DNA of 64,000 bases, taken from positions 76,001-140,000 of the forward strand of contig CAUYUJ010021148.1 in assembly GCA_963575745.1 (NCBI GenBank), given 5' to 3'. The position numbers and the translations under genes were made by a program. Positions 1 to 64,000 of the stretch are shown piece by piece (the first letter of the stretch is position 1; each line of letters starts with the position of its first letter). The notes beneath the pieces are model-generated. The model searched no databases and had not been told where the DNA came from. It worked only from the letters and a program-made list of their open reading frames with translations. The DNA comes from Prorocentrum cordatum (lineage: Eukaryota > Sar > Dinophyceae > Prorocentrales > Prorocentraceae).

Positions 1-1082
1 CGCTCGCGGCGCGAGCGAGGCGAGGCGGCGCGGCGCGCCCGAGCGGCTGCTGATGCGGCCGTGCGGCGTGCCCTGGAGGCTGCTGGCGAGTCCCAGACCC
101 GCCTGCGCGCGGTGGAGGCCGCCCTCGACTTGCTCGTCGGCGTGCCAGGGCTGGCGGTTCGGGTCCAGGCGGTAATCCCGGCACTGGCTGCGCTTGTGCG
201 GGGGGGGGAGCCGACCTGGTTGGAGCGGCTACGGCGCAACGTGGCGCTCCATGCCGAGGCCGACGGGGTGCTGTCGATCGCCTCCGCTGCGGCAGCACCC
301 CTCAGGAGGCCCAGAAGGGTCAACGCCTGGGGTCGCAGGAGAAGGGTGCCCGCAGTGTGGGCGACCACTGCGTTTGCGTCTCTCGGCTAGGTGGCCTGGA
401 CATCGACGTGGAGATCTGCGAGGCTGACCCGCTGCCGAAGCTCATGGGCGGTCTGCCGCTGCGGAGGCGCACGCCGCTGAGATCTTCGGCCGAGCCATAC
501 TGTTTGCGCGACTTCGAGGGCATGCGGTGCACTTGTGGCGCAGTGAGGTTTTCTTCCTGCTCCGTGGCCGCCGCCCACGGGGCGCAGAAGGTCCCTGGAG
601 GTATTGCAGGCTGTGCGCCGCTGCCTCCCGTCTTGGGACGTGCTAGTGCAGAGCTTGGTGCTGGCGGTCGTGCCAGCGTGGACGGTTTGGCTGGTGCCAG
701 CGATGCTGACTCTTCGAGGCCGTCTACGCGTGGGCCCGTCGAGTTTGCCGACGACGTCGTGCCGCACCTGGACGGCAGCAGCGTCGTCAGCGACGACATG
801 GAGCCGCCCCTGGTCGCGGACAGCGTCGACTGCGCCGAGGGCGAGGGCCACTCGAGCTCGGAGGGCGTGTTCGTTTCGTTCCTGGACGGCTTGTCGGTGG
901 CGGCGGTGGCGTGTGCGGCCAAGGGGCCGAAGTCGGGAGTTGAGTCACTCCTGGACTTGGCCGAGGCCCGCGCCCTCGGCGTCCGCTTCGGAGGTGCAGG
1001 TTGTCCAGATGCCGAGGAGCGCCAGCGGCTCCTCGATGTTTTTGTTGGACCGTGCGCGTTGCATGACGCGGCCCGAAAGTGA
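1..1082 (+). pseudogene. 3' part of a probable protein-coding gene with one frame change
   Basis: Function not recognised. Frame 1 from the window edge to about 300 reads as an Ala/Leu-rich helical protein with GC-ending codons (for example AALDLLVGVPGL and NVALHAEADGVLSIAS). From about 303 the coding look moves to frame 3, which is open from 54 to the TGA at 1080-1082 and contains Cys-rich (MRCTCGAVRF) and acidic stretches (VVSDDMEPPLVADSVD). Codon use (CTG, GTC, GAC, GAG, GGC) is the same on both sides, so I read it as one gene with a single indel near 300, truncated on the left. The upstream start is outside the window. The frame-3 ORF has a GTG, not an ATG, at 357, so 357 is not a credible start. 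The frame change could be decay, a sequencing error or a small intron. Confidence 0.45.
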
Positions 1083-1254
1083 AGAGTGAGGCGGGCAATT
1101 GAATTCTGTGTGTAGATCTGCTCTCGCCTGCGGTGCCGAGCGGTGAAGGCCCAGTGCGGCCCCCGCGGCGCGAGGCGGCCCTAGGCGGCCCCCCATCGGG
1201 AGAGCGCGTCCTTTTCTTGGCCTTTTGGCCCCGCCACTCCGCCTTGAAGGCCCC
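1083..1254. other. GC-rich spacer, nothing recognised
   Basis: No gene-like ORF continues past the stop at 1082. The stretch is GC-rich and leads into a minisatellite. Confidence 0.4.
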
Positions 1255-1830
1255 GTCTGTAACTTCAACTTTGACGCAGAACATGCACGAGCACAGCAAA
1301 ACACACAAGAGCACGGCAGAACACACCCGAGCTCAGGAACACACGGCACAACGCGCAGAACACACATAAGTACAGCAGGACACAGCGTCACGGCAGTTGG
1401 CTTGAGCACGGCAGACCACGCAGGAATCTTGCATGCCACGCAGCAGCACGGCAGACCACAGGAACACAGCAAAACACGTCACAGGAGCTCGGCATACCAC
1501 GCGAGAGCACGGCATAACACAAAGGAATACACCAGACCTCAGGAACACAGCTGACCGCAGGCGCCCGACTGCCAAGCACTCAGCTTGCACGCGCACCGTG
1601 CTCCCCCTCCGCCCGCCCGCCCAGCACACACCCAGCACGTACGCGTAGCAGACCACTGCAGCAGTGGATACCATCACGGCACACTACAGGAGTACGGCAG
1701 ACAAGTACAGTAGACCGCAGGAGCACGGCCTACCAACACGACAGTCCACAGCATCACGGCAGACCAGCGCGGCAGGCCACAGCAGCACGGTGGACCAACA
1801 CGACAGAACGGCGCGGCAGACCATCGCAAT
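1255..1830. repeat. Degenerate CA-rich minisatellite
   Basis: Imperfect tandem copies of a roughly 20-base unit built from AGCACGGCAGACCAC and CAGGAACACA. Open frames on both strands here are a by-product of the repeat. Confidence 0.75.
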
Positions 1831-2060
1831 GAGCCGATGGGATTTGTGTTGGTCATTTACAATACGTGTCTGAGGTTTCTTGACGTTCTCAACCCGACGT
1901 TGTTTGACAACCTTCGTGGACAGAGCTGCGTTTCCAGTTTTTGCCCGGTCAGGTTTCTGAACAATGACCGTGTCGCTCGAGGCACCTTCGAAAAATCGGC
2001 CCCAGAGGGGACTCCGAATTCGACTTCGTCTTGGGATCGCTTCGCCAGGGCTTTCGAACG
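1831..2060. other. Unique spacer, nothing recognised
   Basis: Lower GC and non-repetitive. It lies in an ORF (1837-2349, +) whose second half is only the following repeat, so I do not call a gene. Confidence 0.3.
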
Positions 2061-2405
2061 GCCCAAAGTAGGTTCAAATGACGCCCTGGAGGGCCCACGA
2101 GCGCTCAAGATCGCCCCAAGAAGTCCCCCAAAGACCCTTAAAAGCGCTCCAGGACGCACCCAGACAGCCCACAAGAAGCCCAAGAGGCCCCAAGAGGGCC
2201 CCAATAGACTCTTGGGAACGCCCCAGGAAACCCCCAAACGGCCAAAGAAAACCCAAAGACGGCACAACATGGCGCCGAGACGGCCCAAGAAAACCCCCCA
2301 AAAACCCCACGACTCGCCCAGACAGTCCAAGAAGATTCCAGAAGCCTAAAAGAGGACCCGGCAGGCCCCCAAGAAGCCTCCACTAGGCACCAAAACAACC
2401 CCACG
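2061..2405. repeat. Block of the degenerate 10-12 bp GGCC/CCCAAGA repeat
   Basis: Tandem short units of the type GCCCAAGAGG and CCCCAAGAAG (reverse complement GGCCTCTTGG). The same degenerate repeat recurs at about fifteen places in the window in both orientations and produces Pro/Lys-rich or Trp/Gly-rich false ORFs. Confidence 0.8.
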
Positions 2406-2489
2406 CGGCGCCAGGAGCCCCCAAGGTAGCCGACAGGGTCACCAGGACCCTCTCCTGATTCAACCAACGTCCTTCTCCAATTAGCTTTT

Positions 2490-2690
2490 GCTGCCCTCCG
2501 TCGTCGTCGTCGTCGTCCTCCGCATTCCTCCTTTTGCTCGCCCGCGTTCTCGTCGTCCTCGTCTTTGTGCTTCTCTTCCTGCTCGTTGTCCGCATGCTCC
2601 TCCTCGCTATCCTCACGTTCTCCGTTCTCCACGTCGTCCTCGTCATCGCCTCCTCGTCCCCCTCGCCTCCCTTCTCTTCTGCTTCACTCA
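2490..2690. repeat. Pyrimidine-rich (TCG/CTC)n tract
   Basis: Begins with a run of TCG triplets and continues as CT-rich imperfect triplets. Long open frames on either strand are low complexity. Confidence 0.7.
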
Positions 2691-3103
2691 GTGAGCCCAA
2701 TGGACTAAAGCGGCGCTTCTCGTTCTTGTCCGATCAGGTGATACCACGCCTCAACGTGCTAGGGGACACGATGGCGGATTTTGCGCGTCCGCTTTCGGGA
2801 AGATGGAGGTTGCTTTCTGCCCGGTCTGCAACACCACGTCCGAGCCTGACGTAGTGGTTCGCACGCTGCCACCAGTCTGTTCATATTCCCACATGCTGCG
2901 GACCTCTCCGCTTGTAGCTGCTCTCCTACCGCCATGGTGGAGACCCCGCGAGGTGTGGACCACGATGCGGACATGGGCGAGGCACGTGGCCGCATTTTGC
3001 CAATTTTATCCCTCCCGATGCTTGCTTGCATCCTGACTCTGTCAGGTGCGCCTGGGATGCGGTGCCTGCTCACAGACGAAAGCTTTGACGACTGGATTGG
3101 TTT

Positions 3104-3273
3104 GGGACGCTGGCCATATGCTGCTCTTGACCTCTGCATATGGACTGGCTCATCCTGAGGCGTTTCTTGACGGTTCCTGGGGCGACAACTGTTTTGGGAT
3201 GCCGGCCATTTGCTGCTCTTGACCTCTGCATAACGACTGACTCATCCTGAGGCGTTTCTTGACGGTTCTTGGG
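3104..3273. repeat. Two tandem copies of a 92-bp unit
   Basis: Copies start at about 3104 and 3196 and share TGCTGCTCTTGACCTCTGCA, followed by ATCCTGAGGCGTTTCTTGAC. Confidence 0.8.
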
Positions 3274-3294
3274 GGGCCAGAAACGGTATTCGGA

Positions 3295-3361
3295 GGGAGG
3301 TAGGGGGGGAGGGAGGGAGGGAGGGAGGGAAGGGGGGAGGGAGGGAGGGAGGGAGGGGGGC
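3295..3361. repeat. (GGGA)n microsatellite
   Basis: Nearly pure GGGA tandem repeat with a few G expansions. Confidence 0.9.
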
Positions 3362-3467
3362 GAATTGTGTTGAAAAATCCAGCGCGATGGTCCTGGTCGT
3401 CGGGGGTCTGGGCCATTCGATGAGGACTGGCTGTAGCCGATCGCCTTATTTTGATGGCATGTGTGAA

Positions 3468-3621
3468 GTCGGGCATGTCCCTCAACAGGAGTAATATTCA
3501 AATATAGACAGAACAAAGTCTGGAGACGATTTTTGAACTACTTGTGTGATCATTGGTGAGCATTGTTTGACTATTTTTCATTGTTCGTCCATGAATCCGC
3601 CTGTGGGGGGACACGCCCGAC
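3468..3621. mobile_element. MITE-like element, family 1, copy A
   Basis: A 154-bp non-coding element. The left end GTCGGGCATGTCCCTC is an inverted copy of the right end, which finishes GGGGGACACGCCCGAC. The interior carries the family signatures CTGGAGACGATTTT near the left end and a GTCC...AATCCGCCTGT stretch near the right end. Other copies lie at 6426, 6605, 41917 and 47862. No transposase is encoded, so it would need proteins supplied in trans. Target duplication is unclear. Confidence 0.75.
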
Positions 3622-3742
3622 CTGAGGATTGTGGCGCTCAGCTGGTAGGTTTTGTGTGAGCGCTGGCCTACCACAACGCTTGCGTGCCAGCGGATAGAAG
3701 ATGCCTCTGGCGAGTCACCGCCAGCCTCAGGCGATCGCAAAC

Positions 3743-3910
3743 AATGATCAAGGGAGCGTGGATTAGCGACGGGTCCCGTTTCCATTGGAAATCGCTGATT
3801 ATTGCCGCCGAGCGAGGCGGCACCAGCCGCCTTTTGGGGAGGGCATCTCCCCCGATCCATGGATTTGGCGACCGCGCACCAAATCCATGGATCGCTAATC
3901 CATGCTTGCG
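3743..3910. mobile_element. Palindromic, MITE-like element
   Basis: The outer inverted arms share GGATTAGCGA (left, about 3753) and TCGCTAATCC (right, about 3892). An inner perfect hairpin has 15-bp arms at 3854-3868 and 3879-3893 (GATCCATGGATTTGG) and a 10-base loop. Only one copy was seen. Confidence 0.55.
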
Positions 3911-3964
3911 CGCCCCCGACAGCCGCTATTGTGTGTTCGAGAACTGGGTTGTGGCTTGATTGGC

Positions 3965-4205
3965 GACCGCCCCCTGGGACGTCTTGGGGCCCTCAGGGGG
4001 CACTGCGTGACTGTCTCGGGGGCCTCCTGGTCGTCGTATGGGGCGTCTTGGGTCTAAGTCTGGGCCTTCTCGGAGCACTCTTGGATTGTCATGGGCCCCT
4101 CTGGAGGCTCTCTGGGGCCGTCCAGGGGCCCTCGCGGCCGTCTTGGGCCGCATTGGGAACATATTGGGGCCCTCGTGGGTCCATGTGGGAAATAGATTGG
4201 GCTCT
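3965..4205. repeat. Block of the degenerate GGCCTCTTGG-type repeat
   Basis: Units such as GGGCCCTCAG, GGCGTCTTGG and GGGCCTTCTCGG repeat with a period of about 11-12 bp. Confidence 0.7.
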
Positions 4206-4343
4206 CCGATGCGTTTGGGATTACATCACATATACTTCAGCGCGTGGGCATCGAACATTTGATTATCGAATGTGTGTATGTGTGTGCTGGTGTGACTTCT
4301 TGAACTCTTGGTGTTCGCATTGCAGCGAGTAAACGCTGGCGGT

Positions 4344-4364
4344 CTCGACCTAATATAGGTCGAG
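4344..4364. other. Perfect 9-bp hairpin
   Basis: CTCGACCTA and TAGGTCGAG are perfect inverted arms around a three-base loop. It is too short to be a tRNA or a known ncRNA. Confidence 0.5.
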
Positions 4365-4554
4365 CTGCTCCACCATGTTCACTGTGCACGTCCAAAGCTT
4401 GTCCTTGGAGTCGTACTCCCAGGGTCCCAGGGTCGTTTTCACTTTCGAATGTCGTCCTCAAACCAGGTTGGCGATTCGCTGCGAAGTAGCCCGTCTTAGT
4501 ATTGATCGCGATTGCGTTGTCACATCGCCTGCGGAGTACAACAATTTGTCTGTG

Positions 4555-4612
4555 TATGTTTGTGTGTGGGTGTCGGTGTCTGTCAGTGTCTGTCGGTGTG
4601 TGCGAGTGTACG

Positions 4613-4679
<67 letters not shown>

Positions 4680-4685
4680 GTTCCC
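4555..4685. repeat. (TG)n / (TGCG)n microsatellite
   Basis: TG, GTGC and GTGT repeats. Open frames here translate to Val/Cys runs and are not genes. Confidence 0.95.
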
Positions 4686-4784
4686 GCTATTTGCTGCGCC
4701 GCTTCACGAGGAAGCTAATTCGCTTTGAGGGTGACCTTCCATCGTGCATCCGCTGGTTGGACCCAAGGGCGCGTCAGAGAAAAA

Positions 4785-5045
4785 TAATGTGTGAGTGTGT
4801 GTGGATGTGTGTTTGTATCCGCCTGACCTTCTGCGCCGAGCCGCCGCGCGCGTAGTCGCGATGCTCAAACAGTGTGTGTGTGTGTGTGTTATGTGTGTTG
4901 TGTGTTGTGTGTTGTGAGTGTGTCGGGTGCGTGTGTGTGATTGTGTGTGCGTGCGTGCGTGCGTGCGTGCGTGCGTATGTATGTATGTGTGTGTGTGTGT
5001 TTGTGTGTATGCGCGCTCGCGCGCGTCTGCGTGTGCGGGTGTGCG
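4785..5045. repeat. (TG)n / (TGCG)n / (TATG)n microsatellite
   Basis: A second TG-rich tract, interrupted by about 60 bp of unique sequence near 4815-4870. Confidence 0.9.
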
Positions 5046-5510
5046 TTGATCCCACTTGTTCAACCCGTTGAACCATATGCACAGCGAGATTCAGCGATTG
5101 CAAGTTACGGCATTCGAAAGTTCCGGCGGGCACAAGCGACTCCATTGGGCAACCCATGGGGCGCAACATGCAACACCGAAGGGCCCATCTTCAGATCGTC
5201 AGCAGGCCAAGTGGGAGTCCCCCCGCATGCAGTCGTTGGCTGGGAAGGCACACAGGAGCCCGAGAAACACAGCAGCTGTTTCGACGATTTTGGGTATGTG
5301 GGCGTCCTGCCTGGGCCCTCTCAGGGCGGCTGCGACCGCCTGGGCGGTCCCGAGGGGCCCCTTCGGGCCGTCGTCTGGAGCTGTTGGGCCCACGCTGGCG
5401 CCAGCGCGCGGCGGCGAGAGCCGAAGCCTGCCCTCGCCGGTCAGCGGCTCGGGCAACCCGGTGGTCGCCGCTTTCTGATGCACTGTCTCGCCGATCGGCG
5501 CGGGCTAGCC
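5046..5510. other. GC-rich region, no gene supported
   Basis: Several frames are open on both strands, but none has convincing codon bias or a domain. The part after 5300 contains GGCC/GGGCCC repeat units. Confidence 0.3.
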
Positions 5511-5564
5511 GCGGCACTTGCTCTCGGCGGGGACCGCGTGCACTTGCTCTCGGCGGGGACCGTC
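5511..5564. repeat. Short tandem duplication
   Basis: GCACTTGCTCTCGGCGGGGA occurs twice about 24 bp apart. Confidence 0.75.
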
Positions 5565-5612
5565 AAGGAGCACCCTGGATCATCCTGCGAAGAAGCCGCG
5601 CGCGAAGCCGAG

Positions 5613-5805
5613 CAGGAGCACAGGGAATGGACGTGCGGGCGATGGCCGGAGACCAGATCTTGGCTGCCTTGGGTGGCTGGTTCTCGGCGACTGGTCAGGA
5701 CCCCTGGCGGAAGCAGGTCGACGGAGCACCGGCCAAGACCCAGACCTCCCCCTCCCCCCCACCCTTCGGCCAGATGCCGATGCCCAGAATGAAGAAGGCC
5801 TGACA
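5613..5805 (+). repeat. Dispersed repeat, partner of 47610-47860
   Basis: Shares ACAGGGAATGGACGT, CAGATCTTGGC and CCAGACCTCCCCCTCCCCCC, in the same order, with 47610-47860. In the second copy this segment lies directly upstream of the family 1 MITE copy E. Confidence 0.65.
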
Positions 5806-6004
5806 CGGGCGGCGGGGGCACGTGGGGTCACGAACGCGTGGCGAGCTCCGAAAACTACCCCCGCCTCCCATCGGTTCGGATGCAGCTCCCGGGAGCCCTG
5901 GGAGGTCAGATTCTGTTCTTATCGGCGGCGGGCGCACCCGGCGCACCGAGCGTACCCGGCGCCGAGCGCGCCAGGCACACCCGGGACACCCGGCGGACGT
6001 GGAA

Positions 6005-6425
6005 CCCCACGCAAGCGATTGTTATGGGCCTCTGGGCCGCCTTGGAGGAGACACCGACTGGTCCGGTCTCTGGGCAGCAGTGGGGCTCTCATGGGCCGTC
6101 TCGGGGCCCTCGCGCGGCGGTCCCGGGCCTCGACGAGGTCCCTGCCGGGCTCTCCGAGCTATAGGCCCTCGTGCAGCGGCCCTCTCGGGGCCGAAGAGCG
6201 CGGAAGGTGGGCGGGATGGGAGCCCGAGGCGAGCACAGGCTGCCACACGAGCCACGCGTCAGCAGTCGGCTGCCCGGGCGTCCTGCTGGGTGCCTCGCGT
6301 GGCGCCTGCAGGCCGTCTCGGGGAGATCCCCCGGGGGGGGCCCTCGGAGGGCCGCCGCTGGGCGCTGTGGAGGGACAGCCTGCCGCGCTGTGGTTGGCCC
6401 CCTTGGGCTGTGACCCTTGGCGTAC
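6005..6425. repeat. Block of the degenerate GGCC-rich repeat
   Basis: GGGCCGTCTCGGGGCCCTCG-type units with GC above the surroundings. All six frames are largely open because stops are rare, so no gene is called. Confidence 0.55.
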
Positions 6426-6587
6426 GTCGGGCCCGTCCCTCGACAGGAGGACATATTCTTAGAGTAGGCATGAAATAGTCTGGGGACGATGTGTGAAGTA
6501 TGGTTGGCCATTTGGGGAGTTTGTGTGCGTTGACCATGTTTTGTTTGTCGTCCAAAATCCGCTTATAATCAGGGGGACACGCCCGAC
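6426..6587. mobile_element. MITE-like element, family 1, copy B
   Basis: A 162-bp copy starting GTCGGGCCCGTCCCTCGACA and ending GGGGGACACGCCCGAC. It contains TAGTCTGGGGACGAT and CGTCCAAAATCCGC, the interior signatures shared with copies A and D. It ends 17 bp before copy C. Confidence 0.8.
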
Positions 6588-6604
6588 CTGACCATAGATG
6601 TAAT

Positions 6605-7501
6605 TCGGACGTGTCCCTCGACGGGAAGAATAGTCAAGAATCGTAAAAGAATAGGTTTGGGACGATTTGTCGTGCTGCTTTGATAATTTCCCAACCATCC
6701 TGTGGTGTTGGGTCCTCGTTTCGAGAAGAGAGCGCACCGCGTTCGCTCCTCCTCCTCCCGCTGCCCCCTCCCTCCTCCCTCCTCCCCCTCCTTGCCTCTG
6801 CTCTCGGCACACCTCTCACACGTTTCGTAGCCCCTATCAGGAGCTCCACCGAAGGCCCCAGTGGTTGCTCTCGCATGCGTTTCCCCCGCCCTGGGCAGCG
6901 TTTCGTGGCCCCATAGGGAGCTCCACCGAAGGCCTCAGTGGTTGCTCTCGCATGCGTTTCCCCCACCCTGGGCAGCGTTTCGTGGCCCCATAGGGAGCTC
7001 CACCGAAGGCCTCAGTGGTTGCTCTCGCATGCGTTTCCCCCACCCTGGGCAGCGTTTCGTGGCCCCATAGGGAGCTCCACCGAAGGCCCCAGTGGTTGCT
7101 CTCGCATGCGTTTCCCCCACCCTGGGCAGCGTTTCGTGGCCCCATAGGGAGCTCCACCGAAGGCCCCAGTGGTTGCTCTCGCATGCTCCCCCACCGAAGG
7201 CCCCATCGCAGCAGCGTTTCGTAGCCCCATAGGGAGCTCCACCGAAGGCCCCAGTGGTTGCTCTCGCATGCGGTTCCTCCACCCAGGGCAGCGTCACCGA
7301 AGGCCCCAGTGGCTGCTCTCGCATGCGGCTCCCCCACCCAGGGCAGCGTTTCGTGGCCCCATGGGGAGCCCCACCGACAGCGGCACCCACAGCGTTACGA
7401 ACAATTGCTTATGGTTGGGTCCTTCGCCAGGATAATGTTGTATATATTTGGATCGCTTTAATGTTTCTTCCAAAGCCCGCCTGTGAGAGGGCATGCCCGA
7501 C
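6605..7501. mobile_element. Enlarged family 1 element, copy C, carrying a 77-bp satellite
   Basis: The left end TCGGACGTGTCCCTCGAC and right end GAGAGGGCATGCCCGAC are family 1 termini, but the interior is about 900 bp because a pyrimidine tract and a tandem satellite (6838-7385) lie between them. Either the satellite expanded inside the element or two separate ends now flank it. Confidence 0.6.
6838..7385. repeat. 77-bp tandem satellite, about seven copies
   Basis: GGGAGCTCCACCGAAGGCC recurs with exact 77-bp spacing at about 6916, 6993, 7070 and 7147, then at 7232 (85 bp) and in truncated form to 7385. 77 is not a multiple of three, so the long frames on both strands cycle through all reading phases of the same unit and are not genes. 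Confidence 0.95.
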
Positions 7502-7622
7502 CTGGCCATGGTTCCAAGAATTGTCTAAGGAACGAGGGCGATATCCCTCGAAATTCTCGTGGTTCTCGAAGGGGTCTGAATTCTCGAAGGCGAAACAGAA
7601 ACGCTCACGCTATAAACATTAA

Positions 7623-7730
7623 CTTTTGGCGCTCCGCGCGGATTTCTTGGGTCCTGGGGCCCCAGGCGACGCCCACGGCGCCGCTCCTGGCGCGCTCCGC
7701 GCGCCAGGGAAATGGGCCCAGCGCGGCTCC
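7623..7730. mobile_element. Foldback element, GC-core family, copy 1 (right arm eroded)
   Basis: Left arm CTTTTGGCGCTCCGCGCGGA then TTTCTTGG. The core is CCTGGCGCGCTCCGCGCGCC, itself a hairpin with a 10-bp stem when the following AGG is included. The right arm is reduced to AGCGCGGCTCC. Other copies are at 49121, 57862 and 58747. Confidence 0.7.
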
Positions 7731-7840
7731 AGTGTGTGGCTCTGTTTCTTTCTCTTCTTCTACGTTAGCGATCTCCTAAATCCTACAGGTTCCTCGAAGA
7801 ATAGATTCAGGCACGCCCCGGGATTCGGGAGAAGTTCCTC

Positions 7841-7940
7841 TGGACCTGTTCTTCATGCGTCCTAAGGGTTTCACAAGACGTCCTCGGTGCTGGATTTGTT
7901 CTTCGTGCGTCTTAAGGGTTTCACAAGACGTCCTCGGTGC
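7841..7940. repeat. Two tandem copies of a 50-bp unit
   Basis: AAGGGTTTCACAAGACGTCC occurs in both copies with exact 50-bp spacing. Confidence 0.9.
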
Positions 7941-8109
7941 TGGCGGGACGGGCCGACAGGCCTGCGGAGAGGCCTGGCGAGCCAAGCCGAACATCGAGCT
8001 GGCACGGCGGATCAACGAGGCGCTGGCGGGCGCGGCCGGAAGGCCGTATGCTGGCCGTGCTTTTTGGAGATTCCCCCTCGAGGACGGGATGGGATTGCTG
8101 CTGGGTCCT

Positions 8110-8375
8110 GCCACCCCCCTCCTCCCACCCTCCTTCTCCTCCCCCCCCCTCCTCCTGCCACCCACCTCCTCCTTATCCTCCACCTCCTCCACCCACCCTC
8201 CTCCTCCTCCGCCTCCTCCTCCTCCTCCTCCTGCCACCCACCTCCTCCTCCTGCCACCCACCTCCTCCTGCCACCCACCTCCTCCTCCTCCTCCTCCTCC
8301 TCCTCCTCCTTCCACCCTCCTCCTCCTCCTCCTCATCCTCCTCCTTCTCCTCCTTCTCCTCTTCCTCCTGGGGGG
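8110..8375. repeat. (CCT)n microsatellite
   Basis: Long CTC/CCT triplet tract with interspersed CTGCCACCCA units. Confidence 0.95.
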
Positions 8376-8883
8376 CTCCTTGGGAGCAGAAGGCCACTTG
8401 GAAGCTAGGGCTCTCAAGTCGACCGCCCTGCAGGGTCCCCGAGACGGCTCGAGAGACCCTCAAAAGAGCGCAGCCACTGGGGTAATGTTGAAGGCGTGGA
8501 TCTGAACAGATATTGCGAAGGCCGTCGAAAGTGACCAGGGATGGACCGAGGAGGCAAGGATGCAATGGCCCCCTTGGGAAGGTTGCCCATCCTTACTATG
8601 CGCGTTGACTGTACGGCTGGCGCCGCCGGCCAGGAGGGCGGGATTTCCCCCGGGGACCCCTGGCGGCCCCCTTCCCCCCCCGGGACCCGCTGGAACCCCG
8701 GGAGAGGGCGGTGGTGTTCCGACCTGGGACCAGGGCTCCCCCGGGACCCTCGCTGGCGACCCCCCCCCCCCCCCGGGGGGTGGTGTCCCCCTCCTCCCCG
8801 CCTGTCCACAGGGGTCCCCCCCCCCCCCAGGGGACCCCACGACGGTTCTTTTCTTTGTTCGTTCCTTTTCTCTTGGGACTGGC
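8376..8883. other. GC-rich region with C/G homopolymers, no gene supported
   Basis: Contains CCCCCCCC and GGGG runs around 8760-8830. An ORF crosses it on the + strand (8560-9294), but most of its length is homopolymer- or GAC-derived. Confidence 0.3.
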
Positions 8884-8907
8884 GACGACGAAGACCACGA
8901 AGACGAA

Positions 8908-8961
<54 letters not shown>
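8884..8961. repeat. (GAC)n microsatellite
   Basis: About 20 GAC triplets inside an open frame, where they read as poly-Asp. Confidence 0.95.
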
Positions 8962-9689
8962 AGCGTCTCACACGCCGAAGCGTTGGCGGAGTCTGTTCGA
9001 TGCTGGCGCGATCCTCTGACGCCCAGGCTGGCTTCCAGAGACCAGGTCTACCGCAGGTTCGTGCCGCGTCGACGCGCGCGGCGAAACCGAGGCGGGTGCT
9101 CGCGGCAGAAGGTCACTCACAGCTTGAAACGAACCAGCACTGAACGATCCCGTTGTATCGGAATCAGCCAAGACGTTGAAATAAGGGCCATTTTGGACCA
9201 TTGCTTAGATTTAGTTCGACAAGCCAATTCACGGCCGAGGCTTGCCGTGGCAAGGAAAGCCCTTTCGTTCCTAATTTGTTCTTCCTTATGCTAGCACGAT
9301 GGCTGCACTGGGGATGACTCAATATTAAACGATCTGTGCGGTGCGGTGTCAGAAACCGATGTCCGCGTCGATACGGCAGGAACCAGCCATCCTGGTTGGC
9401 GAGTGTGGGCCCGTTGAGCGGGAGTTGGCCTAGCGCGGTGGCTTCGTAGGCCCACCGTCTTCTGTTTAAAGCGTCTTACGTATAGCATGCAGTCTTCTCC
9501 TGTGGAGGCACGTACTCTGACTTACGAAGTGCCTTTCCCCATATCCAAAGGATGGGCTTCTTGTTATTCCTTATATCCAAATGATGGGGTTATTGCTGTT
9601 ACTCCGACCGCGCGGACCTCCTTCCTCATCTCCTCCCTATCTCCCCCATCCTACTCACTCCCCATGTTGGGTTTGGTTATGACATGACA
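8962..9689. other. Mostly unique sequence, weak ORF only
   Basis: The tail of the ORF ending at 9294 is Arg-rich and not recognisable. From 9300 the sequence has no long frame. Confidence 0.3.
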
Positions 9690-9812
9690 TGCTGTGTTAT
9701 TGTATGGCTTATGATATGGTCTGGTATGCTATGGTATGGTTGTTATGGTATGCTATGGTATGCTAGGTTCTGGTATGGTTTGTTATGTTATGTTTCGATA
9801 GGTTGTGGTATG
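9690..9812. repeat. Degenerate TATGG/TATGC repeat
   Basis: Tandem TGGTATGCTATGGTATG-like units. Confidence 0.8.
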
Positions 9813-10445
9813 TCTCAGGCGGTTTGCTGGTTTTCGCACTCCCAAGGGGGCCGCCAGGGGTATCTCACGGACTCCGTTCGCGCCAAAATGGCGAGGGTGT
9901 CTCGAGCGGTTTGCCTGTTTACCAGCTCAACATCTTCCGCTTTCGGAGCAGATTTTGAGGATGTCTCGAGCGAGGCGTTCAGTTTCGCCCCCAAGTGCGG
10001 ACAGATTTGAGGACGACGACTCGATCGGTTTGCTTGTTCTAAGGAGGGGGCCGCCTGGTGTATCTCACTCCTCCGTTCGCGCCAAAATGGCGAGGGTGTC
10101 TCGAGCGGTTTGCCTGTTTACCAGCTCAACTCTTTCCGCCTTCGGAGCAGAATTGGAGGATGTCGCGAGCGAGACGTTCATGTTCGCCCCCGAGAGGAGC
10201 CAGATTTTGAGGATGTCTCGAGCGGAGTTCCTGGTCTGAGAAGGGGCCGCCAGGGGTATCTCACGGCCTCCGTTCGCATCACAATGGCGAGGATGTCTCG
10301 AGCGGCTTGCTTGTTTACCAGCTCAACATCTTCCGGTTTCGGGGCAGAGTTGGAGGATGTCGCGAGCGAGGCGTTCCTGTTCGCTCCCAAGTGGGGCCAG
10401 ATGTTGAGGAGGTCTCGAGCGGTGGCCAGACTCGTGGGCACGGAT
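9813..10445. repeat. About 195-bp tandem repeat, three units, containing GATGTCTCGAGCG
   Basis: Each unit contains GGCCGCC-rich sequence, a CTC-rich step, AATGGCGAGG, GATGTCTCGAGCGG or GTGTCTCGAGCGG, GTTTACCAGCTCAAC and TTCGGAGCAGA. Units begin at about 9818, 10021 and 10216. A related unit is at 19195-19420. Open frames exist but restart in every unit. Confidence 0.8.
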
Positions 10446-10930
10446 CCGCCCCAGGATGCCGCGGGAGGCTCCCGCAGCCTCCAGGAGGCCCCAGGGCAAC
10501 AAGAGGTCCCAGGAAGCACCAGGAGGCTCCAGGATGTCCCAGGAAGCTCCAGAAGGCCTCAGGAGGCTTCAGAATGTTCCAGGAGGCCACGGGAAGCCCC
10601 AGGAGGCCACAGGAAGCGCCAGGAGGCATCAGGAGGCCCCGGAAGGCACCAGGAGGCCCCAAGAGGCCCCAGGAGCAGGAGGCCTCAGAAGGTCACAGGA
10701 GTGGTTGGTTCCAATCCCATGTGTGGTACTGGAGCACGAATCCTTAGTGTTTCACGCACGTCTCTATAGAGTGTCCTTCTCATGCGTATCCAATCCTATG
10801 TGGTTTACGTATGCTCCTATATATTGGGCCTCCATTGGGGCACGAGTCTTTTGTGATTTACATGTGTTCCTATATTTGCCCTTCTCTTGTGGCTCCAATC
10901 CGCAGTCCTTATGTACGTTTTTTTTGTGTC
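10446..10930. repeat. CCAGGAGGC short repeat and paralogous tail
   Basis: 10450-10690 is a degenerate 9-10 bp repeat (CCAGGAGGC, CCAGGAAGC). 10690-10930 is a unique-looking tail with GGAGCACGAATCCTTAGTG and CTATAGAGT. The same order is found at 19420-19920, so 9.8-10.9 and 19.2-20.1 kb are paralogous blocks. Confidence 0.8.
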
Positions 10931-10994
10931 TCTCTCTCTCTCTCTCACTCTCTCCCTCTTATATGATACCAGAGACAACACACCCAACCATCAT

Positions 10995-11225
10995 CTTTTT
11001 AGAGCTATATGGCTATATGGGCTATAGGGCTATTGGGCTATAGGGTAATAGAGCTACAGGGCTATAGGTCTATAGGTCTATAGGGTATAGGGGTATAGGG
11101 CTATAGAGCTATAGGGCTATACGGCTATAGGGCTATATAGGGCTATAGAGCTATAGGGCTATAGAGCCATAGAGCTGTAGGGCTATAGGGCTATAGGGCG
11201 ATTGGGCTGTATGGCTCTATAGGGC
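10995..11225. repeat. GGGCTATAGAGCTATA tandem repeat
   Basis: Units of 8-10 bp built on GGCTATAG. Confidence 0.9.
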
Positions 11226-11290
11226 ACACCCGGGCACCCCCGGGCACGCCCGGGCACCCGGGCACCCGGGCACCCCCGGGCACCCGGGCG
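11221..11290. repeat. CCCGGGCAC tandem repeat
   Basis: About eight units of CCCGGGCAC or its C-expanded variant. Confidence 0.9.
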
Positions 11291-11369
11291 TGCGGCGAAA
11301 ATCGGTTTCAAACCTAATCTAACCATATGAATCCGCTAGGACCCCTACAGAGGCAACCTCTGATTGGGG

Positions 11370-11449
11370 AATATATGCATATATATACACGTTTATATAT
11401 ATACACATATACATACATACATACATACATACGTACGTACGTACATACA

Positions 11450-11480
<31 letters not shown>

Positions 11481-11508
11481 GTATCTATATATATATATAT
11501 ATATATGT
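11370..11508. repeat. (ATAC)n / (TA)n microsatellite
   Basis: TACA/TACG tetranucleotides followed by a TA run. Confidence 0.95.
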
Positions 11509-11589
11509 GGTAGCCCCCCCCACTAAGATCTACCTACAACCTTTCTCCTTCTTCGAAGTTATCTTACTTCTTTTTTCATTGGATTCGTT

Positions 11590-12330
11590 TTCAGCATGTT
11601 CTTGCAATTCACTACAACAGGAACCCTGCTGTTCTCCGCCACAACAGGAATCCTTTTGGAATCCGCCACAAAAGGAATTCCTTTGAGGCGGACGTGCAAG
11701 TTGACCGACGGCGCAGGGGTACCAACGAAAAAAGAAAAGAAGATGAGAACAAAAAGGAAAAGAGAAAAAAAAACGCCTGGGACTCGCGTTTTTGATGATT
11801 TGTTGGATTAGTAGCCCCGGCACAAAGGAATCCTATTGTGGTAGGGGTACAAAACCAAAATTACATCAAAAAACGAGAGAGTCCCAGGCGTTTGTTTTTT
11901 TTTTTTTTCTTTTCCTGGTATGTTTTATTTTTTTTGTCTTTTTTCGTTGGTCGCCCCTGGGCCGTAGGTACAATTTGACTTACGGCCCGGGGGCGTTCAA
12001 CAAAAAAAAACATTCCAGGAAAATAGAGAAAACAAAAAAAGAAACGCCTAGGACACTCTCGTTTTTTGATGATTGTTTGAAGTAGTAGCCCCGGCACAAC
12101 AGGAATCCTATTGTGCCGGGGCTGCGACATCCCAGGCGTTTTTTTCTTTTTGTTTTTCTTTTCCTGGTAATTGTTTTGGTTTTTTTTTCCGTTTGCCGCC
12201 CCTGGCCGTAGGTCAACTTGTACGTCTGCTACAAGGGAATTCCTTTTGTGGCGGATTCCAAAAGAATCCTCCTGTAGCGGATTCCAGAAGGATTCGTTTT
12301 GTGGCGGATTCCAAAAGGATTTTTTCTGGC
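11590..12330. mobile_element. Nested palindrome, foldback-element-like
   Basis: At the largest scale 11590-11957 and 11990-12330 are inverted copies around a hairpin at 11958-11990 (GGGCCGTA...TACGGCCC). Each half contains its own palindrome: one centred near 11830 and one near 12106, the second an almost perfect 37-bp palindrome with arms AGCCCCGGCACAA and TTGTGCCGGGGCT. The outer arms hold short tandem units (GGATTCCAAAAGGATT, TTTTGTGGCGGA). No transposase is encoded. Arms made of tandem subrepeats are typical of foldback elements. Confidence 0.7.
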
Positions 12331-12835
12331 AGGCCCCCTACAGAGAGAATTCTTTTCCAGTCCGCGCATTACGAGCGTATCGGGTGAAACACATCGCCAC
12401 GTGAGCCACGGTGGACGTACCCTTCGAAGGTTTTTGTTTTTAGATTGCCGTTGTCACACGGACGAAATTATGTTGTTGTTTTTTTAGGGGGTTGGCGCGA
12501 AGTGTCTTCTGGCAGGCCGCTACAAAGAGAATTCTTTTGGAATCCGCACATTAAGAGCGTATCGGCTGAAACACATCGCCACTTGAGCCACGGTGGACGT
12601 ACCCTTCCAGGGTATTTGTTATTGCCGTCGTCAGAAGGGAGGAATTATGTGCATTGTTTGTTGATTTTGGGCGCGAAGTCTTCTGGCAAGCCACTACAAA
12701 GAGAATTATTTTGAAATCCCCGCCACGTGATCCACGGTGGACGTACCCTTCGAGAGTTTTTGTTCTAATTGCCGTCGTCAGAAGAGAGGAATTATGTGAT
12801 TTTTTACGTTGATTTTGGGCGCGAAGTGTTTGCCA
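12320..12835. repeat. About 180-bp tandem repeat, three copies
   Basis: GCCACGGTGGACGTACCCTT lies at about 12404 and 12586, with a variant at about 12730. TTCTGGCAGG, GAGAATTCTTTT and GGCGCGAAGT recur in order. The third copy has an internal deletion (spacing 144 instead of 182). Confidence 0.85.
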
Positions 12836-13500
12836 TGAGAAACGTAAGGGGCAACAAATTGTTTCGGCTTCGTTTTTGAAGAATGTCAGCTACGGCGGAA
12901 GCACTCCACTGCAGTTGCTTAGTGGATGTTACCAAAAATGATGAAATCACGTGCGTGCGTCGTTGCATATGGTCTCGGGGTGTCGGCCATTAAGGAAGCC
13001 AACATATTCACTTGAACGTGCTGGGTTTTCAACTGTCATGGGGAGTCATATACGTCTGCTGGCCTTGTTGAAGAGGTCCTGAACCGCTTCGCTTAAAGAT
13101 GTTGTTTTCTCTCGGGTGGAAATTCTACAACAGCTCACATGCAATTCTGCGTTTCGTGGCCGGGGGCGAATGGAAAATCTAACGTCTTCTTCATCGGTTT
13201 TCGGCGCATTCGATAGGCTTGCCAGGAAACCGAAGTAGATCACACATCTGTACAACCCCTTTTGAAAACATATTCGGATCCTTGACCGATCTGACATGAG
13301 TTCGGTCATGCTCTTCCTGACATGTCCGACGCGCCTTTCGACGGACCAGAGGGAGCATCCAATTTTGGATGCCCCCGTGGTCGCCTCCGTCGCTTTCTGC
13401 GCGCGCTTCCAGCAAGTGCGTGTCGCGAGTGAGCAACGCTTGTAATTGCATTTCTGGTCTGTCAACCCCAGCCGTTCCCAGTGATGGAAAAACCGCCATG
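12836..13500. other. Unique sequence, no gene supported
   Basis: A minus-strand frame (13046-13630) is open for 194 codons but includes a His/Thr run from the adjacent CA repeat. I see no recognisable domain. Confidence 0.3.
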
Positions 13501-13546
13501 CGTGTGTGTGTGTGTGAGAGTGTGTGTGTGTGTGTGTGTGTGTGGG
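13501..13546. repeat. (TG)n microsatellite
   Basis: TG dinucleotides interrupted by two GAGAG steps. Confidence 0.95.
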
Positions 13547-13805
13547 TTTCAGCGCGTCGTCCGCCTTTCGCTTGTTTCGCTTGAATTCTTGATGTATGAT
13601 GCATAGCAGGAAAAAGGCCTTGCCTTGCACATCGCGTGTTTGCGTTTATTGCTTGTGCAGGTTGAAAGCGCGTAGGTTTGAATATGTTTTTTTCGCCACG
13701 ATGTTTCCGTATTTCAGAATGCGTTTCCAAGTATGTACGCTGCCCCCGTGCGTGCATCAATTTTTGGATGCCCCCTCGTCGCGGCCTTCGAATTCGCTTC
13801 GGTCC

Positions 13806-13935
13806 CCCCACGAGGGCCTGATCGGTGGGGGTCCTCCCCTCACGAGGGCCTGATCGGTGGGAGTCTCCTCCCCACGAGGGCCTGATCGGTGGGGGTCTCC
13901 CCCCCACGAGGGCCTGATCGGTGTGGGGCCCCCCA
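13806..13935. repeat. 32-bp tandem repeat, four copies
   Basis: CACGAGGGCCTGATCGGTG at about 13808, 13840, 13872 and 13903. Confidence 0.9.
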
Positions 13936-13997
13936 ACACACCGCTCCGAAGTCCAAGATGGGCCCGGCCAGGGACAGCAGATATGTATAGACCTCGT

Positions 13998-14135
13998 CGC
14001 CCTCCTCCTCCTCCTCCTCCTTCCTCCTCCTCCTCCTCCTTCCCCCTCCCCCTCCTCCTCCTCCTTCCCCCTCCCCCTCCTCCTCCACCTCCTCCTCCTC
14101 CCCATCCTCCTTCTCCTCCTTTCTCCTCCTATGGG
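13998..14135. repeat. (CTC)n microsatellite
   Basis: CTC/TCC triplets with some CCCC expansions. Confidence 0.95.
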
Positions 14136-14205
14136 GAAGATGGCGCGACGACGAATACCAGCAGGTGTAATTCTCTACGCTTCGCGTATCCCCACCAGCC
14201 CACTG

Positions 14206-14306
14206 GTTTGCGGCTATCGGCTGCGCCCCCCCCCTCTTCCTTCACGACGACTGCAGTGGCGGACCCTTCGACGTGTTCGCTCTCACGCAATAGGGTGCGC
14301 TCAACA
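14206..14306 (+). repeat. Direct repeat, first copy (partner 14769-14868)
   Basis: Shares TTTGCGGCTATCGGCTGCGC, a C-run, ACGACTGCAGTGGCGG and CTCACGCAATAGGGTGCGCT with 14769-14868. It lies in open frames on the + strand with no recognised product. Confidence 0.85.
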
Positions 14307-14768
14307 CGGACAGCTGCCCACCGCCGACGGGGTGGCTCCTTCACGACAGGGACCCGTTTCACCGCAGTGACAGGCCTTGGCCTTAATATTCTCGTGCCAC
14401 CTCCTGGGGGTGAGGTGCACCTCTCACAACACTGCGTCTAGACTCCCACGGTGCATCGTGGGTTCTTAGTCCGTGTGGTAATGGCTGCAATAATTCCTGC
14501 CCGCGGTTCACTTTGGCCTTGTTCACACGGACATGGGCCCGTCTCGTCCACTTGGGCACTCACTTTGGATGGTGGGGGCCGCCGGCCTAAGGTTCGCCCC
14601 ATACGCTCCACACGCTGCACATCCGACGACTGGTGACCTTGCTCTGGTGGCGTTTCCCCCCCACCAGGCAGGCGCCTTCCTCCGACTACATTCCGACTGC
14701 GCCATGATGGGTTCTCGTCTGTCTGTGTCGCCACATGGCTCCCCCACTCCTCCTCTGTATTCAACCGA

Positions 14769-14868
14769 TTTGCGGCTATCGGCTGCGCCCCCCCCCCTCT
14801 TCTTTCATGACGACTGCAGTGGCGGGCCCTTCGACGTGTTCGATCTCACGCAATAGGGTGCGCTCATT
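14769..14868 (+). repeat. Direct repeat, second copy (partner 14206-14306)
   Basis: About 90% identical by eye to the first copy, 563 bp downstream. The C-run differs in length, so the two copies are not in the same reading frame relative to that run. Confidence 0.85.
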
Positions 14869-15525
14869 GTTGCACTGGCAGGTCGGCCCATACCGGCTTC
14901 CTGCACCTGGGGCGCAGTCTGGCAGGGACGTGTTCACCGGTCTGGTGTCCCGTCTTCCGCCCACCGGCAGTTCACAGCCGACGGCGGGTGATAACGTTCG
15001 GGCCCTCGTGACGTTCCCCCTTTGTGCATTGGTGCTTCCACTCGACTTCACGTCAAGTCCGCTGGCGCCTGGCTCTGTGATGCCAGCTTCGAGCGCATGA
15101 GGTGCTTTGTGAGTGAGGTTCACGTGCCCTTTTCTGCTCGCCTTCGTTGCACTTGACGGGCGGGCTTCTGCCAGGGTTGCAGCTGCCCGTCCGGTCTGTC
15201 GGGCGCTGGCGCCACTGTGCGACGCCCCGCTGTCAGCCGTTGGCTGCCGTTTTGGATCGGCTTAGTGAGGTTCATGTTGTTCCTCGCATGTGCATTCCGG
15301 CGTTGGCTTTTGGTCCGCTGGCAATTATCTTGCTTGTTGCCCCAAGCTTGTTTCGACCCGCTCTCTGGAATCGTCCTTGGCGCCGCAGATCAAACAAGTA
15401 TCCCCGCCAGCCCATCCAGCAACGATGCCCAGGCGAGTTGAGGTGTTGTTGTGAGAGGGCTTCCCGGAGGACAAACATGGCGAGACCGCCTGGGAGGAGG
15501 AGGATGGAAGGAGTTGTAAGTTGTT
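14869..15525. other. GC-rich region, no gene supported
   Basis: Several frames of 70-190 codons overlap on both strands without a recognisable domain. 15400-15435 is weakly similar to 22490-22525 (CCAGCNCATCCA and GATGCCCAG-like words). Confidence 0.3.
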
Positions 15526-15529
15526 CATA

Positions 15530-15695
15530 CTCGTGCTCCTCTTCCTCCATCTTCCGTCCTCTTCAACCTCATCCTCATCGTGCTCTGCATCGTCTTCGTG
15601 TTCAGCAGCGTTATCGTTCTCATCATCCTGATCCTCTTCATGCTCATCCTCCTCATCATCCCTTTTCCTCACCTTCTGCAGCCTCATCATTTCCA
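15530..15695. repeat. Pyrimidine-rich CTC/ATC tract
   Basis: Imperfect TCC/TCA triplets. The reverse strand reads as an Asp/Glu-rich low-complexity frame. Confidence 0.7.
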
Positions 15696-16139
15696 CACTC
15701 TGCCGGCTCAGCTTTCTTTACATTATAATTTTCATGTTGTCGTTAACCGTCCACGCCCCCATCATGCTAACCCTTCTCGTTTTGACTTTCTTGATTCTTC
15801 AGTTTAGCATGTGGAATCTACACGACGTGCCCAATCCAATCCATTGCTGTTGTGCTGTTGTTGCGGTTCAAGTGCGTAATTTAGGTCACTTCCCCTTTGA
15901 GCTAGCAGCATGGGGGTTCCAAAGTACGACTCAGACGCGTACCACAAAAAGGGAATCCGAAACTAAGGGTACAAGCAGAAAACCAAGCAGGACAGAGTGG
16001 AACCAATTAAACTAACCTCGTGCCCGTGAGAATAAACACTAGGGGATAATAAAGTTCGGGGTTCAGGGAGAGAAAATAAAAGTAGCCCAGCAGACCTCAG
16101 CATAATCTCGAAGTAAGAGATGATCAAGAGGAGACCAAG

Positions 16140-16435
16140 CCGAGCACGTTTTGAGACATCCTTGGCGTTTAGTTTTCATAGAAATATCCTCAACAATGGC
16201 TTATTTCGCTGGAGACATCCTCGACAAATCCCTTGTTTCGCTTGAGACATCCGCAAACTATTGCTTATTTCGCTTGAGACACAGTCAAACTATTGCTTAT
16301 TTCGCTTGGGACATCCTCGAAATAATTGTGTTTTTCGCTTGTAGCGTCCTCAAAGTATTGTTGATTTCGCCTGAAACATCCTGAAACTATTGCGTATTTC
16401 GCCTGAAACATCCTGAATCTATCAATTTTAATTTA
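16140..16435. repeat. Degenerate about 40-bp repeat with TTTCGCTTGAGACATCC
   Basis: Six to seven units of the type TTTCGCTTGAGACATCCTC followed by an A/T-rich spacer. The core is the reverse complement of GATGTCTCGAGCG in the 9.8 and 19.2 kb repeats and recurs in the 53.5 kb satellite. Confidence 0.8.
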
Positions 16436-16655
16436 CAAGCGCTTTATGAAAATTGTTTTTGTTTAAGTGCTCGTGTCGGGTAGTTCATGTGCTTCATTTT
16501 CCATGGATAATCAACCCCAGGGATAAAAAGGTTCAGGCGAGCGTGAGGACAGATATAAATATAAAATAAGAAGAGGAAAGTATAATAATAATAAGAAGGG
16601 AAGAAGAAGAGAAGAAGAAGAAAAACATAAGAACGGAAACATGGAAAGTTCCAAA
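16424..16655 (+). repeat. AT-rich direct repeat, first copy
   Basis: ATCTATCAATTTTAATTTAC, CGCTTTATGAAAATT, TTAAGTGCTC and AATCAACCCCA are shared with 16656-16815. A purine-rich AAGAAGAAG tail follows. Confidence 0.85.
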
Positions 16656-16845
16656 TCTATCAATTTTAATTTACAAACGCTTTATGAAAATTAATTTTTT
16701 TAAGTGCTCATGTAGGGTAGCTCATGTGCTCCCCTTTCCATGGCTAATCAACCCCAACGATAAACAAGTTCAGGCGCGCGCGGGGATAGATACATATATA
16801 TAAAAAGGAAGATAATACAAACTATAAATAAAAAGAAAAAGCTTG
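16656..16845 (+). repeat. AT-rich direct repeat, second copy
   Basis: Second copy of the 16424 segment. As with the first, it sits beside GAGACATCC repeats (16845-17060), so the duplication covers both modules. Confidence 0.85.
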
Positions 16846-17065
16846 CTGGTTTAGCTTGAAACATCCTTGGGACATCCTTGGAACATTGCTCGTTTCGTTT
16901 GAGTCTGCCTCCCAAAATTGTTGGTTTCGCTTGAGACATCCTTGAAACATTGTTCGTTTCGTTTGAGTCTGCCTCCCAAAATTATTGGTTTCGCTTGACA
17001 CATCCTGGAAAAAGTGTGATCGCTTCGCTTGATGTTGCTATATCAACATCGCTTGATGTTGCTAT
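16846..17065. repeat. GAGACATCC repeat, second block
   Basis: Units such as GTTTCGCTTGAGACATCC and TCGTTTGAGTCTGCCTCCCA. Confidence 0.75.
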
Positions 17066-17388
17066 CTCAACACAGCGTTTCGAGGTGATAATGAAGTTCG
17101 GCCTCAGCGCTCGCCGCCCAATTTGAATTTTGTATAGGGCGACGATAATCAACTCTAAACACTGAGGGGGGGGGTCCCTTTATTATCATCGGCATGCGGT
17201 TATATCAAATAACAGTTAACATCGTTGTGCTAGTTTGTTCGTTCATGGTATTTTGGGTGAGGGGTAAACCCTTTTTAATAGTTACGTTCGGCAACCATAA
17301 GTTTAAAATCTCAGGGAAAGGTACGCCCAAAAACCCATGGTTAATCTCTTGGTTGGTACGCCGTTGAAGTTCACCCAGACGAAGCTAG
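17066..17388. other. AT-rich spacer, no gene seen
   Basis: Contains a GGGGGGGGGG run near 17167. The frame of the next ORF is closed by TAG at 17386-17388, directly before its ATG. Confidence 0.4.
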
Positions 17389-17928
17389 ATGGGACGGACC
17401 CGCAAGTGCAACAAGATGATGCGCGATTTGCAGAAGGCCACCGCCAAAATCAAACAGATTGAAGCATCAACGGCCAGGAAAGATAATCACATCACACAGT
17501 TAGAAGAGAAAAGCACGGTGATCTTTGAATGGGGCAAGTGGTACAAGACCGAATACAACAAGACCAAACAATAATACCAGAACGTCGATCGACGGAAGAA
17601 GGACATAGAGAGCGAGCACAAACAGTTCGTCCACAAACACGGCCGATTGATGGCCACGTTTGCCGACCGTGTGCCCCCCAAGTTTTTCAAGGCAGTCTGC
17701 CAATGGTTCCAAGCGCCAGCCGTGGTGCGCCGTGGGGATGTGCTAGAGTGTGTGCACCCTGAGCAAACGCAACAAACCGAATTCGAGCTTCATTGCAAAC
17801 AAAGAAACATCGGGCGAGCACGCGGGGGGAGATACCTAAAGGGTAGTTATTGCACTTTCACTTCCAAATGTTTACTGTTCCGTTTATGTTTTGATGTTAT
17901 ATCCATTTATATTTTTATTTTCGTTTAG
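17389..17928 (+). pseudogene. Coiled-coil-like ORF broken by one in-frame TAA
   Basis: Not recognised. A true ATG at 17389 opens 61 codons that are Lys/Gln/Glu-rich with heptad-like spacing (QKATAKIKQIEASTARKD), stopped by TAA at 17572-17574. The same frame continues with similar character (RRKKDIESEHKQFVHKHG), then a globular-looking stretch (ATFADRVPPKFFKAVCQWF, VVRRGDVLECVHPEQ) until a hydrophobic, T-rich tail ending at 17926-17928. The likely original reach is about 150 residues. GC content and codon use are lower than in the rest of the window, in line with the surrounding AT-rich island and possible foreign origin. It could also be a single-exon host gene with a point nonsense mutation. 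Confidence 0.45.
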
Positions 17929-18601
17929 TGCAATGTGCATTTGCATGTTCATGTGTACGTTTCTATTTATTTGTATTTTGACTTTCACGTTTTTTTTGTT
18001 GCTGATACTTTTGGGTTCACTTCACCATGTTTGTCCCTCGCCTTTTTTTTTCACTTTCCCGTGTAGCCCCTATTTCATTTTTTTGTTTGAAAAAAATGCC
18101 AGTTGATTCGTACGTCTACGTGTACATTTACATTCATGATTACTTTCACTTTTCATTTATGTTTCCCTTCTCTGATTGCTGCTTGCGTTCTTGAGGCGGA
18201 ATGCGTTTGAGCGATCGCGCAGTGATGGGAGATTGTTGTATTTAGAAGCGCACAGTGCCACAGCCTGAAAATCGTTAGCAGCCACGACGCGAGCATAAGG
18301 AAAACAACAGATCGCACATGATCGTCGTGATTGTCGCATATACATTTCCCATGACATCACCACAAGCAGATGAAGCGCCCGCTGTAGCACCCGTCGTCAT
18401 CTTCAGCACAAGCAGTATCGCACGTGCACATTTTATCGTCAAGCGAGCTATCATCGCAATGACAACAACCACCAGGGCCATTGAGGTGAGTGATGAAACA
18501 AAGCTGGTGGCATCAGTGCCGACCGGGCGAACTCAGCTTGTCGGTAGATTTTAGTAGGGGGTTCGCACACACATGTTCACATATACAAATCTGGGTAGCT
18601 A

Positions 18602-18605
<4 letters not shown>
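17929..18605. other. T-rich then mixed sequence, no gene supported
   Basis: 17930-18170 is T-rich and low complexity. Between 18180 and 18555 there are short overlapping frames on both strands, none recognisable. Confidence 0.35.
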
Positions 18606-18637
<32 letters not shown>

Positions 18638-18640
18638 CAT
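18606..18640. repeat. (TA)n microsatellite
   Basis: About 14 TA units. Confidence 0.95.
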
Positions 18641-18727
18641 GTATGTATTTAGGTATTCATGCATGTGTTGATGTATGTAGTTATGTACTTCTGCGTGCAT
18701 AACTTTATATATATAATGTAATCATAT

Positions 18728-18800
18728 AGAGGCCCCAGGAGACCCCAGGAGACACCAGGAAACCCCGGGAGGTTCCAGGAGGCCCCAGGGGGCTCCAGGC
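18728..18800. repeat. Short CCAGGAGRC repeat block
   Basis: Same degenerate unit as at 10450-10690 and 19440-19700. Confidence 0.8.
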
Positions 18801-19009
18801 TCATGCGCACAGACCCACTCGCACTACTGAGACTCACTCGCAGCCTATCAATACCCAAACCCGTCTGGATTCGAAGTTTCGTCCGCCTGACATTTACAGC
18901 GGAAAAGTCCATGCACATAGATGCACATATTGGAAGTTTCACGCAGTGAATAATTATTGTGGCCGCGCGGACCTTTTCTCACACAACCTCCTCCCTTCTC
19001 CTCCCCCTG

Positions 19010-19195
19010 ATGACGATACGAGTATGATGACGACGATGATGATGCAGATGATGATGCTGATCATGACGATGATGACGGTGATGGTGATGCGTTAGCTTAC
19101 GCTATGCCATGTTATGGTATGATGATGGTGGTGATGCTGATGGTGGTGATGATGAGGATGAGGATGCGGATGAGGAGGATGATGATGGTGGGGCA
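19010..19195. repeat. (GAT)n microsatellite
   Basis: GATGATGAC and GATGGTGAT triplets. The frame beginning at 19109 is driven by this repeat and then runs through the block that follows. Confidence 0.9.
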
Positions 19196-20130
19196 CATTC
19201 TGAGGATGTCTCGAGCGAGGCGAGGGCTTCAGCACCCCCAAGGGGGAGCCGCCAGGGGGTGTCTCACTCCTCCGCTCGCGCCCAAATGGCGGGGATGTCT
19301 CGAGCGGTTTGCTTGTTTACCAGCTCAACATCATCCGCTTTCGGAGCAGATTTGGAGGATGTCTCGAGCGATGTTCGCCCCCAAGGGGGGCCAGATGTTG
19401 AGGAGGTCTCGAGCGGTTTGCTCATTTTGCTGGCCAGACTCATGGGCACGGATCCTCTTCAGGACTCCACGGGAGGCTCCAGCAGGCTCCAGGAGGCAAC
19501 AGGAGTCTCCAGGAGGCTCCAGGAGACCCTAGGAGGCTCCAAGAGGGTTCAGGAGGCTCCAGAAGGCTCCAGGATGCTCCAGGATCCCACTGGAGGCCAC
19601 AGGAGGCCAAATGAAGCGCCAGGATGCACCAGGAGGCCCCGGAAGGCACCAGGAGGCCCCAGGAGCCCCCAGGAGCAGGAGGCCTCAGAAGGCCACAGGA
19701 GTGGCTCCAATCCCATGTGTTGTACGTATGCTCCTAGAGTGCTTCTTCCCCTGGAGCACGAATCCTTGGTGTTTTACGTATGTTCCTATAGAGTTGGCCT
19801 CCCTTGGGGCCCGAGTCGTTGGTGTCTTATTTGTGTTCCAATAGATTGCCCTTCTCCTGCGGCTCCAATCCGTGGTGTTTTATGTGCGTCTGTTCCCATA
19901 GATTGGGTCTCTCCTGGGGCACGAATCCTCCCCAGGAGGCCCCAGGAGGCTCCAGGCGGCCCCAGGAGGCCCCAGGAGACTACACGAGGCTCCACGAGGC
20001 CTCAGGAGGCCACAGGAAGCCCGAAAAGGTCACAGGAGGCCCCAAAAGGTTCCAGGAAGCCCCAGGAAGCCCCAGGAGGTTTCAGGAGGCCCCAGCAGGC
20101 CCCAGGCTCGTGCGCAGAGACGCGCTCGTA
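19196..20130. repeat. Second copy of the 9.8-10.9 kb repeat block
   Basis: Contains GAGGATGTCTCGAGCGA, GTTTACCAGCTCAACATC and TTCGGAGCAGAT (19196-19420), then the CCAGGAGGC repeat (19440-19690), then a tail with CAATCCCATGTGT and GAGCACGAATCCTTGGTG, and a further CCAGGAGGC block at 19930-20105. The order matches the first block. Confidence 0.85.
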
Positions 20131-20184
20131 CTACTGAGACTCATTCACACTCCAACTCATTCTTAGGTATATTCACTCCCAGAC

Positions 20185-21035
20185 CGTCAATATTTAAGCA
20201 CGTGAATGCTCGACAACTTCTGCGCCTAGACACTCACCGCGGACAGGCCCAAGCTAATGGATGCACATATGGGGAGCTCCACGCAGTGCATATGTGTTTT
20301 GCCATCGCGCCATTCTGGCGGTGTGGCCTCTTAGGTGTAAGCGCGCTGCAACTGCCACGCGCCCCCTCCACCTGTCGGCTGGCAAACCTTTTGCCGCTCG
20401 CAACGGTGCTTGTCGCGGCGCGTATCGCAGACGCCCACGGCGAACCACCGCCGCCCCCGGCCGTCTGGAAGCGCCCCCCGTGGCGAAACGTTGGGCCAAA
20501 AGTGTGGCCAGGCTTTCGGACGAAGTGCTACCCCAGCCGTTGTGGAACCCCTTGGGAGAACACCTGGGCGAGAGGATGAGAGGGAGGAGGAGGAGGAGGA
20601 GGAGGAGGAGGAGGAGAAGGACATGTAGGCCTCGTGAGGCCGTCTTGTGGCTTCCTGGGGGCTTCCTGGGAGCATCTTTGGGGCCTCTGACGAGCCTCTC
20701 GGGAGCCTTCTGGGGCCTCTTGAGGGTCTCTTCAGGTGCCTATGGGGGCTTCTGAGGGGCCGATTGGGCTTCGGAGGCTGTTTTGGGTACTTTATCTCTG
20801 GGCAATCGTGGGTCCCTCTTTGGCGCTGTAGGGCAGTCTTGGAGGTCTATGAGGCTGTTTGGGGGCCATCTTGGGAGCCTCGTGGGCCGCCTTGGGCCCC
20901 TCTTTGGTCGTCTGGGCAGTCCTGGGGCCGTTTGAGCAGTCCTGGGGCGATCTTGAGGGCTTGTGGGGCCGGCTTGGAGTGTCGGAAGCCCGAAAGGGCG
21001 AAACCGCTAGGCTCATTGAAATATTTACGGACACT
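20185..21035. repeat. Compound repeat unit 1 (head, GAG tract, GGCCTCTTGG block, tail)
   Basis: The head at about 20430-20575 has AACCACCGCCGCCCCCGGCC, GGAAGCGCC, GGCCAAA and CCCCAGCCGTTGTGGAA. A GAG tract follows (20580-20620), then the GGCCTCTTGG repeat (20630-20980), then a tail GAAGCCCGAAAGGGCGAAA near 20985. Confidence 0.75.
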
Positions 21036-21360
21036 AAATAATGTTGGCCTCACGGAGGTTCTCTTGGATCCCCTTCTTGGGGCGTCCTGGGGGCCTCTTG
21101 GGCCGCCTGCAGGGCATGTCTTGGAGGCGTCTTGACACGGTCGTGGGGGCCATCTTGGGCCATCGCGGCCGTCTTGGAGGCCATGCTGGGCGTCTGGGAG
21201 GCCATCGTGGGGCCATGTGAATGGGGGCGGCCGACGGGAGACTGCCCCTGCGGGTGGCCAGCGGGGTCGGCCGAGACCCCCGCGGGAAGCTCTTCAGGGA
21301 GGCAAGACGTCAAACACGTAGCGCGCCAGGCATTTGATTGATAAATCAACAGGGGGTTGC
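21036..21360. other. GGCC repeat remnant and unique spacer
   Basis: 21060-21240 continues the GGCCTCTTGG repeat. 21240-21360 is unique. Confidence 0.5.
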
Positions 21361-22135
21361 GGATCAAAGACGCCTATGCAGAACCACCGCCGCGCCTTGC
21401 CTTTGGAAACGCCCACGCGGCCAAACGTTGGACCGGAAAGTCTCGCGAAGTTATTGGAACGTATGATCCCCCAGCCGAGGAGGAGGAGGAGGAGGAGGAG
21501 GAGGAGGAGGAGGAGGAGGAAGCCTCTTGAGGCTGGGCCTCCTTGGGGCTTCCTGGGAGCCTCTTGGGGGCCTCTGAGGAGCCTCTTGGGGTCCGCCTGG
21601 AGCTCTTGGGGCCGCCTGGGGCCTCTTGGAGGCCTCTTTGGGGACCCTCAGGGACCGATTGGCCTTCGGAGGCTGCCTTGGGGCCACATCTGGGCAGTCG
21701 TGGGTCCTTATTTGAGCGCCTCTTGGGCCGTTTTGGAACTTTATGAGGCCGTCTTGCGGGCCTCTTCGGGGCCTGCTGGGAGCCTCTGGGGGCACTCTTG
21801 CGGCCTACTGGGGGCTTCATAGGGGACCTCTTGGAGGCCTCTTGGGGACCTCTTTTGGCGTCTTGGAGGCCTTTGGGAGCTTCCTGGGGGCCTCTTTGGG
21901 CGTGTGAAGGCATTCCGGGTCCGTTAGAAGCCGTCGTGGGAGTATTTTTGGGCGGTTTGGGGGCCTTCTTGGGGCACTTCAGGGTCGTCCGAGATCCTCT
22001 TGGGCTGTCTCGGGGCCCTGCAGGGTCCTCACGGGGCCATCTTGGAGGCTTCTTGGTCGATCTCGGGGGCATCTCAGGCCGGCTTGGACCGTCGGAAGTC
22101 CGAAAAGGAGCAATTGTCAACATCTTTCACAGTTA
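21361..22135. repeat. Compound repeat unit 2
   Basis: Head with AGAACCACCGCCGCGCC, GGAAACGCCCACGCGGCCAA and CCCCCAGCC (21380-21478), then (GAG)n (21479-21525), the GGCCTCTTGG block (21530-22085) and the tail CGGAAGTCCGAAAAGGAGC (about 22087). Confidence 0.75.
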
Positions 22136-23060
22136 ACGGACAATATTTGATTTGGGCCTTTTCCTGCCTTCCAGGAGATCCTCGTGAAGGCCTCTTGGGC
22201 AGTTTTGGAAGCCTCTTCGGGGCCTCATGAGACGTCTTAGTTGATTTGTTGGGCCGTGTTGGGCCGTCTCTGGTCCATCTCGGCCCGTCTTGGAGACATG
22301 TTGCGGCCATATTGGACTCTCTTTGGGCCATCTCAGCCGTCTTGGAGGTATCTTGGATGCCTTCTTGGGCCATCTGGCCTGACTTGGAGGCGAGGTATCC
22401 GTTTTTGTTTCGGCCTTGTGGGTCCTTCCTGATGGTGGGCGCGACCAGCCGATACCCCACTGGAAATTCTAGACGTTTTGCGTAATCCTGCCAGCACATC
22501 CAAAAACGGTGCCCAGACGAGTTGCCTTGATCAGGAATGTGGGAGAACGCAGTGGAATAAGGGGCTGGGTAACACGTCTTATCCCAAGAGGGGGAGGATG
22601 GAGGAGGAATCGGATCGGAGGAGGAGGAGGAGGAGGAGGAGGAGGAGGAGGGAGAGGGGGAGGGGGAGGATAAAGGAGGAATCGGAGGAGGAATAGGCGG
22701 ATGAGAAGAGGAGGAGGAGGAGGAGGAGGCGGAGGAGGAGGAGGAGGAGGAGGAGAGCAGAAAGGCCAGAGGCCTCTTGGATGCCTCTGGGAATCTCTTC
22801 GGATTTCTTTCGAGAGTTTCTTGGAGTCCTCTTGGGGCGCCTTGGAGGTCTCTTGGCAGTCCAGGGGGCCTCTTGAGGCGTCTTGGGTCCCTCTGGGAGG
22901 CCTCAGAGAGCCTCTTGGGGGTCTCGTGGGAGCCTCTTGTAGGCATCTCGGGTGCCTCCTGGGGACATCTTAGGGCCTCCTGGGTACCTCTTGGGGCTGT
23001 CTTGGGGCACTTTTGGGAGCTTCCGGGGCTACCCCGGGGCCATCCTGGAGCAGATCGATT
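22136..23060. repeat. GGCCGTCTTGG blocks and (GAG)n, decayed unit
   Basis: 22170-22390 and 22765-23050 are GGCCTCTTGG blocks. 22615-22760 is a GAG tract. 22440-22600 is a head unlike the other units. Confidence 0.65.
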
Positions 23061-23394
23061 CAAAGGAGGGAGGGGAACTCCTTAATCATCGTTGCCCCCC
23101 CCCCCCCCCCCGAAAAAGGTCCACATGTGGCCATCACCTTAGCCACACCAATGACTTCGGCTTCCTCGCCGAGTCCATCTTGCACGCTCCAACGACTCGC
23201 GACCACTCCAGACAGGGGAGGCGGGCATGGGAGAGGGGCAAACCCCTCCCCGAAGAGGCTGATGGAAGTTGGAAGCGGACACTTACTGATCCACTCACGC
23301 CCAGAGGGTTGGTGCGGTTTCTGGAAGGACAAGGAAGCACACGTCTAGACTGTCGTGATTGATAAGTAATCATGGCAACCCGCAGGGGGGCGGC
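23061..23394. other. Spacer with C-run, no gene supported
   Basis: A poly-C run at about 23094-23111 is followed by unique sequence that is open on both strands without domain signal. Confidence 0.3.
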
Positions 23395-24005
23395 GGATCC
23401 AAGGCGCCTACGGCGAATCCTTGTCGCCCCCTGCCTTTTGGAAACGCCCAGGCGGCCAATTGGTGGGCCAAAGTCTTGCCAGGCTGTTGAGGCGTGTGGC
23501 CGTTGTTGAACCCCTCTGGGAAACCTTAGGAAGAGAAAAGGAGAAAAGGGAGGAGAAGGAACACGAGGAGGAGGAGAAGGAGGAGGAGGAGTAGGGGGCG
23601 GACGACGAAGGAAGGGCCTCTTGAGGCCTTCTCGTGGCCGCCTGGGTGGTTCCCGGGAGCCTCTTGGGTGCCTCTGAAGGGCCCTTTTGGTGCCATCTTA
23701 GGGTTTTTTCTGGAGGGCCTCTCAGGGGCCTCTGTCTGAGGGCCTCTACGGGACCCGACCTTCGGATGCCGCCTTGGCGCCCTCCCTCGGCAGTCCTCGA
23801 TCCCGCCTTGGACGCTGCAGGGTCGCCTTGGAGGTCTATGGGGCCGTCGTGGGAGCCTCGTGGGCCGTCTCGGGGCGCCCTCTTGGGCCGTTTTGCGGGT
23901 TTCTTGGGAGCTTCTTGGGCCGTCGTGTGCAATCTTGAGGGCCTTTGGGGCCGTCGTGGACGTCGGAATCGGAACATCACAGTGGTACTCTGAGAGCTGG
24001 GGCGT
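23395..24005. repeat. Compound repeat unit 3
   Basis: Head with GGATCCAAGGCGCCTACGGC, GGAAACGCCCAGGCGGCCAA and GTTGTTGAACCCC (23395-23525), purine tract (23530-23595), GGCCTCTTGG block (23600-23960) and a tail near 23965. Confidence 0.75.
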
Positions 24006-24305
24006 CTTGGGGTCCCCTTTGGGCTGTCTGGAGGGAACCCTGGACCGCCTTGGGGGCATCTTGGGTCGTCTAGGCGGCATATTTGGACCGTGTTGGGCCC
24101 TCCAGGAGCCATCGTGGGCATGTTGGGGGTCGTTGGGGGCCGGCCCTGCTTCCATTTTGGTCGTCTTAAAGGCCATCTTGGGATATCTTGTCCGTGTTGC
24201 GGATGTTGTTTGAGGATGTTATGGTGTCTTTGGGACTGAGACCTCTTGGACCCTCTAAGCAGCACCAGAAGCTACCCCTGTGCACCGCTGTGGATCGAAG
24301 TCAAC
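24006..24305. repeat. GGCCGTCTTGG block and spacer
   Basis: The short unit continues to about 24190. The remainder is unique. Confidence 0.55.
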
Positions 24306-25100
24306 ATGGGGGCGGCGGATCGGAGACGCGTACAGCGATCACGTTTGCCCCCTGCCTTCTTTGGAAGCGCCTCTGTGACCAAACCTTCGGCGAGAGCTGG
24401 GCCAATCTATCGGACTATCTATTCCCCCAGCCGCTCTGGAAGCTCTTTGGGGAACATATGTGAGAAGATGAGGTGGAGGATCAGGAGAGGGAGGAGAAGG
24501 AGGAGGAGCATGAAGAGGAGGAGGAGGAGGCCTCCCAGTAGCCTCTTGTGGCACTTCTTAGAGGGAGCTTTTTGAGGCTCTTGGATGCCTTTGGGGGGTA
24601 TCTTGGGGGCTTTTTCATGGCCGTTGAGGCTTTCTTGGTGGCCTCTTTTGCTGTCGTAGGGCGTTCCTGGCCCGTCGGATGTCGCCTTGGGAACCTCTCT
24701 GAACCGACTTGGGGCCCTCTTGAGGCGCTTCAGGGCAGTCTTCGAGGCCATCTTGGGCGTCTGGGAGGTCTCCTGGGCTGTTTTGGGGCCCCCTTGGAGC
24801 CGTCTTGGGGACCGCGGGCCGTCATCGGGCCATTCTGGAGGCTTCTTGGCGCGATCCTGGGGGCCTCTTGGGCCGTCGGAGAGTCGAAGATGAGTAAACG
24901 CCAGAATTCTTACAACCAATAATTCTGCGCTCTTCGGGCCTTCCAGGAGGACCCCTTGCAGGCCTCTTGGATTGTCTTGGAGGCCTCTTGGGGGCCTCCT
25001 GGGCCGTCTTGAGGCCATCTTAGTCCGTCTTGGATGCGTATTGGGCCGCCTTGGAGGCATCTTGCGGCCATCTTGTGCGGTTCTATTGGGGCCATCTTAC
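24306..25100. repeat. Compound repeat unit 4, interrupted by the LTR element
   Basis: Head with GGCGGATCGGAGACGCGTAC, GGAAGCGCC and CCCCCAGCCGCTCTGGAA (24310-24455), GAG tract (24475-24530), GGCCTCTTGG block (24540-24875), tail near 24880 and a further block to 25098, where the 5' LTR begins. The right flank of the element (41090-41115) again reads GGGGCCATCTTGGGGCCGTT, so the insertion went into such a block. Confidence 0.75.
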
Positions 25101-25107
25101 TCAAAAA

Positions 25108-25371
25108 TGAGCTGGGTCAAGGGGCGATAGATAGCGAGCGTTTGTCCGTGGCCGCTTGGGCTCAAGCGGCCGCCCGCCAAAATATGACTGCGCCTCATCG
25201 CGAGGCACACTACTTGCCATCGAGACCGAAAACACCTTCGCTTGAGATGGCCCGTCGCTCCTGCGACGACCTCCTCCGACTGGGACTATCGTTACTACGG
25301 TACAACAGAACAGGAGCTGGGCTTCGCCTAAGGCGAAGCTGCAGGTTGGGCCTCCCGGCCCCCTTCAAACT
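25108..25371 (+). repeat. 5' LTR
   Basis: Begins TGAG and ends CTTCAAACT. It contains two strong hairpins: arms GCCGCTTG/CAAGCGGC at 25151-25170 and GCTTCGCC/GGCGAAGC at 25321-25339. Landmarks shared with the 3' copy are GAGCGTTTGTCCGTGGCC, ATATGACTGCGCCTCATCGC and CCGAAAACACCTTCGCTTGA. The exact 5' edge may be a few bases further left, because TCAAAAATG resembles TCTAAAGTG before the other LTR. Confidence 0.9.
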
Positions 25372-25386
25372 TGGTAGCGGAGCTGG
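25372..25386 (+). other. Primer-binding site
   Basis: TGGTAGCGGAGC directly follows the 5' LTR. TGG pairs with a tRNA 3' CCA, and the rest differs at one position from the complement of the animal initiator Met-tRNA 3' end (TGGTAGCAGAG), so initiator Met-tRNA priming is likely. The dinoflagellate tRNA itself was not available to compare. Confidence 0.65.
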
Positions 25387-25981
25387 CCTATGGTGGTCAG
25401 CTCTTGCTCTACTCCTCACCATCCACGGCACTATCTGGTGGACTACTGACATGGTGGAACATCAGGGTGCAGTGGGTCTGCGCGGAGGAATGTACATAAC
25501 TACGCACAACCGCAAGGACACTTGCAGTGCTACCTCTGCTCTCGCGGAGGCCTCTTACTCGAGTCCTACATCCCTGCGCTACTACACTCCTGAAGTCCAC
25601 CCACTTATTTGAATTTGACATTTTTGAAGATGCCATGCATGGTGAAATGCGATACGATATTGCGCCGCCTCCGCCCCCACGCAGGTTTACAACAAAACAC
25701 CACAAACCCTAGCCACAAACATCCGACCACGACCTACGCGGCCATTGGATTGGCATTGCTATATTTGGTCTTGTATGGGTCGCTATCGGGTGTGCTGTGG
25801 GACATGCGTGGCGGAAACGACACAAGAAACCACCTGCCCCCACTGGGAACCGGCCGGTCCAGTACTTTTCTGCGAATTCGCTCGAGAGGTACATGCATGC
25901 ATCAACGTGACCACAGGCAATAAGACGTCCTCCTAACAGGCTGCAGCACTGCAGCGTGGTCTGGGAGGCCTCGCACGGACC
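25387..25981 (+). other. Retroelement leader
   Basis: Untranslated leader between primer site and gag. Short frames only, no recognised motif. The first long gag-like frame has its ATG at 25982 (ATGGACATGAGAG). Confidence 0.5.
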
Positions 25982-27290
25982 ATGGACATGAGAGTTCCCC
26001 CCGCAGTCATCAACTTTGGCGTCAACATTGGTGGTCGTCATACCGATGGCGTCACCTACATCATGTTCCTCCTGAGCACGAAGTCTGAGAACTTAGAGGA
26101 GGAACGCCAACTTAACTCGGGAACGGCTCTCATCGACTTTCGCGTCCACGCGGGAGAAAGGATCGACCAGACATTAGCACGCTTCGAGATAGCCCGCTAC
26201 GAGGCTGAAGCGGCAGGCTTTAAGATCCCCAACTTCCAAATCCTAGCAGTTATCTTGTTCAGAGCCTTAGGAGTGGGGACGTCGCGTGCACAACAACTCC
26301 AACAGCCACTCAACCACGAAATGCCGAGGGGATCAACAACAATCTGATGTTTTACGTGAACGCATGAGGTCATGTGCTCACATTGCTGAGCGAACCCCTG
26401 GTAATATTGGTGGTATCTTCAGCCGCGGTCACCGTGCCGAAACCTTTCATGCTGAAACTAATGCAGGGCAACCTGCTACAAACGTCGGGAATGACAATCC
26501 GCAAACAACGGAGACCACCATCCGAGTAGCCCAAAATTGTGGTCTGCCTACGGGGTCGCAAGACTCCCGGGCTAGATATCAGGGACCGTTGGTGACGGCG
26601 GCCCCTACGCAAGCCACTGCCTTTGTAGGCCCAGCGGGGCAACCCGCCGAGTCTGATTTCGACTCCGGAACCGACGCCGACACGTCATCACATGACGAAG
26701 CGATTGCCTTAGATTATCCCGACATGCCCACGTATCTTGCGGAAGAACAATCTCAATGGTTGTTCTTATGAAACCAGAAACATAAGCGCAGCTGGAGACG
26801 TTTTATGAAGGTGCCAAGTCGTATGGTACGACGTACTATCCGACGGGCACTTAAGGGAAAAATGGCAAGAATCGAGGCAAGGGCAAAGGCAAACGACGGC
26901 GACTACATGGCAGAGGTATGCTAGCATTCTTGGCATCCCTGACTGGACCACAGCATGAAGAATGACTCCTGTGCGCAGGCAGGGGCTGCGGGCGCGCCTC
27001 AGCAAAGGGCAAGGGACGTCGGGGCAACCCGAAAGATGCTAACTGTAAAGACATGGAGCGTGACATCTGCCATAGTACACAACATTTCCGCCGTGAACGT
27101 TCCGGGGGCGATGGGCGAGGCAGGGGTCCGTCAATGCATTGGGCTCAAGCCGATTTGGACACGCAGCATGTCCATTGGGATGCACTATTCGCCGACCCTG
27201 CCGACAATCCTACCGCAGTTGTTAATTTCATGGCTGTCAGGCATTTAAGCGAACATGTCCCTCGACAGATGCACCGGTGAGCTCTTCGGG
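25982..27290 (+). pseudogene. gag: gag of the copia element, frameshifted
   Basis: 25982-26347 carries the capsid-like signature RIDQTLARFEIARYEAEAAG followed by LAVILFRALGV, which matches copia gag (UBN2-type) helices. A frameshift moves the reading to the frame of 26286-26771 (LRERMRSCAHIAERTPGNI), which ends in a stop at 26769-26771. A basic stretch WRRFMKVPSRMVRRTIRRAL follows at about 26793. A zinc knuckle is visible at about 27055-27095 as R-DI-C-HSTQ-H-FRRE-R. The CCHC spacing (X2, X4, X4) is intact, but the first and last Cys are Arg (CGT). Two AGQPA hairpin units (26463, 26634) lie between capsid and basic region, and an AGQLA unit follows at 27348. Confidence 0.75.
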
Positions 27291-28940
27291 GGGATCTATA
27301 TTAGCCACGACCAGATTAACCTGGCAGGCTGGCTAGGCATACCCATCGCGGGGCAACTTGCGCATGTCGAGTTCGTTGAGGATTTCCATGCACCCGCCGA
27401 CGTAGATCATGACAGGCGGGGGCGCCCTCGAATTCCGAAGCTAAAATTTCAGCGACAGAAGAGGAAATGCAAATGATGCTCTATCTTCAGGCCATTGGCA
27501 ATTCGATACACATAGAACCATATGGCGATGATAGCCCCCGGGGGGGCCCGCGAGGTGGTGCCGAGCTTGCGGGGCGCATCCAGCATGAACTTGGACATGC
27601 TGAAGATAAGCATCTCACGTTTGTGGCTCCTGGGCGGTCTCCGAGCCGCCATGGGCGATCAGCTAATCGCCAAGTCCGGGGGCGCGCGAATCGCACAGAT
27701 GATGACGAAGACGAGTGGGGAGCTGAAGACCGACGTATGCAGCGTCGCGGTCGCGGCCACTCAGGCGGGCATTCCCGCGCGCGCCCTAGCGGCGACCAGC
27801 GCCCTCGCCCCCCTGACGCGAGCTCCAAGGACCCCGCCGAGGAGTCCACCGAGGAGGGGGCGCTCGACGGGAAACCCGCCCCAGGGGGGGGGCCGTTCAG
27901 CTGCGCCCGAAGCAAGAGGCGCACAACGCCTTGTCAGCCATGATGATCATGGGCCGGCTCGCCAGCATACACCTCCTACGCGATGCGGCGCTGGCTCGAC
28001 CGAGGCTGGACCGAGCATGATTCGGCGACTACAACCGGTGCGGTTACGCCAGGGCGCGGTTTGCGAGTTGCTTTGCGGCGGCATGTCCGGGCCCCTTGTG
28101 AGAGACAGTGTCATAACCGTCGTCGCCTTCGAGCGACGCTGTCATCCTCGATGTGTGCTCCACTGTACTAGAAGGAGCGACAGTGTCATGTGATTCGGTC
28201 GCATTGGGTGACAGTGTCATCCGTTTCGTGGGGGCGGGAGGGGCAGATATGACGGGAGGCAAACCGCACCTTTCGCAAACCGCACCCATTGCAATCGCCG
28301 AATGACATTCGCCACTGGCATTCACTTCGCAACGTTGAGCGGGCTGACGAAGGCAAGATCGTCCGCGCCAACAGAGGCAAGGACGCCAAGACGATGGACA
28401 ACCTTCAAAGACGGGCCCTCGGGAAGACCGTCATCAGTGACCAGAAGACCTACCGGGGCATCGCCTGTCCGCGCGAATATTTTGCCGACCGCAGACCCAC
28501 GCGTCCGAGGCGTCCATCAAGGATCCCTAATTTCGGAAGAACCCCCTGGGTTTGGTCTCGCGGTGATGGTCTGGCCGAAGAGTGGATCCGACCAATCATC
28601 CACTTGCAGAATGTTCGACTGAAGCTGACTACCAGCCGGTTGCTGAGAGATATCGGATCGATCGAATCTGGCAGCACTGCGATACGAACCGCCGCCTCAA
28701 AGTATTGAATCGAGAACATGATGTGGGGCAACCAGCTTCTTCTTCTTCTTCTCATGAAGGTGCTGCCCATCCAGAAGGCATGAAGGGGCTGGTCGTGAGG
28801 TTCTTGCCAACGCAGTGGGCCCCGCTGATGCCGCTCCTTCCGGGCCCGACCCAGAGTCTGAACCGTGCTACTCCGAATCAGCCTGCAGCCCTGGGGCGCA
28901 AGATGCCCGCGAGAGTAACACATAAATAGCTGGTTATGAC
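27291..28940 (+). other. gag-RING linker, decayed
   Basis: Mixed short frames with Arg/Ser/Pro-rich character. GACAGTGTCAT occurs three times between 28100 and 28225. No conserved domain is seen. It is probably decayed polyprotein linker. Confidence 0.45.
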
Positions 28941-29810
28941 ATGATAGCAGAAGATGTGGATCCCACTCCAGGCAGGGGGGGCGACTACCATTGCAACCGG
29001 ATATTCTGGGTAACTTCCCCTGTCAGAAATGGATGTGATCTGGGCTGCAAACGTAAGGCCAATATCACGAACATGGCGCTCCAGAGGCCGATTCCGCCGA
29101 CTGCCCCCGGCGCCGCGGAACCTGCGGCACAACCTCCAGCGGGGGCGCCCGCAGCGGAACAGCCAGAAGAACCTTCCCCCAAGATGAAACCAGGGAGGAA
29201 GGTACGTCCATCCCAATCTTCTTACTCTTCAAGCTCGCACAGGTCACTTAAACCTGACCAACTACTGCAACCGCCTAAGCAGAAGAAGAGGACCAGCCCA
29301 GATGGCGCCGACCCCGGTAGCAATGAGATTCAGCGGTCTGCGGGGAAACCCGCCGAAGGACATCGCCCCAGAGGACCAGCAGCGGCCGCTGCAGCAGCGG
29401 CGTTTCAAGGCGACTGCACGCCGACGCCGAAAGATCCCGCATGCCTGAGCGGCCCGAGGCCTGGCAGGACTCACGGGGCAGGCTGGGCGCCATCGCTGGA
29501 CGGGTCATCCAAAGGGGCCTCATCACCAAAGGGCGGTGCGCATTGTAAGGAGTTGGAAACTACCTCAAAGGCATCAGGAACGGCTCCCAAGGTCACCCCA
29601 TGCCAGTGCTCCGACATCCGCGGGAAGGATAAGGCATCTGGGGGCGCCCGCTCATCGGCAGCGCCTGCAGCGCCTGAGCCAGTGAGGACGCATGGTGAAC
29701 CAGTCGCTGCTACTGCGGGGCAACCCGCCGTTACTCTCGAATGGGCGATCTTGAGGGGCCTTGAGCACCGCCAACCAGATGATGATCAACCCAGCGTGCA
29801 GGCCCTTTAG
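28941..29810 (+). pseudogene. Low-complexity polyprotein linker ORF
   Basis: The longest intact frame between gag and RING (289 codons from ATG). It is Pro/Ala/Ser/Lys-rich (PPAGAPAAEQPEEPSPKMKP, KQKKRTSPDGADPGS) with an Ala run near its middle and no enzymatic motif. It contains three hairpin-encoded AGxPA units at 29139 (AGAPA), 29340 (AGKPA) and 29715 (AGQPA), all in the same codon phase. Disordered-linker character is an inference. Confidence 0.55.
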
Positions 29811-31646
29811 GAATGACGGGTCCGATCGTTATCTTGCGGCGCATTGCGACGCCAAGTGCACTGCTACGCATGCTGACGACGATGCTCGCTCACGTCACAT
29901 TGTCCGCAACATCTTGCGGGGGGAACCTGCCCTCACTTCTCAATCCGAGAAGAAGCATTTGAATGGGGGTTCTTAGACAGGCAGATAGCAGCACCTCAGC
30001 ATTAAACGATCACGACAAGCGTGAGTGCTCGGAGTGGCTCACTACCGCCGCGCGGCACAAGCAACCCCACCACGACGAGCTTTCCGATGGGCCTATCTCA
30101 ACTGCCACCACAGATGACGAGCACGACGGCTGGGTAGAGCTTGGATATATATATATATATATATATAGTTGGTAGCTGGCCGCCCGAGGGCCATGGAAGC
30201 TGGCATGGGCGCCGCCTGGAAGCTGTCAAGAGGCGCCTTCGTAACCGCCATTGGGCCTATCAGGCACTGGCGGTGCTGGACCTCAGCGAAATGCGTGACC
30301 ATTCAAGCATGCAGGAGAGCAGGCCCCAGGTAAGGAAGCTCAAATCCACTGGGGAGTCTCATCCGACTTACTTCCTGCGTCCTAAAAATGGGCGCAGCAG
30401 CCTTGGCATCAGATGTCCCGGGTCGCTGTGCAAAAGGGTAGCCGACCTCGCATCACTAGGAACATCATGCCATTTCATGCATGGTACAAAATGCGCCAAC
30501 ATCCCGAACATACTCCACGTCGGCCCTGTCATGCCGCGCCAGTGGCACTAGCAGCGGAAGGGGCAGACCATGTGTTCATGGATGCCCAGACCTACCTGGA
30601 GATAACAGGATCCAGGTCGGCCTGCGCATAGATTCCGAAGTATTGGTTGTGGTGAGCCTCAAGAATCTACTTCGCGATTGAACTCCAATTTGGCGTTCCG
30701 CCGACGATGTTGTTACGAGGCGGGCCGTGGCGGCAGGATCCCGACCATCCATGCTGTTCAGTTCAGTGGCATCTTGCCTAGCAGCACCCAGTGCGCACGA
30801 TCGAGTTGGACAGGTGTGGACTCATTGTCTACACACCGAGGACAACGAGCGGGGCAACCTGCGTGCTTACAGCTTTCTTCCACCGTCCCACTACACCGTT
30901 CCATGTGATGCTCCAACGCTTAGGAATTGGATGGCCCCGCAGACTCCCTGAAATGTGAAGGCCCCTGCGTGACACCCATGCAAGGTGTCGAATTCAGCAT
31001 TATCTTTATGATGCAAGGGGGGGTACCAAGCGGGGTTCAGATGGATCGCGGATTCAGGCCCAGAATGCGGACTTGTCTGGTATGACATCCAACGGGATCA
31101 CGCCCGACGATCGGCTATATGCAAACGACCCGTGGCGCGCCCAGGCGCAGCTGTTGCCAGTGCCTGCAGGGCAACCTGCGTCGTTCGCATCTACGAGTAG
31201 GGCTACGACCCCATTCGGAACTCCACAGAGTGCTGGATGTACCAATAGTCTGCAGGCCAGGCCCCAGAGCATTAGAACGGACCCTCAGCTCTATATCAGG
31301 CCTTGCAAGCGACATCGCCATGTGCATCGCCGCGCCCACTTGCGGGGCAACCTGCTCTGTTTCTGACCATGAAGCTGCCCAGAGGGCTGAGGGCATGACA
31401 GGTCAGCAGCAGTGGATGCACAGGCAGATGCGCGAGGCCATGCAGAGCATGCGTCGGGATGGCATTGACCTCCCGAGCGCTGGCTGGACACCCCCTGCGG
31501 GAAGATATTCCTGATCCGAACCCATCACCAGATCATCCCAACCGATATGGGTACGTTCCAGCATTCTTCAGCCACCCGACGTACGATCCAACGGTTGCTG
31601 ATCGACAAACGGCTCCACCGATGGACGCACCGATGTTCCCTGACGA
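29811..31646 (+). other. Polyprotein linker, fragmented
   Basis: Frames of 60-140 codons alternate. A (TA)n run lies at 30146-30168. AGQPA hairpin units occur at 30849, 31166 and 31342. I see no recognisable domain. Confidence 0.45.
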
Positions 31647-32405
31647 GTGCGCTCAGGAAACGGGGGTTCCACGCGTTGGTTCTCAGCCGGACAACCCGTG
31701 CGTTCGGGCAACAGGTGGCAGTTTTTACCGGTCCCAGCTGACGCGCGGTGCCGGGCACGAACCGGGGTGCTAGGCCAAGTACCTCACCACGAATACTTGG
31801 CGGCCCCCAGGGACCCTGCTGTTACACACCATGGCCTTGGGCTAGTGGCACCCTCGTCCACGGGGGATCTGCGCCCCGAGATTCTGGCCATCCACGAGGC
31901 GCAGCAGGCCAACTTCACCATGCAATTGTTTCGCCAACGTCGTAATCAGGAGCGACATGCGCGCCGTATGATGGGCCGTGCGGGGGCACCCGCTACTCCT
32001 GTGTCTGCGGGGATGCCCGATATCAGCTTGGCATCACTTGCAGCCGCGGGATCACTTCCTGCAGGTCAGCAGTTATCGGTCCCACCGGTTCAATGCGAGA
32101 TTGGTGACTCCACACTGGAGCGACAGACGCGTACCAGGCCTTCGGCAACACCACCAATCATCAGCGACTGTGATTGCACCAAGTGTGCCATTTGCCTGGA
32201 TAGCTTCGCACACCACGACAAGGTGTGGAGGCTTCAGTGTGGCCACATATTCCACGCGCAATGGTGGGATCGAGTTGCTCACGCACATGTGGGCCGACAG
32301 CTGGCAAGCGCGCCGGAAGGTTCCGAAAGTGAGGCACCCTGTGCTATGTGCCGGGGTGCTGGCCTCATCGCAGCTGAGTTCCACTATGCCCTCGCTGGAG
32401 ATTAG
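31647..32405 (+). pseudogene. Retroelement segment with a RING-H2-type domain
   Basis: A 252-codon frame. The RING lies at 32184-32355: C-AI-C, 14 residues (ending KVWRLQ), C-G-H-IF-H-AQ-W, then a long spacer and C-AM-C. The pattern is C-X2-C-X14-C-X1-H-X2-H-X2-[W]-Xn-C-X2-C, so seven of eight zinc ligands are present and the sixth is Trp (TGG). RING-H2 domains usually act as E3 ubiquitin ligases. In a retroelement polyprotein the role is unknown. I recall similar RING segments in dinoflagellate copia proteins. Upstream are a Gln/Arg-rich helix (QQANFTMQLFRQRRNQERHA) and the AGAPA and AGMPD hairpin units (31980, 32007). The frame stops at 32403-32405. Confidence 0.75.
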
Positions 32406-32953
32406 AAAGCAGAAAACCGCCATGAAGAGATACTCCGCGGGGCCAATGAGCTTAGAAATCTTCGTGAACAGCTCAACCGCATCACGGCGATGATGACAAG
32501 CAATACAGCTGCCGCTACGTCACTTGCGGGGCAATCTGCGTCATCGTCCGACGTTGCAGCAACGCCAGCGGGGTTACCTGCCAAAGATCAGCGGCTGAGG
32601 CGCATGGAAAGGGCCACTGAAAGGAGCTCGCAGTGGCCCCAAGCACCATGCGGCAGCATGCCCTATGGGCGTCCGCTGCGAAACCAGCGTAGAGCTGAAA
32701 GCTCAGTGAGCGCGCGCAGCGGCACCAGCGCCATATCAGAGCGCGATATGCTGCACACGGTGCTGATGGTTAACACAGATGGGCAGATAGCTATGCGTGC
32801 TGACACATACACTTTCGAAAACATGCCGCTCTCGTCACAGCGCCCCCACATGTACGACGAGTACCCAGCGGCCTGGACCTTCGAGAGACAGCCCATCACA
32901 GAAGAAGACGCACGAGGGTACATGACCGTCTTCACGTCCTTGACAAGGAACGA
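32406..32953 (+). pseudogene. Linker between RING and protease
   Basis: The open frame 32490-33029 carries two hairpin units (AGQSA at 32526, AGLPA at 32568), a Ser/Arg-rich part and a moderately globular part (ENMPLSSQRPHMYDEYPAAW). It overlaps the protease frame, into which reading moves near 32950-33030. Confidence 0.5.
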
Positions 32954-33559
32954 ATGGGTGCTGGAACTGAGACGCCGCAAGGGCACGCATGGCACGACAC
33001 TGTCCGACGCCACGAGCTGGCCCTGGTAGCGAACAGTGGGGCCATGGTAGATGGTATGCTGACTATCCTACTGGACATCGGCATCAACATCACAATCATT
33101 TGTCTAAAGACTGCACAGACGTACGAGCGTGTGTCACGCTCCCATGGGCACGACATCGAGAAGCTGAACTTAACGAAGAGGCCGTGCGTTTCTGGCGTGG
33201 GGTACGGCGCCGCCATCTGTGACAAGTCGCTGCATTGCAAAATCGCACGCAAGGAGAGATGAGATCCGGCGGGGAAGCCCGCTTTGGCCAGGCTGGGCGC
33301 CTATTCGGCCAACGTGGCTGAAGATTCCGGCGAGAATATTCCTGCCATCCTGGGTCAAAGGAGCACGTCCAACAGGAGGACTTTCCTGATCCTGGAGCAG
33401 GGGCACGAGAAGATGATCATGCCAGGCTCAGAGATGTATAAGCTCCTTTTTGGAAAAGGCTCCAGCGTACTTGATGTGATGAAGACGCCCTTAGGGCACT
33501 TGGCGATCATGGTCGACGAGTACGGGGCCGCAACGGAGGCTCAATGGCATTTACTTTAA
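32954..33559 (+). pseudogene. Aspartic protease (copia PR), with in-frame stop
   Basis: The flap-and-core pattern is visible: GMLTILLDIGINITII (33062 onward), then VSGVGYGAAICDKS. The active-site triplet reads D-I-G (Asp codon 33074-33076) instead of D-T/S-G. A TGA at 33260-33262 interrupts the frame, which continues as DPAGKPALARLGAYSANVAE and NIPAILGQRS, the C-terminal half of the dinoflagellate copia protease as I know it. The AGKPA unit at 33269 is a hairpin insertion beside this stop. The protein ends at 33557-33559. Confidence 0.7.
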
Positions 33560-35267
33560 CAGCCAATCCCCACCGTAAAGATACACCTGTTTTCGTCAAG
33601 GAGGCAGCTGATGCAGGGCCAACAGCAGGGCAACCTGCATCGAGTAGCGCGCGGACACCCGCCACCAACGATGCCCACGCGTACATGATGTCCCAGGACG
33701 CCAGGGGCCAGGACACCAGGGGCATTCGCTTCTCCACCAATGAGGAGACATTTGCTTACACGATCCAGTCTTTGGTGAACAACGCCCTTAAGATCGCAGG
33801 AACACGACCTACGGGAATTTTCCTACGCCGGCCGATCAGGACTTCGCCCTGCGCAATTAGCAGGCGAAGGTATATCAGGCCATGCACGTGGAAAGCAGCA
33901 AGTGGATGCCGCCCGACAACGCTGCAGGGACACCTGCTGGTGCGAATGCAGGGGGACCTGCAGGGGCAGATGACACTGCTGAGAAGTTTGATATCTTCAC
34001 TTTGAGCAGTGGTTCAGCGGCGCATGGCACGGGCATTTGGACGCACCCACCGCTTGAAAATAAGTGACGGGGGCAAGCGAGTGCCACGGCCACTCGCGCT
34101 TGCCCATACAGGCCGGACACTGAGGTTCTGTCGCCAGGCGCGGGGGCACCTGCATATTTTTCCCAGGCGCCGGCTGCGCGCGCCAGGGACAATGGCGGGC
34201 CCGGCTGCGAGGCCGCCAGAGACAGCGGTGAACCTAGCTGCATGGCCACCGCAGCAAATGAACGCTCATCACATCATTATCGCCAGCTTGCGCTGAACTC
34301 CGAGCTCGAGGATGCATGTGTGATCGCATCACACATGCAGAGGTCCTGGTCCCCACAGGTGCACCATATTTGGGTGGGCTACTTCCGGGGGATTACCAAC
34401 AACTCGTTGTGGCTGCGCCCGCTGACTGGCATGTTCGGTCGCCTGGAAAGCGGGCGGGGCCGCATCATCGACGTATCCAAAATTTGATGACCAAAGTTCG
34501 GGCTTCACGCATGTCGGCAGTCCTTGCGGGACCTCCAGGTTACTTCTGGAGACAAGGTGCCATGCGATATACGATTTAAGAGTTAGACTTGCAGGTCATG
34601 CGTATGCGACGTTTCCACTCCGGTCTAAAGTTTGACCGCTCAAGCAAAATACCTCGCGGATTTTTCTTGCAGGTGGCGACAACCTACACGCGCATTTCGA
34701 GTAATTTGTGGACATGCACATGCCAAGCAGCAGGGGAACCCGCACAACATGCTAAGCATGACATGGATTGGCATGGCCAAGGAGCACTTGCTATTATGAC
34801 TGCAAGGCTAATTGACCAAATAAAGTTGCACGGAAAAAAAGAGATCATACACGTGCTGTGCCCTGTAGTGTCCACGCAAGGGTACACAGAGGGATCGAGC
34901 TTACGTTCAGTCTCCTAAGAATTGCTCTGATTGGGGCCATGTCGTGCGAAGGGTGACGATGAATCTTGACGACAATACTGTTCTGCAAGATATTAGGATT
35001 CAGGACCAACCTATTGGGTGCAACTGCACTGCGCCCTTGCCGAACGGTGCGACAAATATCCGCACTCGATTGCACTGGGAGCCTCCGGCGCCGGTCCTTA
35101 TCGGACAAGAGGACCAGCGACCGCGCCCAGGGCGGGTTGCGTTCGTCGGCGACGATCGTCTTCCCCCCTTTCGATTGAGCTCGGCCGCTTGCTTCGCCCA
35201 GCGCGGCGCAACAGACAGCGCCACCAGCAGATGCCCGGACCAAACAAAAAGAAACGGACAGTGCGCA
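33544..35267 (+). pseudogene. Linker between protease and downstream domain
   Basis: The frame 33544-34005 begins after protease and has AGQPA (33625). A different frame at 33882-34260 carries AGTPA (33924), AGGPA (33948), and after a stop AGAPA (34140). 34589-34918 has AGEPA (34730). No enzyme motif was found. Hairpin density is highest here. Confidence 0.5.
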
Positions 35268-35413
35268 ATGGGGGGTCATAAATGGGGGGGGTGGCGAGGC
35301 TGGTCCGAAAAGGCACCCAAACGGTACCCCAACGAGCCCCCTGGGACTCCAGAGGGGCCCAAAAGGGGCACGAAAGGGGACCTTTTCTGACCCCCCCCAT
35401 TTTGACCCCCCAC
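35268..35413. mobile_element. G-tract foldback element inserted in the retroelement
   Basis: The left end TGGGGGGTCATAAATGGGGG is an inverted match to the right end (CCCCCATTTTGACCCCCCAC). The 146-bp element has paired G-tracts at both ends and no coding capacity. It interrupts the copia linker, so it is younger than the retroelement. Similar elements are at 46087 and 47311. Confidence 0.65.
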
Positions 35414-35702
35414 TAAGCCACGCCCAACGCAGAAAGCCGACAAAGAAGCAGGCATCAAGCCGCGCAAGATACCCAAAGTAGTCGAAGACGGCAATGATGA
35501 CGGCGGCGACGACCTGAAAGGTTTCGGATGTGGCGCTCACTACACCGACTCCCCCCTTTGACTCTGGCATCGGTAGTGACGGCGAAGAGGGCGCTTTCAT
35601 CGCGCTGCCTGCGGGGTTACCTGCGGATGCACATGCCGATGTGTCCTCCATAATCCCAACCTTGTGTTTCGAACGACAACAATCTAGATACGTTGGAATC
35701 GT
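35414..35702 (+). pseudogene. Linker with AGLPA hairpin unit
   Basis: Frame 35530-35718 includes an acidic stretch DSGIGSDGEEG and AGLPA encoded by the hairpin at 35611-35624. Confidence 0.5.
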
Positions 35703-36320
35703 GTGGAGGAAGTGGTAGGGATATCGCAGTTAGTCTTCAGCCGAGGTATATTCTCAGGAGCCTCAGGAGGAAACTTAGACGAGCGTTCATATGTTGACTT
35801 TAGAAACAAGGACGTCCATGACGCAGTGATGCATTACTTCGACGTGCGTTTCGTCAGTGTTGTTATACCACAACCCAACTGCAGAACGTCTGGGCGATCA
35901 TCTTACTTCAATTCCCAAGTCAACTATGACACGTGGCATGAAAACCATAAAGAAGATCTTCCACCTATCAAGTTTTGTGGGAGGGCTGCCATACGTCAAA
36001 GCGACCTTCGACGGTTTATTGTCTACGAGAACAGCCGACGGGTACATGGGTGGACAAGATACCGCCATGGACAACATTGGCCAAGTGCGACGGCACTTGC
36101 AAAGTGAATACGGACCCATGTGCTACCGGTCCCCGCGGTTCCCATGGGGCACCAATATTGAAACCTACTGCGATATCGGAAGCGGTGTACTGGCAACCAT
36201 CAGCATGCCTAGGTGTGCAATATAGAATTATGCAGGGCTGCACACTGTACTCCGAAGATGCAGTCTCTTTTTGTCGACGCCGTCCAGATCGCGCACGATG
36301 TACTCCTAGTTAACCGTGAT
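35703..36320 (+). pseudogene. Unnamed retroelement domain between protease and integrase
   Basis: 35703-36107 reads SQLVFSRGIFSGASGGN, then a beta-strand-like VSVVIPQPNCRTSG, DTWHENHKEDLPPIKFCGRA and an RRFIVYENSRR helix. A frameshift near 36105 leads to CATGPRGSHGAPILKPTAIS. This block resembles a conserved region I associate with dinoflagellate copia polyproteins. The strand followed by a P-x-x-C-R-T motif is reminiscent of a Rossmann-type methyltransferase or hydrolase core, but I cannot name the family. Confidence 0.5.
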
Positions 36321-36435
36321 ACTTTCCATGGTCATCCTTATTATTTTCCGCCCTTGCTACCAAAGCGAGGATTTGACTTGGATGACCCAACTATCCCTCG
36401 ACATCCAGATGGTTCGATCAAGCGACCGCCCACGT
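36321..36435 (+). other. Retroelement spacer
   Basis: The open frame 36213-36437 continues with no recognised motif. Confidence 0.3.
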
Positions 36436-36653
36436 GAGGATTAGGAAGGCCTGCGCGCGCGGAAATTGTAAACATGCATTCCCCTTCGCATGACAGATGC
36501 CCCAAACATTGTAGGTGGCGCGGCAAGGAGGATCACCGCTGGGAATGTCCTAGCTGCCAGGGGAACTACGGCCATGACAAACCTGGTCACTTACGGGCGC
36601 CGGGCAAATCCGATTTTGCCAAACCATGGAAGCTGCCCGACAACAACTGACAG
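36436..36653 (+). pseudogene. Zinc-ribbon-like Cys/His segment
   Basis: Two pieces in different frames: RKACARGNCKHAF (36440 onward) and DRCPKHCRWRG, then WECPSCQGNYGHDKPGH (36492-36590), ended by TGA at 36651. The repeated C-X2/3-C and H...H spacing suggests two zinc ribbons upstream of integrase. I recall similar Cys/His blocks in dinoflagellate copia elements. A role in nucleic-acid binding is inference. Confidence 0.55.
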
Positions 36654-36716
36654 GAACCTCTGGCCCCTGCCGAACCGGCAGCACCACCGCCGGAGGCACA
36701 GGGCGCACCGCCACTC

Positions 36717-38009
36717 GTGCGGCTACGAGCACCAAGACATGGCTCCAGTGCCGGACCCTCAGGTGAAGCCAGCAGCCACGATACTACAGGTGGCAGACAT
36801 GCTGCTGCACCTGCCGCGGGGCAACCTGCTTCAAGCGGAGCCAGTAGCTCGGGTGTTCACAGACTACTGCCACAGATTAGAGCCAGACGTGGCCGACAGC
36901 AGGGAGGAGTTCCACCTCCACCACCACCTGCGGGTGACCCTGCTGCACGCCCGCGACTCCCAGACTGGTCAAGGTTCAATGTCCAAATCAGTCTACAGAG
37001 CCTACGAAGCCTTGACCCTAGCGTGGTAACACGCGAGCTGCGGAAACTACACTTGCGATGGTTCCATGCTGAAGAGCTTAAAATGAGACCCATCTTAACC
37101 AATGTTGGTCTGGCAACGTCAGGCTGAACATGATCAAAGGTGTCTGTGAGACATGTCGGGAAAGCAAGGCTCGGGATAAGCCAGGGCATACGGTTATGCC
37201 ATCTGCACTACCTGACAAGTTTACTGAAGAAGTCAAATGCGTCCTGATGCTTTACAAACAGGAACCTACGATATTTTACACCATTCATCGTTGCATTCGG
37301 TATGCTACTGGAATGGAGATGCCAGAAAAAACAATGACCAGTTTCTTAGATGCAAATCAGCAGTGCTGGATGCAGTTTGGACCTGCCAATGTACTCTACT
37401 CAGATGGGGAGGGCGCCCTTAACGACGACGCAGCTAGGGCAGTCCTCAAAGCAGAGGCACTGAGTTCAGGTTACGCGCGTGTGGACAACGCGCTATTACA
37501 ACCGAAGCCAGAGATGGCGCATTACGCCAATTGCTTCACGTCATGAAAAACTGAACTTAAGTTTAGGCATACCTCTTGTGCTCACACGACTGCTGCATGA
37601 AGCTGTGTTTGCCGCCAACGCGTTCCCTTTCTACAATGAGGTGTCTCCACGCAGCGCTCTGTTTGGGCGGCAACCAGCAATGGAGCATGAGCAGCCGACA
37701 GAGACGTCTGACCATTCCCGAGAACAGGTGGTTCGCAGGGCATGTGTGAAGCTGTCACACACGCTACTGCAGCAGCGAACACCAATCGTGCATTTTGCAT
37801 TCAGACAACTATTACCGGTCAGCACATACGACGAAGGAGACTTGGTCGAATACCATCGTCCCACAACTACGATGGACGCTTGGGGAGGCTGGAATGGCCC
37901 TTTCCCGGTTGTATGGGACGACCCCGACAGGGGCCGTGGGGAACCGCGATGTACAAGTCCAATGCGGGGACGCACGACATTCACTGTACATCCGAGAGAT
38001 CGGTTATGA
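36717..38009 (+). pseudogene. Integrase (copia INT), three reading frames
   Basis: 36717-37127 has linker units AGQPA (36816) and AGDPA (36930), then the pre-integrase HHCC part: LHLRWFH and, after a frameshift at about 37120, GVCETCRES. The core follows in 37130-37546: KQEPTIFYTIHRCIRYATG, TMTSFLDANQQCW and VLYSDGEGALND (second catalytic Asp, codon 37403-37405). The expected first Asp is Val (GTC 37241-37243). Reading then moves to 37479-38009 (LVLTRLLHEAVFAANAFPF, SPRSALFGRQPAM, DEGDLVEYHRP, GGWNGPFPVV), the C-terminal integrase region with the GxxxW-type element. Two frameshifts and a lost catalytic Asp make it inactive. Confidence 0.8.
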
Positions 38010-38885
38010 CAACATTGCGCTGCGGACAGTGTTGACATTTGTTGCCAGTCTACATGCGGGGGGACCTGCTACGACGTTCGGCGATGTCCCGACCAAGAAG
38101 GGATCGCTTCAGATGACATGTGCGAGCCGATTTTTCCTGTGGTACACTTAGCTCTACAATACCTTGCAGGATTTTTTTCGTATCGAGAATGTAATTCCTG
38201 TCAGGTTCGCTAAGAGTATCCACAAGCTACCTCTGGCGGCTTATGCTGACAGCTGCACATTGGCACATTATGACAACGGCGTGAATCCACGTTTTCACTG
38301 CGATGAAGCCAAAGGCACTGCCCGAATATACATGATATAGGTGGACCAGCACATTCGAGGAGCACCCAGCGCCTAAAGTCCACAACATCCCAAGCGGGCT
38401 TCGACCAAGACATGGCGAAGTTTGAGGAGCTGGCTGGCGCACTGACAAAGGACAACGACGCCAGAGAAGCCCCAGAGGCCGAACCGCCACAGGGGGATGG
38501 ACGGCTCTCTACGATCTATGAGGAAACAGAAGCGGACCTTGAGGCACATATTATGGAGGTGTGGTACGCAGAGCTACATGAAGAAAGGGAACTAGTGGAG
38601 GCAACTCCATTCGATGACCTGCACATTGTGCCCGCGCATGTGATCGCTGACAACAGTGCGCTGGCTACGGTAGCTGAAAGCAGCGGGGGCGCCTGCCCAC
38701 GCGGGGTCATCCACGCGGCTCCGGCTTCGAGGAGACGTACCATGCCCCACTATGTTCCACGGACGAAGACCATCGTTACGGATTGGACTTGGACGAACAT
38801 GTACAATCTATGGGACTTTGCTTTACGACCGAAATGTCAAGGGTAGTCCAATCCTCAACAGCATAGGAAATTCGACTTCGACCGT
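38010..38885 (+). pseudogene. Integrase-RT linker
   Basis: Frame 37795-38151 carries LRTVLTFVASLHAGGPATTF with an AGGPA hairpin (38056). 38412-38846 is acidic (STIYEETEADLEAHIMEVWY). The hairpin at 38683 is out of phase with that frame, which suggests the original frame differs here. Confidence 0.6.
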
Positions 38886-39910
38886 GTGACCACGATGCGA
38901 GTACATGTAGCCGCCGCCGCAAAACGAGCTGCGGTCGTCAAGGAGGACGACCTTCTCACGAAGGCCGATATTCTGGCGAACCCAGTTAAGGTACCAAAGG
39001 ACCTATATACTGAACTCAAGACATGGTCTGGCAACAAGTGTTTCAATATGCAATATGTATCCACAGCGTCAAGCATCATGACTTCGAGTCACGCATATGA
39101 GTGGAAGTTCGTAAAGAATGTGGAGGGCGAGATGGAGCGCACCATCGTACTACGCCTGGCAATCCGGGGTTCCATGGACCTCGAGGCCTTCGGTGTGGAG
39201 CGTTCTCAGGAACAGCGCTGCGACCAAGTCAGAGATTACTCGCGAGCGCGGCAGCGTGCAGGATGCAATGGATCATTGCTTCCCTTGACACCAACGCGGC
39301 TTTCTGGAAAGGGTTAACCTGCCAGGGACTTGTTGAGGCAACCGGTGAAACATAGCGTGTGGCGTGTTTTACCTTGCCGCCGCTGAATCAGCATCGGCGC
39401 TTCGATCCCTCCCAGGATTCGAGCACTACGATGAGTCGAAGCACTGCTTGCAGCGCCTCAAGCCAGGCGCCGGCACCAAGGATGCACCCAGAGCCTTCTC
39501 ACTAAAGTTCAGAAGGGCCACGGGGGGCTTTGGTCTTAGACCCACTTCCTACGACGAGGAGTTCGAGGCAAGCAGTGACCTTCTCAGAGCCAAACATGTC
39601 GATGGTATCAATATGGCCGGTGCTGAGGACACCGTCGGCACGCGCGTCAAGTGCGTCGAGGGCACTTTTGGCAAGTGTAAACTCAACAGACACACGTATA
39701 CCAATTGCGTTGTGAGATGCACCAAGGATGGGGGCGGCAATTTTATACTGGATCAAGATGAATACACCAAGCACCCTGAACTCACAGACGCAGACGCCGA
39801 CGCCAAAGCATCAAAGATGGTTGCTGACATGTTTGTCAGCCTCAGAGGCGCGTTGGTTTACTCATTATTCACACGGGTGTGGTTAATGGTATACGTGGTC
39901 TCTCTGCAAC
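38886..39910 (+). pseudogene. Reverse transcriptase (copia RT)
   Basis: 38886-39317 holds the N-terminal RT part (KEDDLLTKADILANPVKVP, YEWKFVKNVEGEMERTIVLR). The frame of 39101-39355 then gives motif A as IIASLDTNAAFWKGL (Asp present). After a stop at 39353-39355 the frame of 39364 continues: LRSLPGFEHYDESKHCLQRL, LKPGAGTKDAPRAFSL and motif C as KHVDGINMAG. The second Asp of the catalytic HVDD is Gly (GGT, 39604-39606), so polymerase activity is lost. No AGxPA hairpin interrupts RT motifs. Confidence 0.9.
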
Positions 39911-40645
39911 GCGCCCAAGGACCCACCAGTATACAGGTGCGACGACTGAACGCGATTACCAGGAAACAACAGGCCTGCCCTGAGAAGATCGTCTATCGAT
40001 CGACGACTCCAACGGGCGAAGTTGACCTGCACAGTGACTCCGGCGATCGACGCCTGAGTGAAGATGCCGATGACGAGGTCAAAGGCTATGCTATTCGCGG
40101 GGCAAGCCTGCTACGGCGTGGAAACACGCCAACGGGCACGATGGCCGCCCATTTGATCGATGCGCACTGCAAGTCTCCTCGCTTGCAGGACCGCTCAAGC
40201 TATTCAGCAGAAGCACTAGCAGCAACCCCTAAACTTGGAGGACTGCTACCCCACGATCGTTACTCTGCACGAACTCCACGCAGGGCAACGGACACCCACT
40301 CAGTGGAAGGATATATTGGAAATGGGTGGCCTGAGCAGTAAGGTCACTTTGACCACAGATGCTGAATATGTCTTCAAGTCCTTGTTATGCAAAGGCCTGA
40401 GGAAGCCGACTGCGTGGACTCCTTTGGGACACATCAGTCGGATACGACGGATGATGGAACGAGGTATCGTGCGCAGTATCCAGTGGTGTGACACTCGCGA
40501 CATGACCGCGGACGGTCACACGAAAGGGAACATCCACAGAGATATGCTCTTACAGGTCATGGGAGGAACGCGATCCTTCAAGCGTGACTTAAAACGTCGT
40601 GCTCCGTACCGGGTTGGCCAGACAACGCCGTCTGAGGCCGCCTGA
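39911..40645 (+). pseudogene. RNase H (copia RNH)
   Basis: VDLHSDSGDRRLS supplies the first Asp and SSYSAEALAA the Glu. After a frameshift at about 40235 VTLTTDAEYVFKSL supplies another Asp, and the copia C-terminal signature IQWCDTRDMTADGHTKGNI is complete. The polyprotein ends at TGA 40643-40645. Catalytic residues look intact apart from the frameshift. Confidence 0.85.
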
Positions 40646-40818
40646 GGAGCATTCGCTTGTACAGCGATTTGCTCGCAAGGCAACTTGCGTGCAAGGGCAC
40701 TTGCGTGCGGGTTTACCTTCCTTGCGAACCTGCCTTCTGCTGCCTTTGGTACAAGTAGTGTTCACTGTATAGTGGCGGCGGACTCATGCTTCGTCTTTCT
40801 CCCCCCTCGATTCTAAAG
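40646..40818 (+). other. Retroelement 3' untranslated region with hairpins
   Basis: Two perfect hairpins, GCAAG-GCAA-CTTGC at 40675 and GCAAG-GGCA-CTTGC at 40691, follow the stop codon, with a degenerate one at 40707. Directly before the 3' LTR there is a polypyrimidine stretch (TCTTTCTCCCCCCTC, 40794-40808) rather than the purine tract normally expected on the + strand. Confidence 0.6.
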
Positions 40819-41080
40819 TGAGCGCGGATAAGGGCGAGAGATACCGAGCGTTTGTCCGTGGCCGCTTGGGTTTAAGCGGTCGGTCGTCAATATATGACTG
40901 CGCCTCATCGCGAGGCACACGAATTGCCATCGGGACCGAAAACACCTTCGCTTGAGATGGCCCGTCGCTCCCGCGACGACCTCCTCCGACTGGGACTATC
41001 GTCGCTACGGTACAACAAACAGGAGCTGGGCTTCGCCTCAGGCGAAGCTGCTGGTTGGGCCTCCGGGCCCCCTTCAAACT
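40819..41080 (+). repeat. 3' LTR
   Basis: 262-bp match to 25108-25371. The hairpin arms are GCCGCTTG/TAAGCGGT (40861-40880, two changes, one still G-T pairable) and GCTTCGCC/GGCGAAGC (41030-41048, perfect). Ends at CTTCAAACT. Confidence 0.9.
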
Positions 41081-41515
41081 ATCTCACCCATCGGTGGGGC
41101 CATCTTGGGGCCGTTTTGGAAGGAACAAAAGCTCTCTTATGGCATGTTCGGATCTTTTTGGGTGGCTGGCGGTTTGGGCCGAAGGCCCACCAGGAATTTC
41201 AGCAAGAAGCACACACTACCTGACATCTGGCACGCCGTGCACCCCTGTGGCAAACCAGCGGGTGGCGGCGGATTTCGGAAGCCTCTTGCACGCGGTTTTG
41301 GGGGCGCATTGGGGTCTACAGTGGAGACCCACGCCAAGAAACACCATGCTTGCCTCCAGGGTGCCCGGTTTTTCCTGGGTTTCGATGCCGTTGCGATGGA
41401 CAACGTGACGTCCCCACACCAAACATCGCTGGACGTTCTGGGGTCTCAGGGTTGGGCTTCTCGTGGAGGAAATTTTGTGGACTCGCCTCCACTGTATTGG
41501 GGGGGGGCCTTTTGG
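41081..41515. repeat. Host flank with a dispersed repeat (41395-41470)
   Basis: Starts with GGGGCCATCTTGGGGCCGTT, the short GGCC repeat that also borders the 5' LTR. 41395-41470 (CCCCACACCAAACATCG, GGACGTTCTGGGGTCTCAGG, TTCTCGTG) matches 59020-59095. Confidence 0.55.
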
Positions 41516-41519
41516 GGCT

Positions 41520-41703
41520 CGTTGTCTCAGCTCCTCCCTCCTTTTCCTTCCTCCCCCTCCTTCTCCTCCTCCTCCTCCTCCTTCTCCCTCCACCTCCTCC
41601 TCCTCCTCCTCCTCCTCCTCCTCCTCCTCCTCCTCCTCCTCCCTCCGCCTCTGCGTCCTCCGCCTCCTCCTCCTCCTCCTCCTCCTCCTCCTCCTCCTCC
41701 TCC

Positions 41704-41739
<36 letters not shown>

Positions 41740-41752
41740 AGAGAGAGAGGCT
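41520..41752. repeat. (CCT)n then (GA)n microsatellite
   Basis: CTC triplets to about 41705, then GA dinucleotides to about 41752. Open frames are low complexity. Confidence 0.95.
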
Positions 41753-41916
41753 CCGAGGGAGGGTGGGCGCGTCGGCGCTCTCGGGGGTCCTCGTGGGGGC
41801 AGGGGGCGCCAGGCGTCGGTGCGTGCTCCCCTCGCGGGGGGCCCCGCTTTGGGCCCCGCCCCTCCTGGGCCGTCTTGGGGGCCTCTTTCGGGCCGCTTGG
41901 GGCCCTCTTGGGCTGA
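41753..41916. other. GC-rich spacer
   Basis: Contains GGGCCC-type units but no gene signal. Confidence 0.3.
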
Positions 41917-42068
41917 GCCGGGCATGTCCCTGCACAGGAGGAGGATCCAAACATGGGCAAAAAGTAGTCTGGGGACGATTTTGTCGATTATGTGTTGACA
42001 ATGTATATGTTTTTTCTCACTATTTTTAATGATTTGTCCAAAATCCCCTGTAGGAGGACACGCCCGAC
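41917..42068. mobile_element. MITE-like element, family 1, copy D
   Basis: 152 bp, left end GCCGGGCATGTCCC, right end TAGGAGGACACGCCCGAC. The interior has AGTCTGGGGACGATTTTGT and TTGTCCAAAATCC. Confidence 0.85.
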
Positions 42069-42405
42069 CAAACTCTTGGGCAGTGCGGGGAGGATCCTCT
42101 CGGGCAGTCTTGGGGCGAACGTGGTGGCCTCGTGGGCCGTCTTTGAGCGTCGCACTTCCGGGAAAAATGCGGCAATCGCTAAAACCGTGAAGAAACAAGG
42201 GAAAACCATTGAGATTGGCCATTTGAGGCCCTCTCTTGGGAGGCGTCTTGAAACCCTCTTGGAGCGTCTTGGTGGCCTCGTGGACCGTCCTGTTGCCATC
42301 CTGGGCGTCTTGGAGTGATTTTTAGGCGACTCGGGACCTTCCTGGACACTCTTGATTGCCCCTTTGGGCCCTCTTGGCCCATCTGCAGGCCCTCTTGCGT
42401 ATAAG
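42069..42405. repeat. Degenerate GGCCTCTTGG block
   Basis: Units such as GGCCGTCTTTGAG, GGCCTCGTGG and GGGCCCTCTTGG. A tail word CTTCCGGGAAAAATGCGG resembles the tails of the 20-25 kb units. Confidence 0.65.
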
Positions 42406-42785
42406 AAACGAGAGCGCCCAAGAGCTCTCATATATCGGGGTTGCGAGCACCGTAAATTCCATAAAGAGCATGTCCGCTACGCAACACAGAGACATCGAAG
42501 GGACCTGAGGACTTTCGACTTCGTGCCTCGAGGCATGGTGGCGGAAATACAACATTTTTTGCCTGCAGTTGCTATCTTTGTCCGCACGCGGTCATTGCGT
42601 TGATTTTTCACCACCGCCAGCGCTGGTCTCCGAGTCGCTGGGCGCTTGCTGTTACAAAGGGTGCACGACATTCGCCAGTCCAATGTTCTTCTATGAAAAG
42701 CGCCCTCCCTCCCCGTCGGAGGAAGAGGGCAGCGATGCATATCCGACTCGTTCCTGCCCCTCCCTCCCAGACAAGAAGACAACAC
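42406..42785. other. Unique sequence, no gene supported
   Basis: Frames of 75-100 codons on both strands, none recognisable. Confidence 0.3.
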
Positions 42786-43140
42786 TCAGAGGAGGAAGAT
42801 GAAGAGGAGGACGGAGGTGGACTTTGTGTTATTGTTCGGTTCCTCCCCCCCCCGCCATCCTCCCCTTTCCGCCTCCCATCCTCTCTGTTCCGTGCCACGC
42901 GGGTCGGAGGAGGCGGGAGGCGCGGAGGGGGAGGAGTTGGAGGAGGAAGATTTGAAGAGGCAAAGAAATGGAGGATGAGGTGGTTGTGGAGTGGCAGGAA
43001 GAGGAGGTGAAGAGATGGAGGAGGCGGAGGACGAGGAGGAGGAGGAGGAGGAGGCGGAGGAGGAGGAAGGGAGGAGGAGGAGTCGGAGAAGGAGGAGGAG
43101 GGTGTCAAGAGATGCAGGAGGAGAAGGATGAGGAGGAGGT
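42786..43140. repeat. (GGA)n tract
   Basis: GAGGAGG-rich, with a pyrimidine interruption at about 42840-42895. Confidence 0.9.
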
Positions 43141-43204
43141 GACGGAAACCGAAGAGATGCGGAGCTTGGGAGGAATAGATAGAGGTATGATGAGACAGGT
43201 CCCG

Positions 43205-43337
43205 AAGCTAAGTGGGGATGTTGATAATTCTGATGATGATGGCCATGGTGGTGTTGATGATGATGCTGACGTTGATACTGATGATGTTGATGATGATGGT
43301 GATGCTGACGATGATGCTGACGATGAGGATGAGGATG

Positions 43338-43368
<31 letters not shown>

Positions 43369-43395
43369 AGATGCTGATGATGATGATGACGATGA

Positions 43396-43429
<34 letters not shown>

Positions 43430-43506
43430 GATGTTGATGATGATGATGCTGATGATGATGATGATGATGGTGATGGTGATGGTGATGGTGATGGTGATGG
43501 TGATGG

Positions 43507-43553
<47 letters not shown>

Positions 43554-43700
43554 ATGATGATTATGATTATGATGATGCTGGTAGTGATAATGATGATGAT
43601 GCTGATGCTGATGCTGATGCTGCTGCTGATGATGCTGATGATGATGAGGAGGAGGAGGAGGAGGAGGACCAGGAGGAGGAAGAGGAGATCGGAAGGAGCT
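43205..43700. repeat. (GAT)n microsatellite ending in (GAG)n
   Basis: About 430 bp of GATGATGGT-type triplets, then GAGGAG. The + frame reads as an Asp-rich protein of up to 339 codons (42968-43987), but both flanks are repeat or GC-rich, so I do not call it a gene. Confidence 0.95.
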
Positions 43701-44420
43701 GGTCGAGAGGAGGACGAGATGCGCCCCGTTTCACGCACCGCCCGCCTCGGCCGCCCTGCCTCGCCTGGCCAGAAGCAGGACGGGCCGCGCCGTCGCCGTC
43801 GTCAGGAGGCCTGGAGGAGGGAGGAGGCCTCGAGGAGGTAGGAGGAGAGAGGACGGACGGGGGCAGGGAGGGAGGGAGGGGAGTAGGAGGGAGGACGAGG
43901 AGGGGGGAGGTACCGAAGAAGTTTCGCAAGAGGGCGTCATTCTTTGCAGCGCCATGCCACGGCGCGGTTTTCGGTTCTTCGAAATAGGCCCCAACAATAT
44001 AGAAAATGGTCCCCCGAAACAACCATCCGCAGTGATTACACATTCAGTGCCGAGTCGTTGAGTTTTTGGGGCGCCGAAGCCCCCCCCCACACTTTGGGGC
44101 GTCTCCACGCCATGCTATGTCAGGCTTCGCGTTGATCTTCAACACCATGCTATGCCATGTAGTGCTATGCCCTGCTACGACATTCGACTGGGCGAATAAA
44201 GAGGAGATCTACGCCGTGGTAAGGGATGGAAGGGAGGGGTAGGACATCAGATATGACGCGAGCGCACCTAGCTTGTCCTCCCCCCTCCTCCCCCCCCTCA
44301 GGAAAGGGTCGGCTACCGCGCGACCGCCGGCGCGCGCGCGCGCCCCACGGGCCAGCGCGACGGCTACAGGGAACCGTGCTCGGCCGATGCAGAGGGGAGG
44401 GGGGACAACAACGAGAGGGA
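43701..44420. other. GC-rich region with purine tracts, no gene supported
   Basis: Purine-rich GGGAGG near 43860-43910. 44222-44280 is an inverted match of 52490-52545 (GGTGCGCTCGCG and GACATGCTGCC-type words). Confidence 0.35.
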
Positions 44421-44564
44421 GGTAGGCAGGGAGGGAGGAGGAGGAGGAGGAGGAGGAGGAAGAGGCATCGAGGAGGAGGCTTCGATGGGGAGGCATCGGA
44501 GAGAAGGCATCGAGGAGTAGTTAGGTGGAGGGACGAGGAGAATGAGGGGGTGCAATTGGCTGCA

Positions 44565-44660
44565 AGTGAGTAAGTCACGCAAGGTTCGCCCGTCGTTCGT
44601 CCGCCGCGCGGCTGTAGTGGGTAAGTCATGTAGGTCCAGCCCGTCGTTCGTAGCGGCCAC
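44565..44660. repeat. Two-copy repeat with CCCGTCGTTCGT
   Basis: GTAAGTCACGCAAGG then GCCCGTCGTTCGT, and again GTAAGTCATGTAGG then GCCCGTCGTTCGT, about 54 bp apart. Confidence 0.7.
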
Positions 44661-44995
44661 CACTTGGTTTGTGGGCGCGCCGTTCGTCGTTTTTCGAAGT
44701 CGTCCAGTCTGGACACTGTCCTTCCGTCATCTGTCGTCGTTCGCTCAATTGCGCGCCAGAGAACCGCCGTCGCCGGCGGACTGGCGCAACTAGGTCTGAT
44801 CCTCTACGCCCCCGACATCCCCCGCCCTCTATTGCTGTGCCTCTGGCGTTCTCTGAGGTATTTCGTCATTGTTGTTTGTGTCGTCGTTGATATCTTGTGA
44901 ACTCTTCTAAATAATATGAATCGACGTTCGACCTTTGGAAATTCTTCCTCATGGAGGTCACTGAGAGGCCTTATGGTTGGTCATTGAGGTATGTT
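44661..44995. other. Unique spacer
   Basis: No gene or repeat recognised. Confidence 0.3.
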
Positions 44996-45300
44996 GGAGG
45001 AGCTTTCGGCGTTTTCGGGGGTTGGCTTCCTGGGGCCTGTCGCGGATTTGGGGGGGTCTGGTAGGGCGTTTTGGCGGCCTCTTGGAGGTTCGTTGGGGGC
45101 ATTTCGAGGCCTTCTCGGAGGTGTGCCAAGGGCCCCCGCGGGGAATCTTGGCGCCGCCGTGGGATGTGGGATTCGAAGGCGCCTTCTGGTTCTCCCTCTT
45201 GTGGCCCTCTTGGAGACCTTTGGACCCCGAGGAGGTTGTCGGGCCGTATTGGGGTGATCTTGGAGGCCCCGGGAGGGCTCCCAGACGGGCCCTTGGGGCT
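44996..45300. repeat. Degenerate GGCCTCTTGG block
   Basis: Units such as GGCGGCCTCTTGGAGG and GGCCCTCTTGGAG. Confidence 0.65.
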
Positions 45301-45599
45301 TCTCACTCGTACTGCAATTTCCACGGAGCGTTTTTTTATCCTCAGGTTGTTCGCTCTTAAAAACCAAGTGAGTGGTATGGAGCGAAGTGTTTGTTCATTC
45401 GTCGTTCCAACCAGGTGGTTTGATTCGATTCGAGTGGTACTCGTTGTTTTTCTCATGCAGAGTGAGTCTGTATATGGTGAGATTGTTTGTCGAATTGTGA
45501 GGGGCTTACGTAATGCTGTGCTCTTCCTTGTTTGTGGGTTCAATGTGTAGAGACCCCATCCTCGAGGAGAGAGGATGGAGGAGGGAGTCTGCTGATTAC

Positions 45600-45965
45600 T
45601 ATGGTGATGAGGCTGAGGCTGAGGCTGAGGATGATGATGATCATGGTCATGTTAATGGTCCTGCTTCTGATGATGATGATGTTTGGGAATTGTTATGTTG
45701 GTGGTGATGATGAAGATGATGCTGATGGTGGCGATGACAATGATTATGGTGATGCTGATGATGCTAGTGATGGTGATGATTACGCCCACTTGTACGATAA
45801 TTAGGGTTGTATGGTGAGGATCATGGCGATGATGATTATGATCTGTATAATCATGGTGATGAAGATGTTGGTGATGCTGATGCTGAGTATGATGTTGCTG
45901 ATGGCGGTGGTGATGATGATGATGTTGATGACGATGGTGGTGGTGACGATGACGAGGAGGATGGA
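45600..45965. repeat. (GAT)n microsatellite
   Basis: GATGATGCT triplets in two stretches, interrupted near 45785-45825. Confidence 0.9.
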
Positions 45966-46086
45966 AGTCGGGCCGTGATGTTAACGTCACACATGCATTA
46001 CACCTCGATGAGAGCAGGCACGGGTGGGGAGGAGAGAGGAAGGAGACCGTCTGATCTTGTTTCCGGGGCTTCCCCGGAGAACGCTT

Positions 46087-46292
46087 CGTATATCTCGGGG
46101 GCGGAAAAGAGGGGGGTGATGACAGGGGGGGTGGATATCATGGCGTGGGCCATGATATTTCCCCAGATGTCATGGCGCTTCTTCTTATTTCATTACGTCC
46201 CTGGCCCCCCCGCTGGGCCGCGCACATGCCGATGGTCATGATTTGCACCCCCCCCTCTTGGACACCCCCCTCTTGGCCGCTCCCGAATATCG
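46087..46292. mobile_element. G-tract foldback element
   Basis: About 50-bp imperfect inverted arms. The left arm reads CGTATATCTCGGGGGCGG then AAAGAGGGGGGTGATGACAG. The right arm is its complement, ending TCTTGGCCGCTCCCGAATAT. Two G-tracts per arm, no coding capacity. Related to 47311-47505 and 35268-35413. Confidence 0.65.
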
Positions 46293-46620
46293 GGGGCCTT
46301 GGGGCCCCCAAATGGTGCGGTGGCCACGCTTCGTGTGGTGCGTCAGCGGATGCGGGGCCGTCGCACGGCCCTTCTCCGAGCAGGGTCCACTCATGGTGCG
46401 GCGGTGACGGGCCGTGCGGTGAGGTGTTCTGGGACTTCGAGGCCGTCGCACGGTCTGTTGCCGTCGCCTTCTCTATGATCCTCGTCGTGCTCCCCCCCCC
46501 CCGCACTGCCGGACGTCCTCCGAGCGGCCCCAGAGGTCCCGACCTTCCCTGGGGACAGCTTGCCGCCCACGGCATTTTGTTTGTGTACGGCCCTGGGGCC
46601 CGAAGACGGCCCCCAGGGGC
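46293..46620. other. GC-rich spacer
   Basis: A C-run lies at about 46490. GGCCGTCGCACGGCC occurs at about 46356, with a partner at about 46440. No gene supported. Confidence 0.3.
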
Positions 46621-46629
46621 CAAGATGAA

Positions 46630-46765
46630 GGAATCCTCCTCCTCCTCGTGCTCCTCCTCCTCCCCCTCCTCCTCCTCCTCCTCCTCTTCCTCATCCTCCT
46701 CCTCCTCTTCATCCTCCTCTTCCTTCTCCTCCTCCTTCTCCTCCTCCCCCGCCTCCTCCTCCTAC
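46630..46765. repeat. (CTC)n microsatellite
   Basis: TCC/CTC triplets with TCATCC steps. Confidence 0.95.
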
Positions 46766-47310
46766 CCGCGGTTGCAAGCAGTGGCGAGGCGTCCTGGCTT
46801 GCCTTTAGTCCACCGAAGAATTTTCTGAGAATCGTTTGTGGTTTGCTCGACGTGATCCTAGAACAGCTCTGGCTGACACCGTCTCGTTTTACTGCATCGG
46901 CGGTGTGTTCTACGTACGTTGCTGGTCGTGTTCTTGGAACGCCCCTTGGTTCCGAGAGCACTGCGCGCTGGGCACCTTGGAATGCTCCGGGCGGTCGTCG
47001 GGAGCGCGCGAGAGGAGGAGCGGCAGGACGGAGGGGAGGGAGGAGGGCGATAATGGGGGAGGGCGCGGAAGCGCTGGACTTTGCGGGTGCACGAGAGGGC
47101 ATGCCGCAGCGCGACGCCGCGGGGAGGAGGCGCGCCCCGGCCGGGCCCGCGCCCGCGGAGCGGCCGCCGCCTGCCCGCCCCCGCTGCCCGCCCCCCGGGC
47201 GGGCGCGCAGGGCGGGGGCGGGCCGCCGCGGGCGCGCAGGGCGGGCGCGGGGCTGCAGGCGGGGGCAGCGAGAGAGGGGGGGGCACGTGCTCGTGTTCCT
47301 GCTCATCCTT
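46766..47310 (+). other. GC-rich ORF of doubtful status
   Basis: The + frame 46648-47580 continues from the CTC tract through FLRIVCGLLDVILEQLWLTP and an Arg/Ala/Pro-rich part. All six frames are long here because GC exceeds 75% at 47000-47280. Codon bias is not convincing and no domain is recognised. Confidence 0.2.
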
Positions 47311-47505
47311 CGGGCCGGACGAAAGGGGGGGATTGGGAAAAAGGGGGGGGTACAAAATCTGCTGCATGCAGCTGGTTTCGGCCTCGCCGAGGGGCCCATT
47401 CCTCGATACATGGCTTCCTCTGGCGCCGGGAGGCGCCGGGAAAATCAGCTACGTGAGCTGATTCTCAACCCCCCCCTTTGCTATCCCCCCCTTTCGCCCG
47501 ACCCG
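47311..47505. mobile_element. G-tract foldback element
   Basis: 195 bp with arms of about 55 bp. Left arm CGGGCCGGACGAAAGGGGGG, then AAAAGGGGGGGG. Right arm CCCCCCCTTTGCTATCCCCC, then CTTTCGCCCGACCCG. The centre is GC-rich with GGCGCCGGGAGGCGCCGG. Confidence 0.7.
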
Positions 47506-47861
47506 AATCCTGGCATCGCTCGGACGTGTGCATTTTTTTTTCGGCGAGGATCCTCAAGGAGCAGTTTGCTCACCTTGTAAAAACACACACACACACATGC
47601 ACGAAGCCGAAAAATGCACAGGGAATGGACGTCCGAGCGATGGCGAGTCATCGTTTTGCCTCTCGGCGCCAGCCCTCGCCCCCCCCCTCCCCTCCCCCCA
47701 CCGTGGAGCAGGAGCAGATCTTGGCCGTCTGGGGCGCCCGTTCTGGGCATGCGGGGGGCCTCCCCCCCAGGACGCACTGATGCGCGCAGTCGCATCAAGC
47801 AGCAGAGGTCCAGAGCCAGACCTCCCCCTCCCCCCCCCGCCCCCCTTCCGCCCAGTGTTAA
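47506..47861 (+). repeat. (CA)n and dispersed repeat, partner of 5613-5805
   Basis: A (CA)n tract lies at 47582-47598. 47610-47860 repeats ACAGGGAATGGACGT, CAGATCTTGGC and CCAGACCTCCCCCTCCCCCC from 5613-5805. Confidence 0.65.
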
Positions 47862-48003
47862 GTCTGGCATGTCCCTCTACAGGAGGGATCTTCAAAAATA
47901 GTTAGTTCTTTTTTGGGGGGGGGGAAACATAATCCGGTGACGATATTTGACTATTTCTGATCATTTTGACGCGAACATCCGCCTGTAGGAGGACATGCCC
48001 GAC
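47862..48003. mobile_element. MITE-like element, family 1, copy E
   Basis: 142 bp, left end GTCTGGCATGTCCCTCTACA, right end TAGGAGGACATGCCCGAC. The flanks read TA-AG before and T-TA after the termini, so a TA duplication is possible here. A G-run interrupts the interior at 47914. Confidence 0.85.
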
Positions 48004-48410
48004 TTAGGCCCAATGTCGAAACTCCGAAAAAGAAAACGTTGCCCATCGGGTGGGGCGTGTGACGAGGACCGATCCGTTCGGGAGCGTTCTGCAGGACGCT
48101 CCCAGGGACGTTCCGGAACGCTCCGAGGTGGCCGCGGCGCCCTGGACAGCCTCCAGACCGCCAGACTTCGGATGTTCCAACCTACTGTAGCCTTGATCGC
48201 CAGAAAGAACTTCGAGCACCAAGAGAGTGCCTAAGGCGGAAGGTTCTCACGTGTCGGGTCTTGGGAGGCGACCGTCTTTCGACTTCGAAATTATGTTTGG
48301 GATTTGGTCTTTAAGTACGATGGGAGCAGCAAAACGCCAGACCTTAGTGTTTCTCGTTTTTTATCCTCACCCGAATGTATTCTCGTCCTGACTTCGTCTC
48401 CGGACAGGCT
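48004..48410. repeat. Dispersed repeat, partner of 60780-60890
   Basis: GTTCCGGAACGCTCCGAG, GGCCGCGGCGCCC and, further on, ATCCTCACCCGA and TCTCGTCC occur in the same order at 60797-60895. Confidence 0.6.
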
Positions 48411-48499
48411 CAGGGGGGGCACGCATCGGCCCCCCATCGCACATCGTTCACCGCTCGAGGCCCGGCAGCCCGCCCCCCGCCCAGGAACGTGCGGGTTCG

Positions 48500-48970
48500 C
48501 CATCGGGGGCCCCTCGCCGCTCCTCTGGGCCTCGGAGCTGGCCGGGGGTCGGAGGTGGCACAGCCCCGGCTCTGGCCAGCAGGAAAGGGAGGGGGGGGGG
48601 GGGGGGCGCGGCTCGAGGGGTCTGGTCTCGGTGCGTTCTCCCCGAGCTTGTTGCTCCTCTCTGGGGGCCGGTTTTCCACCACCCACCAGGCCACCCCAAC
48701 CCAACCCGAAGGCCTCAACTCGCCCTCCATTTCCAGTGGGGGGGGGTCGGGGAACGTTGAAAAAAACACATATGGAACCCGTACCCCCCCCCGACCCGAA
48801 ATTCGGGTCAAATTCGGGTCTTCGGGTTGGGTTGGGGTGGTCTGGTAGGTAGTCAGTCTTCGGCCCCGGGACCGTCAGAACGGATCCGGGGCGGGAAGTT
48901 GCGCAATGTGGGCCCCGGGAGGGATTCGGGGACGGATTTTGAGTGGGTCTGCTTTTTGACCTTGCTTTTT
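48500..48970 (+). repeat. Dispersed repeat, partner of 52190-52430
   Basis: Shared words in order: GAGGTGGC, GGCCAGCA, a G-run, GACCGTYMA, ACGGATCCGGG and ACSGATTTTGAGYG. Frames here are open on both strands but repeat-derived. Confidence 0.55.
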
Positions 48971-49120
48971 TCGGACCGACTTTCTCGGGGCCTTGGACCC
49001 CCAACCTCTTCGAAGCAGGAGCAGCGACAGGGCTTGGAGGCAGCGTCGGGTCAGAACCCCGAGTTGTCAGGGCGAAGGGCGGTCGTCGAAGAAGGACAGA
49101 AACTGCATGAGCACACTTTC

Positions 49121-49236
49121 TCGGAGGTCCGCGCGGGTTTCTTGGATCGGCCTTGGGCCGTCTTGGCGGCGCCTCTGGCGCCGCCCCTGGCGCGTTCTGC
49201 GTGCCAAAGCGCCGATCCAAGAAATCCGCGCGGACA
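49121..49236. mobile_element. Foldback element, GC-core family, copy 2
   Basis: Left arm TCGGAGGTCCGCGCGGGTTT then CTTGGATC, right arm GATCCAAGAAATCCGCGCGG then ACACCC. The core GGCGCCTCTGGCGCCGCCCC is followed by TGGCGCGTTCTGCGTGCCA. A (CA)n run follows. Confidence 0.8.
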
Positions 49237-49790
49237 CCCACACACACACACACACACACAACCTTTCAGAAAGTAGGTCGGAGCCCCGAGTTATCAGGGC
49301 ATCCGGGACCCACGCAAATACATCACCACCGCGGGCTGGCTTTCCGTCATAGGGGTTGATCAGATTATTGTTTCGGCGGTGGGTTGCAGGGTGCGTCAAT
49401 TCTCGCGGTAATGACTTGTCGCTTGCGCAGCGTCATTTGGACACGCGGTTGTATGCGCAAGAAACAACACATTCACGTGGTGTATAGTTCGGGGTGGTGT
49501 CTGAAATTTCGGGGGGGGGGCCATCGTTTTAATACACCACCACCATGCTGCCAAAGGTTACTCGGGAGCAGTTCTTCGCGACCGAATGCGGCCGCCATCT
49601 GCGCGCATGACCACCATAATTTTGTCATTTCCTGTAGCCGCCTGGTGGTGGTGTGTATATTTGGGCCCCGGAGGGTAGAGGGTGACTGTCGAAGAAGAAG
49701 AAGAACCGGCACTACCCCAGCACAACACCCTAACAGTTGTAAAGGTGAATCGGCGTGTGTGTGTGCCTGTGTGTGGGTGGGGGGTAAAAA
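49237..49790. other. (CA)n and unique spacer
   Basis: CA repeat to 49262, then sequence without gene signal. GGTGTGTATATTTGGGCC lies near 49650. Confidence 0.35.
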
Positions 49791-50035
49791 ATCACCACCA
49801 TCATCACCATCATCAACAGCCGCAGCATAATCATCATGAACATGTTCATCATGATCATGCTCATCATCACCATGAGCATCATCATCACCACCAGCAGCTG
49901 CATCATCCTCATCATCCTCTCAATCATCATCAACATCATCATCCCCATCATCATCACCATCACCATCCGCCGCAGCATCACCATCATCACCACCACCATC
50001 ATCATCATCCTCGTGATCATCGTCAGTATCATCCG
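49788..50035. repeat. (CAT)n microsatellite
   Basis: CATCAT/CACCAT triplets. Frames read as His-rich, Met-rich or Ile-rich runs. Confidence 0.95.
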
Positions 50036-50211
50036 TGCCAGTTTGTCTCAAGTTCGAAACACGACTCCCTGGTGCTTCGAGTTGGATCGCAGCCGATGGG
50101 GGTGATCGAAACTTGGGCACAGCTGCCCCTCGCTCTGTGTACCCCCCCCCTCTCCGACCAGCCCGGATCTCGATCCGCTCGGGGGCGCAGTGATACCGAG
50201 GAAGAGTTCTG

Positions 50212-50664
50212 ATGATAATGCCTTGGTGTTGGAGTCTGCGGATTTGTAAGACGAGCGACGCCATCGCCAAGATTAGGGCATCTCTTGTTATGGTCTCTAC
50301 TGTCTCTACACAGGTTGCTGTTCTCGCCTCGTCCACCCAAGCTGATCAGGTGGTTCTCGTCACGCGGAAAGTTAATTTAGAGAAGACAAGTGAGGCTCTG
50401 GCAGGGATTCCTAAGTGGTCGTCTCCCGCCTGCACGATGAACATGAGCGACAGCACCGGCAGCAGTGACGGGGGTGGTGTTGCTAAAAAAACGTATGTCT
50501 CAGGTTCGTCCAGCTCGCTTCGGTACCCACGACTTCTGTCCAAGAAAAAAGGCTGGTTGTGGATATGCGCTCAGTCGCATACACGCAGTTATCATCTGTG
50601 GGAATGTGTATTCACACACGCACGCATACACACACACACACACGCACACGCACACACCGTTTGA
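50212..50664 (+). other. Possible ORF, not recognised
   Basis: 150 codons opening ATGATAATGCCTTGG, with a plausible globular stretch (VSTVSTQVAVLASSTQADQ, TRKVNLEKTSEALAGIPKW), ending in a CA-repeat-derived His/Thr tail. It could be an exon of the same decayed gene as the 50.9 kb fragment. Confidence 0.25.
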
Positions 50665-50890
50665 CAGTTCGAAGGTTGCACGCGCAGCAGATTTGACTGA
50701 TTCGCGAGAACGGGAGATAATTGTCGATAAGAGGCACAGCAATCCACACGCGTGGTTCGACAGTGTCAACTTTCATCGACAGGCGAGCGAAATGCGCATC
50801 AACACACATTGTTTCCGGAAAGCCTCTTCAACACAGGTCCCTGCAGTCGAAGAACGTACATGGGATTTGCAAGACGTCGTTTTCTTACAG

Positions 50891-51167
50891 TTGAAACAAA
50901 AACAGTGAGGATTGCGCGACCTCACTAAAGCAGAGATCTCCCATGGCAGTGGAAAGAGGAACACAGATCAGTTATTTGGCAGACCATGTCAACGTGCCGT
51001 TCTCTGCCATCGAGGACGCCATCGCCAGCCTTCTCTAGGACGGGGAGATCATACAAAGGAGGGCCACCAGGCACGGATGTCCGTATGCACCCAAACTTCG
51101 TGGAAAACGCTCGTCAAAAGGAAACAAGTTTCCGAACATGACAGAGAAGGACACAAACAAGTAAGCA
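50891..51167 (+). pseudogene. Winged-helix-like fragment with in-frame TAG
   Basis: TTTCTTACAG at 50881-50890 looks like a splice acceptor. The frame through ATG 50943 reads LKQRSPMAVERGTQISYLAD, then HVNVPFSAIEDAIASLL, a TAG, then DGEIIQRRATRHGCPYAPKL and ends TAA 51165-51167. Helix, short loop, helix with a hydrophobic pattern, followed by a DGEII strand and basic wing, is typical of winged-helix domains such as those at the C-termini of RPA32 and MCM proteins. The TAG breaks it. Family assignment is a guess. Confidence 0.35.
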
Positions 51168-51179
51168 GCCGCGCAGCGG

Positions 51180-51545
51180 CACGCATTTTGCTCGCCAGAT
51201 CTGGAGGAAGAGGGGGTGGGGCGGTGGGGGCGGGGTGGGGGGTGGGGGGGCGGTTGCTGCGGAGGAGGAGTTCTCTCGTGGGGTTGGCGTTTGGGCAGCA
51301 GTTGTCCGGCCTTTCCGCGGGAGGTGCGCGTTTCGCGACGGCAGCAGCGCCGACCTCCTTGCTTCGGCTACCCACGTAAACGTTTCTGAGCAGAGCCTCC
51401 CTGCCAGCGGAGCACCCGTGGGCTTGGAACAGCCAGGTAACGGGGCACCCCAGGCATGCCCCCAAGATTGGCAACGGTCCAGAGGGCCAGCATCCATGTA
51501 ATTGCCCAAGGATCAGCGAAGTTTTTGAACTTCAGTTTGGCACAC
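51180..51545. other. G-rich then unique sequence
   Basis: GGGGTGGGG runs at 51210-51260. No gene supported. Confidence 0.3.
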
Positions 51546-51569
51546 GGACCCCCGGCGCCCTTGTCCCTA

Positions 51570-51740
51570 TCCGATCCTCCTCCTCCTCCTCCTCCTCCTC
51601 CTCCTCCCTCTTCCTCCTCGGACTCGCCCTTCTCCTTTTCCTCGTCCTCGTCGTCCTCCTCATCACCATCACCCTCGTCGTCCTCTTCCTCCTCCTCGTC
51701 CTCTTCCTCCTCGTCCTCTTCCTCCTCCTCGCCCTCTGCC
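51570..51740. repeat. (CCT)n / (CTCGTC)n tract
   Basis: CTCCTC triplets mixed with CTCGTC. The reverse strand reads as Glu/Asp- or Arg-rich. Confidence 0.9.
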
Positions 51741-52189
51741 CTCGGTGGGCGGCCAGGCCGTGCCGTCCCATGCCGGAATCCGCGGCTCGCCGCGCTGGCG
51801 TAAGTCTGTCGGGGCAAGGCGCGGCGGCACCGCCGCGCTTTGCCTCCCCGCGATCGGGGGCGCTTTGCCGTGCAGGAGAGGGACCCTCTCGGATGCCAGC
51901 CTGCAACACATCCCCATCCCAACGCTAGGCATCGACTCATCTCGGTGCCAGTCTTGAAGATCCCGTCAGCTTGCAAGGCGCATCCCTGAGACTGTCATCG
52001 TTTTGGCCTCGTGAATCTCAGGGATCGGGATCAGTTCGAGGCTGGTTACGTGAGGATGCAAGTCCTGGGAGGTTGCAGTCAGAATCTGCGCGGGTATATC
52101 CCTGGTCGCAAACTGGCCAGATCTTGTTTAGTTCGGTAAAATCCCGCGCAGCCCCGGTTAATCTTGCTTAATCTGTGCAGGAGACTTGA
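51741..52189. other. Unique spacer
   Basis: No convincing gene. GGAATCCGCGGCTCGCCGCG lies near 51775. Confidence 0.3.
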
Positions 52190-52560
52190 GCCAGCTGGGG
52201 GGGTGAGGTGGCCCAGCGCTGGTTCCGGCCAGCAAGAGGAAGGGGGGAAGAGGTTCGAGGTTTGGGGTTCGATAAAGTTACTCTGCCTCTATCAATTACG
52301 GGCGCCATGTTCGGGCCCTGAGACCGTTCAAGACGGATCCGGGATGAAGAACTGCACCAGATGGACCCTGGAAGGGGTTTGGTGACCGATTTTGAGCGCA
52401 TTTGCCCGTCTCCCCCCTCCCATCTTGACAGATTCTCTCGGGGCCCTCCTTGCTCAGACCACCCTGCTTGCTGCCTTCAAGCCGAGAGGCAACCTAGGTG
52501 CGCTCGCGCCATATCTGACATGCTGCCCGTCCCATCCACTCCTTCCCATATTCCTCTTCC
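52190..52560 (+). repeat. Dispersed repeat, partner of 48500-48970
   Basis: See 48500-48970. 52490-52545 is also an inverted match of 44222-44280. Confidence 0.55.
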
Positions 52561-52621
52561 TATATTTTTACACGCCCGGGGGGGGGGGGGGGGAAAAACC
52601 ATCACCCCCCCAAAAAAAACT

Positions 52622-53215
52622 GGACCCCCGGGATCTGGGGTTCTCGGGCTCCCTTGGACGTCCTTGGAAAAGGTCACCCAGCTTTCCGGGTCTCCACAAA
52701 CGCGTTGCCAGCAGACCCAGAGCGATCCGAGGGGTCATCAGAAAGGCTCAAGGGAGGCCCCAGACAGCACAAGAGCGCGATAGAGGGACTCAAATTGCGT
52801 CAGGACGGCCCAAAGACCCCCAAGGCACCCCAAAAAGCTTTCCAAGGGGCGTTCAAAGCACAAAAATCGTTTCGGATTTCATCAGCTTTCAAGACGGTTT
52901 CAAAGCCCCCGAGATCGCCTCAAGACGCCCCAAAAGGCCCCCAAGAAAGCTTCAAGACGGCCGAGCCGGGCCCCACGATCGCCCACGAGAGCCCCAAGAC
53001 AACCCATAATGGAACCAAGAGGCCCCCCAAGGGCTCCCAGCACAGACCCAAAAGGGCCATGGGAGGTCCCCGGAAGTGCCCAAGATGGGTCCAAAGGGGG
53101 CTCCAGCGGGCCCAAGCTCCCCAAGAAGGCCCCAAGACGGCCCATGAAGGCGCCAAAACGGTCCACGAGGGCCCCGAAAACACCCCCACGATGTTTCCGA
53201 ATGCTCGGCCCGGCC
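52622..53215 (-). repeat. Inverted copy of the 55.8-56.4 kb unit
   Basis: Read on the minus strand it matches 55845-56405: the long GGGCCGTCTTGG block followed by GACGCAATTTGAGTCCCTC, GGCCTCCCTTGAGCCTTTCT, CTCGGATCGCTCTGGGTCTG and GAGACCCGGAAA. Confidence 0.85.
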
Positions 53216-53459
53216 CGGCCGGCAACTCAGGAGGAGGATGAGGAGGAGATGAGGAGGAAGAGGATGTGGACCAGGAGAACGCGAATGAGAAAATGAAGAG
53301 ACAGGAAGAAGGAATTATACGCAAGGGGAGTGCGAAGGACGAGTGGCGAGTATCACCCAGACAGAAAACGAGGAGGGGGAGGAGGAAGAGGGAGTCGTCA
53401 GATCCGCTTCGCCCAGGTATGCTCACAACTCCCACCTCGGAAACGCTTTGCCTCGCAGT
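53216..53459. other. Purine-rich spacer
   Basis: GAGGAAGAGG-type sequence without gene signal. Confidence 0.4.
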
Positions 53460-54315
53460 GGTCCCGCCATTGTCGCCTGAGGCATCCTCGCAACTCTGAA
53501 GTCCGAGACGCCCTGGCCTGAGGTGTTCAGGCCAATTTCGCCTGAGACAGACTCGCAAGTCTGACTTCGGAGGTGCCCTGCACAATGGTGGTTAGCCGAC
53601 TTTCGCCTGCGACTTCTCGCAACTCTGGATTTCGGGATGCCCTGAGCTGAGGTGTTCAGACCACTCTTCGCTTGAGACTTCCTCGCAAGGCTGACTTCGG
53701 AGATGCCCCGCCCCATAGTGCTCGGGCCAGTTGCGCCTAAGACATCCTCGCAACTCTGACCTCGGAGGTGCCCTACCCCAAGGTGGTCCGGCCACTTCCG
53801 CATGCGACACCCTCGCAACTCTGCGTCCGGGGATGTCCTAAGCTACGGTGTTCCGGTCACTTTCGCCAGAGCCATCCTCGTAGTTTTCGGTTCCGAGGTG
53901 CCCTGAGCTGAGGACATCAGACCACTGTGGCCTGAGACCTCCTCCGAATTCCAGGGCTCCTTCAGCTGAGGTGTTCGGGCCACTTTCGCTAGAAACGTTC
54001 TCGCAGCTCTAGGTTCCGAGATGCCCTGCCCCATGGTATTCCGCCACTTTCGCTTGAGACATCCTCGCGTCACTGAGTTCCGGTCTGTCCTGAGCTGAGG
54101 TGTTCAGGCCGTTTTCGCTTGAGACATCCTCGCAATTCTGAGTTCCAGTATGTCTTGAGCGGAAATGTTCAGGCCATTTTCGCTTGAGACATCCTCGCAC
54201 ACTGACCTCGGCGATGCACTGTCCCATGATAATCTGGCCATTTTTGCCTGAGACCCTCGGCCCTTTCATTTGCGAGGTGCCCTGAGCAACTGGTCAGGCC
54301 ACTACCGCCTGAGAT
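53460..54315. repeat. 65-bp satellite, about 13 units
   Basis: GAGACATCCTCGCAACTCTG or close variants recur at about 53481, 53546, 53609, 53673, 53741, 53806, 53870, 53937, 53993, 54058, 54123 and 54188. Each unit also has GATGCCCTG, GCTGAGGTGTTC and CCACTTTCGC. Minus-strand frames across it are repeat-derived. Confidence 0.95.
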
Positions 54316-54391
54316 ACGCATGTGTATGCGTACCCATTGTTATATACATATACATATATACTTGCACATATGGACGTGCACCGACAAAGCA

Positions 54392-54869
54392 CGTACGAGT
54401 TGCATATGCATGTTCATGCCCCCCACAAACATAAGTTTATATATGCATATGTACGGTGCCACATATACAACAAGGTAAGTATATTGTATACACCTAGACA
54501 TGTATACGGCACGTGCATGCACGTGCGCGTGCATACGTGCATGCGCGCATGTACGCACGCACGCATTCCGCTTGCGTGCAGAACTCAAAGGACCAAGGTG
54601 CATGGCGCGCAGCGCCAATGCAGTCTTGCACTATATATACACACATACGCCAGACTGCATTGGCGCCGCGCACCATGCACTTTGGTCTTTTGACTTCTGC
54701 ACGCAAGCGGAATGCGTGCGTGCGCACATGCGCGCATGCATGTATACACGCGCGCGCATGCACGTTCCGTATAACTGTTTAGGTGCGTACAATAAAGTTA
54801 CGTTGTTGTATATATGTACATCTAAATTTATGTGCGCATGGGCATGAACATGCACATGCAACCCGTACG
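54392..54869. mobile_element. 478-bp near-perfect palindrome (foldback element)
   Basis: Arms of about 225 bp run from CGTACGAGTTGCATATGCAT inward to GCAGTCTTGCA and back from AGACTGCATTGG to GCACATGCAACCCGTACG. Paired internal words include GGTGCATGGCGCG with CGCGCACCATGCAC and GCATTCCGCTTGCGTGCAGA with TCTGCACGCAAGCGGAATGC. It sits at the edge of the 65-bp satellite. Transcribed, it would form one long hairpin. Confidence 0.85.
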
Positions 54870-54954
54870 GGGCATCCTCGGGCATCTTCGCTGCATGCCA
54901 CGAGACCCTCAACGACTGGGTCACACTGTGAAATGTCATGGGAACGAAATCAAT

Positions 54955-56170
54955 GAATACTGGCATTCGGAAACATCGTGGGTGTGTTTTCGGGGCCCTC
55001 GTGGGCCGTTTTGGGGCCTTCATGGGCCGTCCTGGGGCCTTCTTGGGCCGTCTTGGGGAGCTTGGGCCCGCTGGAGCCCCCTTTGGACCCATCTTGGGCA
55101 CTTCCAGGGACCTCCCATTGCCCTTTTGGGTCTGTGCTGGGGGCCCTTGGGGGGCCTCTTGGTTCCATTATGGGCCGTCTTGGGGCTCTCGTGGGCGATC
55201 GTGGGGCCCGGTTCGGCCGTCTTGAAGCTTTCTAGGGGGCCTTTTGGAGCGTCTGGAGGCGATCTCGGGCGCTTTGAAAACGTCTTGAAAGCTGGTGCAA
55301 TCCGAAAGGCGAATATGCAAACATTGTAAGTTTTACATAGGGAATGGGACGATTTTTGTGGCTTGAAGGCCCCTTGGAAAGCTTTGGGGTGCCTTGGGGG
55401 TCTTTATGTTGGCATTCGGAAACATCGTGGGTGTGTTTTCGGGGCCCTCGTGGGCCGTTTTGGGGCCTTCATGGGCCGTCCTGGGGCCTTCTTGGGCCGT
55501 CTTGGGGAGCTTGGGCCCGCTGGAGCCCCCTTTGGACCCATCTTGGGCACTTCCGGGGACCTCCCATGGCCCTTTTTGGGTCTGTGCTGGGAGCCTTGGG
55601 GGGGCCTCTTGGTTCCATTATGGGCTGTCTTGGGGCTCTCGTGGGCGATCGTGGGGCCCATTCTTGGGGGCCTTTTGGGGAGTTCTGAGGTGATCTCGGG
55701 CGCTCTGAAAACGCTTTGAAAGCTGATGAATTCCGAAAGGCGAATATGCAAACATTGTAAGTTTTACGAAGGGAATGGGACGGTTTTTGTGGCTTGAAGG
55801 CCCCTTGGAAAGCGTTTTGGGGTGCCTTGGGGGTCTTTATGTTGGCATTCGGAAACATCGTGGGTGTGTTTTCGGGGCCCTCGTGGGCCGTTTTGGGGCC
55901 TTCATGGGCCGTCCTGGGGCCTTCTTGGGCCATCTTGGGGAGCTTGGGCCCGCTGGAGCCCCCTTTGGACCCATCTTGGGCACTTCCGGGGACCTCCCAT
56001 GGCCCTCTTGGGTCTGTGCTGGGAGCCTTGGGGGGGCCTCTTGGTTCCATTATGGGCTGTCTTGGGGCTCTCGTGGGCGATCGTGGGGCCCGGCTTGGCC
56101 GTCGTCTGGAGGCGATCTCGGGGGCTGTGAAACCGTCTTGAAAGCTGATGAGATACGAAAGGCGAATATG
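54955..56170. repeat. Tandem triplication of a 430-450 bp unit
   Basis: Units start GGCATTCGGAAACATCGTGG at about 54962, 55413 and 55845. Each contains the same GGGCCGTYTTGGGGCCTTC block, GAGCCCCCTTTGGACCCATC, ATTATGGGC and a tail GAAAGGCGAATATGCAAACA. Confidence 0.95.
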
Positions 56171-56410
56171 CAAACATTGAACGTTTTACGAAGGGGAAGC
56201 TTTTTGGGGTGTTTGGGGGGTCTTTTGGGCCGTCCTGACGCAATTGGAGTCCCTCTTGGAGCGCTCTTGTGCTGTCTGGGGCCTCCCTTGAGCCTTTCTG
56301 GTGACCCCTCGGATCGCTCTGGGTCTGCTGGCAAAGCGTTTGTGGAGACCCGGAAAACCGCGTGACTTTTTCCAAGGACGTCTAAGGGAACCCGAGAACC
56401 CCAGATACGG
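56171..56410. repeat. Distal part of the 52.6 kb inverted partner
   Basis: GACGCAATTGGAGTCCCTCT through GAGACCCGGAAAACCGC is the inverted counterpart of 52622-52800. Confidence 0.85.
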
Positions 56411-56835
56411 GGGGCTCCCGGGAGCCCCCGAGACGGCCCAAGAGGGCCCCAAGAGCCCTCCCAAGAGGGCCCCAAGAGGCAAAAGTTGCTTTGTTCCATC
56501 CGGAAAACGTAGATTTTTCAGTGATTCGCCTCGTGACCTTCCACGGGAACGAAGACGGCCCGAGAGGCCGCCAGGATCGCCCCAAGACAGCCCAAGAGGG
56601 TTCCAAGACAGCCCAACAGGGCCCCTAGCTAGCCCAAGAGGTCCCCAAGACGGCCCAAGAGGGACCCAGGACGACCCCAAGCAGGGGCCCAGAGAGGATG
56701 CCCTGCGAACATTTCAAGCCCTCCGCCCCCAGAGGTCCCAAGGAGGCCCCAAGAGCCCCCCAAAACGCCCCCAAGAAGCCCCCAAAAACCTTCAAGAAGC
56801 TCCCTAAAGGCCCCCCAACAGCCCCCTGACCAGAC
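56411..56835. repeat. Degenerate CCCAAGAGG block, reverse orientation
   Basis: Units such as GGCCCAAGAGGGCCCCAAGA. The direction is opposite to the 54.9-56.2 kb block. Confidence 0.75.
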
Positions 56836-57055
56836 GCCCTCAGGTACTCTTCCCGCTCCCGAAGCTTCCGGACCACTCTTCGCTTCCTGAGGCCCGAGAC
56901 GGGGCCCGGGACCGTCAAACATTTACGACGCAACACCAGGCCCATTGAAGGTCTTCGGACTTCGTGCCCACTCCAGGGACCCCGCGTTGAACAAGTCACG
57001 CTAGCGAATCTCTTGGACAGGATGACATACCAGTCCCGTGGAATGCGCCGGACTT
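56836..57055. other. Unique spacer
   Basis: GGGGCCCGGGACCGTC at about 56903 resembles GGGGCCCGGGAA-type words elsewhere. No gene. Confidence 0.3.
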
Positions 57056-57330
57056 CCAGGACCCGACGTGAAGCGACCCGTGGTGGTGATGATAGTGGTC
57101 GTGGATTCGCGGCAGTGTCAGGGGCAATGGTAGTGGTATTGGTGGTGGTACAGGCAGAGGTTGAACCAATGGCCGTTATAGTGGCCGCAGAAAGTGCAAT
57201 CGTCGTGGATGGGGTGGTCATGCCCAGAATGGGCATGGAATCGGAGGTGGTCGTGACCGCGGTGATGGCGGAAAGGACGGTGTTAGCCGTGGCGGCACTG
57301 GCGGTGTTGAGCGTGGTCGCGGGAGTGACT
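57056..57330 (+). pseudogene. Gly/Arg-rich (RGG-like) ORF remnant
   Basis: One frame gives RGGDDSGRGF. After a shift near 57118 another gives RGNGSGIGGGTGRG, a TGA, then NGRYSGRRKCNRRGWGGHAQ, GIGGGRDRGDGGKDG and RGGTGGVERGRGSD before a TAG. Such Gly-Arg-rich tails occur in RNA-binding proteins. GGT-triplet expansion is an alternative explanation. Confidence 0.35.
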
Positions 57331-57484
57331 AGAGCCGAAGCGCGCGAAACGCGCGCGTGGTTCGAGTAGATCTATACATACAGACGTACGAAGGAGCGTG
57401 TGCTGTGGGTGCTTGGAGGCGGGGGCGGGGGTCGGAACCGCCCCCCCCCCTCCCGCAAGAGGGTGGTCGCCCCCTATTTTCTAT

Positions 57485-57487
<3 letters not shown>

Positions 57488-57515
<28 letters not shown>

Positions 57516-57620
57516 GTGTGCATGCATGCATGTACGCATGTATGGTTGTTATGTGATGTGATGGTATGTTTTGTTATGTTAAATATTGTTATGTTATGTA
57601 ACGTTATATTATGTATGTAT
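57488..57620. repeat. (TA)n and TATGT repeat
   Basis: TA run at 57493-57513, then ATGCATGC and TTATGTTATG units. Confidence 0.9.
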
Positions 57621-57788
57621 GTCTTTTATATTTCTATACATAGATTGCCCCAAGCTAGGCCTAAGCCCAGCCCACGACCCTGCCAAAGTGATGCCGGACC
57701 GCAGCTTTGGCTATGTTGTGGGATCGGCCGCTTCGTGGCGCAGCTCGGCGAAGCTCTCCATGGCTGGCGGCAGCCGCCGGCGGTGCCG

Positions 57789-58072
57789 AAGCGCACAATC
57801 CTTGCGTCGAGGGTGGTGCTGGCCTGGTAAGGCGAAGAAGAAAACAAGGCATTCACATAAACTTTTGGCGCTCCGCGCTGATTATTTGGATCCGCCCTGG
57901 GCCCCCGTGGCGGCGCCTCCGGCGCCGCCCCTAGCGCGCTCCGCGCGCCAGGGAGCGGGCTCCAGCGCAGATCCAAGAAATCTGCGCGGAGCGCCAAAAT
58001 CTTATGCTATGGCGTTGTTCTTCTTCTAGAAGCACACAATCCTTGCGTCGAAGGTGGCGCTGGCCTGATAAG
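57789..58072. repeat. 42-bp direct repeats flanking a foldback element
   Basis: CACAATCCTTGCGTCGARGG then GGTGGYGCTGGCCTGRTAAG occurs at 57789-57830 and 58030-58072, 241 bp apart, on either side of the foldback copy at 57862-57999. Confidence 0.85.
57862..57999. mobile_element. Foldback element, GC-core family, copy 3
   Basis: 30-bp arms with 27 matching positions: TTTTGGCGCTCCGCGCTGAT on the left, and ATCTGCGCGGAGCGCCAAAA on the right as read on the + strand. Core GGCGGCGCCTCCGGCGCCGC and CGCGCTCCGCGCGCCAGG. Weaker inverted similarity (GAAGAAGAA / TTCTTCTTC) extends the arms outward to about 57829 and 58030. Confidence 0.9.
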
Positions 58073-58590
58073 TGTGCAAGACAGCGGGCGCGCTGTACAA
58101 AGTCAGTCTGGCAGCATGGACAGGCGGCGGAAGGCAAGAACTCGCGAATTATGCTTGTTTATTCAGGTGTTTCACTCTCGCGTGAGGCTCATGCACACGC
58201 GAAGGCGCGACGGCGCAATCGCACTATGGACACCTCAAACGGGCGCATGGCGCAAAAGCCAGACGCGTCCTTCTGACGATCACAGACTCAATCCTTGTGA
58301 AAAATGATGAGCCGAGGGCTGCAACAGTCTGTCGTGCAAAACTGAGGTGCATCAAAGAGGCGAGGCCAGTCACTAATCGCAAAGACGTTCCGAACAATGT
58401 CCGCGTCCTTGGCCAGCTGGGCAACCCGTGGCAAGTGGCCAGATGCACCGCCAACCCGAAGATGAATGAGAGCCAGGAGCTGAGCCAGGCGATCTCGGCA
58501 CACTCTATTTACGAATTTGTGTATATATATTTGTATATGTATCACATTGTAGCCGCAGACGCGTGCCTTGGATGATCAGGATCTCCACAA
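58073..58590 (+). other. Unique region with weak ORF
   Basis: 58297-58575 reads KEARPVTNRKDVPNNVRVLG and GNPWQVARCTANPKMNES, which is protein-like but unrecognised and ends in a TA-rich tail. Its listed start is GTG, not ATG. Confidence 0.25.
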
Positions 58591-58746
58591 AGGAAACATC
58601 GTGTTCTGGGCAATCGAAACAGGAGGAGTTGTGCACTTGGGTCGATGAGGAGGTGGCGGATGAGCAGGAGGATGGGCAGGGGTCCCGAGGGGGAAGGAGC
58701 CCAGAGGTTCTTGTCAAGGAGAGCTATATGGCATGAGCCTGAACTC

Positions 58747-58885
58747 TCGGAGCTCCTCGCGTGTCTCTTGGCTCGGAGCTGGCCCCCCCGCTTGCCGCCT
58801 GCGGCGCCGCCCCTGGCGCGCTCCGCGCGCCAGGCCGGGTGGCGGGGCGCCCAGCGCGATCCAAGAAATCCGCGCGGACCTCCGA
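58747..58885. mobile_element. Foldback element, GC-core family, copy 4
   Basis: Left arm TCGGAGCTCCTCGCGTGTCT then CTTGGCTC, right arm GATCCAAGAAATCCGCGCGG then ACCTCCGA. Core GGCGCCGCCCCTGGCGCGCT then CCGCGCGCCAGG. Confidence 0.85.
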
Positions 58886-59019
58886 AGGTTTGTGTTTCTG
58901 CAGCTTGTTGTCCCTCCGTTTTCGCAGTGCTTGGCCTCCTCTGGCCCCTCCGAGGGCCCTGGGACCCGAAAAGCGGCTCGGGATGAAGAATTGACCTTGG
59001 GGGCGCCGTGGGGGAAAGC

Positions 59020-59210
59020 GTGACGTTCCCACACCAAAAATCGACGGACGTCCTGGGGTCTCAGGTTTGGGTTTCTCGTGTAAAGTTTCTCGTGGATTGC
59101 CCTACATTGTACTACATACCCGAAGCCACAGGGGGTTTCTCAGAAGGCGCGGGGGCTTCTGAGAAGCCCTGCCTCCTTCCGAGAAGGCTTGCCCCCTTTC
59201 GCTTCCCCCC
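59020..59210. repeat. Dispersed repeat and CTTCTCAGAAG palindromes
   Basis: 59020-59095 matches 41395-41470. 59125-59200 has TTCTCAGAAGGCG, CTTCTGAGAAGCCC and CTTCCGAGAAGGC, the same short palindrome as at 63895-64000. Confidence 0.65.
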
Positions 59211-59335
59211 AGAGGAGGAAGGAGGAGGAGGAGGAGGAGCAGTTGGAGGAGGAGGAGGAGGAGGAGCAGTTGGAGGAGGAAGAGGAGGAGGAGGAGGAGG
59301 AGCAGTTGGAGGAGGAGAAGGAGGAGGGCTCGCCG
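59211..59335. repeat. (GAG)n with GGAGCAGTTGGAGG units
   Basis: GGAGCAGTTGGAGGAGGA recurs four times among GAG triplets. Confidence 0.95.
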
Positions 59336-59399
59336 CCAACCAAGGATCGGAAGGGGCTTCTGGATGAGTTCGCCCCGCTCGGCCCGCCTCGCTTGGGGG

Positions 59400-59475
59400 G
59401 CCCCATATGCCTCGGCGCGCCCTCCCTTGGGGCCCCATGCCTCGGCGCTTCCTCCCTTGGGGCCCCATGCCCCTC
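59400..59475. repeat. Short tandem repeat
   Basis: CCCTTGGGGCCCCATGC, or the same with a T variant, occurs twice about 30 bp apart, each with GCCTCGGCGC nearby. Confidence 0.75.
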
Positions 59476-59690
59476 CTCCTCCTCCTCCCCTCCTCCTCCT
59501 CCTCCTCCTTCCTCCTTCCTCCTCCTCCTCCTCCTCCTCCTCCTCCTCACGCCCCCCCTCCTCGCCCCCCCTGCCTCCCTCCTGCCCTCCTCCTCCTCCT
59601 CCTCCTCCTCATTTTCCTCCCTGCCTCCCTACTTCCCTCCTCCCCTCCCTCTCCCCTCCTGCTCCCCCTCCCCCTCCCGTCGGTGCCGCA
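59475..59690. repeat. (CTC)n microsatellite
   Basis: CTCCTCCTC with CCCC expansions. It is the complement of the (GAG)n 140 bp upstream, so the two can pair. Confidence 0.95.
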
Positions 59691-60610
59691 TCTCTGAGGA
59701 GTTGATGACGGGAGTCGGCTTCGTGCGACCCGAATGGGGTAGGCTGGGTCATCCCCCAGGGCGCAAAGGTATCATGTCGCTTCGCGCGTCGCAGCCTGGA
59801 CCAGCGAGCTGCCCGCCTCAGGTAACCCAGGTCATCACGACAGATCTTTTCTTCGTTACGGTGTTCGGCCTCTGGGAGCCATCACGGGGCCCGGGAAAGT
59901 TACAGGAAGCGGCTCGCGACGTCGTCCCTGGCACCCACCAGCTTCTCGCTGAGAAGCCGTTCCCCGGGAGGTGCCCCCAGGTCATCCACGATTGAAATTT
60001 TCGGAAACGAAGTTCGGTCGCGTCAAATTTCGGTCGACAAAGGAGGGGCTCGCATTCCGGTAACGAAGAGACGGCGCGTCGGGGTCCGAGCGAGGGTTTC
60101 GAAGACGTCCACGGCTCGCTCATGATCGGAAGTCGTGACTTGAGGTCGGATTTCGGTCGCGACCAGTTCGTCCGGCGCGTTACCCGAAGTGTTCGGTAAC
60201 GTATGGTTTGGGTTGAAGTTTTTGGGGCTTCGGGGCCGTCACGGCGGCGGTGGTGCGGGGGTCAGCGTTGATGGGGGTCGGCGGATTCTCGACTCGAGCG
60301 AACGAGTATCGGCCCAGCACGTGAACACCCTCCAATCTTAGTATTATCCTGGTGCTCGAAGTTCTTTCTGGTGATCATGGCTGAGGTAGGTCGGAACACC
60401 ATAAACCCAGGTCCGCGGATAGGGGTCGGGTGCCACGAAGAGGGGGGGCGGCGCAGAGCTTGCCCCCGCCCCGCGCATGGTTCAGCTTCGCGCGTGTGTT
60501 ATCTCGCAGGAGGGCCCGAAATGCTCCCCGAAGGTCCTCGCCGAATTAAAAAAAGAACACGCCCGAGCGATGCCAAAAGAGGAAGAGGAGGGCCATCCCA
60601 TATTGTGGCT
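59691..60610. other. Unique region, no gene supported
   Basis: TTCGGTCGCG-like words recur at about 60012, 60029 and 60152. The frame 59189-59995 continues from the microsatellites without a domain. Confidence 0.3.
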
Positions 60611-60613
60611 CGG

Positions 60614-60678
60614 TGCAGGTGCGCGTCCTCCTCCTCCTCCTCCTCCTCCTCCTCCTCCTATTCCTCCTCCTCCTCTTG
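60614..60678. repeat. (CTC)n microsatellite
   Basis: About 20 CTC triplets. Confidence 0.95.
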
Positions 60679-60779
60679 ATCAATTTAGCCGGCGCAGCGT
60701 GTCACCCATTGCTGTCTGTGCCCACGCGCCCACGCGCCGGACAGCGTATGGCTCGCGCGTGCGTGAATGAGAGTGAGGC

Positions 60780-60895
60780 GGAACGCCCTCAGAGCGTTCC
60801 GGAACGCTCCGAGCAGGCCGCGGCGCCCAGGACATTTTCCGGAGCCGCCGGATCTCAGAGCTTCTCGATTCATCCTCACCCGATGTCATCCTCGT
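60780..60895. repeat. Dispersed repeat, partner of 48100-48375
   Basis: Contains the perfect 18-bp palindrome GAGCGTTCCGGAACGCTC at 60792-60809 and words shared in order with 48.1-48.4 kb. Confidence 0.65.
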
Positions 60896-61910
60896 CCCGG
60901 CTCCGCCTTCCTCCTCCTTGGGTGCAGGAGCATCGAGGTTCAAAGACAGCAGAGGTCGAGGTCGCAGCACAAGCCACAGCCCGGCCCCTCCGCGCAAGTC
61001 TTCTGCGGCGTGCTTCTCGCGCCAGGTCGGCAGTCGCGAGAGGGCCACGGAGCCCGAGAGGGGGCTCGTCGAGAGCGCGCGGTGGGAAAGAAAACTTTTG
61101 CGGCGCGCGGGTCTCGGGGTGGAGGGAAGGAGGATCGATCGGGGGTGGACAGACCTCCCACCTTGACACGTCGATTAGCGAATTGACTTTATTTGGTTCG
61201 CGAGAGGGCGTCGCGGCCGTCATTTTTGCGGGTCCAGGTCCGTTGGTTTCGGTCCCAGGCCGTTTTCACTAAAGCGTGGTTTACCAAAGGGAGCTTTGTC
61301 CACCGCCGAATCGAGGATCCAAGGCAAGGGAGGAAGCAGCACCCCGACCCCGAGAATTGGCGTCTCCTACACGGCCATGGGCGCTTGCCGAGCAGCTTTG
61401 CGTGCATTGGCCACACGGCTTCGCCTGTCGGGGTGCCTCTTCTCGGGGGCGGGTGTTCTGCCCTCTGCCATGGCCACAGGCAGGCTGGCGGGCTGGCGGG
61501 GCCTGCATGCCCAACGGGGTTGGGCGAGGTCGGCTGCACGCGCGTGCAGAGCACAGCCTGCCGAGCGGCGGCCCCGATGAGAGCCCCGCGCTGGTGCGGA
61601 CTGTCTCTGCCTCGCCGCCGACGGAAAATGAATTTGGTATAGCCAGGACCCTAGGGAAGGGGACCCGGTTAGTGGTAGGGCCCCGGAGCCCCTACATTGG
61701 CCAGAATCACTAAACCAGGTTTGCCATAGCAGGTGATTTTTCGGGTGACGGCAGTTCAGGTTAGCGGAACGGGGTGGGGGGCCGTCCCTCAGTACGCATG
61801 ACTAAACCAGGTCCCACTAAACCCAGTTCTGCCAACGCCCGAACGAAGGTGCAGAGCAAAGTGCAGCAGAGAGGCTGAGCTAAGGACCCTGGGCCCGAGG
61901 AACGGCCCGA
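60896..61910. other. GC-rich region, no gene supported
   Basis: Overlapping frames of 70-150 codons on both strands, none recognised. ACTAAACCAGGT occurs at 61710 and 61801, with a variant at 61816. Confidence 0.3.
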
Positions 61911-61913
61911 AGA

Positions 61914-62024
61914 CCCTCCTCCTCCTCCTCCTCTCCTCCTCCTCCTCCTCCTCCTCCTCCTCCTCCTCCTCCTCCTCCTCCTCCTCCTCCTCCTCCTCCT
62001 CCTCCTCCTCCTCCTCCTCCTCCT
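61914..62024. repeat. (CTC)n microsatellite
   Basis: About 36 CTC triplets, nearly pure. Confidence 0.98.
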
Positions 62025-62235
62025 CTTTGGGGTTCCCCGAGGGGCCCTGGGGTCTTTTCCAGCCGTTCCCGGTCTCCGGGTCGGGGCATCGATTTTCGTG
62101 GTCGCGGCTCGCCGTGGGCAGCAACGACCATCCGTTGTGTTCTTGCGCTCCTCCTGGGATCTCGCGGTGGCTGCACGTGTACGTGGCCATCGAGCTCCTG
62201 CACATGGGGGTACGGGCGTATGAGCATGCAGTGAG

Positions 62236-62240
62236 AAAGG

Positions 62241-62272
<32 letters not shown>

Positions 62273-62310
62273 CCAAAAAACAGCAAACATAGAGAGAGAG
62301 AGAGAGAGCC
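62236..62310. repeat. (GA)n microsatellite
   Basis: Two GA runs separated by an A-rich 25-base spacer. Confidence 0.95.
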
Positions 62311-63220
62311 TCGGCAGGCTCCGAGAAGCTGCCGGCATGGGTACCAGGACCCCAGCCGGAAGGGCGGCGGTGCTAAGCCAGTGAGGTATGTAGGAGGGAG
62401 CAGTCGTCCAGTCCAATATGTCGCAGCCGCTCTCCTCACGCCGTTCTGCAGAATTCGAGTCAGTGGTGCTAGCGGGTTCGAGCTTTCCCATTATGTTCAT
62501 GGCCGCATGATCGCACATGGCTTCACACATTGAGCCCCCTCCTCTGAATACATAGGCTCGGCTATTATCGTCTTCCGAGTTTGGCCTCACATGCTAACAT
62601 CTATCAGTGCGCACATGTTGGCCGAATCGCATGATCTGTCAGACGTTCGTGCCTTCATCCAAAGCACGTCGCTCTCAGATCGACGTACTTGCTCGTAGCC
62701 TTGTCCGTAGCGAAAGTAGATTGCTGAATGTGTGAGTGATGTCAATCTGCGCATACCAATCTCGTTTCTTCCATCCCGTCGAGGTGGTATGTTGTCGAGC
62801 CAACCTGTGTTGGCTCGTGGTGATATATCGTCGAGGTCTAAAGTACGCAGATCCAGTTTGTAACTGAGTCCAAAGTCGACGTGATCACGTTCGTTTGCTT
62901 GTTTCACATTTCACTTGGAGAGATGTTGAGTCGAGCACTTGAGCATCATTGCAGCATGCCCACAGGTCGAATACAACAATGCTTTGAAAAGTTGTGGACC
63001 ACACTGGACCTGGATCTCATGTGGAACGTTGGCTTGTATTGTGGATCTTGTGTGGGCATCGGGGGGCATCGGGGGGATCTGATTTCCCTCATTGAGTTTC
63101 AGGGCGAGTTCGACTCAAATGTATCATCGTAACTGTCCTGCATGCCGGTTTAAAACCTCGCAGAGGACAACACGTCAGCGATGAATACATCAATTGCAGA
63201 TACGTAATGCGGATACGGAA
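62311..63220 (+). other. Unique, lower-GC region with a weak ORF
   Basis: 62881-63132 reads IQQCFEKLWTTLDLDLMWNV and GDLISLIEFQGEFDSN, protein-like but unrecognised, and the listed start is GTG. GCATCGGGGG occurs twice at about 63056. Confidence 0.25.
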
Positions 63221-63894
63221 TGTTCGCTGGCAAGTGGAGGAGCGGGGCAAGGAGAGAGAGGGGGGGGGGACGGGGCGGCGACGGGATGCGGGAGCGGGAG
63301 GGGTATGGAGGAGGAGGAGGGATCCGAGAGGGAAGGCGATAGCCTCGGTCGCATGGCCCCTCCAGACCCCCGAAGAGTACTTACCCGCGGGCGACCCGTG
63401 TGTACCGTGCCGCGTGGGCGTCCCAGGAGGCGTCGTCGATCCTCGACCCGGGCAGGGTGCGGAGCACACTCTGCCGGCCCGCAGGGCCGAAGAGCTGTAG
63501 AACCGCGCTGGGGCGGGCCCCGAACTTCAGGAGGGAATCCAAGCGTGGTGCGGTGCGTACCGTCGGCCCAGATTAGCAGGTCGACCCTGCCAAATCAAGG
63601 GTACCCTTGTGTCCTGTCTCTTGCGACCCATGCCTCCTACATTCCTGTGGCGATGTGGCCCTCGGAGGGGTCTTGTGTCCTCTCGCGTGTCCTGTCCAAT
63701 CAAGTCCGATGGTAGGCGCCGTTCTCGCGAGTAACAGATTCGCAGTGCGTCTCCCGAGTGAGGGTAAAAGCAGGCAGCGGCGCGCTCCGCGCCCAGCTGC
63801 CCCGAGCTGGCCGGCGGACGCGGCAGGGCACGAGGCGGGCCGTCGCCTGCCAACCTGCTTCTCGGCGGCGAGCGAGGGGGGGAAACGAGAGGGA
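63221..63894. other. GC-rich region, no gene supported
   Basis: A G-run lies near 63262-63270 and a purine-rich stretch near 63310. Frames on both strands are unremarkable. Confidence 0.3.
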
Positions 63895-64000
63895 GAAGGC
63901 CTTCTTAGAAGGCGGCGGGACTTCTCAGAAGCCCTCGCGCCTTCTGAGAAGTGCTTCTTTGTCTTCGGGGAAGGCTTAGAAGACTTCTCAGAAGGCGGGG
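63895..64000. repeat. CTTCTCAGAAG palindrome cluster
   Basis: CTTCTTAGAAGGCGG, CTTCTCAGAAGCC, CTTCTGAGAAGTGC and CTTCTCAGAAGGCGG occur within 106 bp, up to the window edge. The same words are at 59125-59200. Confidence 0.75.

Follow-up and report, generated by a model that had tools for sequence, protein, structure and literature searches.

Arrays of covarying GNNA hairpins in Ty1/copia retrotransposons of Prorocentrum cordatum as candidate dispersed packaging signals

How LTR retrotransposons choose their own RNA from the cellular pool is described as unclear even for Ty1, in which the known packaging region lies at the 5' end (+230-580) and is not dispersed, and in which Gag has low sequence specificity, according to the sections on Ty1 packaging of one source (PMC8396678). 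Dispersed packaging signals are known from single-stranded RNA viruses such as MS2. No array of hairpins comparable to the one described here was found in a retrotransposon by a literature search.

The array is located in the window, which is the whole stretch of 64,000 nucleotides of Prorocentrum cordatum DNA that was analysed. Its host is flanked by direct LTRs of about 270 bp with 90% identity, and two divergent relatives, C1 and C26, are present in the same genome; in C1, the relative whose LTRs were compared with these, they are 289 bp long and 99% identical. ORF4 of C1 matches RVT_2 (E 2.5e-11), and the window reverse transcriptase is 71% identical to this ORF over 39403-40236, an identity by which the window copy, like C1, is assigned to the Ty1/copia LTR retrotransposons. 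Judged from sequence, the hairpin carriers form a clade of Ty1/copia retrotransposons 15-16 kb long. A cytosine methyltransferase was suspected in ORF3, but Pfam shows none there at E ≤1, and this assignment was rejected. No DNA of relatives from other species was found in viral_contigs or genome_contigs, and all DNA comparisons are between families or copies of one genome.

The unit is a 14-nt hairpin on the sense strand, GC-NNN-GNNA-N'N'N'-GC, with a base clamp of G-C and C-G, three inner pairs that are free but covary, and a G-N-N-A loop; this broad type extends beyond the strict form, GCRGG-N4-CCYGC. The features of the window element are as follows.

25101..25371, +, 5' LTR, 90% identity with the 3' copy
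25512..25525, +, hairpin GCAAG-GACA-CTTGC
26463..26476, +, hairpin GCAGG-GCAA-CCTGC; aligns with C1 10762 GCGGG/CCCGC
26634..26647, +, hairpin GCGGG-GCAA-CCCGC; aligns with C1 10957 GCGGA/TCCGC
27348..27361, +, hairpin GCGGG-GCAA-CTTGC; G-U at two of the pairs
27765..27778, +, GCGGG-CATT-CCCGC; stem canonical, loop of a different kind; may be chance
29139..29152, +, GCGGG-GGCG-CCCGC; loop-final G
29340..29353, +, hairpin GCGGG-GAAA-CCCGC
29715..29728, +, hairpin GCGGG-GCAA-CCCGC
30533..30546, +, GCCGC-GCCA-GTGGC; type fits; may be chance
30849..30862, +, hairpin GCGGG-GCAA-CCTGC
31166..31179, +, hairpin GCAGG-GCAA-CCTGC; strict hairpin in 24/30 family copies
31342..31355, +, hairpin GCGGG-GCAA-CCTGC
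31980..31993, +, hairpin GCGGG-GGCA-CCCGC
32526..32539, +, hairpin GCGGG-GCAA-TCTGC; aligns with C1 17187
32568..32581, +, hairpin GCGGG-GTTA-CCTGC
33269..33282, +, GCGGG-GAAG-CCCGC; loop-final G; strict stem in 21/28 family copies
33625..33638, +, hairpin GCAGG-GCAA-CCTGC
33924..33937, +, hairpin GCAGG-GACA-CCTGC
33948..33961, +, hairpin GCAGG-GGGA-CCTGC
34140..34153, +, hairpin GCGGG-GGCA-CCTGC
34730..34743, +, GCAGG-GGAA-CCCGC; pair 3 an A-C mismatch
35611..35624, +, hairpin GCGGG-GTTA-CCTGC; aligns with C1 20193, offset 1
36816..36829, +, hairpin GCGGG-GCAA-CCTGC
36930..36943, +, GCGGG-TGAC-CCTGC; canonical stem, other loop
37021..37034, +, hairpin GCGTG-GTAA-CACGC; pair 4 T-A
38056..38069, +, hairpin GCGGG-GGGA-CCTGC; aligns (offset 1) with C1 GCGGG/CCCGC, which aligns with C26 GCAGG/CCTGC
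38683..38696, +, GCGGG-GGCG-CCTGC; loop-final G; aligns with C1 GCAAG/CTTGC, which aligns with C26 GCTCG/CGAGC
39349..40341, +, open stretch, copia RT/RNase H region, by similarity to the C1 ORF
39707..39720, +, GCGTT-GTGA-GATGC; type fits; may be chance
40116..40129, +, hairpin GCGTG-GAAA-CACGC; aligns with C1 24838 GCGTG-GCCA-CACGC
40675..40688, +, hairpin GCAAG-GCAA-CTTGC; about 120 nt 5' of the 3' LTR
40691..40704, +, hairpin GCAAG-GGCA-CTTGC; about 110 nt 5' of the 3' LTR
40812..41080, +, 3' LTR

The initial annotation recognized a real class of sites, although its 21 exact matches become 22 (26463 to 38683), and its expectation of less than one by chance agrees with a mean of 0.19 (maximum 3) in 500 first-order Markov versions of the element. 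Its loop counts, 12 GNRA and eight GCAA, recur here as 12/22 and 8/22, and changed-pair forms, claimed among seven variants, do exist (GCAAG/CTTGC at 25512, 40675 and 40691; GCGTG/CACGC at 37021 and 40116). The absence of exact sites elsewhere in the window is nearly correct, one more lying at 41834, outside the element, with the loop GGGC. Pair 3 of the exact sites is A-T in 5, G-C in 7, G-T in 9 and A-C in 1. Sense hairpins of the broad type number 25 in the window element (0.49 expected), 47 in C1 (0.4 expected) and 35 in C26, where none is antisense; the 25-47 hairpins per element lie between the LTRs, spanning 25512-40704 in the window and 9778-25439 of its stretch in C1. The remaining 48 kb of the window contains the broad type once on the + strand and never on the - strand (1.06 expected), and another six copia RT loci, 21.9 kb in all, have none on either strand. 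Generic perfect 5-bp hairpins with a 4-nt loop show no excess in the element (45 vs 43.9 by length), and the stem does not extend past 5 bp, pair -1 being possible in 10/47 (C1) and 10/25 (window). Rfam gave no match at the gathering score for window 25000-41200; a unit of 14 nt could hardly be expected to reach it. The A-C form occurs 2951 times genome-wide (control 938), a count that stands without its G-U counterpart; among five stretches around A-C variants, two have no hairpin (L043, L044), one has one (L047) and two have C26-type hairpins (L045, L046).

When GC-NNN-GNNA-NNN-GC words are collected without preselection for pairing, 47/57 in C1 and 35/44 in C26 are fully paired, with 14 and 12 distinct stems, respectively. 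Counted as distinct combinations, 14/24 are paired in C1 against 2.99 by permutation (maximum 11 in 5000), and 12/20 in C26 against 1.92 (maximum 7). The stems of these two families are compensatory; the covariation noticed at the outset does not reach significance when the window copy is taken by itself (9/28 distinct combinations; mean 3.85, maximum 10). Antisense words in C1 are fully paired in 5/13 cases, and substitutions within a family are uninformative on pairing (A-C in 6/279). Since each copy has dozens of units, compensatory evolution is readable within single genomic copies. When folded with ViennaRNA in sequence contexts of 134 nt or less, 21/47 hairpins in C1, 29/35 in C26 and 13/25 in the window have stem pairs with a mean predicted probability of 0.5 or more, and GNNA loops are predicted to be more stable on the sense than on the antisense strand (e.g., -9.3 vs -7.8 kcal/mol).

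The strict form read in its own frame always gives AGxPA, by construction, and this phase holds 37/46 C1 hairpins in ORFs, so that the hairpins might be a by-product of a codon-biased repeated peptide (a linker or protease site). Synonymous-codon shuffles of ORF segments, however, leave 2.15 hairpins in C1 (maximum 7 in 300) against 46 observed, and 2.14 in C26 (maximum 6) against 31. In the AGxPA motifs of C1 (n=25), codons 1, 2 and 4 are GCG 24, GGG 23 and CCC 22 times, compared with 24%, 18% and 15% elsewhere, whereas the fifth codon, with its third base outside the 14-mer, is free (8/5/7/5). C26 encodes its hairpin mostly as xGNxP, in a phase other than that of AGxPA (phases 0/1/2: 5/5/24, vs 37/3/6 in C1). 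Shuffles, codon use and phases refute the peptide repeat, which retains a negligible probability. A single hairpin, C1 25426, is shown to lie beyond the last long ORF, and it begins with the final base of the stop codon. By eye, most hairpins lie in variable stretches separating conserved protein blocks. The initial annotation had alternatively proposed a minute palindromic element amplified inside the retrotransposon, resembling Rickettsia palindromes or organelle GC clusters. Identical 14-mers in C1 (GCGGGGCCACCCGC 11 times), occurrence in all three phases and local duplication are in its favour; local tandem duplication adds some copies, raising the C1 counts through AAPAALAGPP repeats and appearing as an AGSPAESS repeat difference with P0001. 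Mobile palindromic DNA insertions are expected in both orientations, yet canonical stems occur on one strand, with GNNA:TNNC loops at 27:0 in C1, 218:0 in 30 window-family copies and 17:1 in the window. In these copies, which include the window's own and were compared over 31100-33700 and about 1.5 kb on each side, hairpins stand at shared positions, and none of the gaps seen is a clean empty site. A gap of at least 6 occurs in just 70/6961 pairwise comparisons (279 hairpins, 30 partial copies), and the 40 gap sites inspected are larger or ragged deletions from five copies, with no precise empty site. One gap of 14-15 nt in the window copy, where 15/30 copies have a strict hairpin, looks like a deletion because GCGGGG remains. 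Homologous sites are also retained between families: 12/25 and 11/26 of the alignable C1 hairpins have a partner at most 21 nt away in the two other families (several sharing one), and at two sites all three families have a hairpin with changed stems. Such compensatory differences would be expected under selection for structure and not among copies of one unit. By the test attached to the insertion claim, namely the same positions in all copies and no empty sites, it fails in the region compared across the window family; it is poorly supported and very improbable. The other half of that annotation, an RNA structural module, is strongly supported by sense-strand loops, G-U tolerance, compensatory stems, all phases and synonymous shuffles. 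Given the shuffles, the varied stems, the use of all phases and the homologous sites with changed stems, the hairpin is not a peptide repeat but a module that selection maintains at the level of RNA, and its shape appears to be preserved while letters, frame and surrounding protein change.

The main loop is GNYA in C1 and GNRA in C26: position 3 is a pyrimidine in 40/47 and a purine in 34/35, respectively (Fisher 1e-14), and the bias persists outside each family's main phase (7/9 and 9/10). GNRA loops make up 17/25 in the window and 7/47 in C1. Words of the GNRA 11-nt receptor, the sole receptor type sought, form no array, apart from one chance-like pair in the window. With a probability of roughly one half, the hairpins are sense-RNA stem-loops that serve packaging as dispersed points of recognition for an RNA-binding protein of the element itself, most likely Gag. 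They would form in the genomic or messenger RNA, and the first candidate reader is a Gag with a CCHC knuckle, for which ORF1 has a match (E 0.0022; 18.5 bits, below the Pfam cut-off of 20.8). Bound at many sites, this reader might select its own 16 kb RNA and condense it into particles, and the family-different loops might keep each family's protein to its own RNA. As with dispersed packaging signals, stem-loops of a shared motif recur across the genomic RNA, and in the window and C1 they run along the whole element instead of being confined to the 5' end as in a Ty1-type Psi. The partial ViennaRNA support, the non-significant covariation in the window alone, the fully paired antisense words of C1, the tandem duplication that raises the C1 counts, the score of the knuckle, the 5' location of the known Ty1 packaging region and the single hairpin shown beyond the last long ORF count against packaging. 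A more ambitious version, somewhat less likely than not, is a clade-wide, family-specific barcode of dozens of tetraloop hairpins that co-evolves with the element's reader as a dispersed self-recognition packaging code. If this is true, related families in one nucleus distinguish their own RNA; family-different arrays in one genome offer a ready system for swaps of loop or stem class.

The hairpins may instead have a cis effect on translation or on the stability of the RNA, slowing the ribosome between domains or protecting or compacting the long RNA with no dedicated protein. Ribosomes may be slowed by structured RNA at the boundaries of proteins, as in work on HIV, which counts for such a role, as do the location between conserved blocks and the greater sense-strand stability of GNNA loops. 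Domain boundaries are among the subjects of a Ty3 study (PMC11381356). Protein tolerance also accounts for the linker position, and loop letters conserved within a family yet different between families of one host are unexpected from cis action, which is rather unlikely. Those different loops within the same nucleus, together with the absence of hairpins from the six other copia RT loci, also weigh against binding by host factors, whether a protein or an RNA machinery (export, control of trans-splicing, editing); many short one-strand copies along a long RNA are what a signal for export or protection might look like, and this explanation is improbable.

Compared with known systems, the hairpins resemble Rickettsia palindromic elements and organelle GC clusters as short palindromes in ORFs in several frames, but differ in the lack of insertion evidence, the single strand, the compensatory stems and the length of 14 nt. 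They resemble GNRA tetraloop hairpins in C26, where 34/35 loops are GNRA and closed by G-C, but not in C1, where GNYA predominates (40/47). With Psi of Ty1, a member of the same superfamily, and of retroviruses, they would share a cis RNA structure used by the Gag of an LTR element, although Psi is described as localised near the 5' end (PMC8396678) and here 25-47 similar hairpins are spread over 16 kb. The dispersed signals of MS2 and other single-stranded RNA viruses, as outlined in PMC6281560, are similar in their many short stem-loops with a common loop motif and variable stems, whereas here the carrier is an LTR retrotransposon, a very short motif recurs almost unchanged, and capsid binding is putative.

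The window element is a Ty1/copia retrotransposon bounded by two LTRs.

25101-25371: 5' LTR of the window element
40812-41080: 3' LTR of the window element

The GC content of the window is 57.7%, and that of the P. cordatum genome is given as 59.7% (PMC11453091). A related element on contig C1 (2045-2062 kb) is better preserved, with LTRs 99% identical, and among the matches listed at least 40 in the genome, itself included, are 98-100% identical to it over 2.8 kb. Its RVT_2 match is ORF4, and in the RT/RNase H block it shares about 71% identity with the window element. A third family (C26:414501-431500; fetched as L041, L039 and L042) shares 31-65% identity with C1 proteins in tblastn matches, and its stretch ends short of the 3' LTR. 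Positions in C1 and C26 are coordinates within fetched stretches. P0002, a named P. cordatum protein, is 87% identical to the related element across 118 residues. Taken from stop to stop, the first long ORF of C1 starts within the 5' LTR (ORF from 9508, LTR 9383-9671 in the joined stretch; L005:3508). At 6755-7433, 53466-54172 and 54961-56238 the window has tandem arrays with units of 77 and 65 nt, and a repeat of about 430 nt with large inverted copies.

The window element has 22 exact GCRGG-N4-CCYGC sites against 0.19 expected; the rough estimate in the initial annotation was less than one chance match in 15 kb. Near-matches in C1, many of them compensatory (GCGGA/TCCGC, GCGGC/GCTGC, GCGAG/CTCGC, GCGTG/CACGC and GCAAG/CTTGC), give the general form of the hairpin, GC-NNN-GNNA-N'N'N'-GC. 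This form occurs in the sense strand 47 times in C1, 25 times in the window element and 35 times in C26 (12 different stems), and in the antisense strand 5, 1 and 0 times, respectively; the Markov expectation, computed for C1 and the window element, is 0.4 and 0.49. When every GC-NNN-GNNA-NNN-GC word is taken without requiring pairing, 47 of 57 words are fully paired in C1, 25 of 44 in the window element and 35 of 44 in C26. Distinct inner combinations are paired in 14 of 24 cases in C1 (permutation mean 2.99, maximum 11 in 5000 permutations) and 12 of 20 in C26 (mean 1.92, maximum 7); those of the C1 antisense strand are paired in 3 of 10 (mean 0.70, maximum 4). The C1 sense and C26 counts exceed every permutation. 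The stem covariation noted initially in the window element is not significant in that element alone (9 of 28; mean 3.85, maximum 10). The stem ends at 5 bp. In 81 of the 107 hairpins of the three elements, whose A+T content is about 44%, an A or T directly precedes it on the 5' side, as if stem extension were avoided.

Since each GCRGG-N4-CCYGC word encodes Ala-Gly-x-Pro-Ala in its own frame, the first question is whether peptide or nucleic acid is constrained. In the 25 in-frame AGxPA motifs of C1, codon 1 is GCG 24 times, codon 2 GGG 23 times and codon 4 CCC 22 times, against 24%, 18% and 15% elsewhere, whereas the fifth codon, whose third base lies just outside the 14-mer, is evenly distributed (GCT 8, GCC 5, GCA 7, GCG 5). 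When synonymous codons are permuted inside each ORF segment, with proteins fixed, the 46 hairpins of C1 drop to 2.15 on average (maximum 7, 300 shuffles) and the 31 of C26 to 2.14 (maximum 6). Hairpins in ORFs are in phase 0 in C1 (37 of 46) and in phase 2 in C26 (24 of 34, read mainly as x-Gly-Asn-x-Pro or similar), and each element also has hairpins in both other phases. The last long ORF of C1 ends in a stop codon whose final base is also the first base of hairpin 25426, and C26 hairpin 16802 is outside every listed ORF, 184 nt before the fetched stretch ends. The constraint acts on nucleotides.

Homologous sites were mapped via tblastn alignments, accepting loops ending in A or G and partners within 21 nt. 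C26 partners were located for 12 of the 25 C1 hairpins mapped (random positions 10%; 8 distinct partner hairpins) and window partners for 11 of 26 (6.8%; 10 distinct). C1 GCAAG-GCCA-CTTGC is aligned at offset 0 with C26 GCTCG-GAGA-CGAGC and window GCGGG-GGCG-CCTGC, and C1 22748 (GCGGG/CCCGC) at offset 0 with C26 GCAGG/CCTGC and at offset 1 with window GCGGG/CCTGC. Window 31100-33700 with flanks was compared among 30 loci drawn from 79 matches (L009-L038, L009 being the window's own copy), which hold 279 strict hairpins on 18 aligned sites; 16 of these sites are filled in four copies or more. Among 6961 pairwise site comparisons, a strict hairpin is kept in 4793; substitutions account for 1924 of the others, small gaps for 174 and gaps of at least 6 for 70. 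The 40 gap sites listed go back to deletions in L009, L010, L015, L023 and L027. The differences among copies in this region did not arise by insertion of a mobile unit, and the earlier idea of a palindromic element amplified within the retrotransposon is not upheld there.

The six other copia loci with the best RVT_2 scores (of 150 scored; RT with 1.5 kb flanks, 21.9 kb in total) contain no such hairpin on either strand, although some thirty would be expected from the six in the comparable stretch of C1. In the whole genome (4.13 Gb), GCTCGGNRACGAGC occurs 6025 times and the reversed pattern 848 times, and about 89 of 100 places listed are within same-strand clusters. C26-type elements hold up to six apiece, so this count suggests several hundred elements or more.

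The polyprotein of C1 has an unusual passenger for copia, a Tpt1/KptA RNA 2'-phosphotransferase domain (ORF2 residues 922-1061, L005:5895-9998; PF01885, E 3.7e-15) with a counterpart in the window at about 30243-30882; the top rows of a broad literature search gave no report of this domain in a copia polyprotein. It is followed by a RING finger (L006:2-2812; PF13639, E 2.7e-7), aligning with the window copy at about 32170-32360. ORF3 (L006:2816-6607) has a stretch, LELCGGKGG, which we take to resemble a SAM-binding motif; a Pfam search admitting E values up to 1 gave no methyltransferase family. P0001 (903 aa), filed under a Myxococcales MAG and probably from a misbinned dinoflagellate contig, is 78% identical to C1 ORF2, with AGxPA sites mostly retained and one local repeat difference. 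Unnamed ENA/JGI proteins P0003-P0013 are 50-85% identical to C1 ORF4, so the clade is more widespread.

Among canonical stems, GNNA loops outnumber TNNC loops by 27:0 in C1, 17:1 in the window element and 218:0 in 30 window-family copies. At pair 3, the window element has G-U 9 times and A-C once, and the family copies, which are not independent, have them 104 and 6 times. Both biases favour sense RNA over double-stranded DNA. C26 loops are GNRA in 34 of 35. At loop position 3, pyrimidines prevail in C1 (40 of 47 hairpins) and purines in C26 (34 of 35; Fisher 1e-14, with units not independent), and the window element is mixed. The difference persists on distinct stem-loop combinations (pyrimidine 17/23 in C1, purine 21/22 in C26) and outside the main phase (pyrimidine 7/9 in C1, being 6/6 in phase 2 and 1/3 in phase 1; purine 9/10 in C26). 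Because all families share one genome, an element-encoded reader explains it more easily than a host factor.

We place first, at a probability of about 0.5, the reading by analogy that the hairpins are dispersed stem-loops with a common recognition motif on the element RNA, which Gag of the element would recognise for packaging. A candidate CCHC knuckle in C1 ORF1 scores below the Pfam cut-off (E 0.0022), and folding of the hairpins in sequence context is predicted in part only. Action in cis on translation or stability is placed second and seems rather unlikely. A literature search by title and abstract start, with most subscription papers outside its reach, found no description of such an array in a retrotransposon among the entries listed. 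Under the packaging reading, the arrays would resemble the packaging signals modelled for RNA viruses, in which dispersed stem-loops share one recognition motif (PMC6281560). For Ty1, on the other hand, a 5' cis region is known and Gag is described as binding with low specificity (PMC8396678), and packaging through a hairpin array would thus be a different solution.
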